From NCBI GenBank assembly GCA_017481875.1, contig JAFUOP010000041.1, positions 1-57,065 on the forward strand: a DNA stretch of 57,065 bases, in the 5' to 3' direction. Positions 1 through 57,065 of the stretch are shown piece after piece. Made by a program: the position numbers and the translations under genes. The stretch's first letter is position 1, and each line of letters opens with the position of its first letter. This DNA comes from Bacteroidaceae bacterium. GTDB taxonomy: Bacteria > Bacteroidota > Bacteroidia > Bacteroidales > Bacteroidaceae. The notes under the pieces were generated by a model that saw only the letters and a program-made list of their open reading frames with translations, ran no database searches and was not told the origin of the DNA.

Positions 1-49
1 CATTAAAAAAAATAGTAAACTCTTTTTTTACTGCGCTCGCCTTTCACTA
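1..49. repeat. Palindromic intergenic element, copy 1 (cut by window start)
   Basis: The 49 bases are repeated exactly at 86-134. The core is a hairpin (AGTAAA against TTTACT) followed by TGCGCTCGCC. Further members of the family occur at 37722, 41210, 41319, 41427, 41515, 56936 and 57018. The left part of this copy lies outside the window. Confidence 0.8.
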
Positions 50-65
50 ATTTGCGATAAATCTC

Positions 66-141
66 GAATATAGGCTGCGGCTCGGCATTAAAAAAAATAG
101 TAAACTCTTTTTTTACTGCGCTCGCCTTTCACTATATTTGC
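66..141. repeat. Palindromic intergenic element, copy 2
   Basis: Outer arms at 66-74 (GAATATAG) and 132-141 (CTATATTTGC) are inverted repeats. Inside lie GCTCGGCA, the AGTAAA/TTTACT hairpin and TGCGCTCGCC. The right arm contains a perfect Bacteroidales -7 box, so the element appears to supply the promoter of the DUF1573 gene at 164. Confidence 0.75.
133..140 (+). promoter_or_regulatory. -7 promoter box (TATATTTG) for the DUF1573 gene
   Basis: The octamer TATATTTG matches the Bacteroidetes -7 consensus TAnnTTTG and lies 23 bases before the ATG at 164. It sits in the right arm of the palindromic repeat. Confidence 0.55.
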
Positions 142-163
142 AAAGAAAAGATTTAAAAGTAAT

Positions 164-550
164 ATGTTACGCAAATTGTTGCTTATATACGTGTGTATGT
201 TGCTGCCGTTGTATATGGCTGCGCAGGCCATTGTGCAGTTCCCAAAAAAGGTACACGATTTTGGGATTGTTCCTGAGAATGCCGATTCTGTAACATGTGT
301 TTTTGATGTTGTTAATGTGGGCGATTCTCCTATGTCTGTTGAGGGGGTGTATGTGAGCTGTGGCTGTACTGTGGCTACTTACTCAAAAGAAGTTATTGCT
401 CCCGGTGAAAAGGGGGCTGTTTTTGTTACTTTTTTCCCAAGAAATCGCGAAGGTCTTTATCTCAAGACTATATATGTCTATACTAATACAAACCCGCGCA
501 AGAATATTGTGCGGGTTAAGGCTATGGTGGTGCCCTGTAAAGAGAATTAG
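164..550 (+). CDS. DUF1573 domain secreted protein
   Basis: A 128-residue protein with a signal peptide (residues 1-21, ending MAAQA) and one DUF1573 Ig-like domain over most of the rest. The pattern is typical of the family: FGIVPENADSV near residue 33, the SCGCT motif near 65-69, then an APGE turn and a strand ending in TIYVYTN. DUF1573 proteins are common exported proteins in Bacteroidetes and their role is generally unknown. The gene is alone on its strand and faces the AraC regulator gene at 581-934, 30 bases away, with no clear terminator between them. Family assignment is firm, function is not. Confidence 0.85.
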   Translation: MLRKLLLIYVCMLLPLYMAAQAIVQFPKKVHDFGIVPENADSVTCVFDVVNVGDSPMSVEGVYVSCGCTVATYSKEVIAPGEKGAVFVTFFPRNREGLYLKTIYVYTNTNPRKNIVRVKAMVVPCKEN

Positions 551-580
551 GTAATTACAACTTGTTTGGTTCTCCGTTTT

Positions 581-934
581 TTATTCTTTTTTGAAGTATT
601 CACTTGCTGTTACTCCATACTCGTTTTTAAATGCTCTGCGGAATGAGAAACTGTTTTTAAAACCGCATCTTTCGGCGAGTGTCTTTATAGGTGTATGGGG
701 TAATTCTTGTTTCATACGTATAAAATGCGCAAGCCTTAACTTGTTTAGCAGTGCAGGGAACGATACTTCTAATATGTTGTTTGTGAATTTTGAGGCATAG
801 CTACGGTTTGTTCCCAGGTCGGCAGCAAACCGTTCTATGCTGTATTCATTATCGACAAAGAATGGGGGCTCGCTACCCAGCATTTTTGTGTACCTCTTTT
901 TTAGTTTCTCCATCACATCTGTCATAAACTGCAT
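581..934 (-). CDS. Stand-alone AraC-type helix-turn-helix regulator
   Basis: About 117 residues, almost entirely an AraC-family DNA-binding domain: YSIERFAADLGTNRSYAS is the first helix-turn-helix, and AERCGFKNSFSFRRAFKNEY the second with its typical closing GVTASEYF. I prefer the ATG at 934; an in-frame GTG at 985 would add 17 residues that do not look conserved. There is no ligand or receiver domain, so it is either a minimal regulator or what remains of a larger one. It lies 148 bases downstream of the end of the TPR/REC/AraC gene on the same strand. Its upstream region carries a copy of the motif that also precedes the 1299-residue protein gene, so it probably belongs to the same regulatory circuit (inference). 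Confidence 0.75.
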   Translation of the reverse strand: MQFMTDVMEKLKKRYTKMLGSEPPFFVDNEYSIERFAADLGTNRSYASKFTNNILEVSFPALLNKLRLAHFIRMKQELPHTPIKTLAERCGFKNSFSFRRAFKNEYGVTASEYFKKE

Positions 935-978
935 ACCTTTTTCTATGCAACAAAATTGCCAAGAAAAAGTATAAATCT

Positions 979-1020
979 TTTTCACTCAAAAGCGAATATT
1001 TTTTCACTCAAAGCACATTT
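979..1020 (-). promoter_or_regulatory. Candidate operator, copy A (upstream of stand-alone AraC gene)
   Basis: Read on the minus strand, this contains GTGAAAAAA, one variable base, then ATTCGCTTTTGA. It matches 3541-3576 on the plus strand at about 30 of 33 positions. Two half-sites of the form TTTGAGTGAAAAA lie 22 bp apart, two helical turns, as expected for an AraC-type protein binding direct repeats. The binding protein is inferred, not shown. Confidence 0.6.
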
Positions 1021-1081
1021 TTGTGTAAAACGGTGTGCTTTGTCTCTTTTTAGAGTGTCTATAACAGTTGTTATGTGCTTT

Positions 1082-3412
1082 TTATTTGTTTTTCCGGTAT
1101 TCGGTGGGTGTAATGTTGAATTCGGCTTTGAAGGTGCGGCTGAAATAGCTTGGTGTTTCAAAACCGCATACTGCCTGTATTTCACCCATGGACATATCAC
1201 TGTTCCGCAAGAGGTATTTTGCACGTGCAAGCTTGCGCTGGCGTATGTAGTTTGTGGTGTTGGTGCCGGTAATGCTGTTTATCTTTCTGTTTAGTGTGGA
1301 AATGCTCATTATCATATGGTTGGCAAGCATTGCAGCGTTCAGGTTGCAGTCCATAATGTTGTTGCTTATGTACTCGTTTATTTGCTTTATAAACTCTTGC
1401 TCCTGCTTGTTTACTCCTTTTATAATTTCGCTGTAGTCGGTTTTGTCGGCTTCTTCAATCTGCTGGCTGTATTTTTTCTTCAATAGCTCTCTTTGCTCCA
1501 GCAACTTGCGCACCATTAGCAACAGCTCGTCGGGTATAAATGGCTTGCCAAGGTAAACCTCGGCTCCGGCATTAAATCCGGCTAGTCGGTCATCGTTCTC
1601 GGTGCGTGCAGAAACCACTATTATAGGTATATGGTTGGTGTTTTCATTGGCCCTTATGGCTTTTATAAGTTCAAGACCGTCCATTTGTGGCATCATTATA
1701 TCTGTAATTATGAGGCGTGGCACATTCTCCTCCATAAAATGGTAGGCTTCTTTCCCGTTCTCTGCCCAATGATATTTATAACCCTGGTTTTTAAGCATTT
1801 GTGTTATGAGTAATGCAACGTCGTGGTCGTCCTCTGCCACAAGTATGTAATTTCCGTCCTCCTCTACTTCGCTGTTTATAATGGGGTCGTTGTCGTTTGA
1901 TGTATGTTTATCGTTTATGGCAAGTTCCGACAATTCTAATTCTTCACGCTCTCCTTTGTTATATTTTATCATTTCTGTTACAAGGTCGAGCAATTCACGG
2001 CTTTTACGGGTAACTGCGCTAAAGGATTCTTGTGCAACTTTGTTGTCGGCTGGTATGAAACGGTTAAGCTCGTGTGTCATTCCTAAAATAATAGTGAGTG
2101 GCGTGCGTAGCTGGTGTGTTATTCCGCGGTAGAATTCCTGGCGTTCGCGGTTTGTTTTTTTAAGTAGTGTATTTGCTCTTTTGCGTTCTATTGCAGCGCG
2201 TACAAAAGCTGCTACTGCTATTAGAATGAGCAGAATTGTTATTATGCTTCCCCACAAGACAAGGTTACGTACATTTTTTTCATATTCTGCAAGTGCAAGA
2301 GCCTCTTCTACCTCTTTTTTTCTTTTATTTACCTCGTATTTTACACGCAGGTTTTGCATATATACGCGGTTTTCCTCACTCTCTATGCTGTCTTTGTATA
2401 TGTTTGCTTTTTTTGTGCTTAGGAGTGCTTTTTCATATTTGCCACTGCTTTCATAGATTTTTGCCTGTTGAGAATAGAGGTTGGCAAGTCGTCCTTTTGC
2501 TCTTATATTTACAGCAGCAGACAGGGCTTCGTTGTTGTATTTTTCGGCCTCTTTAATGTTTCCTTCTTTAAGACATAACCCCGCAAGTGAGGTGCAGGAA
2601 TTGAGCCAGTGCCACACGTCTTTTATTTGTATGCCAATGTTATAACTTTTTTGATAATTTTCCCGTGCATCGGTGTAGTTACCGCTTTTCTCGTCGAGCT
2701 CGCCAAGGTTTTGGTAGCACAGGCTAATACCTAAACTGTTGTTGCCTTCTATGTTCTTTTCCATAGATAGGTTGTAATATATGCGTGCTGAATCTATGTC
2801 GCCAAGTATCTCTTTTATGGCTCCGATGTTTGCATAGTTTATAGCTTGCCCCGTAGCACTTTTCAGCTCTCTTTCGCCTTGCAGGGCACGGCGGAACATC
2901 TCCTCGGCCACCTCGGTATTGCGCAGCGACAGCATCACGTTGCCCAGCCCGTTGAGTGTGCGCACCCTGTTCTTGCGTGCAATGAACGAGGTGTCGCCCA
3001 CGGTGTTGTCGCACAGCTCCAATGCGTGGTAGTGGTATATGCTTGCTTCGTCAAGGTCGCCAATGCGCCTGAAATTTGTTCCCTGATTGTTAAGGGCTAT
3101 TATAAGCTGCAAAGTGTCTTGCAGTTCGGTGGCGGTTGCAATGCACTCCTCGTGCACGGCAATGGCCGCGTCGAAATCCGATTTGTTGCGTAGTGCGCTG
3201 CCAAGTTTCTGTCTTATGAGCAGTGCTGCCCGCTTTTCGTTCAATGAATCGAATTGCTCCAGGTACTCTTTAAGCCTTTCCACACTCTTCACGCTGTCGG
3301 CTATTGCGGCAGCTGCTGTTTCGTGTTCGTTGCTCTTTTGTGTGGTGTTCTCCTGGCAGGAAAACAGTGTGAAAAGGAGAGTGGTTATGGCTATAATAAT
3401 GGTGTTTTTCAT
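1082..3412 (-). CDS. TPR-HisKA-REC-AraC hybrid regulator lacking an ATPase domain
   Basis: About 776 residues from the ATG at 3412, chosen because it gives a clean lipoprotein-like signal (LLFTLFSC). An in-frame ATG 24 bases upstream exists. Residues about 60-360 are tetratricopeptide repeats, predicted outside the inner membrane; one membrane helix lies near 385-407. A HisKA dimerisation helix carries the phospho-accepting His at about 433 (GITHQLRTPL). A receiver domain starts near 522 (AEDD acidic pocket, phosphorylatable Asp in IITDIMMPQMDG, Lys in GKPF), and an AraC helix-turn-helix domain ends the protein. Only about 90 residues separate the His from the receiver, and no N, G1 or G2 box is visible, so the catalytic ATPase domain of normal hybrid sensors is absent. 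It is divergent from the large surface-protein locus and probably controls it (inference). Confidence 0.85.
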   Translation of the reverse strand: MKNTIIIAITTLLFTLFSCQENTTQKSNEHETAAAAIADSVKSVERLKEYLEQFDSLNEKRAALLIRQKLGSALRNKSDFDAAIAVHEECIATATELQDTLQLIIALNNQGTNFRRIGDLDEASIYHYHALELCDNTVGDTSFIARKNRVRTLNGLGNVMLSLRNTEVAEEMFRRALQGERELKSATGQAINYANIGAIKEILGDIDSARIYYNLSMEKNIEGNNSLGISLCYQNLGELDEKSGNYTDARENYQKSYNIGIQIKDVWHWLNSCTSLAGLCLKEGNIKEAEKYNNEALSAAVNIRAKGRLANLYSQQAKIYESSGKYEKALLSTKKANIYKDSIESEENRVYMQNLRVKYEVNKRKKEVEEALALAEYEKNVRNLVLWGSIITILLILIAVAAFVRAAIERKRANTLLKKTNRERQEFYRGITHQLRTPLTIILGMTHELNRFIPADNKVAQESFSAVTRKSRELLDLVTEMIKYNKGEREELELSELAINDKHTSNDNDPIINSEVEEDGNYILVAEDDHDVALLITQMLKNQGYKYHWAENGKEAYHFMEENVPRLIITDIMMPQMDGLELIKAIRANENTNHIPIIVVSARTENDDRLAGFNAGAEVYLGKPFIPDELLLMVRKLLEQRELLKKKYSQQIEEADKTDYSEIIKGVNKQEQEFIKQINEYISNNIMDCNLNAAMLANHMIMSISTLNRKINSITGTNTTNYIRQRKLARAKYLLRNSDMSMGEIQAVCGFETPSYFSRTFKAEFNITPTEYRKNK

Positions 3413-3433
3413 ACTCTTTTTTGTTGCTTTTGG

Positions 3434-3441
3434 CAAATATA
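3434..3441 (-). promoter_or_regulatory. -7 promoter box for the TPR/REC/AraC gene
   Basis: On the minus strand this reads TATATTTG, a perfect TAnnTTTG box, 21 bases before the ATG at 3412. It supports that start. Confidence 0.55.
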
Positions 3442-3540
3442 ATCAAAATCACCCCCCATTTTACATTTTTTCACATTAGGAGCAAAAAATTTATGTATTG
3501 TGCCCTTTGTGGTCGCAGTTTGCTTTTTGAGTTAAAAACC

Positions 3541-3576
3541 GTGTGTTTTGTGTGAAAAAACATTCGCTTTTGAAAA
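3541..3576 (+). promoter_or_regulatory. Candidate operator, copy B (upstream of the surface-protein locus)
   Basis: GTGAAAAAAC followed by ATTCGCTTTTGA, near-identical to the copy at 979-1020 on the other strand. TTTTG half-sites begin at 3546 and 3568, 22 bp apart. The site ends just before the -7 box at 3579, where an activator contacting RNA polymerase would sit. Confidence 0.6.
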
Positions 3577-3578
3577 GA

Positions 3579-3586
3579 TAAATTTG
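3579..3586 (+). promoter_or_regulatory. -7 promoter box (TAAATTTG) of the 1299-residue protein gene
   Basis: Perfect TAnnTTTG match directly after the operator-like motif. It implies a leader of roughly 55 bases before the ATG at 3648. Confidence 0.55.
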
Positions 3587-3647
3587 CATCAGTGAAAATA
3601 TGTGAACACTGCAAAATATTTACTAATTATTCAAAATATCAAATGTT

Positions 3648-6600
3648 ATGAGAAAACATCTATTAACCTTGCTGTTCTTGGTGGCCTCTACGGCCTTGTG
3701 GGCACAAAGCGGGTGGAGCGACCCGTCGAGTGAGTACCAGGAGCAAACGGTCGTGTATGTTACCGTTGAATCGGCTTCCCACGACATCTTTTCGGGCGTA
3801 ACGGAGCCCCAAGTGGCTGCTTTTATCGGCGATGAGATAAGAGCATTGTCTACATCTTATATGATGGCAGGCAACTACAAGGTCTATACCTTGCGTGTGG
3901 GTGGTACCGGCGACGATGTTGACGCGCAAATTGATTTCAAGGTGTACGACCCGATAAGTGGGCTTGTCTATCCTCTTGAAATGTATGATGAGTCGGGCGA
4001 ACAGCCTGTTATCACCTACAAGGGCGATTTCACCTATGAAGAGAATCAGAGCATTCAACTCTTTACCGGTAAGTTTACACCTGCCAACCAGATGCGCGTT
4101 ACCTATTACGAGGGTATCAACGCCATTCGTGTGAATGTGGGCGAGAAAATGACCGTGAGCGACGGTGCATTAATCGAGTATATCTTCAAGTCAGATACCA
4201 ATGACGAGGAGATACCGGCAACCACTCCCGAAACCACTATCACTTGGGACCTCACATTGATGGACAATACGGGCAACCCTGCTTCTTATTACATAACAAT
4301 AGAGGAGGGTACCAATGTTATTACCGCTTTGAATTCAACCCCCAATCCGGTGGTTGCAAGGGCTGTTGCAGGTGGGCTTACTGCCGATGTCAATATCTTG
4401 GTGTACCAGCCGGTAACAAGCATCGCCATTGCCGATGCCGACATATATCTTGGCATGGACCGTTTTGTTCCCGAGGTGGTATATAACAACAACGAGTCCG
4501 TTCCCACAACTCCCGGTGTTACATTTACCGTGGATAGCGAGGAGGTGGTTCAGATTGTTGGCGGAACAACCATTGTTCCCGTTGCTTTGGGAACCGCCAC
4601 CGTTACCGCAGTGGCCAATGACAACCCCGATGCTGAAATAACATTCCAGGTGAATGTTTTGTCGGCATTGCAGGAGTTCTATTATAAAGGTAACATAGAG
4701 TTTACAATCTTCGACGAGTATTCAAAGGATATGACCGGCAATGTAAACGCTCCCATATTCCATTGGGTTTACGACGATAGCGGTGCTCCCGTGGTGGAAC
4801 CCAACGAAGAATACACATTAACCTCGCTCGACCCCTCTACGGTGTTGGTTGAAACCGATGATACAGGTACAAAATACATTGTTACAGCAATGAAGAAGGG
4901 TGTAGCCACTCTGAAATTTACAAGTAAATATGACACAACAAAGAGTATTGAGGTTGAGGCTGTTGTTAAGCAGGCTGTGTATGATGCCACAATCACTACC
5001 ATAAACGGTGAGTCAGTTGAGGGTGCCGAAACACGCCCGATGGCCGATGTCTACGTGGGCGAGACTGTTACGGCAGTGGCAGAACTCACTCCCGCCGATG
5101 CCGATTTCAGCAGTTTCGAAATGCGCTTCGTAAACAACGACGGTATGGAAATCCAGGGTTACAACGACTATGTAACGGTTAACAGTACAGAAGTTGTCAA
5201 CGGTGTGTGCACAATGAACTTCACTTTTGCAATGCTCCCCGCCGAAGATTTCTATCTGCAGATGTTTGTAGATGGTAATCGTATGGGTGACAATGTATTG
5301 CTTAACGTATATAACAGGGTAGAGAACATCGACGTTTCATTGCAACCCGAATATTGGATTGGCGAAAGTGCCCAGGTGTTCGATTTCAAATATGATGTAA
5401 CACCCGATGGTGTTAAGAACGACCGCTTTGCCGTGGTGTCTTCAGCACCTGCCGTGGCAGAAATCATATTTAACGATGAAACCGGTGTTTATGAATTGCA
5501 CGCATATGCTCCCGGTGAGGTGGTATTCACATTCACCAGCGACGATAACCCCGATGTAGTGGTTGGGTATTCCACCGTTATCAAGCGTACACCCACAGGT
5601 GTAAACATCGTGAGCGTAGCAGGGCAGGTAATAGACGAAGGCTCGAATGGCGTGCAGGTAGCTGTCGGTCAGGTTGTTGAGGCTGTTGCGCAGGTAGAGC
5701 CGGGCGATGCAAATGTAGATACATTTGAAATGTTCATAGTAAACGGCAACTTAGAGCAGCTTGGCGATGCCGAGGTTGAGATTATAAGCACCAAGTTGAG
5801 CGACGATATGAGAACCTGTATTATTTCCTTCCGCTTTATCACCGTGCCCGAGGGCCGTGCATTGGTCAATGCTGTTGTGAACGGGGATATTACCGACCAG
5901 GTTCCTCTCTTAGTGGTTCAGTCGGTGAACAAGATTGAACTTTCTGAAACAGAAAAGATTATGTGGTATGGAAATGCCGAAATGCCGGAATTCTTCATTA
6001 CAGCAACAGCCTACCCCGAAGATGCTACAAACAAGAATATTCTTGTGGAGGTAAACGATAATTTTGCAATTGAATACACCGGCTACGATGAGGTTAGCAA
6101 TCGTCACAACTTCCGTGTAAACGGCAAGGGCGACGCTGTTATCACATTTACCAGCGAGGATAATCCCTCGGTTTTTGAAACCTGTACGGTTTCTATAAAA
6201 AGACGTGTAGATGAGCTTTGGGTAAACGGTATAGGCAATACGTTCTACAACGATGGCCAGGAGCATACTTTAACAGTAACATTCTCACCCGAAGATGCCG
6301 ATTTCGATGCCTCTGCATTGAGTATCAATGTAACTCCAGGGCAGCTGGAATTGCCTTATGACTGGGAAGTATTTGAGATTTCCGACGGCGAAGTCGATGG
6401 CAACGACGTAAATTACACAATTGTTGCGCGTGCCCTTTGCCCGCAGGCTACCATCAACGTAGAGTACGATGGCGCATCGGTTGAGGAAGGTGGTAATACA
6501 ATTTCCTCTGAGCAGTATGTTGAAATAGTTGAAAAAATAACCGTTGCCGAGGGCTGGAGCTGGATATCACTTATCAATTCGAGCCTCTCTGTGAACGAGT

Positions 6601-7547
6601 TCTCAAAAACTCTTATTGAGGCTCGTAGCAAGACCGACCTTGTATATAACGATGCAAGATATGGTCTCTTTGGCACGCTCAATTATATGACAGAGGCCGA
6701 GGCTTATAAAGTGAATATGCTTTCATCGGCAAGTGTTGTTGCTATAGCTAATATGTTCAGTAACGATGGTTCTATCAATGACAAGGTATTAAGCAAAGGC
6801 TGGAACTGGGTATCGTATCCCTATGAATATACTTATACGGTAGAAGAAATATTCAATGCTGCTAACTTTAGCGAAGGTGATATTATCCTCTCAAAGAACA
6901 ATGGTTTTGCAACTTGTACCGATGGTGCTTGGGTAGGCTCTCTCACCGAGCTTGTGCCTCAAGAGGGTTATATGATATACACATCGGCTGCAACAACAAC
7001 CTCTATGCCTAACCGCTTCACACTTGAACAAGGCAGTTTCGTGCTAAACAATGCATCGAGAGCTGCTTCATATGGAGCTTCTGTATGGGTTGTAGATGGT
7101 AGCAAGTTTGCAAATACTATGCCTGTTATTGCAAAAGTTGATGTAGAAGAGACCGAAAACTATTCGGTTGTGGCATTTGTAGATGGTGAGTGCCGTGGCG
7201 AGGGTCGCTTTATCAATGGTCTTGCATTCGTTTCTGTTGCCGGTGAGGCCGGAGAAGATGTAACGTTCCGCTTGTATAATAAGGTAACAGGCGAGTTGTT
7301 CGACATAGACGGCGGTGTAACTTTCGCAGGCATGGCCGGTTCTGTTAAGGCTCCTGTTGCTATGCATGCTATTGGTGTTCCGGTTGGTGGTGCAACAGGT
7401 ATTGTAGATATTAATGCTATAGACCAAAGTTGCATAGAGGCTATTTACGACATTGAAGGCCGTATGGTTGAGAAAATGACCAATGGCGTATATATTATAA
7501 AGGTACGCGAAGGCGACAAAGTTGTTACAAAGAAAGTAATTCTGTAA
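3648..7547 (+). CDS. Secreted Ig-repeat surface protein with T9SS-type C-terminal tail
   Basis: 1299 residues with a signal peptide (residues 1-19, ending LWAQ). Residues about 25-145 form a domain with the pattern AAFIGDEIRAL that recurs near 1175-1215 (VVAFVDGECRGEG) and in the lipoprotein at 26464. From about 150 to 960 there are bacterial Ig-like (Big_2-type) repeats with recurring ENIDVSL-like and VTFTSDDNPDV-like strands. Two GWSW/GWNW modules follow near 969 and 1051. The last 45 or so residues (GRMVEKMTNGVYIIKV, then a Lys-rich end) are a type A sorting-like tail, which in organisms with a T9SS directs outer-membrane export and surface attachment. Its own promoter carries the operator-like motif, and a hairpin terminator follows. 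The family of the Ig region is secure; the ligand is unknown. Confidence 0.85.
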   Translation: MRKHLLTLLFLVASTALWAQSGWSDPSSEYQEQTVVYVTVESASHDIFSGVTEPQVAAFIGDEIRALSTSYMMAGNYKVYTLRVGGTGDDVDAQIDFKVYDPISGLVYPLEMYDESGEQPVITYKGDFTYEENQSIQLFTGKFTPANQMRVTYYEGINAIRVNVGEKMTVSDGALIEYIFKSDTNDEEIPATTPETTITWDLTLMDNTGNPASYYITIEEGTNVITALNSTPNPVVARAVAGGLTADVNILVYQPVTSIAIADADIYLGMDRFVPEVVYNNNESVPTTPGVTFTVDSEEVVQIVGGTTIVPVALGTATVTAVANDNPDAEITFQVNVLSALQEFYYKGNIEFTIFDEYSKDMTGNVNAPIFHWVYDDSGAPVVEPNEEYTLTSLDPSTVLVETDDTGTKYIVTAMKKGVATLKFTSKYDTTKSIEVEAVVKQAVYDATITTINGESVEGAETRPMADVYVGETVTAVAELTPADADFSSFEMRFVNNDGMEIQGYNDYVTVNSTEVVNGVCTMNFTFAMLPAEDFYLQMFVDGNRMGDNVLLNVYNRVENIDVSLQPEYWIGESAQVFDFKYDVTPDGVKNDRFAVVSSAPAVAEIIFNDETGVYELHAYAPGEVVFTFTSDDNPDVVVGYSTVIKRTPTGVNIVSVAGQVIDEGSNGVQVAVGQVVEAVAQVEPGDANVDTFEMFIVNGNLEQLGDAEVEIISTKLSDDMRTCIISFRFITVPEGRALVNAVVNGDITDQVPLLVVQSVNKIELSETEKIMWYGNAEMPEFFITATAYPEDATNKNILVEVNDNFAIEYTGYDEVSNRHNFRVNGKGDAVITFTSEDNPSVFETCTVSIKRRVDELWVNGIGNTFYNDGQEHTLTVTFSPEDADFDASALSINVTPGQLELPYDWEVFEISDGEVDGNDVNYTIVARALCPQATINVEYDGASVEEGGNTISSEQYVEIVEKITVAEGWSWISLINSSLSVNEFSKTLIEARSKTDLVYNDARYGLFGTLNYMTEAEAYKVNMLSSASVVAIANMFSNDGSINDKVLSKGWNWVSYPYEYTYTVEEIFNAANFSEGDIILSKNNGFATCTDGAWVGSLTELVPQEGYMIYTSAATTTSMPNRFTLEQGSFVLNNASRAASYGASVWVVDGSKFANTMPVIAKVDVEETENYSVVAFVDGECRGEGRFINGLAFVSVAGEAGEDVTFRLYNKVTGELFDIDGGVTFAGMAGSVKAPVAMHAIGVPVGGATGIVDINAIDQSCIEAIYDIEGRMVEKMTNGVYIIKVREGDKVVTKKVIL

Positions 7548-7555
7548 ATAGAGCG

Positions 7556-7594
7556 AGCGATGGGCACCACTTTAAATGGTGGCTGTCCATCGCT
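7556..7594 (+). terminator. Hairpin terminator after the 1299-residue protein gene
   Basis: AGCGATGG (7556-7563) pairs with CCATCGCT (7587-7594), with an inner ACCA/TGGT stem. A T/A-rich run follows. It begins 8 bases after the stop codon. Confidence 0.65.
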
Positions 7595-7618
7595 TTATAT
7601 TATATATAATGTGAAAAT

Positions 7619-7742
7619 AGCCGTAAAAGAGTTTCTGCTTTTTGCAAACAGGTGCTTTTCGGCTGCTAATATAAATATAAAAAGGTATGCCCACCTTTGC
7701 TACCCGGGGTGGTGATAAATGGGCAGCGTTGCCAGTCAACCT
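7619..7742 (+). promoter_or_regulatory. Structured 5' leader, possible cis-regulatory RNA
   Basis: Two folding units can be drawn by eye in the 260-base gap. First, AGCCG (7619-7623) plus neighbouring bases pair with CTTTTCGGCT (7655-7664). Second, AGGT (7683-7686) closes with ACCT (7739-7742) around TGCCC/GGGCA (7688-7692 with 7721-7725) and ACC/GGT. The segment 7722-7725 (GGCA) could instead pair with TGCC at 7730-7733, so two exclusive folds are possible. I do not recognise a known riboswitch class. It precedes the operon starting at 7809. Confidence 0.4.
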
Positions 7743-7808
7743 AAAAATGAAAATAACAAACTGTTTAGTGCAGTTACTATATAAAATGAGCTATTTAATA
7801 GTGGAGAA

Positions 7809-9659
7809 ATGAATACAAATGTTAAGAAAGCTCTTCTTCTGTTGGTGGTGGCCATTCTTGGAATATGTACCTCCAAAGCTATTGAGGACCCAAGAAAGAA
7901 GGACCCGCTTATTATTACAGGAGCATTGGGTACGCAGAGTACCTTGTATTATTCATCGGGTGGTAGTTTTGCTTCACCGTTGAATTACTCTATGTATGCC
8001 AATATGAATGTAAACCTCTATGGTTACAATATGCCTTTTGCTTTCTATTATAGTTGTAATAACTATTCGTTTTCTCACCCGCAGTTTGCATTTAATTTCA
8101 GCCCTACATACAAGGGGTGGACACTGCATGTGGGGCGTCGTTCAATGCCTTTCTCTGCTTATGTCTATAACTTGCCTTTTAATGGACTGGGCATTGAGTA
8201 TAAAAGCCCCACTTCGGGTTTCCGCTTCGGGCTTTTCTACGGAATATTGCGCGAGGCTGTGAATTTTGAACCGGGAGAGATGCCTTCGGGGAAGCCTGTT
8301 TACAAACGCTCCGGCTGGGGCTTGAAAGTGGGCTACGGCAGCACTCGTAATTTTGTCGATTTATATCTTTTCCGTTCGCAAGACCATCAATCGTCGATAG
8401 ATGATATATGGTATGAAGATATATTTGCACAGGAAAATATTGTATTGGGCTTGCGTGGTCGCTGGCAGATATTCAAGCAATTGTCGCTTACGGGTAATGT
8501 GGCATCGTCAATATTTTCTACCGATACCAAAGCTCCGCAACTCACAGGAGGCAACACCGACAAGTATGACGATTTATTTGATATACGTTATACCTCGCTT
8601 ATGCGTTGGGCGGGCGACCTTACCTTGGCTGCAACATTTCGCACAGTGTCGCTTTCTCTCTTTTATAAACTCATACAACCCGACTATATGAGTATGGGTG
8701 TATCGTATATGAACAACAACTATCACAATATAGGAACTGCTGCTAATTTGCGTCTTGGCAATCTGTCGTTAGCCGGCAATTTCTCTTTTCAGGAGGATAA
8801 TATATCGGGTGAGCAGTTATATACCACAAGAGGTTTGACATATTCACTTAATGCATCGGTGCCTGTAGGTAACAAGGTGTCGTTGTCGGCAAACTATAAT
8901 GGTTTCAGGCAGTGTCAATACGATGGTACAGCACACGTGAACGATACTACCCGCATTAACCGTAGCATGAACAGTTTCTCGGGTACTGCATCGTACAATA
9001 CAAATACAGAGTCTCTAGGGCACTATTTTTCACTTACCGGCAATTACTCCATAAACGAAGATAAGAACAAAACAATTGCGGGAACAGGTGATGTGGGTAC
9101 ATTGGCAGTAGGTTCAAACTACTCTTTGTCGGTAATTCCCATAGAGACTAATTTCAGCTTTAACTATAGTTATCAGCAGTCTGATGGATACGACTCTAAA
9201 TACACAACAAGTGTCTATACTCTCAGTGCATCAAAGGCTTTGCTAAAGAATAGAAATCTTTCTTTAAATGCTTCGGCATCGCTCGTTGATAATCGCATGG
9301 ACAGCGATCAAAGCATAACTATGGCTGCCAATCTATCTACAGCTTATACTCTTGCAAAGGTGCATAACTTCACTCTTAACTTGAACTACAGCAGATATAC
9401 AAATACCAATTTGGTTCTCGATGAATATCAACGCGATAAGGGATACGATTTTACTTGCTCTTTCAGCTATAGTTTCTCTTTTACAGCATTCAGTATAAAG
9501 CGTAGAGCGAAAGAAGAGATAACACGCTATGGCAAGTATGAATATTATTCCGATTTCTCACGCAGTGCTGTTCGTGAACGGCAGATGTTGGAGTACCAGA
9601 AACAGAAAAACAACGAGAACCGCCAGAAAATGAATAGTGTGGAAGCATCGGCATTTTAG
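7809..9659 (+). CDS. Outer-membrane beta-barrel protein, first gene of the giant-protein operon
   Basis: 616 residues with a signal peptide (residues 1-24, ending CTSKA). The rest is built of short alternating strands rich in Tyr, Ser, Asn and aromatic residues, for example SLSLFYKLIQPDYMSMGVSY and YSLNASVPVGNKVSLSANYN, separated by polar turns. That pattern is typical of an outer-membrane barrel of perhaps 24-30 strands. No TonB box, plug or carboxypeptidase-like domain is visible, so it is not an ordinary SusC-type transporter. The last 50 residues are basic and polar and may be periplasmic. It starts an operon (21 bases to the next gene), so it may anchor or export the giant protein (inference). 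Confidence 0.7.
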   Translation: MNTNVKKALLLLVVAILGICTSKAIEDPRKKDPLIITGALGTQSTLYYSSGGSFASPLNYSMYANMNVNLYGYNMPFAFYYSCNNYSFSHPQFAFNFSPTYKGWTLHVGRRSMPFSAYVYNLPFNGLGIEYKSPTSGFRFGLFYGILREAVNFEPGEMPSGKPVYKRSGWGLKVGYGSTRNFVDLYLFRSQDHQSSIDDIWYEDIFAQENIVLGLRGRWQIFKQLSLTGNVASSIFSTDTKAPQLTGGNTDKYDDLFDIRYTSLMRWAGDLTLAATFRTVSLSLFYKLIQPDYMSMGVSYMNNNYHNIGTAANLRLGNLSLAGNFSFQEDNISGEQLYTTRGLTYSLNASVPVGNKVSLSANYNGFRQCQYDGTAHVNDTTRINRSMNSFSGTASYNTNTESLGHYFSLTGNYSINEDKNKTIAGTGDVGTLAVGSNYSLSVIPIETNFSFNYSYQQSDGYDSKYTTSVYTLSASKALLKNRNLSLNASASLVDNRMDSDQSITMAANLSTAYTLAKVHNFTLNLNYSRYTNTNLVLDEYQRDKGYDFTCSFSYSFSFTAFSIKRRAKEEITRYGKYEYYSDFSRSAVRERQMLEYQKQKNNENRQKMNSVEASAF

Positions 9660-9680
9660 GACAGAAAATAGAATACGCAA

Positions 9681-12600
9681 ATGAATACGATTATGATAAA
9701 GCATAGGTTATTTTCATATATAGTTTGTATGTTGTTGTGCGCAAGCAGCCTGTGTGCACAGGTCTCGGTAACAGTACAACGCAAGCAGAATCCTCTGCCG
9801 GCGCAGGGTGGTGTATATATGAGCGACCCCGGACGTTTTTTTAATATTATTGTTACGAACAACAGTGCAAGCGAGTTCCTGCCCGTGCGTCTTGAAGCCC
9901 GAATTGAAGGCCCTATAGAGAATTCTGTCGATATATGGCCCAACAGCGACTCCTATCTGGCAACAATGGCAAGCCGTTCAATGCCTGTGTATATACCACT
10001 GCAGCCGGGGCAGTCGCGTGTGCTCACGCAAACCGACCTCTTCAATATGTTCCGCCAGTACGATGCCGGAACCGAAAGCTTTGGTAGTGGTTATCTTTAC
10101 GATGCTTTCCAAAATGGAACAAACAGTGGTGTGTTCGGTCTCTTGCCCGAGGGACACTATGGACTTAAAATAACGGCAAAGACCAATTTTACCGATTTCA
10201 ATGACCCTGGCGATTATCTTGGTGAGGGTATCTGCTTCTTTGATATATGCTACACGGCCAACCCGCCATCGTTCAATAATATAACATACATAAATGGCAA
10301 TAATGCCGGTGTTTCGGGTTTTGAAGAAAACGAAGGCTATTATACAGCCTATTTCCCCACTTCCAACCCTCGTTTCTCGTGGACCGAACCCACATTTAAC
10401 TACAGAGGGCTCACGGTTACCCGCCAGTTTATCTACGACTTTGTGCTGTACCAGCTTTCCGAGGAGCAGCACCCCTCCGATGCAGTGCTGCACGGTGGCA
10501 ATATTGCATATTCGCAGTATGGTCTTATGACACCGCAATGTATTGTACCTTATAATATAGTTGCAAAACTTAAACGTTACAAGAATGTAAAATATGTAGT
10601 ACAGGTAACCGCTCGCCCGCTTGTAAATGATGCATCTAACCCCAATTATACTCAGGTGGGCAACGATGGCAAGAGTGAATTGCTTGTGTTGCTTATGGAT
10701 AATAGCAACGCAGGTGAGGATTTCGATATAGTAGTGGATAACCCGCAAACGGAACTGCCGATAAATGTTACCGTGGAGCCTAAATTTACCGAGTTGCCGT
10801 CGGCATTGTATCCCTATTTTGAAAACCCAAGTGAATTGTTCAATGTTACACTCGAGAACCGCAGCAGCGAAACTATCCCTGTGTGTATGCTCATGCAGTA
10901 CTACAAGGGCAATTGGGGAGTAACAGCTGCACCCGACAGGCAGCACACAAACGAGTATATTGAGCTTGCTCCTGGTGCAAGAGTCGCTCTCTCTGCCGAA
11001 GATTTTGACCGCTTGGCCGGTGGCTATGATACAGACCGCGATGTAATAGCCTTCAAGGCCAAAACGGGCTTCGTAATAGGGAAGCCCACAAGCGACTATT
11101 TCCCCGAATCGAACGATACGGCATTTGTACGTGTGTGTCGTTACACAGGTGGCAAGCCGGTGCTTCGCGAAACTATTGTGGGCAAGGGGCGTGTGCCTTT
11201 CCGCACATCGGAAAATGTTATGAGTGGTGAAATGTTCAGCGTTACGCTTGAGCCTAAAATGTCTATTCTTCCCAAAGACGGTGCACACTACTTCACAAAG
11301 CCATCGAGGTTATTTACTTTAAAAATTAAAAGTCTTTCGCCAAAGACGTTGCGCATATATCCCGGCTTGTTTTACTTTGTGGAAGATGAGGTGTCCTATT
11401 CGGGCGATTACTTCAAAGGCAAGCGTTTTGCCGACAACTACATAACCATAAAATCGGGTGAGACAAAAGCGTTCAGCGATGAAGAATTCGATAAATTCTT
11501 TGGTGGTTTCGAGGAGTATCGCAAACAGCTTAAGGGTGGTGAAAAAGAGGTGCTTACCGATTTCTCCCTCATTGAGCTTGCTGAAAGCCTCGAAAACGTG
11601 GCAAAGCTTTATATTTTCGACTATGAAAGGCTGAGTATGCTCGACCTTGAAAAGGATAAGCCTTCTCAAGCTCTGCTTATGGAGTACTCTGCATCGTTCA
11701 CCACCTCGTCATCAGTGAAGCTTGGTGATGTTGATGTGGTTATAAAGCCCAGAGTGAACCCTTTCCCTTACAATGGCGATGTTTATATAAACAGCCCCGG
11801 ACGTCTTTTTGAAATAGAGCTCAAGAACCTCACAAACAAGGATTTAAAACTGTGCCCCAGCATAACATACGCCGACAGGGATATCGATGGTGCACTCTAT
11901 TCATATATACCATCAAAATGGTTTACATACCCCGAGTTTGTGCTCAAAGCCAAAGAGAAAATGGTTCTCGACCGCGAAACACTTAATAAACTTTGTGGCG
12001 ACACCATAGCAACGCGTATAAACCATAGCACCGGTGAGAAGGAGAGCGACTTCAAGGATTTTGACGAGATAATAACGCTCGACGATGCCAACCACCTGAA
12101 GTTTACCCTTATCAATGCCGACAGCCTCCGTAAAATACCGGCCGATGCTCCCAATAAGGCCGATAGGGTGCTGGCCGCCAGCCAGGCACTCGATTTCTGG
12201 GCCGACAAAAACGTTTCGCTCACCGACCTCGATGTCTCTATAAAACTGAAGATGAACCCTATGCCCTACAATGCAAGGGCCTATTTCACCAAGCCTGAAC
12301 AGTTGTTCGAGGTATCTTTGAGCAACACGGGCGACAGAACCATTGAATTTGTTCCAATGATAATGTTCGAATTCAATGAAGACGACAGAGCCACATACCT
12401 CTCCAACTCATATAAGGAGAAGGATATGAAGCACGTACTTGTGAAGCCCGGTGAAACATTGGAACTCACCGACGAGCAGGTGAAAATGTATTTCTCGTCA
12501 AAAGGCTTCACCAAGGTTACAAGCGACCTGTTTGGGAAGATAACCGGCAAGGCGGAATTCAGTGCTTTAGATGCCGACAGAGAAATAACAATCGACCCCA

Positions 12601-15600
12601 AAAAGTATAATAAAATCACCTTCAAAGCCCTGAAACCGCTTATACACTATGCCGAGCAGGGCGATTTGGCTGAATTCACCATAGGCGAGGGTTTTACAAG
12701 TTATCAGGTATCGGCCTTCACACGTCTCGATGACGTGGCCGTAACAGTAACACCTAAGCTCGACCCTCTGCCTGCCCGTGGCGACATTTACTTCAACAGC
12801 CCTGCAGCTCTCTTTGAGGTGGAGCTGAAGAACAACACCCCCAACAGCTACAATGTGTTGCCGAATATTATGTATCTTTTTGATGAGTTCGGTTCCTATT
12901 ATGCTTCGGTGTTCAAAGAAGAGCGTTACGACAAAGCAATCGCAATAGGTCCTAACGAGGTTAAAAAATTAACTTCCAATGAATTGAATGCCTTATGCGG
13001 CAACCCCGATACCATAAAATGTTTCGAAGCCCGCCTTGGTGGTGTTTTTGTTGAAACTCCTATCCCCGATATAAAAAAGGTGGTGAATTTGCAGTCGTTC
13101 AATCAAATTGAGGTTGTGGCTTATAGTGCCGATTCGCTAAAAAAAATTGCTCAAGGTGAGAAAAACCGCAAGGTGCGTGCAATGCTTGGTGGTGGAAAAT
13201 CCGACTTCAATGCCAAAGATATGCACTTTTCTGAGGTGGTGGTTACTGTAGCTCCCAAGGCCGATGCTACATTCAAGCCCGACCCCGATGAGTATTTCGA
13301 AAAACCGGGTAATCTTTTCGAAGTAACCCTGCTCAATGTAACAAGCAATGAGCAGAAGGTGGGCTTGCGTCTTACATACAACGACCGTTATTTCATAAGC
13401 AAGCCCGATAGTGTAATAACCGTAAAACCCGATGAAAAAATAAAACTCAGTGCCACACGCTTGAACGACCTGTGCGGGCACGATATGTACAGCTACGGTG
13501 CCCCCTTGTACGAGGCCGATACGCTTGGTGGTGTGCGTGCCGAAAAACCCGACCCTCTTGAAATAAAAATGAAAGAGGGCGATAACAAGATAACCGCCCT
13601 TGTGTGGCGCAAAATTATTGAGGACAAGGAGAAACCTACTGTATATAAAGTAGATAGTATCTCAAAATGCGACACTGTCTTCCAGCCTGCTTTGCGCGAT
13701 TTGTGGATAGGCGAGTACCGTCTCACAGTTACCGAGGCCAAGGAGGTAGCTATAAAAGATAAGGAACTTAAAGAGAAGGGTTACGACTGTTTCAAAGGTA
13801 AAGGACACGTTCACACTACAATGATGAATGTTCCTGTGCGAGTAGCTGTGGAGTTCGACAGTATATACGTAGATGCGTCGATAAAGCGAGTGGTGAAGAA
13901 CGGTGTTAAGTCTATTACGGAAAAGAGTGCCCACGTTCCGTTGGAAATCTTTGAAGAGAATTTTGTAAAGGAGCTTGCCAAAACCGATTCGGTAGGTGCC
14001 GAAGCCAAAGTGGAAAAACTACTTAAAGATGCGGGCGTTGGCGCATTCTATAACTACGTGATAGGCAATGCGATGCAAACTCTTGCCAAGGTCGATTCGG
14101 CAGCAGTCGTTACATTACCGATTGGTCTCACCGTGCCTATGGACAAAGAACTTGAGTGCCCTGCAACAATTCAGTTGGCACAAATGGAATTCTTGCCCGA
14201 AAGTGCCAACCTCGACCTTATTGGCGAGTTTGTGCTCCCCGAGTGCGAGGCTGTGGAGAGCGACATTCTCATATTTGCAGCCCGCAAGCTCACTACCTCG
14301 CCCGAAAGTTTCCTGCCACAAAGCGGTTCTTTGGGCCTTGTAAAGAGTTTTAAGGTAAAAGACCCCGATTCCGATTTTACATTCACGTTCAATGCCCCCT
14401 CTAATCAAGATTACAGCAAAGCTTCCGATGGCTGTTTTATCTCGTGGAAAGATGGCAAGTTTAACGAACTGTGCGCAAGCATAAGTATGAACCTGCCCAG
14501 CGACGAGCTTTTGAAAGATGACGGCAAGGCTGCGCTCGACCCCAATGTTCACCCCGAAATTACCCTCACAGCCTTTATTGCCGATGCCGAGGACTGGTTT
14601 GCGACGGTTAAAATGGACCCCTTCCAGGTGGCAAGTGCACCGGGCTTTACATTCAGTGCAACGGGTGATTCGGTGGGTATTGTGCTCGACCGTTCAAAGA
14701 GAAGAACCCCCTCGGGTATAAAATTCCCCACCAATTACAAATTCGATGGCAAGCTTGGCTTGTCGGGCGACCCCGGAAAGAACGAAAAAGCCTATAACGA
14801 GTGGAAAGGTTTCTACTTCGAGGAACTCAGCTGTAAGTTGCCACACTTTGTGGAGCTCGATTCCGTGGGCGATTCACGCGTGAAGGTTGGTGTGAAGAAC
14901 GTAATATACGATGCTTCGGGCTTCTCGATGGACGTTTCGGTGGACAGCCTCTTTACGTATGGCACGCCCAAAGTGGGTGGTTGGAAAATTACTCTCGACA
15001 ATATCTACTTGAACATAAAGCAGAATAGTTTTGGCAGTTCCGGCCTCAGTGGTAGAATAGAGGTTCCGTTCCTTTGCAAAAAGGACACCACCGAGAAAGC
15101 CCAGATAGGCTACACGGCTGCCATACAGTCTGTCGCACACGGTAAGAAAGATGGTCTTGCTGTGAATTTCCGTATGCAGCAGCTTGACGACGAGGTGGGG
15201 CTCGACTTTATGTTGGCCAAGGTGCAGTTCAACAAAGACAGCACATACTTCAATGTAGTCTATTGCGACACGCTGCCCAAAGGCAAGCAAACGCTTGTGG
15301 AGTTGTGTCTCGATGGTAAGGTGAGCATCACCTGTGCCGAAAAGATAGACTTCAAACTACCCGATATTCCGTTCAAGAATATGCGTATTGCCAACTTCGA
15401 CCAAAGTTTGCTCACCGGCAAGAAGAACGATAAGAAAGACGACAAGAAAAAGAGCAGCGGCCAGGGCGTGGAAAGCCCCGATGGAAATACAAATTTCCAC
15501 ACGGGTAAGTGGGCATTGGCCGGCGACCCGGGTAGCGACGAAGGTACTTACTGGGGAATGCCACTTGTGCTCGACAATATCTCTATGGAGGTGGGCGATG

Positions 15601-18600
15601 GTGGCGAAACCTTGGGCCTTGGCATAGAGGGTGGTGTCGTTGTTATGGGTAACAAGAAATTTGGTCTTGGTGCTACGGTGGGGCTCACAATATGGTCCGA
15701 AATCGATTGGGAAAAGACCACCATTAAGTACAAAGAGGTTGAGTTCAAGTCGATGCATGTCGAGGGCCAGTATGCCGGAATGGTCTCTGTGGTTGGCGAC
15801 CTCGAGGTTTCCGACGAGGAAGAAAAATCGGGTTTCGATGCCGACCTCGATGTCAAGGTCAAGGGCCTCTTCGAGATAGACCTCGCTGGTGGATACTACA
15901 AGATGAAAAAGACCGAGGAAGACCTCAAACTCGATGAAGGCGATGAGGCCGAAGACGAATATTACCGCGCGGGATATTTCCTTGCGAAGGCAGGCTTCGG
16001 CAGGGGATTGCCATTGGGCCCCGTGTCGCTGCAGAAGATTACGGGCGGTTTCTTCATAAACTACTCTGTTGCGGTGTCCGATGTCGATGGTGCCGACGAT
16101 ATGGTTGATGCGCTCGAAAAGAGCCTGAAACCCAAATATAAATCGTATGGCGGTATGTTTGGTGTGGGGCTTGCTGTGGGCGACGAAACGATTATAAACG
16201 GCGAGGCCACCCTGCTTGTTATGGTGGATATACAGGAAGATGGCATAAGGGTGCCCGGTGTGGTTATGCAGGGCGAGGTACACGCTCTTTGCGCATCGAC
16301 CGATGCCGATAGTGGCCTTGTTAATGGAAAGGTAACAATAATCTACGAAGATACCACAACACCCGACATTACCGAGGAGGAGAAGGCTGCGATGAGTAGC
16401 GGCGACCTCAGGGAGAAGTTGGAGGAGAAGAAAAATGAGCATAAGATGTTCAAGTTGTCGGTAACGGTGGATAGCGACATAGCCGCTATGTACAAGAAAT
16501 TCACGGGTGAGGAGTACCAGGTGAAGGCTCCAATATCCGACCTGCAGGCTCTGGACCAAAAGAATGCCGACAGCGAGAACAAGGGCGAGCAGAAGAACCA
16601 AAGCTCGGCTGCGGGCAAGCTCGAGAGCAAGGGCTATGTGAAGTCGGGCTGCGGAGCCACCATAAATCTTGAGTTCCAAATACGCAACTACCCGGCACAG
16701 AACAAGACATTCTGGCACCTCTATGTGGGCGAGCCCGACGAGGCCAAGCGTTGTCGCATCACGTTCATAGATTTCGAGGTGGGCAAGGATTCACCCGTGG
16801 GCTTGTGGGCCAAGGTTTATGCCAACGCATACCTGTGCCTGGGTAACGAGCTCCCGGGCAACGGTAAACTGCCTGATATCCCCGACAAGGTGCAGGAGGC
16901 ACTTGGTATGAAGGGTGCCGATGGCAAGGTTGATACCAGCCTCAAGAGCAAGCTCGATGCCGCGCGTGAACAGACAATGAAGGGCGGCCCTGCCGGCGAT
17001 ATAAACGGCGGTATAATGGTGGGTGGTGCTCTTGGTGCCGAAATTGGTTGCAACGCTGTATTCTGCTATGCCAACGTGGAGGGTATGCTTGGTTTCGACC
17101 TCATACTCAAGCAGTACAAAGAGGGTGTCAGATGTACCGACGGCTCGCGTGCAGGCGGCAAGAATGGTTTCTATGCAACAGGCCAGATATATGCAATGCT
17201 CAAGGGCGAGCTTGGCCTTATGCTCGACTTGTGGATATTTAAAGGCAAGGTGCCTTTGGTGGATATGACTATGGGCGCGCTGCTGCAAGGCGGTTTCCCC
17301 AACCCCACTTGGGTATATGGCCGTATGCGTGCCAAGGGTTCTGTGCTTGGCGGCCTCATCAAGTTCTCATCTACCATTGAGATGAAGGCCGGCAAGGTGT
17401 GTGTGCCCGAAATGGGCAACCCGCTCGACGACATAAAGATATTCGGCGATGTGCAGCCCGGCGACGAGGATATCGAAAAGGGCTGGAGCGACAAATCTTT
17501 GGTATCTTGTTACGGAAAATCTACCTTCACCACCAATATGAAGATAGACAAGGTGCTTGCGCTTGTAGATGAGGCTGCCACAATGGAGGAAAACGGTATG
17601 GACGGCGACGGTGGCAACGTAACACGTATGTATGTGTTCCACCTCGACAACAACTTCGAAATGAAGGAGTATGACGAGAGTGACCCCACCGACGACGAGC
17701 GTAGCGCATACACAACATATATTACACACAGCAACCCCACATTCGACAAGGAGAATTACGAGTTGCGAACAGGCTCCTTCAAGCCCAACACTCTCTATCG
17801 CGTGAAACTGCGCGGTACCTGTAAGGAGGTGGTTGATGGCCGCGAGGTCGATCCCATTTACAAGGATTCGCTCTCGGGCTACAAGGAGGAACACCGCCCG
17901 TTTGCCGACGTACGTTATGTCTATTTCCGCACAGGCAAGCTCAGCGACAACATCAACGACGAGGTAGTGGGTTATCTGCCCAATATCACACCCTTCACAC
18001 AGTCGCTCGACGATGTAACACAGCCCTCGTTTATGGAGGCACACGTGCGTGATGACTACTGGCACAACCCCGACTACGAATTTGTGGCAAGCATAAAGGA
18101 GTATGACCAGGCTACAGGCCGTTATATTCTGCCCGATGCCCGTGCCGGTTTGCGCAAAGGACAGGTATCAAAGTATGAGAATCTGTCCGTTATAGAGGTA
18201 GTGGAGCAGGGTGTTGACGAAGATGGTAATGAGTTCAAATATGCCACCGTTACAATAGACAAGCCCGTTCCCGGCGAGTTCTTTGTAAAGGGTAAGAGAT
18301 ACCGCTTTGAGGTTCAGCGCGTGAACCGTGCACAGCTCAATTCATATATGGATATGATTGAGGAAAACTACAAGAGCATTATGGCAATGACCAAAGAGGA
18401 TATCGACTCATACGAACAGCAACTTGCCGAAATGGACGAGGCCATTGCAGAAGGCGATGCTAAAGCCGGCGACGCTAACACCAACCAGGCAATACGCGAC
18501 CTCTACAACTACTACAAGGAGGTGGGCGAAATGTATGGCGAGAATGAGGCCGAGCAGCGCATAAAGGAGTACAAGGAGCAGTTGAAATCCAATGCACAGG

Positions 18601-21600
18601 GCTTTGCCGAGGTGGTATATACACAGGACTACAAATACAACGGCTACCGTAACTTCCAGGAGTTCGTGCAGAATGAGGAGTATCAGTGGTACACAACACC
18701 GCCGCTTGTCGACCAGTTCAGCGAGCCCAATTCAAAGAACACTTCGGTGCTCTATTGCAAGGTAGATGATGTGGTGCTCAGGGGAAGCGATTCAAGAAAC
18801 AACAACCCCTATTATGCACTCAACTACTGGCACTCGATAGCTGCCATTGCCTACGAGGCCACTCCCGCTTACGACTTCTGCAAGAGAACGTGGAGGCAGA
18901 GTAACTTCGACGGCTCAAGGGGTGTAACCTTTGTGCCCGAATACGATTGGTTGCGCAACGGTAATGCCAACGGTGCGTCAATGAGCTTCGAGGAGTATGA
19001 AAAACTCTTCAGCCCTGCCTACTGCAAACGCTGGTTCTCATACGACGAAGGCGAGAGCCGTGTTCCGGGTCCAAGCCGAGTAATTATGAATATATGGAGG
19101 GCTATGGAGTCCGATGCCAATGTTGCCGAGAATTTCGAAAAAGAGATAAAGGAAAAATATGAGTATTACGAGCACTTCAGGGACTTCAAGTTTACCGATG
19201 CTGCCGACAATGGTACAATGCTCAAGGGATATGTGAAACCATATAATCAGGGTGGAAGCTATTATCCCCAGTATGCAATGATGCCTGTATGGCAGATAGG
19301 TCTTATATACGCTGCCGACCACCCGGGCAAGTATGGCCTCAAACAAAGCAATTGCGGTCGTGCAGGAACAACAGCCTATAAGTATATGACTGGCGAGTAT
19401 TCGCTCTTCAAGGCAAGCTCGTTCCTCAACCGCATTCAGAGCATATCGGCCCGCGTGCGTTTCTGCGACGGCTACAACATTGCCACAGTGAGCGGCAAGG
19501 GCGGCAGCTACAATGCAAGCAACTACGGTATGCGCCCATTGACAAGTTCAAAGCGTACGGTGCTCATAAAATCCGATTTCAATGGCCGTGGTTATTACGA
19601 TTTAGGTCAGGATGTGGCTGTGTCGGCCGAGGAGTATGTACACATAGGTGACGAGGTGCTGCGTTACTATATCCTCAAGCACTACGATACCAACAAGGAC
19701 GGCCGTATGCACATCAACGAGATGAACGCTATAACCAACCTGAGCCTCGATTTCAGTGCCATCTATCTGCAGGATGGCCGCAAACGACGTGGGTATGAGG
19801 AATACAATAGCTACAAGTATATATATATAGAGTCGCTCGATGCATTGAAGAATATGCCTAATCTGGAAACCCTCACCTTGTCCGATAACAGTGGCAGCGC
19901 ACACAACACATTCAGGCAGAACAACAAGGCATTGACTTTTGAGGGCAATCCTAAACTTAAGAAGGTTACTATGAGGCGCTGGTACGTGGAGACACTCGAC
20001 TTCAAGTTCAACCCCAACCTCAAGACACTGCAAATAGATATGCGTGCGGGCGATAATACAACCGACGACGGCTATGCAGCCGTAGGTTGGAACTCGGTAA
20101 AGCACAAGGGTGTGAAAAACCTCTATTTGGCTTCAAACGATGCTCTGCGCACACTCAGCGTGATTGATTGCGACCTTGTCGAGCTCGACCTCAGCAACAA
20201 CCCCAATATCGAGAAGCTCGACCTGCGTTTGAACCATCTCGCATCATTGGATATAAGTGCAGCCAATAAATTGCGTGAGGAGTACATAAAGGTAGGTTAT
20301 CAGGTGCGCAGCGGTGCAAGCCAGGCTATGCGCAATGTTATTACCAGCAATGTAACTACGTTTAATATTAGTTCTGCTCTTGCAAGAATAAGCGATATGA
20401 GCTCTCCCAACTACTATGTGACATTTGAGACAAAGAGAAGTGAGGAGTATGTGTCAACCGACGACCTCGACAAGAACCTGAATGCCCACCTCACATCGCT
20501 TGCCGAAAAGGCACAGATGAACTTCTATGATTGGGCGGCAAAGCAGGTTGCTCTCGATGCCGAAGGCTTGGATATAAAATCAATCAAATATCTCGATTAT
20601 TTTATGCCGGCACTTACGTCTTTGAACGTGAACGACAATGCATTGAAGGAACTCGACTTGAGTGGCTTCCCCAAACTTAGAAAGGTTTATGCCAATAACA
20701 ACAATATACGCAGAATTGAGATAAACAGTAACAGCGATATCATTGAGTTGGAGGTGAGCAACAACGAACTGACGGAGTTGCCATTGGATATTATGCCCAA
20801 CCTGCTCTCTCTCAAGTGCGACAACAACAGCATAGAGATTCTCTATCCCAATGTTTGTCCCAAGCTCATCAAGTTGCATTGTGCGGGCAATGCTCTCACA
20901 GAACTTGTGATGGATAGGCTCACCTCTCTGCAAGAACTTGTGTGCAGCGACAATAACTTCACACAGGGCAATCTTATTATGCCTGCCAACCTCGGTCGCT
21001 TGCAGGTGTTCGAGGCCAAGAGGGCACTTGGCGATATTGCCGAGGTTGATTTGAAAGCGGCAACAAACATAAGGAGAATAGATGTGTCGAACAATGCATC
21101 GCTCAAGAGCCTGCTCATCTCGGAGAATGCGACCTCATTGCAATACCTCTATGCTGCCGATTGCGCTCTTAACTCAATAGGCCCCAAAGGCAGCCGATAT
21201 TTCTATTTCCGTTGCAGTGGAGAAGGGGAGTCGCACTACTTGAATCTGCGCAGTCTGGTTGAGGTGAACATTGCACGTAACCCCATTATAAGAGCGTATG
21301 TTGCCTACAACACCTCGTCGTTCCCCAACTTGCGCTCTATTGATGTGAGTGGTTGCGATGTGATAAATGTGAAACTGCTTGGCTCTTCAAACTGCAAACT
21401 CACAAGGCTTTGCGCGGGTGTTCCCCAGCGTACTGCCGGCAGCAAGGTGGTTGTGTGGGCTGTAAATGACCGCAACTGGTTCAGCAGATGGCCCGAGTGG
21501 AGCGAGTACCCCGAAAACAAACACACCACCCGTATGGTCTATGGCAGAAATAGCGATAACCTCGAAAAGTATGACGAGGAGGAGAACATAGATGTAGAGG

Positions 21601-24071
21601 TTATCACAACCAACGACAAGAAACTGCGTGCGGCAATGGGCGAAACCTTCTATAAATATATGAAGGATAATCTGCGCCCCGACAGCCTCGGTTATCGTGC
21701 CCTGCACACTGCCGATGTGAAGAACCTCACATCGCTCGAGTGTGCCAATATGGAGGTTGTAAGCCTCGGCGGTATGCTTGAATTTATGCCTAATGTCAAG
21801 GATATCGATGCCACGGGTAATGAGATGAAGGAGGTGAGCATTCCTCTCAATGGATTAAATAACCTTAACCTCTCGAATAACCCGTTGCTCGAGACTCTAC
21901 AGAATGATTATGGCGGTTGTGCAAAGAGAATAGATCTGTCGCACTCGTACATCGATGATGGCATACTGAACGCGGCACGTGGCGCGGCTGTAGGTGGCGA
22001 TTTGATTGTGAACGGCGATTTGGGCGCCGAGGAGCTGATAATTTTCACGGATGAAAAATCTTCTCCGGCCTCATTGACGATGCTCAGCACCAACCGTTCG
22101 CTCTACTTGCATAGCTGTTACATTCCCGAGATTAAGTTCAGCGGTAAGGCATTGACATTTGCATCAAGCGGCAAACGTACCTGCAAGATGGAGAAACTGC
22201 TGCTTATGAACGAGGAGAAGCCTGTTGAACTTGTCTTCCAAACCGTGGATATGCCGCTCTTGTGGATAAACAAGTGGATTGACGACAACCCCAACCGCAA
22301 GTTTACAATGAGAGTGCAGACAGGTAACGAGGAGGTGAATACCAAAATTAACGGTATGCTCTCGTTTATAAACTCCACCACTATGACAGGCTCGGTGGGC
22401 AAGTTGAGCAGCGAGATGAAGCAGATGGCAAACAACATTCTGCTGCCATATGCCTATTCGGGCGAGGTACCCAAGGGTGCACGTTTCGACGAGGTGCTCG
22501 ACGAGTTCGGCCTGCACGAGACACGCACCACCGATGACCTGAAAATGGGGCGTGCTATGGGCTACAGATTGTATGAGTCGCTCAAGAGTGAGTATGCCCC
22601 CGGCAAGGAGTATCTGCACGTGGAAGACGTGAAGAACGTAACCAAGTTCAGCTGCGCAGGTATGAACGTGCCCGATATATTGACAGTGCTAAGCTATATG
22701 CCGTCGGTGACAAATGTCAATGCATCGGAGAACAGCATAAGAAAGTTCATTGTACCTACAAGGGGTATATACGATTTGTCGAACGGTCAGGTTTCTCTCG
22801 AGAAACTGGAATTTGCACGCAAGGCAATAAGCCTCGACCTCACAAATACAGTCATCAACCGTGAGGTATTTGAAGAGGCAATAAAGAATGTGACCACCAA
22901 TCTCAAGGTAACTCACACCGGTGAGGTTCTTTCGATAAACGATTCTTCGAACAAGTTGGGTGAGCTAATGATTCTTGCGAGCCTCAATATATACAGTTGC
23001 AAGATACAGACATTGAACTACCGTGGCAAGTTCCTGAATCTGCGTGGCGATTTGGATAATATTTCAATATCTAATCTTCGTTTGAATACTGCCACAAACA
23101 CCAACATAAGCTTTACTTCGGCCGACGTGGCATTGAATTTCATTGCCAATTGGTCGCAGAACAACCCCGTGGATACTGAGTTCAATATTGTTCTGCTCGG
23201 CGGTAACGTATCGGCCTGCACCAGTGCACTTAAAGCCTTCAATAATGAGGCTGCGGCCGGTCGTGGCTTTACCGAGGCAAACAAGAAACTTGCCATCGAT
23301 GCCATAGTGGATTGTGCCAACAAGGGTTACGTCGCAAAGGGTGGCAAGTACGACAGTATGCTCGACGAACTTGGCCTTGCTCCCAAGGCAAAACCGTGGG
23401 CTGTGAAGCTGAACAATGCCGGTGCACATGTACTGAATGTTATCACGGCTATGCGCAGCCATTGTGGCTATGGCTTGCTCGAAGCAAAGAGGTACTGCGA
23501 CAATGCTCCCTCTGTTATTGGAACATTCGACACACAGGAGGAGGCTGCGGCACTTAAGCGCGACATTGAAAATGTTGGTGGCTCGGCTGTGGTGCTGCAC
23601 AATGGTGTGCAGGTGGCAGAGCCCGCCAAGAGGAAGGCTGAGGCTGCCGACTGCGACGTTGTTCTCACAAGCACGGGGGCAAACAAGATAAGTGTGATTA
23701 GGGCTTTGCAATCCGTTTTCGGTATCACTCTGGTACAAGCAAACACTCTTGTAAAGACGCTCCCCGTAGTCATTGCAACAGGCAAGACAAGGTCCGAGGC
23801 GCAGGCTATAAAGAGTGAGATAGAGGGTGCGGGCGGTAGTGTGAATATAAGTTCACAAAAGAGCGAATTCGATGTGGTGCTCACAAATGCGGGTGCCAAT
23901 AGGATTGCCGTGATAAAGGCCCTGAAGGCTGCCTGCGGCATTGGCACATTAGATGCCAACAACCTTACCAAGAACCTTCCTGCAGTTGTGGCAACGGGTG
24001 TGAGCAACAGCGAGGCCCAGGATATAAAGAGTGCCATTGAGGAGGCTGGCGGTAGCGTGCGCATCGAGTAA
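9681..24071 (+). CDS. Giant exported protein: Ig-like repeats, beta-rich core, EF-hand, LRRs, three L7/L12-CTD-like domains
   Basis: 4796 residues in one uninterrupted frame. A signal peptide covers about 1-27 (ending SSLCAQ). Seven tandem repeats of about 160-170 residues start near 28, 359, 519, 684, 850, 1020 and 1187; each opens with a VTVxPKxxPLP-like strand and a PxxLFEVxL segment. Residues about 1300-2600 are a beta-rich region of long amphipathic strands, split by a Lys/Asp linker near 1914. A helical insertion follows near 2885-2970. A canonical EF-hand loop (DTNKDGRMHINE, 3336-3347) precedes leucine-rich repeats from about 3390 to 4480. The C-terminus is three tandem domains (about 4573-4642, 4657-4724, 4729-4796) that closely resemble the ribosomal L7/L12 C-terminal domain, e.g. 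NAGANRIAVIKALKAACGIG. No T9SS tail is present. Exact function is unknown; an extracellular or surface location is inferred from the signal peptide and neighbours. Confidence 0.85.
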   Translation: MNTIMIKHRLFSYIVCMLLCASSLCAQVSVTVQRKQNPLPAQGGVYMSDPGRFFNIIVTNNSASEFLPVRLEARIEGPIENSVDIWPNSDSYLATMASRSMPVYIPLQPGQSRVLTQTDLFNMFRQYDAGTESFGSGYLYDAFQNGTNSGVFGLLPEGHYGLKITAKTNFTDFNDPGDYLGEGICFFDICYTANPPSFNNITYINGNNAGVSGFEENEGYYTAYFPTSNPRFSWTEPTFNYRGLTVTRQFIYDFVLYQLSEEQHPSDAVLHGGNIAYSQYGLMTPQCIVPYNIVAKLKRYKNVKYVVQVTARPLVNDASNPNYTQVGNDGKSELLVLLMDNSNAGEDFDIVVDNPQTELPINVTVEPKFTELPSALYPYFENPSELFNVTLENRSSETIPVCMLMQYYKGNWGVTAAPDRQHTNEYIELAPGARVALSAEDFDRLAGGYDTDRDVIAFKAKTGFVIGKPTSDYFPESNDTAFVRVCRYTGGKPVLRETIVGKGRVPFRTSENVMSGEMFSVTLEPKMSILPKDGAHYFTKPSRLFTLKIKSLSPKTLRIYPGLFYFVEDEVSYSGDYFKGKRFADNYITIKSGETKAFSDEEFDKFFGGFEEYRKQLKGGEKEVLTDFSLIELAESLENVAKLYIFDYERLSMLDLEKDKPSQALLMEYSASFTTSSSVKLGDVDVVIKPRVNPFPYNGDVYINSPGRLFEIELKNLTNKDLKLCPSITYADRDIDGALYSYIPSKWFTYPEFVLKAKEKMVLDRETLNKLCGDTIATRINHSTGEKESDFKDFDEIITLDDANHLKFTLINADSLRKIPADAPNKADRVLAASQALDFWADKNVSLTDLDVSIKLKMNPMPYNARAYFTKPEQLFEVSLSNTGDRTIEFVPMIMFEFNEDDRATYLSNSYKEKDMKHVLVKPGETLELTDEQVKMYFSSKGFTKVTSDLFGKITGKAEFSALDADREITIDPKKYNKITFKALKPLIHYAEQGDLAEFTIGEGFTSYQVSAFTRLDDVAVTVTPKLDPLPARGDIYFNSPAALFEVELKNNTPNSYNVLPNIMYLFDEFGSYYASVFKEERYDKAIAIGPNEVKKLTSNELNALCGNPDTIKCFEARLGGVFVETPIPDIKKVVNLQSFNQIEVVAYSADSLKKIAQGEKNRKVRAMLGGGKSDFNAKDMHFSEVVVTVAPKADATFKPDPDEYFEKPGNLFEVTLLNVTSNEQKVGLRLTYNDRYFISKPDSVITVKPDEKIKLSATRLNDLCGHDMYSYGAPLYEADTLGGVRAEKPDPLEIKMKEGDNKITALVWRKIIEDKEKPTVYKVDSISKCDTVFQPALRDLWIGEYRLTVTEAKEVAIKDKELKEKGYDCFKGKGHVHTTMMNVPVRVAVEFDSIYVDASIKRVVKNGVKSITEKSAHVPLEIFEENFVKELAKTDSVGAEAKVEKLLKDAGVGAFYNYVIGNAMQTLAKVDSAAVVTLPIGLTVPMDKELECPATIQLAQMEFLPESANLDLIGEFVLPECEAVESDILIFAARKLTTSPESFLPQSGSLGLVKSFKVKDPDSDFTFTFNAPSNQDYSKASDGCFISWKDGKFNELCASISMNLPSDELLKDDGKAALDPNVHPEITLTAFIADAEDWFATVKMDPFQVASAPGFTFSATGDSVGIVLDRSKRRTPSGIKFPTNYKFDGKLGLSGDPGKNEKAYNEWKGFYFEELSCKLPHFVELDSVGDSRVKVGVKNVIYDASGFSMDVSVDSLFTYGTPKVGGWKITLDNIYLNIKQNSFGSSGLSGRIEVPFLCKKDTTEKAQIGYTAAIQSVAHGKKDGLAVNFRMQQLDDEVGLDFMLAKVQFNKDSTYFNVVYCDTLPKGKQTLVELCLDGKVSITCAEKIDFKLPDIPFKNMRIANFDQSLLTGKKNDKKDDKKKSSGQGVESPDGNTNFHTGKWALAGDPGSDEGTYWGMPLVLDNISMEVGDGGETLGLGIEGGVVVMGNKKFGLGATVGLTIWSEIDWEKTTIKYKEVEFKSMHVEGQYAGMVSVVGDLEVSDEEEKSGFDADLDVKVKGLFEIDLAGGYYKMKKTEEDLKLDEGDEAEDEYYRAGYFLAKAGFGRGLPLGPVSLQKITGGFFINYSVAVSDVDGADDMVDALEKSLKPKYKSYGGMFGVGLAVGDETIINGEATLLVMVDIQEDGIRVPGVVMQGEVHALCASTDADSGLVNGKVTIIYEDTTTPDITEEEKAAMSSGDLREKLEEKKNEHKMFKLSVTVDSDIAAMYKKFTGEEYQVKAPISDLQALDQKNADSENKGEQKNQSSAAGKLESKGYVKSGCGATINLEFQIRNYPAQNKTFWHLYVGEPDEAKRCRITFIDFEVGKDSPVGLWAKVYANAYLCLGNELPGNGKLPDIPDKVQEALGMKGADGKVDTSLKSKLDAAREQTMKGGPAGDINGGIMVGGALGAEIGCNAVFCYANVEGMLGFDLILKQYKEGVRCTDGSRAGGKNGFYATGQIYAMLKGELGLMLDLWIFKGKVPLVDMTMGALLQGGFPNPTWVYGRMRAKGSVLGGLIKFSSTIEMKAGKVCVPEMGNPLDDIKIFGDVQPGDEDIEKGWSDKSLVSCYGKSTFTTNMKIDKVLALVDEAATMEENGMDGDGGNVTRMYVFHLDNNFEMKEYDESDPTDDERSAYTTYITHSNPTFDKENYELRTGSFKPNTLYRVKLRGTCKEVVDGREVDPIYKDSLSGYKEEHRPFADVRYVYFRTGKLSDNINDEVVGYLPNITPFTQSLDDVTQPSFMEAHVRDDYWHNPDYEFVASIKEYDQATGRYILPDARAGLRKGQVSKYENLSVIEVVEQGVDEDGNEFKYATVTIDKPVPGEFFVKGKRYRFEVQRVNRAQLNSYMDMIEENYKSIMAMTKEDIDSYEQQLAEMDEAIAEGDAKAGDANTNQAIRDLYNYYKEVGEMYGENEAEQRIKEYKEQLKSNAQGFAEVVYTQDYKYNGYRNFQEFVQNEEYQWYTTPPLVDQFSEPNSKNTSVLYCKVDDVVLRGSDSRNNNPYYALNYWHSIAAIAYEATPAYDFCKRTWRQSNFDGSRGVTFVPEYDWLRNGNANGASMSFEEYEKLFSPAYCKRWFSYDEGESRVPGPSRVIMNIWRAMESDANVAENFEKEIKEKYEYYEHFRDFKFTDAADNGTMLKGYVKPYNQGGSYYPQYAMMPVWQIGLIYAADHPGKYGLKQSNCGRAGTTAYKYMTGEYSLFKASSFLNRIQSISARVRFCDGYNIATVSGKGGSYNASNYGMRPLTSSKRTVLIKSDFNGRGYYDLGQDVAVSAEEYVHIGDEVLRYYILKHYDTNKDGRMHINEMNAITNLSLDFSAIYLQDGRKRRGYEEYNSYKYIYIESLDALKNMPNLETLTLSDNSGSAHNTFRQNNKALTFEGNPKLKKVTMRRWYVETLDFKFNPNLKTLQIDMRAGDNTTDDGYAAVGWNSVKHKGVKNLYLASNDALRTLSVIDCDLVELDLSNNPNIEKLDLRLNHLASLDISAANKLREEYIKVGYQVRSGASQAMRNVITSNVTTFNISSALARISDMSSPNYYVTFETKRSEEYVSTDDLDKNLNAHLTSLAEKAQMNFYDWAAKQVALDAEGLDIKSIKYLDYFMPALTSLNVNDNALKELDLSGFPKLRKVYANNNNIRRIEINSNSDIIELEVSNNELTELPLDIMPNLLSLKCDNNSIEILYPNVCPKLIKLHCAGNALTELVMDRLTSLQELVCSDNNFTQGNLIMPANLGRLQVFEAKRALGDIAEVDLKAATNIRRIDVSNNASLKSLLISENATSLQYLYAADCALNSIGPKGSRYFYFRCSGEGESHYLNLRSLVEVNIARNPIIRAYVAYNTSSFPNLRSIDVSGCDVINVKLLGSSNCKLTRLCAGVPQRTAGSKVVVWAVNDRNWFSRWPEWSEYPENKHTTRMVYGRNSDNLEKYDEEENIDVEVITTNDKKLRAAMGETFYKYMKDNLRPDSLGYRALHTADVKNLTSLECANMEVVSLGGMLEFMPNVKDIDATGNEMKEVSIPLNGLNNLNLSNNPLLETLQNDYGGCAKRIDLSHSYIDDGILNAARGAAVGGDLIVNGDLGAEELIIFTDEKSSPASLTMLSTNRSLYLHSCYIPEIKFSGKALTFASSGKRTCKMEKLLLMNEEKPVELVFQTVDMPLLWINKWIDDNPNRKFTMRVQTGNEEVNTKINGMLSFINSTTMTGSVGKLSSEMKQMANNILLPYAYSGEVPKGARFDEVLDEFGLHETRTTDDLKMGRAMGYRLYESLKSEYAPGKEYLHVEDVKNVTKFSCAGMNVPDILTVLSYMPSVTNVNASENSIRKFIVPTRGIYDLSNGQVSLEKLEFARKAISLDLTNTVINREVFEEAIKNVTTNLKVTHTGEVLSINDSSNKLGELMILASLNIYSCKIQTLNYRGKFLNLRGDLDNISISNLRLNTATNTNISFTSADVALNFIANWSQNNPVDTEFNIVLLGGNVSACTSALKAFNNEAAAGRGFTEANKKLAIDAIVDCANKGYVAKGGKYDSMLDELGLAPKAKPWAVKLNNAGAHVLNVITAMRSHCGYGLLEAKRYCDNAPSVIGTFDTQEEAAALKRDIENVGGSAVVLHNGVQVAEPAKRKAEAADCDVVLTSTGANKISVIRALQSVFGITLVQANTLVKTLPVVIATGKTRSEAQAIKSEIEGAGGSVNISSQKSEFDVVLTNAGANRIAVIKALKAACGIGTLDANNLTKNLPAVVATGVSNSEAQDIKSAIEEAGGSVRIE

Positions 24072-24108
24072 CGGCTATGGTGGAATATTGATAGAAAAAT
24101 AACTAAAT

Positions 24109-26412
24109 ATGAAAAGATATATAAGAATGAGAGGATTGGTGATTACAGCAGCGTTGCTTGTGGCTGCGGTGGCGCAGGCTGTGGGTGTTGGTGATGCAGT
24201 ACCGGCAACAAGGAATATAGCACGCAAGGTGATTGCTGTGCCGGCCGATACCATAGACACAAAGGTGGTGGACGTGAACAAGATGAGCCAGAAGGAGTAT
24301 GAAGAGTACTTGCTCACGCAGCCCATAGATACAACCCGTAGCGATACCACCACGGTGGCATTCTCGGTGCAGGTGCTTGCCCGCCCCAAAGGCGACAGGG
24401 TACTGTTGCGTTGGGCCCCCGATGAGTTCGCGCCATGGTATCTTGCCAACAGATATGGATACAATATATTGCGTACAGACAAAAACGGCGCAGTGGATAC
24501 CCTTAAAAAGTCGCTCAAACCATATACATTGGAGGAGATGAAGGCACGCTTCGAGGCCAACGACTCGCTCGCAGGTACAGCTGCACAAATGCTCTACGGC
24601 AAGGGCACCGAGCTCAACAGTGCCATAGGCAGCGATGGTGCCGAGGGTATTATGCAGGTATATGAAGAACAGCAGACACGTTTTGCCTATGCTATGTTGC
24701 TTTCTGAAATACGCCCCGACCTTGCCAGGGCAATGGCACTTATGTACATAGACAGCACTGCTGTGAAGAATGCAGAATATTCATATACCGTAACCACCAA
24801 TATTCCCAAAGAGCAGTTGAATATGGTATATCAGCCGGCTTTTGTGAAGAATGTAAATGAGAAGCCTGTCAAGTTCGAGCCCGTGATAACCGATTCTACC
24901 GGTGTCGATGGCCATTCTATTCGCCTTTTCTGGCCTATGTCCCACGCTTTCAGTACCTATGATATTGAACGCCGTGACGAGAATGGCGAGTGGATAAAGC
25001 TCAATGCACACCGCTTTATGACACTTATGACGCAAGAAGACGAAACCACAGCGCAGAACATATTCGAAGATGTGAACCTGGAACCAGGCTTCTATGATTA
25101 CCGCATTTGTGGCTACGATGCTTTTGGTGAAAAGAGTAACTATAGCAATGTGCACAGGGCGCAGCTGGTCGATATTATTCCGCCTACAGCACCTGTTATA
25201 TCTCAGTTTAATGTGGAGCGTCCTACAGAGAATACAATAATGGCCGAAATTATATGGGAAAAGAATATAATGGAGCCCGATTTTATGGGTTACAATATCT
25301 ACTACTACAATGCTCAGGTGGATACTGTGTGGGTGAAACTCAATGAACAATTGCTCGACCCCGAGATGCAGTCGTTCCGTTGCGAGGTTACTTTCCTTGG
25401 AACAGGACACGTTACGGTTGTTGCTGTGGATACATTAAACAATTCATCGGCAGCAATGCCGCAAGAGCTCTTTATTGCCGATTTTACTCCCCCAACGGCA
25501 CCCACAGGCTTGCAGTATGTGATGTCGCCCACCGGCAGCGTAATGATAAAGTGGAACAAGAACCCTGAACCCGATGTGGCCGGTTACAACCTCTATTATG
25601 CCAACGACAGCACACACACCTTCCTGCAGAAGAGGGGCAAGATGAGCCGTGGGCCTGTGGTGTTTGATACTTTGGCTGTTACAGGTGTTACGCAACGGCA
25701 CACATATTACCGTGTTAAAGCTTTTGATTTCTCGGGTAATGAATCTGCATTCTCAGAGATACTCACCGTAAAGCGTAAGAACTACGATGCACCGCGCCCG
25801 TGTCGCATAGATTCCGTTTGGCAGGATACAAAACGTGTTTATATGAGATGGTTTCCTTCGTCCGAAGATGACGTTGAAAAATTCTATGTATATCGTCGTC
25901 TGCACGGTGAAGAGATAAATTCGCTCATAGGTGTGCTCACCAGGGATTCTGTGAAGAATGGGCGTTTGTTTGTTGTCGATTCTCCCGAGCCCAACAGCAA
26001 GGCACGCTATTACTATCACATAGAAACTATGAACGAGAGTGGTGTAACATCGGAACCATCTTATGAAACTTCGTTCCTCTTCAAGGGGGAAACAATGCTG
26101 CCGCTTGTTTTGAGAATGGGTGCTACATACAGGCACGACGATGAACAGGTGCATATAGCGTGGGATATATCCGGCATAACGCGTGAAATGCAAGACAAAG
26201 GACTTTATATATGTTTGTACAAACGCTGGAATAACGATGATATATTCCGTTATGTAAAGTCTGTTAATATCAATGAAATAAGTACTATCGATAGTCATGT
26301 GGAGCCTGGTGAGGTGGTTGATTATCGCATAAGGGTGCGTAGCCGTGAGGGGCATTTGTCGCCCTATTCAAATGTGGTGCAGGTAACTGTGCCAAGCAAT
26401 AGTGAAGAATAA
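24109..26412 (+). CDS. Secreted fibronectin type III repeat protein
   Basis: 767 residues with a signal peptide (ending VAQAVG). At least four fibronectin-III-like modules lie from about residue 255 to 750: RLFWPMSHAFSTYDIERRD, then two modules opening with PPTAP and carrying GYNIYY and GYNLYY strands, then a module with FYVYRRL, and a partial last one. The first 250 residues include a repeat-poor region rich in Thr and Asp (IDTTRSDTTT). It starts 37 bases after the giant gene and ends directly against the next frame, so it is in the same operon. Such modules usually act as spacers or binding arms. No enzyme motif is seen. Confidence 0.75.
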   Translation: MKRYIRMRGLVITAALLVAAVAQAVGVGDAVPATRNIARKVIAVPADTIDTKVVDVNKMSQKEYEEYLLTQPIDTTRSDTTTVAFSVQVLARPKGDRVLLRWAPDEFAPWYLANRYGYNILRTDKNGAVDTLKKSLKPYTLEEMKARFEANDSLAGTAAQMLYGKGTELNSAIGSDGAEGIMQVYEEQQTRFAYAMLLSEIRPDLARAMALMYIDSTAVKNAEYSYTVTTNIPKEQLNMVYQPAFVKNVNEKPVKFEPVITDSTGVDGHSIRLFWPMSHAFSTYDIERRDENGEWIKLNAHRFMTLMTQEDETTAQNIFEDVNLEPGFYDYRICGYDAFGEKSNYSNVHRAQLVDIIPPTAPVISQFNVERPTENTIMAEIIWEKNIMEPDFMGYNIYYYNAQVDTVWVKLNEQLLDPEMQSFRCEVTFLGTGHVTVVAVDTLNNSSAAMPQELFIADFTPPTAPTGLQYVMSPTGSVMIKWNKNPEPDVAGYNLYYANDSTHTFLQKRGKMSRGPVVFDTLAVTGVTQRHTYYRVKAFDFSGNESAFSEILTVKRKNYDAPRPCRIDSVWQDTKRVYMRWFPSSEDDVEKFYVYRRLHGEEINSLIGVLTRDSVKNGRLFVVDSPEPNSKARYYYHIETMNESGVTSEPSYETSFLFKGETMLPLVLRMGATYRHDDEQVHIAWDISGITREMQDKGLYICLYKRWNNDDIFRYVKSVNINEISTIDSHVEPGEVVDYRIRVRSREGHLSPYSNVVQVTVPSNSEE

Positions 26413-26463
26413 ATGAGTGATTTATCCAAATTGATACGTCGTTTCAATATAATAAACTTAAAG

Positions 26464-27177
26464 ATGAAGCAGATAGGTAACATATTCCTGCTGTTTGTAG
26501 TGGCAATGTTCTGCTCGTGTGGAGAGTTTTTTAACTTTGAGGTGGAACAGCCAACAGTCAATGGGCTTAGAATTTCGCATCACGAAATAGATCTTATAGT
26601 GGGCGATTCTATAACTTTCAGTGTGGAACTTTCGCCCGATACCATACCGGTCTCTTATCTCTGGTTGGTAGAAGGCGATGACGATGCTATAGAACTTGCC
26701 GGTCGCAAGGTGAATGCCTTGAAACCTGGTAAAGCTTTAGTGAGAGTCGAGGCAGAACGTGTAAATAATACTAACGAGGTAGATGTTATTTACGATAGTT
26801 GCTATGTAAATGTGTTCGATTGGAAAGCAGTTGATTACAACGAATATCTTTACGAAACAGTGCTCTATTCCTCATTGGTGATTGATGGGGTACAAAAGAC
26901 CAATGCTATGGGCAACACACGCCTGGTTGCAGTGGTCGATGGCGAGCTACGTGGCTTGGCGGTAATGCGCGAGGCTCACGGTATTCCTTATCTTGAAATG
27001 CGTATAAGAGCAAATTGGCCGGGTGAGATGGCGTACATTGAATGTTATAACCCCGACACATATCAGCGTTTTGTCTTCGATTCATTGCAATTGAATGGTG
27101 AGACATACGGTACATTGTCCGACCTCAAACGCTATCGAGGTAAAAGCAGGAATTATGGAATTGTGGAAAATGATTAA
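26464..27177 (+). CDS. Lipoprotein with Ig-like domain and AVVDGELRG module
   Basis: About 237 residues from the ATG at 26464, which gives a proper lipoprotein signal (FLLFVVAMFCSCGE). An upstream in-frame ATG at 26413 abuts the previous stop codon but adds 17 residues that spoil the signal. Residues about 30-115 look like a bacterial Ig-like domain (ISHHEIDLIVGDSITFSVEL). Residues about 130-230 carry the module RLVAVVDGELRGLAVMRE, also seen at both ends of the 1299-residue protein. The shared module suggests that the two proteins are functionally linked. It is predicted to be membrane-anchored. Confidence 0.7.
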   Translation: MKQIGNIFLLFVVAMFCSCGEFFNFEVEQPTVNGLRISHHEIDLIVGDSITFSVELSPDTIPVSYLWLVEGDDDAIELAGRKVNALKPGKALVRVEAERVNNTNEVDVIYDSCYVNVFDWKAVDYNEYLYETVLYSSLVIDGVQKTNAMGNTRLVAVVDGELRGLAVMREAHGIPYLEMRIRANWPGEMAYIECYNPDTYQRFVFDSLQLNGETYGTLSDLKRYRGKSRNYGIVEND

Positions 27178-27189
27178 AATTTAAGAGAT

Positions 27190-27696
27190 ATGAAAAGGTG
27201 TGTTTTCATTTTGTTTGCAATGATGCTTGCCATAGTGGCTGTGGCCGATGGTGGGCTGAAGCAATATAGCAAGGTTGTGCTTGCTTTAGTCGATGGTCGT
27301 GTATTCGACATTGATATTGACGCGGACTCTTACATATATTCATATACCAAAGGCGAAGATGCCGAGGCTGTCCAGTATGTAGAGGTTAGTGGTACAAGAG
27401 AGATGTATCTATTTAACCGAGACGAATTACTCTCTATAAAATTTGTCGATGATGTAGCAACTTCCATTGAATATGTTGCTATAACCGATGAAAACAATCC
27501 TATGCGCTATGTTAATGGTGAGTTGCTGTTTCACCACAGCTTGAACGGTGAGAGCATCAGGGTGTTCGATGTTGCGGGAAAAAAGGTTCTCGACAGCGTG
27601 GTTCTCCCGGGCAGAAAAATTTCTTTGGATAAACTTGTGCAGGGAACATACCTTGTGGAGGTTAAGGGTTTCAAAACTAAAGTGATGGTACGATGA
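27190..27696 (+). CDS. Small secreted protein with T9SS type A sorting-like tail
   Basis: 168 residues with a signal peptide (residues 1-19). The middle 80 residues have no recognised domain (LVDGRVFDIDIDADSY). The last 55 or so read as a sorting tail: GESIRVFDVAGKKVL, then SLDKLVQGTYLVEVKG and KTKVMVR. It lies 12 bases after the lipoprotein gene, and its stop overlaps the ATG of the next gene by 4 bases (ATGA), so the two are likely translationally coupled. Confidence 0.7.
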   Translation: MKRCVFILFAMMLAIVAVADGGLKQYSKVVLALVDGRVFDIDIDADSYIYSYTKGEDAEAVQYVEVSGTREMYLFNRDELLSIKFVDDVATSIEYVAITDENNPMRYVNGELLFHHSLNGESIRVFDVAGKKVLDSVVLPGRKISLDKLVQGTYLVEVKGFKTKVMVR

Positions 27697-30600
27697 AAAG
27701 ATTTTTAGGTAAAATGTTTTTTATCTCATTGGCCATCATATTGGCTACAATGAGTGCAACGGCACAGGTCGATTTGCAAAAATCTTTTGGAGCAATGTGC
27801 AAGGACGGCAACGATTTTATGTTTGCCGAGGGTGGCAACTGGAAAATTTCCTTCTCTACTGCCGATTCATTGGGAAATGAGTACAACAAACCTGTGCAAA
27901 TGGTGTTCAACGGTGCTTTGTTCAAGGAGAATGTAGCATATTATTTAGAGGAAGTCGATAGTTTGCTTTTCAAGCTGCCCGAAACAGAGTATGCTGCAGG
28001 TGTTTTTGAAATTGGCGAGGAGTTGTTCAATTACATAGTTGAAAGCGATTCTTTGCACACAATATATTTCAGAATAGATTGCCTTACAAAAACCAAGCTA
28101 CCCAAGATAGGTCAGAAGGTGATTTGTAACATCTATCGTGGCAAATTGCCTTATGGTTTTATGGGCCGTGTTGAAAACATGCGTGCCGACTATTCTAAAG
28201 GTTTGGTGGAGATGCGCTGTGGCACCCTCCCTCTCGAGGATATTTTCGATGTGCTGTACACCGGTGGTGTTACAGGTGTGCAGGGCACAGATGAGGTACC
28301 CGATTCAATGATACAGAAAAAGGAGGTGCGCAAGCGCATTATAACACGTGCTCAAGGTGAGGTTATAGACACTGTGGTTTCGTGGGGAGACAGCAAAGAA
28401 CTCGACAAGAAGATTGTGATAACCGAAAAGGGCGAGATTAAGGAGGACGAAGAAGAGGGCCCTTTAGTAATCAGCCTCGAGGGTGAGGCAGCTTTGGCAG
28501 CACACTTTTCGGCTATCATCGACAAGGCGCAGAGCATAAAGAAGATAAGGTGCACGGTAGATGCTTCGATAACCGGTAAGGTGAGCGTGGACGCCGATGT
28601 GGAAATCTCGCCCGACGAGAATGACAAAACCTCGCTCGATTTTGCTTCGGTAAAGGTGCCCATTGTGGTGTTGCCCGGTGTAACGGTGAATGTGGATTTC
28701 GGTCTTACGTGGGATTATAAACTCGAGGCACAGCTGCACGCCGAAGCAGAGTTTGGTATTTCACGCACGGCTGGTATAGATATCGACGGCCTTAACAGAG
28801 AGGTTGTTTGGGTTGATAATAACGAAAACAACAATAACAACCCGCTCAATTTCAGCAGCGGTGCATCGGGTGAGGTAAGTCTGAGCGGTGAGTTCTTTGT
28901 GGCCCTGCACACCAAGGTGGGCGTGGGCATAGCCGGCGAGGGTGTCAGTTTTATGTTGAAGTTTGGAACCGGCCCTAAAGTCAGCGGCCAGCTCACCTAC
29001 AAATTCGGGCAGAGGGATTACGACCTGTACGACGTGCCCGAGTGGCTTGCCGAGCGCGAGGAACTGTACAAGGGACTCAACGAGGGCACCTTCTTCTTAG
29101 TGGAGTGGGGTTTGTTGTTCGATGTGGAGTTTTCGGTGGGCTACGATGCCTGGAGCTTTTCTGCCAGCGAGTGGATGGAAAAGGTGGGCTTGGAAAATAC
29201 CCTGTTCTTTGAAATTTATCGCTTGAACGCAGCGCCAAGTACCGAAACCATTGACGACAGAAAACTGGCCGAGGGCTACTACAGTGGCACGTTGAAGAAC
29301 GAGTATGGTCTCATATTCCCATACGACCTCAATATGCTCTTCCTCGATATATCGCCGGGCGTGGAGCCCGACGGGCAGTTCGAGTATCTGCACGAGGGTG
29401 CGGGCAGGTTCAATGCCATTCGCAAGAAAGATGTCTCTTTCAATTTCGACATAAGCAACGAGCCTCTGCTCAAAGGTCGCAAGATAGGTGTATATCCCGT
29501 GCTTTTCAACTCCTTCTTCACCGGCAATCTGGTGATGGGGCAGTTCGACGAGTTCTACCAGCCATATAAAGTGAAGTTCACCGGGTATGAAAAGGATTAC
29601 GAGCGTGCCGACATTGTGGCAGAATTCGATGCCGATGCAGTGAGCAACCCCTATATTACTGAGGGCGGTATCATTTTTGTGGATGTTGAGACAGGCGACG
29701 TGCTAAAGACCGATAAAATTTTCGAGAACCGCAGGCCCGACAGCAATGTGATGCAGACATCGGCCACACGCGGTGTTTTCCCACGTGACGAGTTCAACGT
29801 CAAAGCCTATATATACGACAGTGTGAACGATGTATATATGTACAGCAATTCGTGGCCGGGTGGTTTCTTCGAGTACTATGCCCCCACAACAAAAGATGCT
29901 ACCGAGATTACCGCTGTGGGTGCCACGCTCAATGCCGATCTCCACAGCAGCATCTACGATGCCGAGGATATGAACCACGTAGATAACAGGTTCAGTGTTG
30001 GTTTCACCTATTCGCCCAAGGGAACAACGGTTATGGACTACCTGAACAACGTGCGTCTTGTTGGCTATGAACTGAGCCTCGACGGCAAGCTGCAGCCCGA
30101 TACCGAGTATTTCTTCAACGCTGTGGTTAATGACCACGAAACGGGCAAAACCTATAAGGGATTGCAGACAAGCTTCAGAACAAAACCGGTGTTCTATGGC
30201 GTTGAGGGTGATGCGAGCCATACAAGTGTTATCTTCTTTGCCAAGCTCGATAAGGGTTTTGGCAACATTTCGGACAAGGGAAAATATAAATTCCTTGTGT
30301 CGGAGAACAGGCTGCTCATAGATGCCGGTGAGGTTATAGAGGTGGAGCCCGAGGATATTACTCGTGATAGCGATGAGGACGACTATGACATCACGGTGGA
30401 GGAGGACAACCGCTGGGAACGCGAGAAAGTCTATTATGTGAAGGTGGTTTACGACGACGGCAATGGCACAAAATACGAATCGAGTGTAGAGGAGTTCCGC
30501 CTGCCGCCACCTATAGATAATCTTGAAGCGAAGCCTGCTTCGGAATCGGCTTTGCTGTCGGCCGATGTGCTCAAGGATTATGCCAACGGTGATGCCAAGA

Positions 30601-31652
30601 TAGTGCTTGAGTATTCAACGCTCAACAAGGATTTTGCCGAAAATGCTCAGAGCGAAGATATAACCGAGGATATTACCTGGATAGAACCGTCGCCCGGAGT
30701 ATTTGAGATGAACTATGAATTGAACGACTTGAGCCCATCGACAACATATTACTATCGCTATAAATTGTATGTGGAGGTTGATAATGAAGATGTTGAGATA
30801 TATACGACGTCTATACATCTGTTCAAAACGTTGAAATTGCAACTTATGGCAACAACAATGTCATCGACCGTAACAAAGAACAGAGTTACAATGGCCGGCT
30901 CTGTTACAAGGCAGTTGCAAGAACGTCTGGAACAATCGGTAGTAAATGAAGGCGACAAGCAATATATGATATACTTCGAGGTTTCAAAGAACAAGGATAT
31001 GTCTAATGCTGTGGTAACATATATACCTTATGACGGTGAGTGCGAGTACTCGGCCGAGTTGCGCAACCTGGCCTGGAATACAAGGTACTATTATCGCTTT
31101 GTGGCTATGACAGCCAATGACAAGAAGATGTATCGGGGTGCAATAAAGAGTTTCTCGGTAGAAAATGAGCCCCTCGATAATTACGACCTGGAGACCTTCC
31201 CCGCTGTGCTCGATGATGAGTGGACTATACTGCGAGGCAAGGTGAACAGCAGTGTGTTGGAGTCTATTGATGCAAAAGAGTACGATGATATGTACATTGG
31301 TTTCGAGTACTCGTTCAGTGTTGTTGATCTTAACGAAGGCAACGAGAACGTATATCGCGACGGGGCTGTAACGCTCAATATGAATACAGGTTATTGCTCG
31401 CAGCCACTAAATCTTATGCCCGATACCAAGTACTACTATCGTATCTTTGTGTATGCAGCAGGTAAATTTACCTATGGCAACATTGAGGAGTTTACAACAC
31501 CGTACTACGATGCGGGCCTCATCATACCAAGCAAGGCAAAACGTACTCGTGCAATAGAGGCTGTAACATCGGGCAATGCTTCAGAAGATAGAATAGTAAT
31601 CTTTGAAAATGGTAAGATAATCACCCTTGAGGAGATTGAAACAGAAGAATAG
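27693..31652 (+). CDS. Large secreted beta-rich protein with Fn3-like modules
   Basis: 1319 residues with a signal peptide (residues 1-25, ending MSATAQ). Residues about 25-190 form an N-terminal domain of unknown type. Residues about 280-470 are long alternating strands (VTVNVDFGLTWDYKLEAQLH and following) resembling the beta-rich middle of the giant protein, with an Asn-rich insert near 380. From about 700 onward come several fibronectin-like modules with the recurrent ending YYYRYKLYV or YYYRFVAMT. The C-terminus is acidic and no sorting tail is obvious. It overlaps the preceding small gene by 4 bases and is followed 7 bases later by a lipoprotein gene. Confidence 0.7.
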   Translation: MKRFLGKMFFISLAIILATMSATAQVDLQKSFGAMCKDGNDFMFAEGGNWKISFSTADSLGNEYNKPVQMVFNGALFKENVAYYLEEVDSLLFKLPETEYAAGVFEIGEELFNYIVESDSLHTIYFRIDCLTKTKLPKIGQKVICNIYRGKLPYGFMGRVENMRADYSKGLVEMRCGTLPLEDIFDVLYTGGVTGVQGTDEVPDSMIQKKEVRKRIITRAQGEVIDTVVSWGDSKELDKKIVITEKGEIKEDEEEGPLVISLEGEAALAAHFSAIIDKAQSIKKIRCTVDASITGKVSVDADVEISPDENDKTSLDFASVKVPIVVLPGVTVNVDFGLTWDYKLEAQLHAEAEFGISRTAGIDIDGLNREVVWVDNNENNNNNPLNFSSGASGEVSLSGEFFVALHTKVGVGIAGEGVSFMLKFGTGPKVSGQLTYKFGQRDYDLYDVPEWLAEREELYKGLNEGTFFLVEWGLLFDVEFSVGYDAWSFSASEWMEKVGLENTLFFEIYRLNAAPSTETIDDRKLAEGYYSGTLKNEYGLIFPYDLNMLFLDISPGVEPDGQFEYLHEGAGRFNAIRKKDVSFNFDISNEPLLKGRKIGVYPVLFNSFFTGNLVMGQFDEFYQPYKVKFTGYEKDYERADIVAEFDADAVSNPYITEGGIIFVDVETGDVLKTDKIFENRRPDSNVMQTSATRGVFPRDEFNVKAYIYDSVNDVYMYSNSWPGGFFEYYAPTTKDATEITAVGATLNADLHSSIYDAEDMNHVDNRFSVGFTYSPKGTTVMDYLNNVRLVGYELSLDGKLQPDTEYFFNAVVNDHETGKTYKGLQTSFRTKPVFYGVEGDASHTSVIFFAKLDKGFGNISDKGKYKFLVSENRLLIDAGEVIEVEPEDITRDSDEDDYDITVEEDNRWEREKVYYVKVVYDDGNGTKYESSVEEFRLPPPIDNLEAKPASESALLSADVLKDYANGDAKIVLEYSTLNKDFAENAQSEDITEDITWIEPSPGVFEMNYELNDLSPSTTYYYRYKLYVEVDNEDVEIYTTSIHLFKTLKLQLMATTMSSTVTKNRVTMAGSVTRQLQERLEQSVVNEGDKQYMIYFEVSKNKDMSNAVVTYIPYDGECEYSAELRNLAWNTRYYYRFVAMTANDKKMYRGAIKSFSVENEPLDNYDLETFPAVLDDEWTILRGKVNSSVLESIDAKEYDDMYIGFEYSFSVVDLNEGNENVYRDGAVTLNMNTGYCSQPLNLMPDTKYYYRIFVYAAGKFTYGNIEEFTTPYYDAGLIIPSKAKRTRAIEAVTSGNASEDRIVIFENGKIITLEEIETEE

Positions 31653-31659
31653 ATAAAAT

Positions 31660-32043
31660 ATGAAAAGAGTAATTAAAAACATACTATTAATAATGCTGGC
31701 GACAATTATGTCGCCGGCATTTACCTCGTGTGAACTCGATGGCCCGGTGGCGCACTATCAAATTGTTGTAAATGACAGGCTTACATATTTACCACAGGAG
31801 AGTCTGTTGGAACTGGAGACACTAAACAAGGAACTTGCAACCACACCCTGCGAGAAAGACGATGCCATTAAACGTTTCAATGCATTCTGCAACAACCTGC
31901 AGGCCTACTACGACGAAAACCGTGGCAAGCTCATCTGGGACAATCTTAAATTTGAAATATGCCTCTATAATACCACCAGCGACAAAGGGGTGGGCGATGG
32001 TGAGCTGGTAACCAGTCGCATAATAACATATTTTTGCGGGTAG
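31660..32043 (+). CDS. Small lipoprotein, last gene of the giant-protein operon
   Basis: 127 residues with a lipoprotein signal (lipobox FTSC, Cys at about 24). The mature part has no domain I can name: VNDRLTYLPQESLLELETL, then AYYDENRGKLIW and a Cys near each end (PCEKD, FCNN). A frameshifted near-copy lies at 39170-39555. It is 7 bases after the 1319-residue gene and followed by an AT-rich gap, so it probably closes the operon. Function unknown. Confidence 0.7.
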   Translation: MKRVIKNILLIMLATIMSPAFTSCELDGPVAHYQIVVNDRLTYLPQESLLELETLNKELATTPCEKDDAIKRFNAFCNNLQAYYDENRGKLIWDNLKFEICLYNTTSDKGVGDGELVTSRIITYFCG

Positions 32044-32165
32044 AGCAGGTAATAATGTTGTTTGTTGGCTAAAAATTCTAAATGTAGTAATCTATTTGGG
32101 AATCTTGTAAGTTTATAATTATTCGTAATAATTGTTATTGTGTTAAAACAATTATAAATATTTAT

Positions 32166-32173
32166 TATATTTG
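32166..32173 (+). promoter_or_regulatory. -7 promoter box (TATATTTG) of the GH20 gene
   Basis: Perfect TAnnTTTG match 46 bases before the chosen ATG at 32219. The preceding 120 bases are very AT-rich with short inverted repeats (AATTATT/AATAATT near 32116). Confidence 0.5.
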
Positions 32174-32218
32174 CGGTAAATAGTGAATATTCTAATTAAC
32201 AACTATAACAAAAAACTT

Positions 32219-35200
32219 ATGAGAAGACTTTTTACTCTTTTTACTCTATTGTGGGCTACTGCCACTTTTTCTATGGCGGGAGTCCTTGTTACAGAGTATT
32301 TGTCTGTAACAAAAGGTACTCAAGTGAAATCATCGGTACTGCCCGATACCTATTACATTATATCGGGTATAGACCAAGGCAACAGAGAGTATTATCTCTA
32401 TGATAACGGTCGCCAGGTGAAGGGTAGCAGTGCATTCCCCTTGAGCAACGAGGCTACGGCGTCGCATCTATGGGTATTGAAAAGCAACAATAGCGATTGG
32501 GTTATTGAAAATGTTGCCACGGGTAAGAATATGAATCTTGGTGGTAGCAATGGTAGCAGCATTGCAATGTCCGACACGGAGCAAGCCAATGCAATTCACT
32601 TCGATTCAAATGGTTATATGACCATTCTCAATTCAAACGGGCAGGCGATAGATATGACAGCCAATGGCGCGAACCCTACAACCTGGGCGGGAACAACGAC
32701 ACCCACCGGCTCGCGTCGCCTGAAAATGTATGCAGTGGAGAATGTACAAACATTGCAAAGCAGGTCGTTAAGCCTTATACCGGCTCCAAAGTATGCAGTG
32801 GTGGGCAGTGGCGAATATGTGCTGCAGAATGGCTTTACCATTGCCGTGGAAAAATTCTCCGATGCAGAAACACAGAATCTTGTTCTTGCCGACGTTGCGC
32901 GTTTCATCACAACTATGAACAATGCAACAGGGCTCGATTGTGAAGCAACAACCGGTTTTGCCGATATTACAATATCTGAAAATAGCACTGTTGCCCCCGA
33001 GGGCTATATCTTGGACATTACCTCCGGTGGCGTGCAGGTGGCCGCATCAACCCCCGATGGCGTATATTATGCTTTGCAGAGTATTATGCGTTTGTTGCCA
33101 CCTAATGTGATTTTGGGGAAAGCGGGTGAAGATGGTAACATCTACGCTCTACCCGTTGCACGCATTGAGGACGAGCCACGTTTTGGCTATCGTGGCTTTA
33201 TGCTCGACGTGAGTCGCCATTTTTTTACCATAGAACAGGTGAAGAAGATGATAGATCTTATGGCCATTTACAAAATGAATGTCTTTCATTGGCACCTGAC
33301 CGACGACCAGGGCTGGCGTGCCGAAATAAAGCAATATCCTTTGCTCACCTCCAAAGGTGCCGAGCGCAAAAGCAGTTATGATACTCCCATAACCAAGGTT
33401 GAGGAGAATGGGCAGGTCTATTGGACCGGCGAGGGTGCACAGACCAATCGCGAGTATGGCCCCTTCTACTATACTCAAGAGGAGATGAGAGATGTAGTAC
33501 GCTACGCTGCAGAACGTCATATAGATGTGTTGCCCGAGGTGGATATGCCGGGGCACTTTGTGGCTGCATTGGCTGCATATCCGGAATTCTCTTGCCACCC
33601 GAGCTATGCTCCCGAGGTGTGGATAAACGGTGGTATCAGTGCCGACGTGCTCAACGTGGCCAACCCTGAAGCTGTTGAGTTTGCCAAGAATATTATTACC
33701 GAGCTTTGTGATATATTCCCATACCCTTATTTCCACATTGGTGGAGACGAGTGCCCCACAAGCCAGTGGGAGAGCAACGCTCTGTGTCAGCAGAAACTGA
33801 ACCAATTGGGCAAAACAAACTATCGTGCCCTGCAAACTGAGTTCATAAGAGAGATAAACGAGCACTTGAATTCTTTGGGCAAAAAAATATTCTGCTGGAA
33901 CGAGAGCATAACCGAGAACGGTGCCGACCTCGATTTAATGAAGGCGTCGGGTGCCACCATTATGTGCTGGAATCCCTGCCAGAGTGGTGCTGCCAAGGCT
34001 GCATCTTTGGGGCTTAACGCCATAATCACAGAGTGGGGTAGCGGTTGCTATTATATAAACCGCAGGCAGAGCAACGACTATGGTGAGCCTACAGCTGCTG
34101 GCTCAGGCGCAGATAATGTGGCTGCTACATATAACTATGTACCTGTGCCCGAAAATGTGTCGGCGCAGAACGCAAAATATTATGTTGGCGTGCAGGGAAC
34201 TTTCTGGGCTGAGCATGTAAGCAGCAACGAATACCTCGAGTACTTGGCATTGCCACGCTTTATGTGTGTTGCTGAGGCGGGGTGGACACCGCAAGAATTG
34301 AAAAACTGGCCTTCGTTTGTGCGTCGTATGACTTTGGATACAAAAATGCTCGACCTCGGCGGTTATATCTATGCCCGCCATTGGATGGACGATTATGTTC
34401 CTCGTCAGGCACCGTCAAGCGTAATAGCCGATGGCAGTATTGTAACTTTCACAAACAAGAGCACCGACCGCGGACAATGCCTTGCCGATGCGAATGGCAC
34501 ACTCAATGGCCAGGGCTCTCTTTGCACGGAATGGGTGTTGGAGGCTGCTCCCGCAGCCGGCACCTATTATATACGAAGCAATGTAAGTGGCAAGTACCTT
34601 TACGCAAGTGATGGCAACAGTGGCACTATGGTTACATTGAGTGATACTAAAAGTGTATGGGCTTTTGACACTACCACTATACCGGGGTATGTGGCAATAT
34701 GCTACAACAGCACTGCCGGTACTGCAGTAAACAATAATGTGGACAACACCACCAAAACACGTCTTTTTGCCCACGGCACTGGCAATGGTGCATCATTCTG
34801 GGCTGTGGAGGCTCCCGATAACAACGAATTGAAGGAGGGTGAAACGGGTCTGCTTACATACAATTATTATTACCGTGGAATAAGTGTATGCAGGAAGGAT
34901 TTTAAGTTAGAGGCCGGTACTGCATATCCCTCTTGTGAGGAATATCTCCCTGCCGGGTATATTCTCTCGGGCTCAACCCCCGGCGGAAGTGTATATTTAA
35001 GAAATGAGACAATAGAAATTCCTGTAGCGCGAGTTCCCAAAGCCGGTTGTTTCTACCGTTTCTATAACCCTGCAATGAACAGGTATTTGAGCACCGACGA
35101 TGCATCGTATTACACTTATGGTGCAGAGCAACCCACGCAAAACACTATATTCTATTACAAAAATACGGGCCTTGGTGAGTCTCAAATGCAACTGATGGCA

Positions 35201-35992
35201 TACGACCGTGGCTTGTATATGAACGGTGCCGCGCTTGACGAAGCCGGAATCTCGGGTGCGGAACTGTCTATCTTGCCAAGTTTGTCAAACACTGTAGATA
35301 TGTACAACATTGTGAGTGATGGTTATGTGAAGATGTTGCAGGATTCAGAAGCTCCCAACGCAATTGGCGATGCTGCCATCGACAGCGAAAAAAGTGCATA
35401 TGATTTCGCCTACAGGCAGGTAAATTCATTGCCCGTGAGCATAGGTGAGAGTGGCTGGGCTGCATTCGCAGCTCCTCTCCCGGTAACAATACCGCAAGGT
35501 TGTGTGGCCTATGTTGCATCGAGCGTAGATTTCTCAAATACCGCAATATATTTAGACAGCATACCTTCAGGCACTACTATTGCTGCTAACACTGGTATTT
35601 TGTTATGTGGTACACCATCTTCGGTAGTTGAATTCTTTATATCGGAGAGTGGGTATCAGTACAAAGTAAACTATTTTCAGCCTTCTGTGCCCGCAATGGC
35701 AATAGATAGCGATATAAATGCTTATACATTGGTGAGCGATGGCAATGATGTGTTCTTTAAAAGAATCGATAGCTCGTCGGCGGTGGTGCCGGCTCACAGT
35801 TGCTATGTCTTAAATAGCAATGCAGATATCAATAGTTTTTCTATTGTAATCCCTGGAAAAGAGACTGGTATAGATTTCATAACCGAAACTCAACAGGTTC
35901 CTGCAAGAATATATAATGTTCACGGGCAATTGTTGCGTGCTCCGCAGCGTGGAATAAACATTGTCGATGGCAAGAAAGTACTTGTAAAATAA
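32219..35992 (+). CDS. GH20 beta-N-acetylhexosaminidase with sorting-type tail
   Basis: About 1257 residues from the ATG at 32219 (an upstream in-frame start at 32183 lacks signal character). A signal peptide is followed by a lectin-like beta-trefoil region (about 20-180), the GH20 N-terminal domain (about 185-315), then the catalytic barrel from about 322 (YRGFMLDVSRHFF, HWHLTDDQGWR). The catalytic Asp-Glu pair is D510/E511 in HIGGDECP. Further carbohydrate-binding-like segments follow, and a tail (IYNVHGQLLRAPQRG, then GKKVLVK) typical of Bacteroidales exported enzymes. It would release terminal GlcNAc or GalNAc from glycans, such as host mucin or peptidoglycan-derived sugars (substrate inferred). 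It has its own promoter and terminator. Confidence 0.9.
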   Translation: MRRLFTLFTLLWATATFSMAGVLVTEYLSVTKGTQVKSSVLPDTYYIISGIDQGNREYYLYDNGRQVKGSSAFPLSNEATASHLWVLKSNNSDWVIENVATGKNMNLGGSNGSSIAMSDTEQANAIHFDSNGYMTILNSNGQAIDMTANGANPTTWAGTTTPTGSRRLKMYAVENVQTLQSRSLSLIPAPKYAVVGSGEYVLQNGFTIAVEKFSDAETQNLVLADVARFITTMNNATGLDCEATTGFADITISENSTVAPEGYILDITSGGVQVAASTPDGVYYALQSIMRLLPPNVILGKAGEDGNIYALPVARIEDEPRFGYRGFMLDVSRHFFTIEQVKKMIDLMAIYKMNVFHWHLTDDQGWRAEIKQYPLLTSKGAERKSSYDTPITKVEENGQVYWTGEGAQTNREYGPFYYTQEEMRDVVRYAAERHIDVLPEVDMPGHFVAALAAYPEFSCHPSYAPEVWINGGISADVLNVANPEAVEFAKNIITELCDIFPYPYFHIGGDECPTSQWESNALCQQKLNQLGKTNYRALQTEFIREINEHLNSLGKKIFCWNESITENGADLDLMKASGATIMCWNPCQSGAAKAASLGLNAIITEWGSGCYYINRRQSNDYGEPTAAGSGADNVAATYNYVPVPENVSAQNAKYYVGVQGTFWAEHVSSNEYLEYLALPRFMCVAEAGWTPQELKNWPSFVRRMTLDTKMLDLGGYIYARHWMDDYVPRQAPSSVIADGSIVTFTNKSTDRGQCLADANGTLNGQGSLCTEWVLEAAPAAGTYYIRSNVSGKYLYASDGNSGTMVTLSDTKSVWAFDTTTIPGYVAICYNSTAGTAVNNNVDNTTKTRLFAHGTGNGASFWAVEAPDNNELKEGETGLLTYNYYYRGISVCRKDFKLEAGTAYPSCEEYLPAGYILSGSTPGGSVYLRNETIEIPVARVPKAGCFYRFYNPAMNRYLSTDDASYYTYGAEQPTQNTIFYYKNTGLGESQMQLMAYDRGLYMNGAALDEAGISGAELSILPSLSNTVDMYNIVSDGYVKMLQDSEAPNAIGDAAIDSEKSAYDFAYRQVNSLPVSIGESGWAAFAAPLPVTIPQGCVAYVASSVDFSNTAIYLDSIPSGTTIAANTGILLCGTPSSVVEFFISESGYQYKVNYFQPSVPAMAIDSDINAYTLVSDGNDVFFKRIDSSSAVVPAHSCYVLNSNADINSFSIVIPGKETGIDFITETQQVPARIYNVHGQLLRAPQRGINIVDGKKVLVK

Positions 35993-36020
35993 GATATTAT
36001 AAAGGTTAAACAGTAAATAA

Positions 36021-36060
36021 CAGCAAATAAATCCATACCTAGGTATGGATTTATTTGCTG
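36021..36060. terminator. Perfect 40-bp palindrome, probable terminator after GH20
   Basis: Bases 36021-36040 are the exact reverse complement of 36041-36060, with no loop (centre CCTAGG). It lies 29 bases after the GH20 stop codon, between two genes on the same strand. As RNA it would form a long hairpin. Confidence 0.6.
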
Positions 36061-36088
36061 TATATACAGGAGTGTGATAAATTTTAAT

Positions 36089-36096
36089 TATTTTTG
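36089..36096 (+). promoter_or_regulatory. -7 promoter box (TATTTTTG) of the DUF3472 gene
   Basis: Matches TAnnTTTG and lies 53 bases before the ATG at 36150, after the palindromic terminator. Confidence 0.5.
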
Positions 36097-36149
36097 CATT
36101 TATACATTGTATATAAATGTTTGAGCATAAATTATAATACTATTCATAT

Positions 36150-37448
36150 ATGAAAAAGAACCTATTTCTTAAGTTGGCATTTTTAGCGGTAGCCTTCTTC
36201 TTGGCTTTGTCGGTATATGCTCAGAGTGAGAGCGTTGTTACCTTGTCGGGTAATGCGTATGTAACCGTGGCACCCCAAGGCGAGCCGCGTGGGAAACATA
36301 TGGCATTCATTGACGACCGCCATGGTGAAATGCGCAACTGGAACAACAATGAAACAGTTATCAGCTACTATTTCAAAGTTGAAAAGAGTGGTAAAATGAA
36401 TATTGCCTTGCAGGCAAAAGGGCATTCGCAGGTAGAGGTATCTCTCCTGGGTAAAAAGAAGAATGTAAAAATAGACAGCGATACACTCATACGTGTGAAG
36501 GTTGGTACATTTAAGGTGAAGGACCATGGCTATGTAAAAATGGATATTCGTGGTGTGAAAATCAATGAAGGACACTCCTTTGGTAATGTGGCAGCAGTTG
36601 TTGTTGGTGGCGACGTTGCTCCTGTTGTTTGTGTAGCTCCTGAGTTCAGCAGCCACTTTGGCCGTCGTGGCCCATCTACGCACCTGGCCTATCAACTTCC
36701 CCGTGAGAATGTCGAGTGGTTCTACAACGAAGTTGTTGTTCCCGAGGAGGGCGACATTCCCAGCAGCTATTATATGGCTTGCGGTTTTGGAGAAGGTTAT
36801 TTTGGTATGCAGAACAACAGCCCACACCAAAAAAGAGTGCTTTTTTCGGTGTGGAGTCCTTATGAGACCGACAACGCAGCAGAGATTCCCGATTCCTTAC
36901 GCGTAACACTTTTGAAAAAGGGTGAAGGTGTGAAGGTGCAGGATTTTGGCAATGAGGGTTCCGGTGGGCAGAGTTTTATGTTCTACGACTGGAAGGCCGG
37001 GGAGGTTTGTCGTTTTCTTATGGGAGTGAAACCCGACGGCAAGGGCAATACTGTATATACAGCCTATTTCTTCGATAATACAAAGGGGGAGTGGCGTCTT
37101 GTGGCTTCTTTCCGTCGCCCCCAAATAAATACTTGGTACACAAATGCACATTCCTTTCTTGAAAATTTTAACCCAGTGATGGGCTACATTAACCGCAAGG
37201 CTTGCTATGGCAACCAATGGGCACGCACTGTCGATGGCAAGTGGGTGCCGGTAACAAATGCACGTTTCACTTGCGATGCTACAGGTCATAAGAAACAGCG
37301 TCTCGACTATAGCGGTGGTGTAGAGGGTGATAATTTCTTCCTTACTATGGGTGGCTTTTTTGACGAGCACGAGAAGTCCGGTACCAATTTTCAGCGTAAA
37401 GGTAATACGACAGAAGCTCCCAATATAGATTTTTCTACATTGGAATAG
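36150..37448 (+). CDS. Secreted DUF5077/DUF3472 protein
   Basis: 432 residues with a signal peptide (residues 1-24, ending SVYAQ). Residues about 28-150 fit DUF5077, a small jelly-roll-like domain (KHMAFIDDRHGEMRNW). Residues about 165-400 fit DUF3472 (FYNEVVVPEEGDIPSSYYMA, GYFGMQNNS, FSVWSP). Such pairs are frequent in Bacteroidetes carbohydrate loci, and the domain folds like concanavalin-type sugar binders or hydrolases; no activity is assigned. It has its own promoter and a strong terminator. Confidence 0.85.
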   Translation: MKKNLFLKLAFLAVAFFLALSVYAQSESVVTLSGNAYVTVAPQGEPRGKHMAFIDDRHGEMRNWNNNETVISYYFKVEKSGKMNIALQAKGHSQVEVSLLGKKKNVKIDSDTLIRVKVGTFKVKDHGYVKMDIRGVKINEGHSFGNVAAVVVGGDVAPVVCVAPEFSSHFGRRGPSTHLAYQLPRENVEWFYNEVVVPEEGDIPSSYYMACGFGEGYFGMQNNSPHQKRVLFSVWSPYETDNAAEIPDSLRVTLLKKGEGVKVQDFGNEGSGGQSFMFYDWKAGEVCRFLMGVKPDGKGNTVYTAYFFDNTKGEWRLVASFRRPQINTWYTNAHSFLENFNPVMGYINRKACYGNQWARTVDGKWVPVTNARFTCDATGHKKQRLDYSGGVEGDNFFLTMGGFFDEHEKSGTNFQRKGNTTEAPNIDFSTLE

Positions 37449-37480
37449 CACTACCGTGGAGTGTATAAAAAGATTATAAC

Positions 37481-37512
37481 AAGTAGAGTATCGGCGCACC
37501 GATACTCTACTT
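37481..37512 (+). terminator. Hairpin terminator after the DUF3472 gene
   Basis: A 14-bp perfect stem (AAGTAGAGTATCGG with its complement) around a CGCA loop, followed by TGTTATATATA. It begins 32 bases after the stop codon. Confidence 0.8.
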
Positions 37513-37721
37513 GTTATATATATGGGAGGAATAATTGTGCTTGTAAGAACAACTCTTTCAAAATACTATTTAAAATGGTTGGCAGAAAGAGTATAATAAG
37601 TCGCAATTTTTATAAAAGTTGCTTTTTATCTACTCAATAATATTGTTACGATATTTACTGTGATAGAAAATAAATTGGGCAGTCCCGCGTGGGAGTACCA
37701 GCGACAAGGGTGTTGCCAATA

Positions 37722-37788
37722 GCGAGTAATGGCTGCGCTCGTTGCGTGTGAAAATAAATTTTCGCCCACTCGCTTGTACATTACTTGC
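37722..37788. repeat. Palindromic intergenic element
   Basis: Outer arms GCGAGTAATG (37722-37731) and CATTACTTGC (37779-37788) pair; inside is an inner hairpin GAAAAT/ATTTTC. The core GGCTGCGCTCGTTGCGTGTG recurs at 56944-56963. The rest of the 400-base gap between the DUF3472 and alcohol dehydrogenase genes holds the terminator at 37481 and weak similarity to the decayed duplicate at 41165. Confidence 0.75.
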
Positions 37789-37850
37789 TCAATGCAGACG
37801 AAATATCAGCAGCAGTGGAAAACAATGCGCCATGCCTCTTTATTGCAGAA

Positions 37851-39020
37851 TTACAAGCACATTTCAAATATCTTTTCTATCTCGGCTTGTTGCAGGTGCT
37901 TGAATCCTTTGAGCACGGCTCCATCACACGATTTTCTTGCCATTACGGGGAAATCCTCACGCTTTATACCCACTTCTGTAAATGTGCGTGCAAGGCCCAA
38001 GGTATCGAAGAAGAAAACTGCCAGGAGGCGAATACCCTCGCGGGCAATATCCATAGGTGGCAGGTTGCTATCGACTCCAAATACATTGACTGCAAATTGT
38101 ACGTATTTGGCAACAGTGCTTTCGTCGAGGCAATATTCGAGCCAGCGCGGTGTGAGAAGTGCAAGCCCCAGGCCGTGGGTTATGTCGTATATAGCCGATA
38201 GCTCGTGTTCCATTGGGTGGCAGCTCCACTCTTGGCGTTTACCACCATTTATAAAACCGTTGATTGCCCACGATGATGTCCACATAAGGTTGGCGCGTGC
38301 CTCGTAATTTTCGGGCTCATTCATGGCTATGGGTGCATATTTAATTATTGTCTTCATCATTCCCTCCATAAAGCAGTCGAGCATATAAAGGTCGGGTTCC
38401 ATATTAAAATATACCTCAATAATGTGAGAGAACATATCAACCGCACCGCAAGCGGTCTGGTAGGGAGGCACGGAATAGGTTAGAGTGGGGTCGAGGAACG
38501 ATGCCTTCGGTAACATAGGAGGTGCAAGACGGCCTATCTTGTCTTTTGTTTCGGGGTTGCTAATAACCCCGCCGCAATCCATCTCGGAGCCTGTGGCCGA
38601 AAGGGTGAGAATAGATACAATGGGCAAAGCCTCTTTTATTGGAGCCCATTTGTCGTTGAGAAAGTCCCATGCATCGTGCTCCACACAGGCTCCTGCCGCC
38701 ATAAATTTTGTGGCATCGATGGTGGAACCGCCACCCACAGCCAGCAGTACATCTATGTTGTGCTCCTTGCACAGGGCAGCACCTTTGCGCACCGACTCAA
38801 TTCTTGGGTTCGGCTCAATGCCCGAGAGTTCGTAAACCTCGAAACCGCCCTTTTGCAGTTCTGTTATTACACGGTCGTACAGGCCTATGCGTTTAATAGA
38901 GCCACCGCCGTATGTGAGCAATACCCGCTTGCCATATTTTTTCAGTTCATTGCCAAGGTTTCCAAGTTGGTCCTTGCCAAAATATACCTTTACCGGTATG
39001 TCGTAAATAAAGTTGTTCAT
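37851..39020 (-). CDS. Iron-containing NADPH-type alcohol/butanol dehydrogenase (YqhD/BdhA family)
   Basis: 389 residues from the ATG at 39020; an earlier in-frame codon at 39044 is less likely because MNNF matches the family start. The nucleotide site YGGGS is at 37-41 and AVGGGST at 94-100. The four metal ligands D195, H199, H268 and H282 (AVDMFSH, SCHPM, DITHG) fall within one position of those of E. coli YqhD. It would reduce aldehydes to alcohols in the cytoplasm with NADPH. It is transcribed alone. Confidence 0.92.
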   Translation of the reverse strand: MNNFIYDIPVKVYFGKDQLGNLGNELKKYGKRVLLTYGGGSIKRIGLYDRVITELQKGGFEVYELSGIEPNPRIESVRKGAALCKEHNIDVLLAVGGGSTIDATKFMAAGACVEHDAWDFLNDKWAPIKEALPIVSILTLSATGSEMDCGGVISNPETKDKIGRLAPPMLPKASFLDPTLTYSVPPYQTACGAVDMFSHIIEVYFNMEPDLYMLDCFMEGMMKTIIKYAPIAMNEPENYEARANLMWTSSWAINGFINGGKRQEWSCHPMEHELSAIYDITHGLGLALLTPRWLEYCLDESTVAKYVQFAVNVFGVDSNLPPMDIAREGIRLLAVFFFDTLGLARTFTEVGIKREDFPVMARKSCDGAVLKGFKHLQQAEIEKIFEMCL

Positions 39021-39169
39021 ACTGCATCTGTTTTGGTTATACATCTGATTATTCTTTTTTCTTCATTTTGTATTACTTTTATACCAAAAATAAATTTTTG
39101 TGGCAAGATAGCAAAAAAACAGTTTGTAATAAAGTAAGTTCGATTATATTGTTATATCTCCGTGGCACA

Positions 39170-39555
39170 ATGAATAGTAAAATCACCTTCATATTATTCT
39201 GCTTTCTACTGTTGCAGCTCAATAACTGGCATTTACCTCTTGTGAGCTTGATGGCTCCGTGGCACACTTTACTATATCTGTAAACGACAGGCTCACATAC
39301 CTGCCACAAGAGAGCATCACGGAAATGGCGGCATTGAATGATGATTTTGCCACCACCCCCTGCGAGAAAGACGATGCCATAAAGCGTTTCAATGCATTCT
39401 GCAACAACCTGCAGGCATATTACGACGAAAACCGTGGCAAGCTCATTTGGTATGATCTTAAATTTGAAATCTGCCTCTACAGTACCACCAGTGGCAAAGG
39501 TGTGGGCGAGGGCGAGCTCGTGACCAGCCGCATAATATCATATTTGTGCGAGTAG
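39170..39555 (+). pseudogene. Frameshifted paralogue of the operon lipoprotein
   Basis: An ATG at 39170 starts a signal-peptide-like sequence (NSKITFILFCFLLLQ). Before 39229 the frame must shift by one base loss (or two gained) to read AFTSCELDGSVAHF and continue to the stop at 39553-39555. The remaining 97 residues match the 31660-32043 lipoprotein closely, and about 90 bases of the middle are nearly identical at DNA level. Either the gene is broken, or this is a sequencing slip; a short product from ATG 39259 would lack the lipobox. Confidence 0.7.
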
Positions 39556-39565
39556 GGGTGATAAA

Positions 39566-39596
39566 AGCCGGCCTATCGTACTTGAATAAGCCGGCT
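39566..39596. terminator. Bidirectional hairpin between lipoprotein pseudogene and thioredoxin
   Basis: AGCCGGC (39566-39572) pairs with GCCGGCT (39590-39596), followed by TGATTTTAATTA. It lies between converging transcription units. Confidence 0.6.
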
Positions 39597-39636
39597 CTGA
39601 TTTTAATTAGGTTCTGTGTGAGATTAATATAGACAA

Positions 39637-39960
39637 CTAAACTATTAACTCTTTGGCTTTTGCTGCAAGTTCGTTATATGGCAAGGCACCTACATTTCGT
39701 GTTATATTGCCATCAATACCTACAAAGAAGAGTGTAGGAATTGAACGAATACCAGCCACCATAGCCAATTGCTCGTTTTTATCGACATCGAACTTTAGTA
39801 CTTTTACTTTTCCCTCAAATTCTTTTGCCAATCGTTCGAGCTGCGGTGCGAATGCTTGGCAAGGGCCGCACCACGTTGCATAAAAATCAATAACAACCGG
39901 TGTTTTACCTGTGTAATCATATCCTCCAAGATACTGCGCATAGTTTTTAATGTTTTCCAT
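39637..39960 (-). CDS. trxA: Thioredoxin
   Basis: 107 residues, the normal thioredoxin length. The active site WCGPC is at 30-34 (C31, C34), with the cis-proline in RSIPTLFF and the FDVDKNEQ strand typical of the family. There is no signal peptide, so it is cytoplasmic. It reduces protein disulfides using thioredoxin reductase. It is divergent from oxyR across 144 bases that contain a -7 box for each gene, which suggests control by oxidative stress (inference). Bacteroidales often have several thioredoxins, so the exact symbol is approximate. Confidence 0.9.
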   Translation of the reverse strand: MENIKNYAQYLGGYDYTGKTPVVIDFYATWCGPCQAFAPQLERLAKEFEGKVKVLKFDVDKNEQLAMVAGIRSIPTLFFVGIDGNITRNVGALPYNELAAKAKELIV

Positions 39961-40033
39961 ATCTTTAATATTTATTGGTTAGTAAAATATTTTATTTTGC
40001 TACAAAAAGTATTTAACTGAATTCTGTGTGTTG

Positions 40034-40041
40034 CAAATATA
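40034..40041 (-). promoter_or_regulatory. -7 promoter box for thioredoxin
   Basis: Reads TATATTTG on the minus strand, 73 bases before the thioredoxin ATG. Confidence 0.5.
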
Positions 40042-40076
40042 ACGATAGCGATAATTGATTAACAACAGGTTTTTTC

Positions 40077-40084
40077 TATATTTG
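40077..40084 (+). promoter_or_regulatory. -7 promoter box for oxyR
   Basis: TATATTTG, 20 bases before the oxyR ATG at 40105. The 35 bases between the two divergent boxes would hold any shared OxyR site; I cannot confirm one. Confidence 0.5.
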
Positions 40085-40104
40085 CATAGATAAAATCAAT
40101 TGTT

Positions 40105-41031
40105 ATGACTCTGCAACAACTTAAATACATTGTCGCTATCGATAAGTTTCGCAATTTTGCAAAGGCTGCCGATGCGTGTGAAATATCCCAGCCAACATTA
40201 AGTGCTATGCTTGCAAAGCTCGAAGAAGAGCTCGATGTGCGTATATTTGAACGCAATAACAAAAATGTGAAGCCAACCGTTGTGGGTGAAAAACTACTCG
40301 CCCAAGCAAAAAAGGTCGTTATGGAGGCTGGCCGAATTGAAGAAATTGCTGCCGAGGAGAAGAATTCCCTAACAGGAAAACTTACTCTTTCAATAGGTAC
40401 AACTATTGCTCCATATATTTTGCCACAATTTATAAAAAAATATACAGAAGCGTATCCGGGAGTGGAACTGGTTATAAGGGAGATGAAAACTCCCAATATG
40501 CTTGCAGCAGTACAAAGCAGCAACGTTGATGCGGCAATTGCTATTGCCGGTAATTCACAACAAGGACTTTTTGAGATACCGTTGTATACCGAGAAATTTT
40601 ATGTCTATTTGTCGGAAAATTGTTGGCGCAAACTGCCGGTTTTCAAGCCCGAAAATCTTGAACACGAGCAAATGTGGATAATGAAAGATGCACAATGCTT
40701 GCGAGAAAGTGCATTCAGTTTCTGCAAAGCTCGTTCTAAGGGTAAGCATATATACGAGGCCGGCAGCGTGGAAACCCTTGTGAGAGTGGTGGATATTAAT
40801 GGTGGGTTTACCATAATTCCCGAACTTCATATCCCCTTTCTTGCCGATAGCCAAAGACAAAATATAAGGTCTATCGATGGGGATTTCCTATCTCAGCGCA
40901 GAGTATCATTATATATAAGAGAAGATTATATACGCGAGCGAATGTTGAATTCTATAACAGATGTATTGCTAAAGATTCTTCCCTTGGAAATGTTCGAGGA
41001 GCGTATAAAGAAATTTGGAATAAAATTATAA
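40105..41031 (+). CDS. oxyR: OxyR, peroxide-sensing LysR-family regulator
   Basis: 308 residues, usual for the family (E. coli 305). The N-terminal winged helix-turn-helix is at about 1-60 (FAKAADACEISQPTLSAMLA) and the LysR substrate domain from about 90. The redox pair C198 and C207 (AQCLRESAFSFC) keeps the nine-residue spacing of E. coli Cys199/Cys208, which makes this OxyR rather than a generic LysR protein. On peroxide oxidation it would activate antioxidant genes. The divergent thioredoxin gene is a plausible target. Confidence 0.92.
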   Translation: MTLQQLKYIVAIDKFRNFAKAADACEISQPTLSAMLAKLEEELDVRIFERNNKNVKPTVVGEKLLAQAKKVVMEAGRIEEIAAEEKNSLTGKLTLSIGTTIAPYILPQFIKKYTEAYPGVELVIREMKTPNMLAAVQSSNVDAAIAIAGNSQQGLFEIPLYTEKFYVYLSENCWRKLPVFKPENLEHEQMWIMKDAQCLRESAFSFCKARSKGKHIYEAGSVETLVRVVDINGGFTIIPELHIPFLADSQRQNIRSIDGDFLSQRRVSLYIREDYIRERMLNSITDVLLKILPLEMFEERIKKFGIKL

Positions 41032-41209
41032 ATATATTCCCATTATGCACTCGCGAAACAAATAAATCTCCACTTTTTTACGGTATAAATAATCTTCCAC
41101 AACTATTTAAGTTGTAGAGGATTAAGTTGCTTGTGAGATCCTTTGCTTGCGCTCAGGACTGATATTCTTACTTTGAAAGAGCTGCCGAAATATCCACTGC
41201 GATAGAAAA

Positions 41210-41273
41210 ACAATGTGCCAACGAGTGAAACGCAAAGCTTGCTTGTGTGTTTTTCAACGAGTGCAGTCATTGT
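41210..41273. repeat. Palindromic element inside the decayed duplicate (insertion 1)
   Basis: Outer arms ACAATG (41210-41215) and CATTGT (41268-41273). The ACGAGTG motif occurs twice. It belongs to a 78-base insertion (41206-41283) relative to the intact gene. Confidence 0.65.
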
Positions 41274-41318
41274 TGGCCGCAGGCAACAGTAGCACCTACC
41301 ATAGGGTTGTTGCCTTTT

Positions 41319-41385
41319 GCGAGTAATGGCTACATTCGTGGTAAATGTAAGTAAACTTTCATTTACTCATTTGCACATTACTTGT
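41319..41385. repeat. Palindromic element inside the decayed duplicate (insertion 2)
   Basis: Arms GCGAGTAATG (41319-41328) and CATTACTTG (41376-41384), the same arms as the copy at 37722-37788 but with a different inner hairpin (GTAAATG/CATTTAC). It is part of a 73-base insertion. Confidence 0.7.
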
Positions 41386-41426
41386 CCAATGCCGAGGAAT
41401 CCTATCATCTCCACGTGTGCGGGAAC

Positions 41427-41495
41427 CGACGCCCGAGTGAGCGTAAAGAAAACTTGTTTGCTTTGCCGAGCGAGAAGGAGGAAAACGAAGTTAAC
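41427..41495. repeat. 69-bp element, first copy (insertion 3)
   Basis: A 69-base insertion flanked by AAC on both sides (41424-41426 and 41493-41495). It differs from the copy at 41515-41583 at only about four positions. Its reverse complement contains CTCGCTCGGCAA, shared with 57020-57031. Confidence 0.75.
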
Positions 41496-41514
41496 CGATG
41501 AAGAACCTGCGAAC

Positions 41515-41583
41515 CGACGCCCGAGTGAGTGTAAAGGAAACTTGTTTGTTTTGCCGAGCGAGAAGGAGGACAACGAAGTTAAC
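41515..41583. repeat. 69-bp element, second copy (insertion 4)
   Basis: Near-identical to 41427-41495, same orientation, again with AAC at both junctions (41512-41514 and 41581-41583). The intact gene has a single AAC at this point. Confidence 0.75.
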
Positions 41584-41650
41584 TGTGCATCGGAGTGCAT
41601 ACGGCCCCATTATGACGAGGCGGTCATCGCCTGCTTGTATTGCAAAAAAA

Positions 41651-41674
41651 GGAGAGAATCATTCGATTCTCTCC
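41651..41674 (-). terminator. Strong terminator of the GGGtGRT operon
   Basis: A 10-bp perfect stem (GGAGAGAATC and its complement) around a 4-base loop. On the minus strand it is followed by a run of seven T. It ends 23 bases beyond the stop codon of the gene at 41698-42708. Confidence 0.85.
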
Positions 41675-41697
41675 TTGCTGTTATGTAAGATAACTTC

Positions 41698-42708
41698 TTA
41701 CTTTGAAAGAGCAGCCGAAATATCCACTGCGATAGCAACAGTAGCACCTACCATCGGGTTGTTACCGATGCCGAGGAAGCCCATCATCTCCACGTGTGCG
41801 GGAACCGATGAAGAACCTGCGAACTGAGCATCAGAGTGCATACGGCCCATAGTGTCGGTCATACCGTAAGAAGCGGGGCCGGCAGCCATATTATCGGGGT
41901 GCAATGTACGGCCTGTACCACCACCCGAAGCTACTGAGAAGTAGTTCTTGCCTGCGAGGATACGCTCCTTCTTGTATGTACCTGCAACGGGGTGCTGGAA
42001 ACGTGTGGGGTTGGTAGAGTTACCGGTGATAGAAACATCTACGCCCTCTTTCCACATAATTGCTACACCCTCGCGTACATCGTCGGCACCGTAGCAGCGT
42101 ACTTTGGCACGGGGGCCGTCGCTGTAAGCTATTTCGCGCACGATGTTAAGCTCGCCTGTGAAGTAGTCGAACTGTGTCTGCACGTATGTAAAGCCGTTGA
42201 TGCGTGAGATAATCTGCGCAGCGTCTTTGCCCAAGCCGTTGAGGATACAACGTAGGGGCTCTTTACGTACTTTGTCTGCTTTTGCAGCAATTTTAATAGC
42301 ACCCTCTGCTGCTGCGAATGACTCGTGGCCTGCCAAGAATGCGAAGCACTTTGTCTCCTCGCGCAACAAACGTGCTGCAAGGTTACCGTGGCCGATACCT
42401 ACCTTGCGGTCGTCGGCTACTGAGCCGGGGATACAGAATGCCTGCAAGCCCAAGCCGATAGCCTCGGCTGCATCGGCTGCGTTCTTGCAACCCTTCTTCA
42501 ATGCAATGGCAGCACCTACTACATACGCCCATTTAGCGTTCTCGAAACAGATGGGTTGTGTCTCCTCACAAGTTTTGTAAGGGTCAATACCATACTGCTC
42601 GCAAATTTCGTTAGCCTCTTCGATGCTAGCGATACCGTTCTCGTTCAAAACAGCAAGGATCTGCTTGATACGACGATCCTGACTTTCAAATTTTACGGGT
42701 CTTATCAT
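41698..42708 (-). CDS. GGGtGRT protein
   Basis: 336 residues, the usual length for this anaerobe-associated family named after its motif, here GGGTGRT at 262-268. Other conserved segments are GIGHGNLAARLL (104-115) and AFLAGHESFAAAEGA (123-137), followed by a C-terminal MGFLGIGNNPMVGATVA stretch. Conserved Cys residues occur at 36, 47, 54 and 73. The gene is 13 bases downstream of the NifU-like gene, a pairing seen widely. Function is unknown; a link to Fe-S chemistry is suggested by the partner. It is cytoplasmic, with a strong terminator after it. Confidence 0.88.
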   Translation of the reverse strand: MIRPVKFESQDRRIKQILAVLNENGIASIEEANEICEQYGIDPYKTCEETQPICFENAKWAYVVGAAIALKKGCKNAADAAEAIGLGLQAFCIPGSVADDRKVGIGHGNLAARLLREETKCFAFLAGHESFAAAEGAIKIAAKADKVRKEPLRCILNGLGKDAAQIISRINGFTYVQTQFDYFTGELNIVREIAYSDGPRAKVRCYGADDVREGVAIMWKEGVDVSITGNSTNPTRFQHPVAGTYKKERILAGKNYFSVASGGGTGRTLHPDNMAAGPASYGMTDTMGRMHSDAQFAGSSSVPAHVEMMGFLGIGNNPMVGATVAIAVDISAALSK

Positions 42709-42721
42709 AGCTCAATCCTCC

Positions 42722-43423
42722 TTATTCTTTACGTGGGTCAATGTATTTAACTGCGCCGTCTTCCTCTTTGAAGCGACCATAAGTCTTTGTAAGGCTCTTT
42801 ACTGCCTCGTTGGCATCGGTACCTTTCTTAATCTCGTCCATAAGCTGGCCGAGGTTGATGAACTGGTAACCGCAAATCTCGTCGTTCTTGTCGAGTGCAA
42901 GTTTTGTGATGTATCCCTCTGCCATCTCCAAGTAGCGTGAGCCCTTGGCCAATGTACCATAGAGAGTACCAGTCTGGCTGCGGAGGCCTTTACCAAGGTC
43001 TTCCAAGCCTGCACCGATAATCAAACCGCCCTCTGAGAAAGCCGACTGGCTGCGGCCGTAAACAATCTGCAAGAACAACTCGCGCATTGCAGTGTTGATA
43101 GCGTCGCAAACAAGGTCGGTGTTCAAAGCCTCAAGAATTGTCTTGCCGGGGAGAATCTCCGATGCCATAGCGGCAGAATGAGTCATACCCGAACAGCCGA
43201 TAGTCTCAACAAGAGCCTCCTGAATGATACCGTTCTTAATGTTCAATGATAGCTTGCAAGCACCCTGCTGGGGAGCACACCAGCCAATACCGTGTGTGAA
43301 ACCCGAAATGTCGGCAACCTCTTTAGCCTTAATCCATTTGCCCTCTTCGGGAATGGGTGCGGGACCGTGGTTGGGACCTTTCTTCACTACACACATGTTT
43401 TCTACTTCGTGTGAATAAACCAT
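42722..43423 (-). CDS. NifU/IscU-like Fe-S scaffold family protein, partner of GGGtGRT
   Basis: 233 residues. A Fe-S scaffold-like region is visible with Cys in GIGWCAPQQGACKL, ETIGCSGMTHSAAM and NTDLVCDAINTAM, arranged as in NifU_N-type proteins. The C-terminal third (GYQFINLGQLMDEI) is specific to this subfamily. It is the first gene of a two-gene operon with the GGGtGRT gene, and the pair probably works together in an Fe-S-dependent process (inference from pairing). Confidence 0.82.
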   Translation of the reverse strand: MVYSHEVENMCVVKKGPNHGPAPIPEEGKWIKAKEVADISGFTHGIGWCAPQQGACKLSLNIKNGIIQEALVETIGCSGMTHSAAMASEILPGKTILEALNTDLVCDAINTAMRELFLQIVYGRSQSAFSEGGLIIGAGLEDLGKGLRSQTGTLYGTLAKGSRYLEMAEGYITKLALDKNDEICGYQFINLGQLMDEIKKGTDANEAVKSLTKTYGRFKEEDGAVKYIDPRKE

Positions 43424-43480
43424 AATTTTTTATGTTTAAATTGTGAAACTGGTTAAACAAAATCTAATCCTTTCAATTTG

Positions 43481-43488
43481 CGAAGATA
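43481..43488 (-). promoter_or_regulatory. -7-like box (TATCTTCG) for the NifU-like/GGGtGRT operon
   Basis: On the minus strand it reads CACTATCTTCGCAA, a near-match to TAnnTTTG. The same CACTATCTTCGCA core precedes the aspartate ammonia-lyase gene at 52835. Confidence 0.4.
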
Positions 43489-43614
43489 GTGAAAAATATA
43501 TATCATTGCAAAACTACCGCGGTTTTTATTTTTGTTTTTTTGCATGGTTGCTAAAAAAACATAATATGTGGTGCGATAATAGCTCGGGCAGTGTGTTTTC
43601 TCATATTTTGTTTT

Positions 43615-43622
43615 TATCTTTG
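43615..43622 (+). promoter_or_regulatory. -7 promoter box (TATCTTTG) for the NigD-like gene
   Basis: Perfect TAnnTTTG match, 41 bases before the ATG at 43664. Confidence 0.5.
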
Positions 43623-43663
43623 CCTTTTGTTTTAATGATTATAATAGTACTAAAACTTTAGCA

Positions 43664-44488
43664 ATGAAAAAAATATTTTCAAATCTATTACTGATTGTTT
43701 TGTCTGTAGTGGCTTTTTCGGCTTGTGATAATGGCGAGGAGAGCCTTGAATACGAAGGATATTTTTTGAACGTTTATGATGTGAAGGAGGGTGGCAATAG
43801 CTATTACCTGTCGTTCGCTCCGGCTTTTGCCGACACCGTGTATTCAATAAAGAAAACCGAAGCTTTGGGCTTGTCGGCCGGCGACCGTGCTTATATGGTG
43901 ATGAAATACTACTTTGATGCCTATGCAATGGACCGCCCCCATACCACCGCAGCCGAGGTTATTACAAAAATCAGCCGTCGTTCAATGAGTGCCAAAGGCA
44001 GTTTCGACGTTGCCCTCTACAACCACCCGTTTTCGTCGGTGGAGCTTCTGACATTCTCCGATATGTCGGGTGAATTTGCTTTCAATAACTTTTTGTGGGC
44101 CGACGGCGAAACGCAGAATATAGCTGTTAAGTACAATAAAGATTTAAACTGCACCCCTAAAATGACGGTGGATAGCCTGCGCAACGGGGTGCTTTATTTC
44201 CGCCTTTATGCCAATCTCGAAAACCGCGGTTGGGTAGATAACGAGACATATTCATATGAAAACATACCCGGGAAAGTTTGTAAAGTATTGTCGTTCAATA
44301 TGGACTGGGATATGATTTTCAATGAACTCAGCACCCCCGAAAAAGATGAAATTGTTGCAATAGACTCGTTGCGCAGTTGCATTTCTCTTGTGGTCGATGG
44401 CTGCAAGAAGGGTACCGATGGCCTTTATATACCCAACAAGGCTTTAACCGATAGCAAGTTTGCCAACGGGCTATACAAGCGTAAGTAG
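43664..44488 (+). CDS. NigD-like lipoprotein
   Basis: 274 residues with a lipoprotein signal (VVAFSACDN, Cys at about 21). The body has the strand pattern of NigD-like proteins (N-terminal OB-like plus C-terminal beta-sandwich): GDRAYMVMKYYFDAY and VLYFRLYANLENRG. NigD-type proteins are abundant in Bacteroidetes; no enzymatic role is known. It lies 35 bases upstream of the Yip1-like gene and is probably co-transcribed with it. Confidence 0.75.
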   Translation: MKKIFSNLLLIVLSVVAFSACDNGEESLEYEGYFLNVYDVKEGGNSYYLSFAPAFADTVYSIKKTEALGLSAGDRAYMVMKYYFDAYAMDRPHTTAAEVITKISRRSMSAKGSFDVALYNHPFSSVELLTFSDMSGEFAFNNFLWADGETQNIAVKYNKDLNCTPKMTVDSLRNGVLYFRLYANLENRGWVDNETYSYENIPGKVCKVLSFNMDWDMIFNELSTPEKDEIVAIDSLRSCISLVVDGCKKGTDGLYIPNKALTDSKFANGLYKRK

Positions 44489-44523
44489 TTTTGTGCGTGC
44501 GGTGCGCTAAATATTTTTGCAAA

Positions 44524-45096
44524 ATGGATTATAGAAAACTTTTGAACACAGTGCTTCTTTTGCTGTCGCAGCCGGCAAAGGCCTGGAGGTCTATCTCGGT
44601 GTGCGAGGGCAAGGCCCATATGTTCAACGATTATCTGTATCCCATAATTATGCTTTGCTCGCTTGCCACTCTCATTGGGACTCTTTTTACTCACGACTTC
44701 GGGTTCGAAAGTTTCTACTTTGCCGCGGTAAAAATGGGCGTGCAGTTTGCAACACTCTTTTTTGCCTATCATCTTTTGGCATTTTTTATAGCAAAAATAT
44801 CTTCAACATATATGAAGGTTGAGTATGACCGGCAGCATACCGATAAACTAACCGCATATTCAATGGTGGTTATCTTTCTGCTTGAAATTTTGTTGGCACT
44901 CTTCCCCAATTTCAGAATAATAGGGTGGATATTGCAGTTCTACACCGTGAAGATTGTGTGGGACGGTGCGGCAGTGCTTATGCGTGTGCCCGAGGAGCGT
45001 CGTTTCACATACACAATGGCAGTGTCGTTGCTTGTTATGGTGATACCGTTTCTTATGGGAACATTAATGTCGGGCCTCTCAACAAATTTAGGATAA
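44524..45096 (+). CDS. Yip1-family integral membrane protein
   Basis: 190 residues from the ATG at 44524 (an earlier in-frame start would add 11 Cys-rich residues with no signal). It opens with [11 protein letters not shown], the usual Yip1/DUF1282 beginning, and has about five hydrophobic helices ([44 protein letters not shown], others). It is a predicted inner-membrane protein of unknown role. It sits directly before smpB, 11 bases away. Confidence 0.75.
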
Positions 45097-45107
45097 CCTG
45101 TTTTTTT

Positions 45108-45569
45108 ATGGAAAAGAAAACTCCTAACATAAATATAAAGAACAAACGTGCAACGTTCGACTATATAATTACCGATACCTACACCGCGGGCATTGTGCTC
45201 ACAGGTACCGAAATAAAGTCTATACGTCTTTCCAAGGTGAGCCTTGTCGATAGCTATTGTATATTTATTGGTGGCGAGCTTTGGGTGAAAAATATGCACG
45301 TGGCCGAGTATTTCTACGGTTCTTATAACAACCACTCGGCAAGGCGCGACCGTAAACTGCTTCTCGAGCGCAAGGAGCTGCGCAAGCTGCAACATGCAGT
45401 GAAGAACCCCGGCTTTACCATTGTGCCCACCCGTCTTTTTATAAATGAGAAAGGCCTTGCCAAGCTGGTGATAGGCCTGGCACGCGGAAAGCACGAGTAC
45501 GACAAGCGTGAAACGCTCAAAGAGCGCGACGACAAGCGCGAGATTGACCGTATAAAAAGGATTTTTTAA
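45108..45569 (+). CDS. smpB: SsrA-binding protein SmpB
   Basis: 153 residues, normal length. The family is clear from [42 protein letters not shown] and the basic C-terminal tail ([19 protein letters not shown]). SmpB binds tmRNA and delivers it to stalled ribosomes for trans-translation. The ATG at 45108 is preferred because residues upstream in the same frame belong to the Yip1 gene read out of frame. The tmRNA gene itself is not in this window. Confidence 0.96.
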
Positions 45570-45581
45570 TATACACAGAAT

Positions 45582-45608
45582 AGGGTGGTTATGTAACAGT
45601 TCCGCCCT
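45582..45608 (+). terminator. Hairpin between smpB and metH
   Basis: AGGGTGG (45582-45588) pairs with CCGCCCT (45602-45608), with one G-U pair, followed by CTTTATTTATT. It may be the smpB terminator. The 50-base gap is too short for a cobalamin riboswitch. Confidence 0.5.
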
Positions 45609-45619
45609 CTTTATTTATT

Positions 45620-48400
45620 ATGACACTGAAAGACTCATTAAACGAGAGAATACTTGTGCTCGACGGTGCAATGGGCACAATGATACAGCAATACTCGCTC
45701 ACCGAGGAAGATTTCCGTGGCGAGCGTTTTACTGCTCACTCAGTGCAGCTCAAAGGAAACAACGACCTCCTTGTGCTCACACGCCCCGCCGTTGTAGAGG
45801 CTATACACGAAAAATATCTTGCAGCCGGTGCCGACATCATAGAAACCTGCACCTTCAATGCCAATAGAGTGTCGCAGGCCGAATATGCTTGTGAACAATT
45901 GTGCAGTGAAATAAACAAAGCAGCGGCACGCATAGCACGCACGGTGGCCGACAAATACTCCACACCCGAAAAACCACGTTATGTAGTGGGCTCGGTGGGC
46001 CCCACAAGCCGCACCTGCTCAATGAGCCCCGATGTAGAGAACCCCGCTTTGCGTAACCTCACATTCGACACTCTTGTAGCTGCATACACCGAGCAGATGC
46101 AGGCCCTCATAGAGGGTGGTGTTGATGCCCTTCTCTGCGAAACCATTTTCGACACTCTCAATGCCAAAGCTGCTGTTTATGCTGCCGACGAGGCTATGAA
46201 GCTTGCAGGGCGCGAGGTGCCCGTTATGCTCTCGTTCACAGTTGCCGACAACAGCGGGCGCATACTTTCGGGGCAGTCTATAGAGGCTTTTATGGCATCG
46301 GTTATGAGCCGCAAGATACTCTCCATTGGCCTTAACTGCTCATTCGGTGCGGGGCAGATGAAACCATTCATAAAACGCATTGCCGACATCGCTCCCTGCT
46401 ATGTGAGTGCATACCCCAATGCGGGCCTTCCCAACGAGCTTGGCAATTACGACCAATCACCCGAGCAAATGGCTGCCCTTGTGGGCGAGTACATCGACGA
46501 GGGGCTTGTAAATATAATAGGTGGTTGTTGTGGCACAACCGACGAATATATTGCCCGCTTTGCCACGCTTGTGGCAGGCAAGCACCCCCGTAAGCCTGTG
46601 CCATTCCCCGCAGATATGTGGCTGTCGGGGCTCGACCGCCTGGTGGTAAACCGCAGTATGAACTTCATAAACATAGGTGAGCGGTGCAACGTGGCAGGCT
46701 CGCGCAAGTTCTTGCGCCTCATAAACGAAAAAAACTATACCGAGGCACTTAAAATAGCCCGCACACAGGTAGAAGACGGTGCCCAGGTGCTTGATATAAA
46801 CTTCGACGATGGTCTGCTCGACAGCAAGGCCGAAATGGAGAATTTCCTCAATCTGCTTGCGGGCGAGCCCGATATTGCCCGCCTCCCCGTGATGGTCGAT
46901 TCCTCCAATTGGGGTGTAATACGTGCCGGTCTTAAATGCTTGCAGGGGCGTGCCATAGTAAACTCCCTCTCGCTCAAAGAGGGCGAGGCGCAGTTTGTGG
47001 AACGTGCCATCGAGGCCCTTCGCCTGGGTGCGGCTGTGGTTGTTATGGCCTTCGACGAGGAGGGCCAGGCCACCACTTACGAACGCAAGATAGCAGTGTG
47101 CCGTCGCGCGTTCGATATTCTTGTGAACAAAGTGGGCTTTGAACCACAGGACATAATATTCGACCCCAATATACTTGCAGTAGCCACAGGCATAGAGGAG
47201 CACGCTGCATACGGCATAGATTTTATACGTGCTTGTGCGTGGATAAAAGAGAATCTTCGCGGGGTACACATAAGCGGCGGAGTGAGCAACCTCTCTTTCT
47301 CGTTCCGTGGCAACAACTACGTGCGCGAGGCTATGCACGCAGTCTTTCTCTATCACGCCATTGCGGCGGGAATGGATATGGGCATTGTGAACCCGCAAGC
47401 ATCGGTGCAGTACGAAGATATTCCTGCACACGTGCGCACTGCCATAGAAGATGTTATTCTTAATCGCACCCCCGGTGCCACCGAGCATCTTATTACCGTT
47501 GCCGAGCAACTGAAAAACAAGGAGGTGGGTGCAGCCCACCACAGCGACGATGCCTGGCGCAGTGCGTCGGTGGAAGAACGCTTGAAATATGCTTTGCTCA
47601 AAGGCATTGGCGACTATCTGCCACAGGATATTTCCGAGGCTGTAGATAAATACAAAACCGCAATAGCTGTTATAAGCGGCCCGCTAATGGCGGGTATGAG
47701 CCACGTGGGCGAGCTTTTCGGCCAGGGCAAGCTGTTTTTGCCACAGGTGGTTAAAACTGCCCGCACAATGAAGCAGGCGGTAGCCATTCTGCAACCACTC
47801 ATAGAGGCGGGCAGGAATCAGATGACAGCTTCGGCCGGCAAGGTGGTGATAGCCACCGTTAAGGGCGATGTGCACGACATAGGCAAGAACATTGCCGGTG
47901 TGGTGATGGGGTGCAACGGCTACGAGATTGTGGATTTGGGCGTTATGGTGCCTGCCGAGGCCATAGTGTCAGCAGCGGTGGAGCACCGTGCCGATATTGT
48001 AATATTGAGTGGCCTCATCACCCCCTCGCTCGAGGAGATGATAACCGTTGTGAAGGAGCTTAAGGCCGCAGGCCTCTCAACTCCCGTGCTCATAGCGGGT
48101 GCCACCACAAGCCCTCTGCACACCGCGCTTAAGATAGCTCCCGCATACAGCGGCCCCGTTATTCATGTAAAAGATGTTTCGCAGAATGTAATTGTGGCAG
48201 CCAAGCTATTGGGCGATGCAGCGCAATGCAATGCTTTTGTGGCCGCAGTACGTGCGGAGCAGGAGCAGTTGCGCACGCAAGCAGCCGGCAAGGAGCAAGA
48301 GCAGTTGCGCACGCTTTCCGCAGCACGCGACAATAAACTCCGGCTATTCGACGATGAACAGCCCCACGGCGATGGCTGCAATTGTGGCTGTTGCAAATAA
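45620..48400 (+). CDS. metH: Cobalamin-dependent methionine synthase, without activation domain
   Basis: 926 residues. Homocysteine domain (about 1-310; zinc Cys in GLNCSFGAG and GGCCGT), methyltetrahydrofolate domain (about 340-600; MNFINIGERCNVAGSRKF), cobalamin cap and cobalamin-binding domain (about 640-880; the base-replacing His is H752 in GDVHDIG). The protein ends there, about 300 residues short of E. coli MetH, so the S-adenosylmethionine reactivation domain is missing. It transfers the methyl group of methyltetrahydrofolate to homocysteine. The tail holds a duplicated EQEQLRT segment from a 36-base DNA repeat (48257 and 48293) and ends in a Cys-rich CNCGCCK. A separate reactivating protein elsewhere in the genome is likely (inference). 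Confidence 0.94.
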   Translation: MTLKDSLNERILVLDGAMGTMIQQYSLTEEDFRGERFTAHSVQLKGNNDLLVLTRPAVVEAIHEKYLAAGADIIETCTFNANRVSQAEYACEQLCSEINKAAARIARTVADKYSTPEKPRYVVGSVGPTSRTCSMSPDVENPALRNLTFDTLVAAYTEQMQALIEGGVDALLCETIFDTLNAKAAVYAADEAMKLAGREVPVMLSFTVADNSGRILSGQSIEAFMASVMSRKILSIGLNCSFGAGQMKPFIKRIADIAPCYVSAYPNAGLPNELGNYDQSPEQMAALVGEYIDEGLVNIIGGCCGTTDEYIARFATLVAGKHPRKPVPFPADMWLSGLDRLVVNRSMNFINIGERCNVAGSRKFLRLINEKNYTEALKIARTQVEDGAQVLDINFDDGLLDSKAEMENFLNLLAGEPDIARLPVMVDSSNWGVIRAGLKCLQGRAIVNSLSLKEGEAQFVERAIEALRLGAAVVVMAFDEEGQATTYERKIAVCRRAFDILVNKVGFEPQDIIFDPNILAVATGIEEHAAYGIDFIRACAWIKENLRGVHISGGVSNLSFSFRGNNYVREAMHAVFLYHAIAAGMDMGIVNPQASVQYEDIPAHVRTAIEDVILNRTPGATEHLITVAEQLKNKEVGAAHHSDDAWRSASVEERLKYALLKGIGDYLPQDISEAVDKYKTAIAVISGPLMAGMSHVGELFGQGKLFLPQVVKTARTMKQAVAILQPLIEAGRNQMTASAGKVVIATVKGDVHDIGKNIAGVVMGCNGYEIVDLGVMVPAEAIVSAAVEHRADIVILSGLITPSLEEMITVVKELKAAGLSTPVLIAGATTSPLHTALKIAPAYSGPVIHVKDVSQNVIVAAKLLGDAAQCNAFVAAVRAEQEQLRTQAAGKEQEQLRTLSAARDNKLRLFDDEQPHGDGCNCGCCK

Positions 48401-48558
48401 AAATGCGTTATGTAATAAAATGGTAATATTTTATTTGTAGACTTGCATCTTGAATTTATACGGCTATATGCGAAACAACCCTGTTTTGTTATCGGCGAGT
48501 TCATTTATTAACGAGCCAATGACCCTTGGTTTTGTTATAGTCACAAAAGAATATAAAT

Positions 48559-51261
48559 ATGAGCGAACAAAAAAAATACACAGGCCTCACCACGGCCCAA
48601 GTAGAAGAGAGCAGAGCCAAGCACGGCAGTAATGTACTCACACCACCAAAGAAAGAGTCTTTGTGGAAAAAGTTCCTCGAAAAGTTCGAGGACCCCATAA
48701 TAAGAATTCTGCTTGTGGCGTGGGTGCTGTCGATGATAATATCGGCTGTGCATTGCTGGGGCCCCGAACAGGCCGGCCTGCAAGCCTTCTTGGAGCCTCT
48801 TGGCATTTTCTTTGCAATAATCCTTGCAAGCACCATAGGCTTTTTCTTCGAGGTGAAAGCAGCCCGCGCATTCGAGCTGCTCAACACCGTGAACGACGAC
48901 GTGCCCGTTACCGTGGAGCGCGATGGCCGTGTGCAGCAGGTAGGGCGCAAAGATGTTGTGGTAGGCGACATAGTAATCCTTAACACAGGCGACGAGGTAC
49001 CTGCCGACGGTGTTCTCCTGGAGAGTACCTCCCTGCAGATAAACGAATCTACCCTCACGGGCGAGCCCGTAATAAGCAAAACCACCGATGAGGCTCTCTT
49101 CGACAGCGAAGCCACATACCCCTCGAACAAGGTACTGCGCAGCACCACGGTTGTCGATGGCAACGGCGTTATGCGTGTGGAGCTTGTGGGCGATGCCACC
49201 GAGTATGGCAAGGTGAACGAGGGAGCCCTCATAGACAACAATGTGGAAACCCCGTTGCAGTTGCAGCTGAAACGCCTGGCCGGGGTTATAAGCAAGCTGG
49301 GCTATATTGTAGCGGCAGTTATATTCATACTGCTTGCCGCAAAAGTGTTTATGAGTGGTGCTCATCTGTCTACAATGGATATAGTTTCGGGCCTGTTGCA
49401 CAGTTTTATGATTGCCGTAACGCTCATCGTGGTGTCTGTGCCCGAGGGCCTTCCCATGAGCGTTACCCTGAGCCTTGCATTGAGTATGAACCGTATGCTC
49501 AAAACCAATAACCTTGTGCGCAAGATGCACGCCTGTGAAACAATGGGTGCCGCCACCGTTATATGTACCGACAAAACAGGCACCCTCACACAAAACCAGA
49601 TGCAGGTACACGAAACCAATTTCTTCGCTCTTGCCAACCAGCAACTTGCAGCCGACGAAATAAGTGCCCTTGTTAAAGAGGGCATAGCTGTGAACTCCAC
49701 TGCTGCGCTCGACAAAGCCGGCGATACACCCAAGGCCATAGGCAACCCCACCGAGGCAGCCTTGCTCTTGTGGCTTCACGGGCAAAACGTTCCCTATGAA
49801 CCTCTGCGCGAGAGTGCTGCCGTTGTGAGCCGCCTCACCTTCTCCACCGAGCGCAAATATATGGCTACCGTGGTGCAGTCGCCCCTGTTGGGTAAAAAGG
49901 TGCTCTATGTAAAGGGTGCACCGGAAATTGTACTCTCGCTATGCAAGCAGGTGGCCGGGCAGGGTGGTGCAGCAGGCAGTGTAGATAGCAACCGTGCCGC
50001 CATAGAGGCACGCCTGCTCGAATACCAAAGCAAGGCTATGCGCACACTTGGTTTTGCATACCAAGTGCTCGATACCGACGACGCCGATGCCCCCTACAGC
50101 GACGGTCGTTTGTTGCCTTCGCTTAACCTTACGTTTCTGGGCTTTGTTGCAATATCCGACCCCGTGCGTGCCGATGTACCCGAAGCCGTGCAGCGTTGTT
50201 TGAGTGCGGGTATAGATGTAAAAATTGTTACAGGCGACACCCCGGGCACCGCGCGTGAGATAGGTCGCCAGATAGGAATATGCACAGCCTCTACACCTGC
50301 CGATGCTGTTATCACCGGCCCCGACTTTGAGGCCCTCACCGATGAGGAGGCAGCGCAGCGTGTAATGTCGCTCAAAATAATGTGCCGTGCCCGCCCAATG
50401 GACAAGCAACGCCTTGTGCGCCTGCTGCAGGAGCAGGGCGCAGTGGTTGCCGTCACTGGCGATGGCACCAACGATGCACCGGCCTTGAAGGCAGCGCAGG
50501 TGGGCCTCTCAATGGGCGATGGCACCTCCGTGGCAAAAGAGGCCAGCGACATCACCATCATCGACAACTCCTTTGGCAGCATCACGCGTGCTGTTATGTG
50601 GGGTCGCTCGTTGTATAAAAACATACAGCGTTTCCTCCTGTTCCAGCTCACAATAAACGTGGCAGCCTGCTTCATTGTAATGTTCGGCTCGTTGGTGGGC
50701 TCGTCGTCGCCCCTCACAATCACACAAATGCTGTGGGTGAACCTCATAATGGATACCTTTGCCGCTGCCGCGCTGGCATCATTGCCACCAAGCTGGGCTG
50801 TTATGAAGGAGAAACCTCGCAAGAGTGGCGCGAATGCCGATTTCATCATCACCCGTGGTATGGCAGTGAATATCTTTGCCTATGCTGCCGTGTTTGTGGC
50901 AGTGCAGATGCTTATACTCTTTGCCTACAAAGCCGACGGTGGGTTGTCAACCATTGAAATGTCCAAGTTCTTCACTATCTTTGTGTTGCTCCAATTCTGG
51001 AATATGTTCAATGCCAAGGCTTATATGACAGGTGCATCGGCATTCAAAGGGCTGTGCGAGAGCCCCTCGTTCCTTGTTGTGGCATTTATAATATTGGTGG
51101 GGCAGTACCTCATTGTAACCTATGGCGGTACAATGTTCGGTGTTACACCGCTGCCGCTTGTTACCTGGGGTAAAATAATACTATGCACCTCGCTTGTGCT
51201 TGTGGTGCCCGAGCTTTGGCGTGTGGTTGTGTTGCTCGCCCGCTCGGTAGCGAAGAGATAA
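48559..51261 (+). CDS. Calcium-translocating P-type ATPase (PMCA-type)
   Basis: 900 residues. An N-terminal cation-ATPase domain is followed by the actuator motif TGEP (near 172) and VPEGLP in the fourth membrane helix. The phosphorylated Asp is D338 in DKTGTLT, and the hinge motif GDGTNDAPALK is near 634. The membrane segment NLIMDTFAAAALAS fits P2-type Ca2+ pumps. It would export Ca2+ (possibly other divalent ions) across the inner membrane. The 158 bases upstream have no clear -7 box. The dedA gene follows after 22 bases, probably in the same transcript. Confidence 0.9.
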   Translation: MSEQKKYTGLTTAQVEESRAKHGSNVLTPPKKESLWKKFLEKFEDPIIRILLVAWVLSMIISAVHCWGPEQAGLQAFLEPLGIFFAIILASTIGFFFEVKAARAFELLNTVNDDVPVTVERDGRVQQVGRKDVVVGDIVILNTGDEVPADGVLLESTSLQINESTLTGEPVISKTTDEALFDSEATYPSNKVLRSTTVVDGNGVMRVELVGDATEYGKVNEGALIDNNVETPLQLQLKRLAGVISKLGYIVAAVIFILLAAKVFMSGAHLSTMDIVSGLLHSFMIAVTLIVVSVPEGLPMSVTLSLALSMNRMLKTNNLVRKMHACETMGAATVICTDKTGTLTQNQMQVHETNFFALANQQLAADEISALVKEGIAVNSTAALDKAGDTPKAIGNPTEAALLLWLHGQNVPYEPLRESAAVVSRLTFSTERKYMATVVQSPLLGKKVLYVKGAPEIVLSLCKQVAGQGGAAGSVDSNRAAIEARLLEYQSKAMRTLGFAYQVLDTDDADAPYSDGRLLPSLNLTFLGFVAISDPVRADVPEAVQRCLSAGIDVKIVTGDTPGTAREIGRQIGICTASTPADAVITGPDFEALTDEEAAQRVMSLKIMCRARPMDKQRLVRLLQEQGAVVAVTGDGTNDAPALKAAQVGLSMGDGTSVAKEASDITIIDNSFGSITRAVMWGRSLYKNIQRFLLFQLTINVAACFIVMFGSLVGSSSPLTITQMLWVNLIMDTFAAAALASLPPSWAVMKEKPRKSGANADFIITRGMAVNIFAYAAVFVAVQMLILFAYKADGGLSTIEMSKFFTIFVLLQFWNMFNAKAYMTGASAFKGLCESPSFLVVAFIILVGQYLIVTYGGTMFGVTPLPLVTWGKIILCTSLVLVVPELWRVVVLLARSVAKR

Positions 51262-51283
51262 TAAAAACATAAAACAAAACATA

Positions 51284-51922
51284 ATGGAATCAGTTGCTTT
51301 TATCGAATGGTGCCTTGAGCACCTCAATTACTGGACAATAACCCTGCTTATGGCAATAGAGAGCTCCTTCATACCCTTCCCATCGGAAGTGGTGGTGCCC
51401 CCTGCAGCCTGGCTCTCGGCCGACCCCGCAAGCGGGCTCAATGTGTATCTCGTTGTCTTTTTTGCCACCTTGGGTGCCCTCATAGGTGCTCTTGTAAACT
51501 ATTACCTTGCTTTGTGGCTCGGCCGCCCCATCGTATATAAGTTTGCCAACAGCCGTTTCGGCCATATGTGCCTAATAGACGAGCCTGCCGTTAAAAAGGC
51601 CGAAGAGTATTTTGAAAAACGCGGTGCCGTCTCCACCTTCATAGGCCGTCTTATTCCCGCTGTGCGCCAGCTCATATCAATACCCGCAGGCCTTGCCCGT
51701 ATGAAGATTAGCACCTTCCTGCTCTTCACCGCCCTTGGTGCTGGTATATGGAACAGTGTGCTTGCAGGCCTTGGCTGGTATCTGTCAAAAGTACCCGGCA
51801 TTGAAACAAAGGAGCAGCTCATTGAAAAGGTAACGGTTTACAGCCACGAGATTGGTTACTGCTTCATTGCACTTGGCGTGTTCATTGTAGCATACCTTGT
51901 GTATAAAGGGTGGAAGAAATAG
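51284..51922 (+). CDS. DedA-family (VTT domain) membrane protein
   Basis: 212 residues. The signature ESSFIPFPSEVVVPPA near 26-41 and GRLIPAVRQLISIPAGLARM near 123-142 define the DedA/SNARE-associated family. About five or six membrane segments are visible. DedA proteins are linked to lipid flipping or recycling and to membrane potential homeostasis. It lies 22 bases after the Ca2+ ATPase gene and faces the SIMPL gene. Confidence 0.9.
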   Translation: MESVAFIEWCLEHLNYWTITLLMAIESSFIPFPSEVVVPPAAWLSADPASGLNVYLVVFFATLGALIGALVNYYLALWLGRPIVYKFANSRFGHMCLIDEPAVKKAEEYFEKRGAVSTFIGRLIPAVRQLISIPAGLARMKISTFLLFTALGAGIWNSVLAGLGWYLSKVPGIETKEQLIEKVTVYSHEIGYCFIALGVFIVAYLVYKGWKK

Positions 51923-51984
51923 CTGTAAAGGAGTAAAAGTTGGTGGGCTTGCTCTAAAATCCCTGGTGCTTGCAGGCCTGTGAA

Positions 51985-52003
51985 TGCCGGCAAAACGCTG
52001 GCA
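51985..52003. terminator. Weak hairpin between converging dedA and SIMPL genes
   Basis: TGCCGGC pairs with GCTGGCA (one G-U) around a short AAAAC loop. There is no T-run on either side, so the assignment is tentative. Confidence 0.3.
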
Positions 52004-52008
52004 GTGCA

Positions 52009-52704
52009 TTATCTCAATGCATAATCTATGGTAGTTACCACGCGCACCCTCTTTATCTGCGGGGTAACGTCGTCGCTTGTTATGCTGAACTGCCCTTGGT
52101 TGGCTTTGCGTATGTCGCCCAGGCGGCTCTGCGAGTCCTCGGCAAATTTTTGTGCCACGGCGCGGGCGTTGCGTGTGGCCTCCTCAATCATCACGGGCTT
52201 CAGCTCGTTGAGCTTTGTGAATTCAAAGCGTGTCTGGTATTGGTAGTCGGTGGTTATGGCTATGTTCATCTTCATAAGCTCCACCTGTTTTTGCATAAGC
52301 GACAGTATGTTTTCTACCTGTGAGGATATTACGGTGATGACAGCCTCGGCCTGGTAGCGGTATTTTATTTCGTTGCTGCTGTAGTAGTCGGCTTCGCGGT
52401 CGCGCACCTGTGGTGCAGAAATTATTATCTCTCTGTCGCTTATGTTGTTGTTCTTTAGGAAGGTGGTTATTGCTTTGCTGTTTTTCTCTACCTCTTTATA
52501 TAGTTGTTGAAGGTCGTTGCTCACGCATTTGTATGGGAGGTTCCACACTACACGGTCGGCCATTACCTCGCGTTCGGCAAGTCCTTTGACGGTTACGTAG
52601 CGGTCGCGGGCTGCAAAATTGTCTATTCCGCCCTTTATGAACCAGCCTGCTGCTGCGAGGCCTATTGCAACAAGTGCTGCACCTATTATTTTGCTTTTTT
52701 TCAT
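52009..52704 (-). CDS. SIMPL domain (DUF541) protein
   Basis: 231 residues from the ATG at 52704, which gives an N-terminal membrane anchor or signal (KIIGAALVAIGLAAAGWF); an in-frame ATG at 52746 is less likely. The body has the SIMPL pattern: RYVTVKGLAEREVMADRVVW, then NISDREIIISAPQVRDRE, and a C-terminal ATRNARAVAQKFAEDSQSRL and VVTTIDYAL. SIMPL proteins are periplasmic or envelope proteins with mostly unknown roles. It is a single-gene unit, convergent with dedA. Confidence 0.85.
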   Translation of the reverse strand: MKKSKIIGAALVAIGLAAAGWFIKGGIDNFAARDRYVTVKGLAEREVMADRVVWNLPYKCVSNDLQQLYKEVEKNSKAITTFLKNNNISDREIIISAPQVRDREADYYSSNEIKYRYQAEAVITVISSQVENILSLMQKQVELMKMNIAITTDYQYQTRFEFTKLNELKPVMIEEATRNARAVAQKFAEDSQSRLGDIRKANQGQFSITSDDVTPQIKRVRVVTTIDYALR

Positions 52705-52834
52705 TCTTTTTTCTCTTTTATTGTTTAACGTGGCTAATGTATTCAATTATTATGCTACAGGCAAATATTCTTGCCTTTTTATCTTTTTTTAAAAGAAAAA
52801 GGGCGTTGATTGTGTGAAAAAGATAATTAATCAC

Positions 52835-52842
52835 TATCTTCG
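52835..52842 (+). promoter_or_regulatory. -7-like box (TATCTTCG) for aspA
   Basis: CACTATCTTCGCA lies about 70 bases before the ATG, with a TTG -33-like element at 52810-52812, 22 bases upstream. It shares its core with the box before the NifU-like gene. Confidence 0.45.
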
Positions 52843-52910
52843 CAGTTGGTTTATTGGGCATTGTCCCTGAATTTGAACACTTAGGTTTGATATAATTAAT
52901 TTCTAAATAG

Positions 52911-54329
52911 ATGAAAACACGTCTCGAACACGATTCATTAGGCGAGATTCAGGTCCCTGCCGATGCTTATTATGGTGCCCAGACTTTGAGGGCTTTGGTT
53001 AATTTCAAAGATGTCAGTGGCTTGTCTATTGGCGAGCACCCTTATTATATTAAGGCTTTGGCTATGGTTAAGTGGGCGGCTGCTCACGCCAATGTGTCGC
53101 TTGGCACGCTCGACGAGGAGATAGGCAAGGCTATTAAAACGGCTTGCGAGGAGATTATGGAGGGCGCTCTTGCCGACCAATTCCCCATTGACCTTGTGCA
53201 GGGTGGTGCCGGTACATCTACCAATATGAATATAAACGAGGTTGTTGCCAACCGTGCTTTGGAGATTATGGGACACCAGAAGGGTGAGTACCAGTTCTGC
53301 AGCCCCACCGAGCACGTGGATTTGTCGCAATCGACTAATGATGCATACCCCACAGCGTTCAAGCTATGCTTTATTTTGCATAACGAGGACCTTGTGCGTG
53401 AGTTGCAGCGTCTTATAGCTGTGTTCCGTGCAAAGGGTAAGGAGTTTGACCACATTATAAAAATGGGACGCACCCAGTTGCAAGATGCTGTGCCTATGAC
53501 CTTGGGACAGGAGTTTGAGGCTTTTGCCGTTACTCTTGACGAGGAGGTTAGCCGCTTGAATGAGATTGCTGCTCTTTTCTTGGAGGTGAACCTTGGTGCC
53601 ACTGCTATTGGTACCGGTATAAACACTGTTCCCGGATACTCGCACACTGCGGTTGATGCTTTGCGCGTTATTTCGGGCAAGAAGTTTGTGCTTGCCGGTA
53701 ACTTGGTGGAGGCTACATCGGACGCAGGTTCTTCGGTTATGTACTCATCGGCATTGAAACGCTTGGCTGTTAAATTGTCGAAAATATGCAACGACTTGCG
53801 TTTGCTGTCTAGTGGTCCGCGTTGTGGTCTTAACGAGATAAACATACCTCCTGTGATGCAAGGTTCAAGCATTATGCCCGGCAAGGTGAACCCCGTAATT
53901 CCCGAATTGGTGAACCAGATTTGCTACAGTGTAATAGGTAACGACCTCACTGTTACATTTGCTGCCGAGGCGGGCCAGCTGCAGTTGAATGCAATGGAGC
54001 CTGTGATTGTTCACTCTATACTTATGTCTATTCGTATGCTTTTGAAGGGCCTCACACGCTTGCGTGTGCTTTGTGTAGATGGCATCACTGCCAACGAGGG
54101 CCATTGCAAAGAGCTTGTTTTGGGTAGTATTGGTATTGCTACTGCGCTTAACCCGGTGATTGGTTTTGAGACATCGGACCGCATTGCGCGTCGTGCTTTG
54201 AAGGAGAACCGCAGTATTTATGACTTGGTTCTCGAGGAGAAACTTATCTCTAAGGAGGAGCTTGATGAGCTTTTGCGTCCCGAGAAGATGATTGCTCCGC
54301 ATTTGTTGAAGAGTAAAAGACGTTTCTGA
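52911..54329 (+). CDS. aspA: Aspartate ammonia-lyase
   Basis: 472 residues, the normal length. It belongs to the fumarase/aspartase superfamily, shown by GAGTSTNMNINEVVANRA (about 103-120), HVDLSQSTNDAYPTAF and the signature GSSIMPGKVNP near 319-329. The opening RLEHDSLGEIQVPADAYYG favours aspartase over class II fumarase. It converts L-aspartate to fumarate and ammonia, feeding fumarate respiration and succinate production in anaerobic Bacteroidales. It is a single-gene unit with its own promoter and a strong terminator. Confidence 0.92.
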   Translation: MKTRLEHDSLGEIQVPADAYYGAQTLRALVNFKDVSGLSIGEHPYYIKALAMVKWAAAHANVSLGTLDEEIGKAIKTACEEIMEGALADQFPIDLVQGGAGTSTNMNINEVVANRALEIMGHQKGEYQFCSPTEHVDLSQSTNDAYPTAFKLCFILHNEDLVRELQRLIAVFRAKGKEFDHIIKMGRTQLQDAVPMTLGQEFEAFAVTLDEEVSRLNEIAALFLEVNLGATAIGTGINTVPGYSHTAVDALRVISGKKFVLAGNLVEATSDAGSSVMYSSALKRLAVKLSKICNDLRLLSSGPRCGLNEINIPPVMQGSSIMPGKVNPVIPELVNQICYSVIGNDLTVTFAAEAGQLQLNAMEPVIVHSILMSIRMLLKGLTRLRVLCVDGITANEGHCKELVLGSIGIATALNPVIGFETSDRIARRALKENRSIYDLVLEEKLISKEELDELLRPEKMIAPHLLKSKRRF

Positions 54330-54336
54330 TATTTGA

Positions 54337-54366
54337 ATTTAAGGCTCGCGCAAGCGAGCCTTAAAT
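54337..54366 (+). terminator. Terminator of aspA
   Basis: A 13-bp perfect stem (ATTTAAGGCTCGC with its complement) around GCAA, followed by TTTACG. It begins 7 bases after the stop codon. Confidence 0.85.
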
Positions 54367-54413
54367 TTTACGTGAATAAAGAGTTTCTAAACCGCGACGG
54401 TCTTTAACTGTCT

Positions 54414-54467
54414 CTCCTGCGGTGCCGGTTTGCTTTTTGGAATTAGTTTTGCGGGTGAGAACTTCGC
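54414..54467. repeat. Dispersed repeat, copy 1
   Basis: About 54 bases similar to 56810-56866, with the shared core TTTTTGGAATTA, then TTTTGC and GAACT. The two copies flank the carbohydrate-binding lipoprotein gene. The rest of the 54367-54709 gap holds nothing I recognise. Confidence 0.55.
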
Positions 54468-54709
54468 AAGCATTCCCCGCACCGTTGCTCGCCTGGTTGT
54501 AAAAAGCTGTTGTGAGCTACCATAGTGCCCACAAATACACATTATCTCAACTGTTGCTATGCATTGCAGCCACTTGTGAATTTATTGATATTTTAGAAAA
54601 ATAATCAACTATTCCCTGTATTTTCTGTAAAAATGTATAAATTCGCAAAATGAACTATTGCGAATTTGTTATGAAAGACAAAGTCGCGCGCATAACCCCT
54701 ATTGTGATG

Positions 54710-56725
54710 ATGAAAAATTTTTATCTATTGATATTAACTCTGTTGTTTATGGCTTGTGCAGGCGAGACCCCTGCTCCTGTAAACATTATAGAGAATATTC
54801 CATTGACTACTCCTCAATTGCCGCTTGATGTGTCGTTGAATAGGGAACTTTTTACACAGAAGGTTTCTGTTGTTTATAGTGGCGACAAGGTGAGCCTTTC
54901 GCAATTGCCTGCGGGTGTTGAAGCAGAAATTGTGAATGCGCACATTGTTGTGCGCTCGTATGCTGCGGGTGTGGAGTATGTTGTGAGGGGCCGCACCGAT
55001 AATGGCTCGCTCACAATTGTGAGTGAACGTGCTCCATTGGTAACTTTTGATTCTCTTGATATTCACTCGGTGGGCTGCAATGCGCTTACTGTATCTTCCA
55101 AAGAGAAGATGTTTCTTGCCGGTGCACATCTGTTCTTGTCCGACGAGGTGAACAAAACGGGGGCGGTGGAAAAGCAGGCTGCAACTCTTTCTTTGTTGGG
55201 CGATGCAGTGTTGTGCGATGGCCTTGATGTTTGTGTGCAGGCTACACGGCGCGATGCTATTGCTGTGTCGGGTATTCTTTATAATTGTGGTGCCACACTT
55301 GCCGTGGAATATGCGATGAACAGTGCGCTTAATGTAACAAAGGGGCTTGTAGTGGCAAGTGGCAGCATTGTTGCTACTGCGTCTAAAGATGTTGTGAAAG
55401 TGAAGCAGGGCAACTTTGTGATGCTTGGTGGTAATGTGTCGCTGGGCGCGGTAAACGAGAAAGCCGATGCCCTTACAGCTCGCAATATTTATATATATAA
55501 TGGTGCGGTTGTGGCCGACTTGCAAGGTGCTGCTGCCAAGGGATTGAAGACTAAAGAGTCGGTGTATCTCTTGGGTGGTGAGGTTAAGGTGCATACATCG
55601 GGTGGTGCATTGTTCTCTGAAAAGAAGAGCGATTACAGTTCTTCGTCGTGCATAAAGAGCAGTGCCAATGTGTATATAAAAAATACAAATGTTTCACTTG
55701 TGAGCGATGGCGATGCCGGCAAGGGTATTAACTGCGATGCTCTTTTGCAGATTGACGGTGGCATTGTCTCTATTAAAACCACGGGCAACGATGTAAATCA
55801 CCCCATTGATTTAAATGCACACGCTTCGCCTAAAGGTATAAAGTGCGATAGCACGCTGCTTATTAATGGCGGAAAAATAGAGGTGCTTGTGATGGGCAAG
55901 GGCGAGCGTTGCGAGGGAGTGGAATCGAAAAGAGACATTGTAATAAATGGCGAGAGTACCAGGTTGTATATCTATGCTTACGACGATGCAATTAACTCCG
56001 GTGGAGACTTTACGGTGAACAATGGTGTGGTTTATGCCTATTCTGTGGCAAATGATGGAATCGATAGTAACAACAGAATTTCTATAAACGGTGGGGTGGT
56101 GCTTGCCAATGGAACGCATACCCCGGAGCTTGGTATAGACACGGATATTGAACAGATGTTTACTCTCACAGGCGGAACGGTTGTTTCCGTAGGTGGTGCA
56201 ATGGGGCCGTCGCCCTGTATGCCCAGAAACTGCGCGACAACTGCTCCTGTTGTTGCCTGGAACGGGGTGAATGTGAAGAGAGATAATTACATTAACGTTG
56301 CCGACAGCGATGGCGAGGTTTTCTTGTCGTACCGCTTGCCACGTACAATGCCTGCTGCTGCGGTTATGGTGGCGTCGCCGTATATTAAAAAGGGTGGGTC
56401 CTATTCAATGTTTTTGAGTGATAGCATAAGCGGTGGCGAGCGTTTGGGCTATGGCCTTTACTCTCACGCTAAAGCTATTGACTTGCACAGTGCTGTGGAA
56501 TGGAAGCAAAAAGCTGTTCTTTCCATTATTGGCCGTGATGGTAATGTGCAGAGTATTAACCCCGATACAATTAAGCGGGGCGGGGCTGTTCCACCAATGG
56601 GCCCGCCTCCTGCGGGTTTCCCTCCCCACGGTGCTCCCGGGCAGCCTCCTATGGGGCCTCCTCCCACTCACAAACCTATGGCTGAGGAGCATGATGCTAA
56701 TCACTTGCCGGGTATGGGGTGGTGA
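54710..56725 (+). CDS. Cthe_2159-type carbohydrate-binding lipoprotein with Pro/Gly-rich tail
   Basis: About 671 residues from the ATG at 54710, chosen because it yields a lipoprotein signal (LLFMACAGE); an in-frame ATG at 54650 is too far upstream. The middle is a right-handed beta-helix of repeats such as DDAINSGGDFTVNNG and NDGIDSNNRISINGG, the hallmark of the Cthe_2159/DUF4353 carbohydrate-binding family, which binds calcium and acidic or cellulosic sugars. The end is a low-complexity tail of repeated PPMGPPP and GFPPHGAPG motifs plus acidic and His residues. It is predicted to be on the envelope surface. No operon partner is visible. Confidence 0.8.
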   Translation: MKNFYLLILTLLFMACAGETPAPVNIIENIPLTTPQLPLDVSLNRELFTQKVSVVYSGDKVSLSQLPAGVEAEIVNAHIVVRSYAAGVEYVVRGRTDNGSLTIVSERAPLVTFDSLDIHSVGCNALTVSSKEKMFLAGAHLFLSDEVNKTGAVEKQAATLSLLGDAVLCDGLDVCVQATRRDAIAVSGILYNCGATLAVEYAMNSALNVTKGLVVASGSIVATASKDVVKVKQGNFVMLGGNVSLGAVNEKADALTARNIYIYNGAVVADLQGAAAKGLKTKESVYLLGGEVKVHTSGGALFSEKKSDYSSSSCIKSSANVYIKNTNVSLVSDGDAGKGINCDALLQIDGGIVSIKTTGNDVNHPIDLNAHASPKGIKCDSTLLINGGKIEVLVMGKGERCEGVESKRDIVINGESTRLYIYAYDDAINSGGDFTVNNGVVYAYSVANDGIDSNNRISINGGVVLANGTHTPELGIDTDIEQMFTLTGGTVVSVGGAMGPSPCMPRNCATTAPVVAWNGVNVKRDNYINVADSDGEVFLSYRLPRTMPAAAVMVASPYIKKGGSYSMFLSDSISGGERLGYGLYSHAKAIDLHSAVEWKQKAVLSIIGRDGNVQSINPDTIKRGGAVPPMGPPPAGFPPHGAPGQPPMGPPPTHKPMAEEHDANHLPGMGW

Positions 56726-56809
56726 TGGCTGCCTCCTTGCAAAGTATGGGGGATATCCTAATAAATGGTATTGATAGGGGTGTGTAGAAGTTATTAAATT
56801 TTCTTTCAA

Positions 56810-56866
56810 CTCCTCGGTGGCCCGCGAGTTGTTTTTTGGAATTACTTTTGCTTGTGGGAACTGCGC
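56810..56866. repeat. Dispersed repeat, copy 2
   Basis: Similar to 54414-54467 in the same orientation (CTCCT..GG, TTTTTTGGAATTA, TTTTGC, GGGAACT). Confidence 0.55.
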
Positions 56867-56935
56867 CCTGCGTATTCATTGGTGCGCATTAAAGCTTTTA
56901 AGAAAGCGACCATATGCGCAGAGGTCTTTGTTTTA

Positions 56936-57000
56936 CGAAATTCGGCTGCGCTCGTTGCGTGTGCAAGCAAGCTTGCTCCCACTCGCTGGCACGAATTTTG
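56936..57000. repeat. Palindromic intergenic element
   Basis: Outer arms CGAAATTCG (56936-56944) and CGAATTTTG (56992-57000) with an inner hairpin GCAAGC/GCTTGC. The core GGCTGCGCTCGTTGCGTGTG is identical to that at 37731-37750, but the outer arms and inner hairpin differ and still pair. Confidence 0.75.
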
Positions 57001-57017
57001 GTACTTTGAATAAAGCA

Positions 57018-57065
57018 CTCTCGCTCGGCAATTCGTAAGTAAACTTACATTGCGCTCGCTTAATC
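57018..57065. repeat. Palindromic element, cut by window end
   Basis: CTCGCTCGGCAA followed by a TAAGT/ACTTA hairpin and TTGCGCTCGCTT, the same plan as the copies at 1-49 and 66-141. Together with the element at 56936 it fills the last 130 bases after the carbohydrate-binding gene. Confidence 0.7.

What the first reader, a model, noticed from the sequence alone, without database searches (positions are those of the whole stretch)
23397..24068. Three tandem ribosomal L7/L12 C-terminal-like domains end a giant exported protein
The last 225 residues of the 4796-residue protein fall into three repeats (about 4573-4642, 4657-4724, 4729-4796). Each carries the L7/L12 CTD pattern: a VVL strand, then AGAN(K/R)xxVIxAL, a GxG turn, and a closing SEAQxIKxxIEeAGGSV helix-strand. 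In E. coli L12 this domain contacts the GTPase factors through residues around K65, I69, K70 and K84. Repeats 2 and 3 keep the I69/K70-like pair as Ile-Arg and Ile-Lys, repeat 1 keeps the K84-like Lys, and no repeat keeps everything. L12 CTD is otherwise a ribosomal-stalk domain; finding it in triplicate on a signal-peptide protein suggests that the fold was recruited for extracellular binding, perhaps of surface-exposed elongation factors or another ligand.
Basis: partly seen in the sequence, partly recalled or inferred. Interest (0 to 1): 0.85.

Follow-up and report, generated by a model that had tools for sequence, protein, structure and literature searches.

The report
Ribosome-stalk domains tip giant exported protein
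A very large exported protein of an uncultured gut bacterium ends in three copies of a domain borrowed from the ribosome's own stalk protein, altered so that it probably no longer binds translation factors and most likely serves as a binding tip.

Summary
The 4796-residue ORF 9681-24071 ends in three PF00542 (ribosomal L7/L12 C-terminal) domains, each above Pfam's cut-off (44.9, 60.2, 68.2 bits), each matching solved L12 structures. Of 44 genomes held for the genus, 14 (G000 included) carry the giant. In the 13 whose C-terminus is in hand (3 on a separate contig), the chain ends in 1-5 such domains, 39 in all. Cys76 ties them to bL12 of this family: 31/39 tails, 44/44 sampled family rplL, 0/13 sampled others. 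They are under purifying selection, but 0/39 keep the four lysines of the translation-factor face, against 55/57 rplL. So recruitment of the fold is supported; EF-Tu/EF-G binding is not favoured. The giant is a divergent TANFOR-type protein in a conserved operon with T9SS-tail proteins; its first 3000 residues are conserved, its LRR and L12 end varies. Exported proteins of other architecture in sister genera also carry L12 domains. Best reading: a bL12-derived, adhesin-like binding tip. Ligand, surface location and structure are untested; structure prediction was off.

The parts
9681..24071 (+). giant exported protein, 4796 aa
   Evidence: orthologues
9681..9758 (+). probable signal peptide (MNTIMIKHRLFSYIVCMLLCASSLCA)
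   Evidence: by eye; no predictor run
9753..10700 (+). TANFOR-type N-terminal region; a similar pattern recurs six times between residues 34 and about 1215
   Evidence: hhalign against two TIGR02542-matching proteins: prob 96.5, E 7.7e-10; direct TIGR02542 search of G000: no match at E<=1; pattern matches
14091..18350 (+). conserved core (residues 1471-2890)
   Evidence: found in 16/44 genus and 31/295 order genomes, each count including G000 itself
19581..23375 (+). faster-evolving leucine-rich-repeat region (about residues 3301-4565)
   Evidence: LRR_4 E 7e-12; internalin-J-like stretch at residues 3589-3830; identity profile; limits are mine
23400..23585 (+). L12 C-terminal-like domain 1
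   Evidence: PF00542 44.9 bits
23655..23849 (+). L12 C-terminal-like domain 2
   Evidence: PF00542 60.2 bits
23868..24065 (+). L12 C-terminal-like domain 3, ending one residue before the protein's last
   Evidence: PF00542 68.2 bits
3648..7547 (+). operon partner: Big_2 protein with a probable T9SS sorting tail
   Evidence: Big_2; TIGR04183 24.2 bits with its neighbours in the frame, but 15.4 bits against cut-off 23
7809..9659 (+). operon partner: probable outer-membrane beta-barrel
   Evidence: by eye; no family match; homologue beside giants
24109..26412 (+). operon partner: fn3-like exported protein, next gene after the giant
   Evidence: fn3 E 4e-4, below cut-off; homologue follows the giant in 13 of 13
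26413..27177 (+). operon partner: probable lipoprotein
   Evidence: by eye; conserved neighbour
27190..27696 (+). operon partner: small protein with T9SS sorting tail
   Evidence: TIGR04183 24.5 bits, cut-off 23
27693..31652 (+). operon partner: large exported protein with Ig/fn3-like domains
   Evidence: PhoD_N and Pur_ac_phosph_N
31660..32043 (+). probable small lipoprotein at the operon's end
   Evidence: by eye

Best explanation
The finding is the C-terminal end of a TANFOR-type giant exported protein, encoded in a conserved operon with an apparent outer-membrane barrel, an fn3-like protein, lipoproteins and proteins with T9SS tails. In one lineage of Bacteroidaceae (relatives mostly from ruminant hindgut) the chain was extended by leucine-rich repeats and then by a tandem array of domains derived from the C-terminal domain of the family's own bL12. 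The array lost the lysine face that captures translational GTPases but kept the sequence family and, by homology, the fold. It most likely works as a multivalent protein-binding tip, adhesin-like, next to the leucine-rich repeats. Shown: domain identity, position, purifying selection, loss of the factor lysines, variable copy number. Supported but not proven: descent from family bL12. Inferred: surface exposure, binding role, ligand.
For: PF00542 hits. Arrays of 1, 3, 4 or 5 domains at the C-terminus of 13/13 giants readable there. Cys76 in 31/39 tails, 44/44 sampled Bacteroidaceae rplL and 0/13 sampled others. Tree: tails cluster with 2 changes against a shuffled mean of 29 (68 columns). Four factor lysines in 0/39 tails against 55/57 rplL. 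dN/dS 0.12-0.39 in the L12 part and 0.14-0.26 in the LRR part, against 0.04-0.07 in the core (8 pairs). Residues 1-3000 conserved, 3000-4796 variable. Repeat turnover: G030 and G035 repeat 3 are 99% alike and intermediate between two repeat types. Exported L12 domains with Cleaved_Adhesin, fn3 and Cthe_2159 in sister genera. T9SS: SprA 2681 bits and sorting tails in the operon.
Against: No ligand, localisation or structure was tested. The giant lacks a T9SS sorting tail, so it may stay periplasmic. Faster evolution could also come from relaxed constraint. The tree does not place the tails inside Bacteroidaceae rplL, shows them as one clade in only 1% of bootstrap trees, and puts the three single-domain tails beside another fusion; 8 of 39 tails (G028, G001, G013, G015) lack Cys76. 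Two of seven exported L12 domains of sister genera keep the looser five-residue factor site.
Confidence: 0.5

Rival explanations
1. The L12 array is a docking, folding or export module that binds another product of the same operon (the barrel or the fn3 protein), standing in for a T9SS sorting tail.
For: Extreme C-terminal position in 13/13; no T9SS tail in the giant; barrel and fn3 genes flank it.
Against: Eight distinct L12-less loci have homologues of both barrel and fn3 beside the core gene (L044, L045, L047, L050, L078, L079, L080, L083), so the array is not needed for that pairing; nine L12-less relatives or TANFOR proteins examined also lack a sorting tail; copy number varies from 1 to 5.
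Confidence: 0.25
2. The array is mainly a spacer or cap at the end of the leucine-rich repeats, without a specific ligand.
For: Tandem repeats of variable number; higher dN/dS than the core.
Against: Still under purifying selection; repeat classes keep class-specific residues, e.g. N84 in 13/16 middle and 9/10 last repeats but K84 in 9/10 first repeats.
Confidence: 0.13
3. One reading: the domains bind surface-exposed elongation factors.
For: Same sequence family; 11/39 tail domains keep K65 and K70.
Against: 0/39 keep K65, K70, K81 and K84 together; K65R and K70R already weaken EF-Tu binding of Salmonella bL12 (PMC10602876).
Confidence: 0.06
4. The giant is a polymorphic toxin of the TANFOR class and the L12 array is its effector, acting as a decoy of the ribosomal stalk in a target cell.
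For: [quoted passage not shown] N-terminal relationship.
Against: The factor lysines are not kept; the next gene is a conserved fn3-like protein also present beside L12-less relatives, not an immunity-like gene.
Confidence: 0.05

Closest known systems
Ribosomal protein bL12 (L7/L12) C-terminal domain, PF00542
   Same: Sequence family and, by homology, fold; Cys76 of Bacteroidaceae bL12 in 31 of 39 tail domains
   Different: Exported, in tandem, no L12 N-terminal domain, factor-binding lysines not kept together
TANFOR-containing large proteins of Bacteroidetes (TIGR02542; Jana et al. 2020, PMC7073777)
   Same: N-terminal region by profile comparison, T9SS-tail and fn3 neighbours, variable C-terminus; one core homologue (G554, L084) matches TIGR02542 in the same ORF
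   Different: TIGR02542 itself gives no match for G000; C-terminus is LRR plus L12, not a recognised toxin; no immunity-like gene next to it
Exported L12-containing proteins with Cleaved_Adhesin or Cthe_2159 domains in sister genera (L118-L122)
   Same: Apparent signal peptide plus one or two L12 C-terminal domains
   Different: Other architecture; L12 domains not at the C-terminus; no Cys76 (0 of 8 domains, one of which, L124, is a 104-aa frame and not evidently exported)

Membership tests
PF00542 L12 C-terminal domain | Profile score above Pfam's gathering cut-off | tested here: met
   44.9, 60.2 and 68.2 bits against 25.9
PF00542 L12 C-terminal domain | L12 CTD three-dimensional fold | not testable with these tools
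   Structure prediction switched off; sequence hits to solved L12 only
Functional bL12 stalk domain | Conserved factor-face lysines K65, K70, K81, K84 | tested here: not met
   0/39 tail domains, 55/57 rplL
Functional bL12 stalk protein | N-terminal dimerisation domain and short ribosomal ORF | tested here: not met
   Domains end a 4796-aa chain; best TIGR00855 stretch covers positions 54-124 of 125
TANFOR polymorphic toxins | TIGR02542 N-terminal domain | tested here: inconclusive
   No direct match in G000 at E<=1; hhalign 96.5% to two proteins that match it at 62 and 51 bits, themselves below its cut-off of 67
TANFOR polymorphic toxins | C-terminal toxin domain with adjacent immunity gene | tested here: not met
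   C-terminus is LRR and L12; next gene is a conserved fn3-like protein
TANFOR polymorphic toxins | T9SS genome and T9SS-tail neighbours | tested here: met
   SprA 2681 bits; TIGR04183 in two operon proteins, one of the two below the cut-off
T9SS cargo | C-terminal sorting domain on the giant | tested here: not met
   No TIGR04183 in the giant
Adhesin | Surface exposure and ligand binding | not testable with these tools
   Inferred only

The most novel reading that the evidence does not exclude
In Bacteroidaceae the ribosomal stalk domain of bL12 has become an extracellular binding scaffold, recruited more than once into exported proteins; in this genus it forms a tandem array at the tip of a giant protein whose repeats duplicate, recombine and diverge much like Ig or fn3 modules, with a new face in place of the translation-factor site.
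Probability: 0.4. Interest if true: 0.78.

Novelty: new variant of a known kind. Interest (0 to 1): 0.62.

Why it matters
It would show a core ribosomal domain turned into a secreted, tandemly repeated binding module, linked to the lineage's own bL12 by a shared cysteine. It gives a concrete variable C-terminus for TANFOR-type giants, whose function is largely open, and warns that PF00542 or TIGR00855 hits in Bacteroidaceae need not be ribosomal proteins.

Tried and rejected
Another family for the tail: no other Pfam family at E<=0.001 in that region, and only weak sub-threshold NCBIfam and PDB hits (L23, glucose dehydrogenase) beside L12. TIGR02542 directly on G000: no match. Gene exchange of the C-terminal half: dS is lower there in some pairs (G000/G031: 0.92 and 0.37 in the N-terminal parts, 0.17 and 0.18 in LRR and L12) but not in others (G001/G013: LRR 0.17, L12 1.26; G014/G031 even), so it stays a suggestion; where repeat numbers differ between the two proteins or from G000, the L12 codon alignment itself is uncertain. 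Missing rplL in G000 as a biological loss: not claimed, since G000 is 75.8% complete and 13 of 44 genus genomes have no PF00542 match at all. Literature: the rows listed by 7 answered searches held no paper on exported L12 arrays by title or abstract start; the lists are capped and the library lacks most subscription journals, so this is not proof of absence.

Rows left out: the partial L12 of L034 (G016, below Pfam's cut-off) was not scored by the in-house profile and is not in the domain counts; the 9 'other fusions' include one truncated domain (L039). In one search identical rows were merged and strongly gapped rows left out (89 rows kept). The 29 family rplL and 13 other-family rplL are the best-scoring loci returned, not a random sample. 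Of 12 genomes with two or more matches besides G000, 11 were followed (G384, two short rplL-like frames, was left). In one search all 10 such genomes of other genera were followed, plus 2 weak singles; the protein of G833 did not match the in-house profile and is not counted.


Full report
Observation. ORF 9681-24071 encodes 4796 residues. Its last 225 residues hold three PF00542 domains with 44.9, 60.2 and 68.2 bits against a cut-off of 25.9 (whole protein E 3.9e-44). A profile made only from 57 rplL sequences gives the tail 162 bits, while the best of 1000 shuffles reaches 10. Each repeat has solved L7/L12 structures as best PDB hits.

Distribution. Of 44 genomes held for the genus, 16 have the giant's core (counting G000): 14 close (72-98% identity to G000, and G000 itself) and 2 distant (31-35%). 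Of the 14 close ones, 13 have a readable C-terminus, and all 13 end in L12 domains: three in G000, G010, G014, G019 and G031; four in G004, G005, G030 and G035; five in G028; one in G001, G013 and G015; 39 in all. In G010, G015 and G030 the end lies on another contig than the core. G061 is cut off at a contig end. The two distant homologues (G024, G012, 2474 aa) end without L12. In the order, 31 of 295 genomes (G000 among them) have a match to the core; the eight distant core loci L044-L051 hold no L12 domain in the DNA fetched. A scan of named genome records returned 20 loci, all MAGs titled Bacteroidaceae, Bacteroidales or Prevotella; 14 of the 20 titles name ruminant cecum, colon or rectum. 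The window's own record was not named.

Descent. At E. coli position 76 all 15 genus and 29 sampled family rplL have Cys, 0 of 13 sampled rplL of other families do, and 31 of 39 tail domains do; the 8 without are those of G028, G001, G013, G015 and one type of middle repeat. In a tree of 89 rows and 68 columns the tails need 2 changes, against a shuffled mean of 29, and first, middle and last repeats of the G000-like and G004-like species group by position. The tree has few columns, shows the tails as one clade in only 1% of bootstrap trees, sets the three single-domain tails beside another fusion, and does not by itself place the tails inside Bacteroidaceae rplL. Cys76 is thus the main evidence for descent from the family's own bL12, and the array predates the split of at least those two species groups.

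Loss of the stalk site. In Salmonella bL12, K65, K70, K81 and K84 are described as highly conserved in bacteria, and K65Q/R and K70Q/R reduce EF-Tu binding (PMC10602876, passages read). All four are kept in 13/15 genus, 29/29 family and 13/13 other rplL but 0/39 tail domains. With the looser five-residue rule (K/R65, I/V69, K70, K/R73, K84; the choice of I69 and R73 rests on recall) the counts are 55/57 rplL, 1/39 tails (G028, third repeat) and 5/9 other fusions of this genus and more distant Bacteroidota, and 2 of 7 exported L12 domains in sister genera (L120 and L122). N84 replaces K84 in 22/39 tails: 13/16 middle, 9/10 last, while 9/10 first repeats keep K84. So the change is patterned.

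Selection. For eight pairs, dN/dS is 0.04-0.07 in the core, 0.14-0.26 in the LRR part and 0.12-0.39 in the L12 part. Against G000, in windows of 150 residues, residues 1-3000 keep 56-100% identity except for one stretch (901-1050) where the three most distant orthologues fall to 38-41%; residues 3000-4796 fall to 21-60% in all but the two closest orthologues, apart from one stretch (4201-4350) of 73-81% in four of them. G030 and G035 share a repeat 3 that is 99% identical between them and intermediate (74-80%) between two repeat types.

The giant and its operon. Profile comparison relates its N-terminus to two proteins that match TIGR02542 (TANFOR): prob 96.5, E 7.7e-10 over 258 columns, with the L12 alignment as unrelated control at 0.1%. 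One of the two, from G554, also carries a core match in the same ORF. TIGR02542 itself does not match G000. Jana et al. 2020 (PMC7073777; abstract, introduction, results up to the BaCT immunity section, and section 9 read) describe TANFOR proteins as polymorphic toxins, hypothesise that they are T9SS substrates, and report fn3 and T9SS-tail neighbours. Here an fn3-like gene follows the giant in 13 of 13, and the barrel-like gene precedes it in 12 of 12 genomes where the DNA in hand reaches that far. Eight distinct L12-less loci show homologues of both; others show one or neither within the DNA fetched. Two operon proteins show T9SS sorting-tail matches (one of them below the cut-off), and the genome has SprA. 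The giant has no sorting tail and no immunity-like gene beside it.

Other exported L12 proteins. Among 251 family genomes, follow-up of 12 and reading of the loci show five proteins in four genomes of four sister genera with an apparent signal peptide and one or two PF00542 domains: three with Cleaved_Adhesin (one of them also fn3), one with Cthe_2159, one with no other family. None of their domains has Cys76, so they may be separate recruitments. Further fusions look intracellular: TIR + L12 + SEC-C (L028) and Sel1 + L12 (L029).

Conclusion. Recruitment of the L12 sequence family is secure. That the array is a binding tip is the best reading (0.5). Docking to operon partners (0.25), a spacer (0.13), elongation-factor binding (0.06) and a stalk decoy (0.05) remain. 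Signal peptides, barrel and lipoproteins were judged by eye.

Noticed in passing
G000 whole genome; genus genomes: No rplL-type PF00542 match in G000, and 13 of 44 genus assemblies have no PF00542 match at all; in G024, G014 and G061 rplL lies within a few hundred bases of a contig end, so the region may assemble badly.
   Followed up: no
L029 (G013): Three adjacent genes with zinc-ribbon-like starts (by eye) each hold one L12 domain; the 1009-aa one has 14 Sel1 stretches and its L12 domain groups with that species' own rplL in the tree, a separate recruitment.
   Followed up: partly
L028:2897-3976 (-): TIR domain + L12 C-terminal domain + SEC-C motif in one 360-aa protein.
   Followed up: partly
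L041, L043 (unnamed Bacteroidota): Large proteins that resemble Tc-toxin-type components by eye carry L12-like domains; not pursued.
   Followed up: no
window 9681-24071: An EF-hand-like loop (DTNKDGRMHINE) stands before the leucine-rich repeats, and a helical module seems to recur before the last LRR block and before the L12 array (by eye).
   Followed up: no
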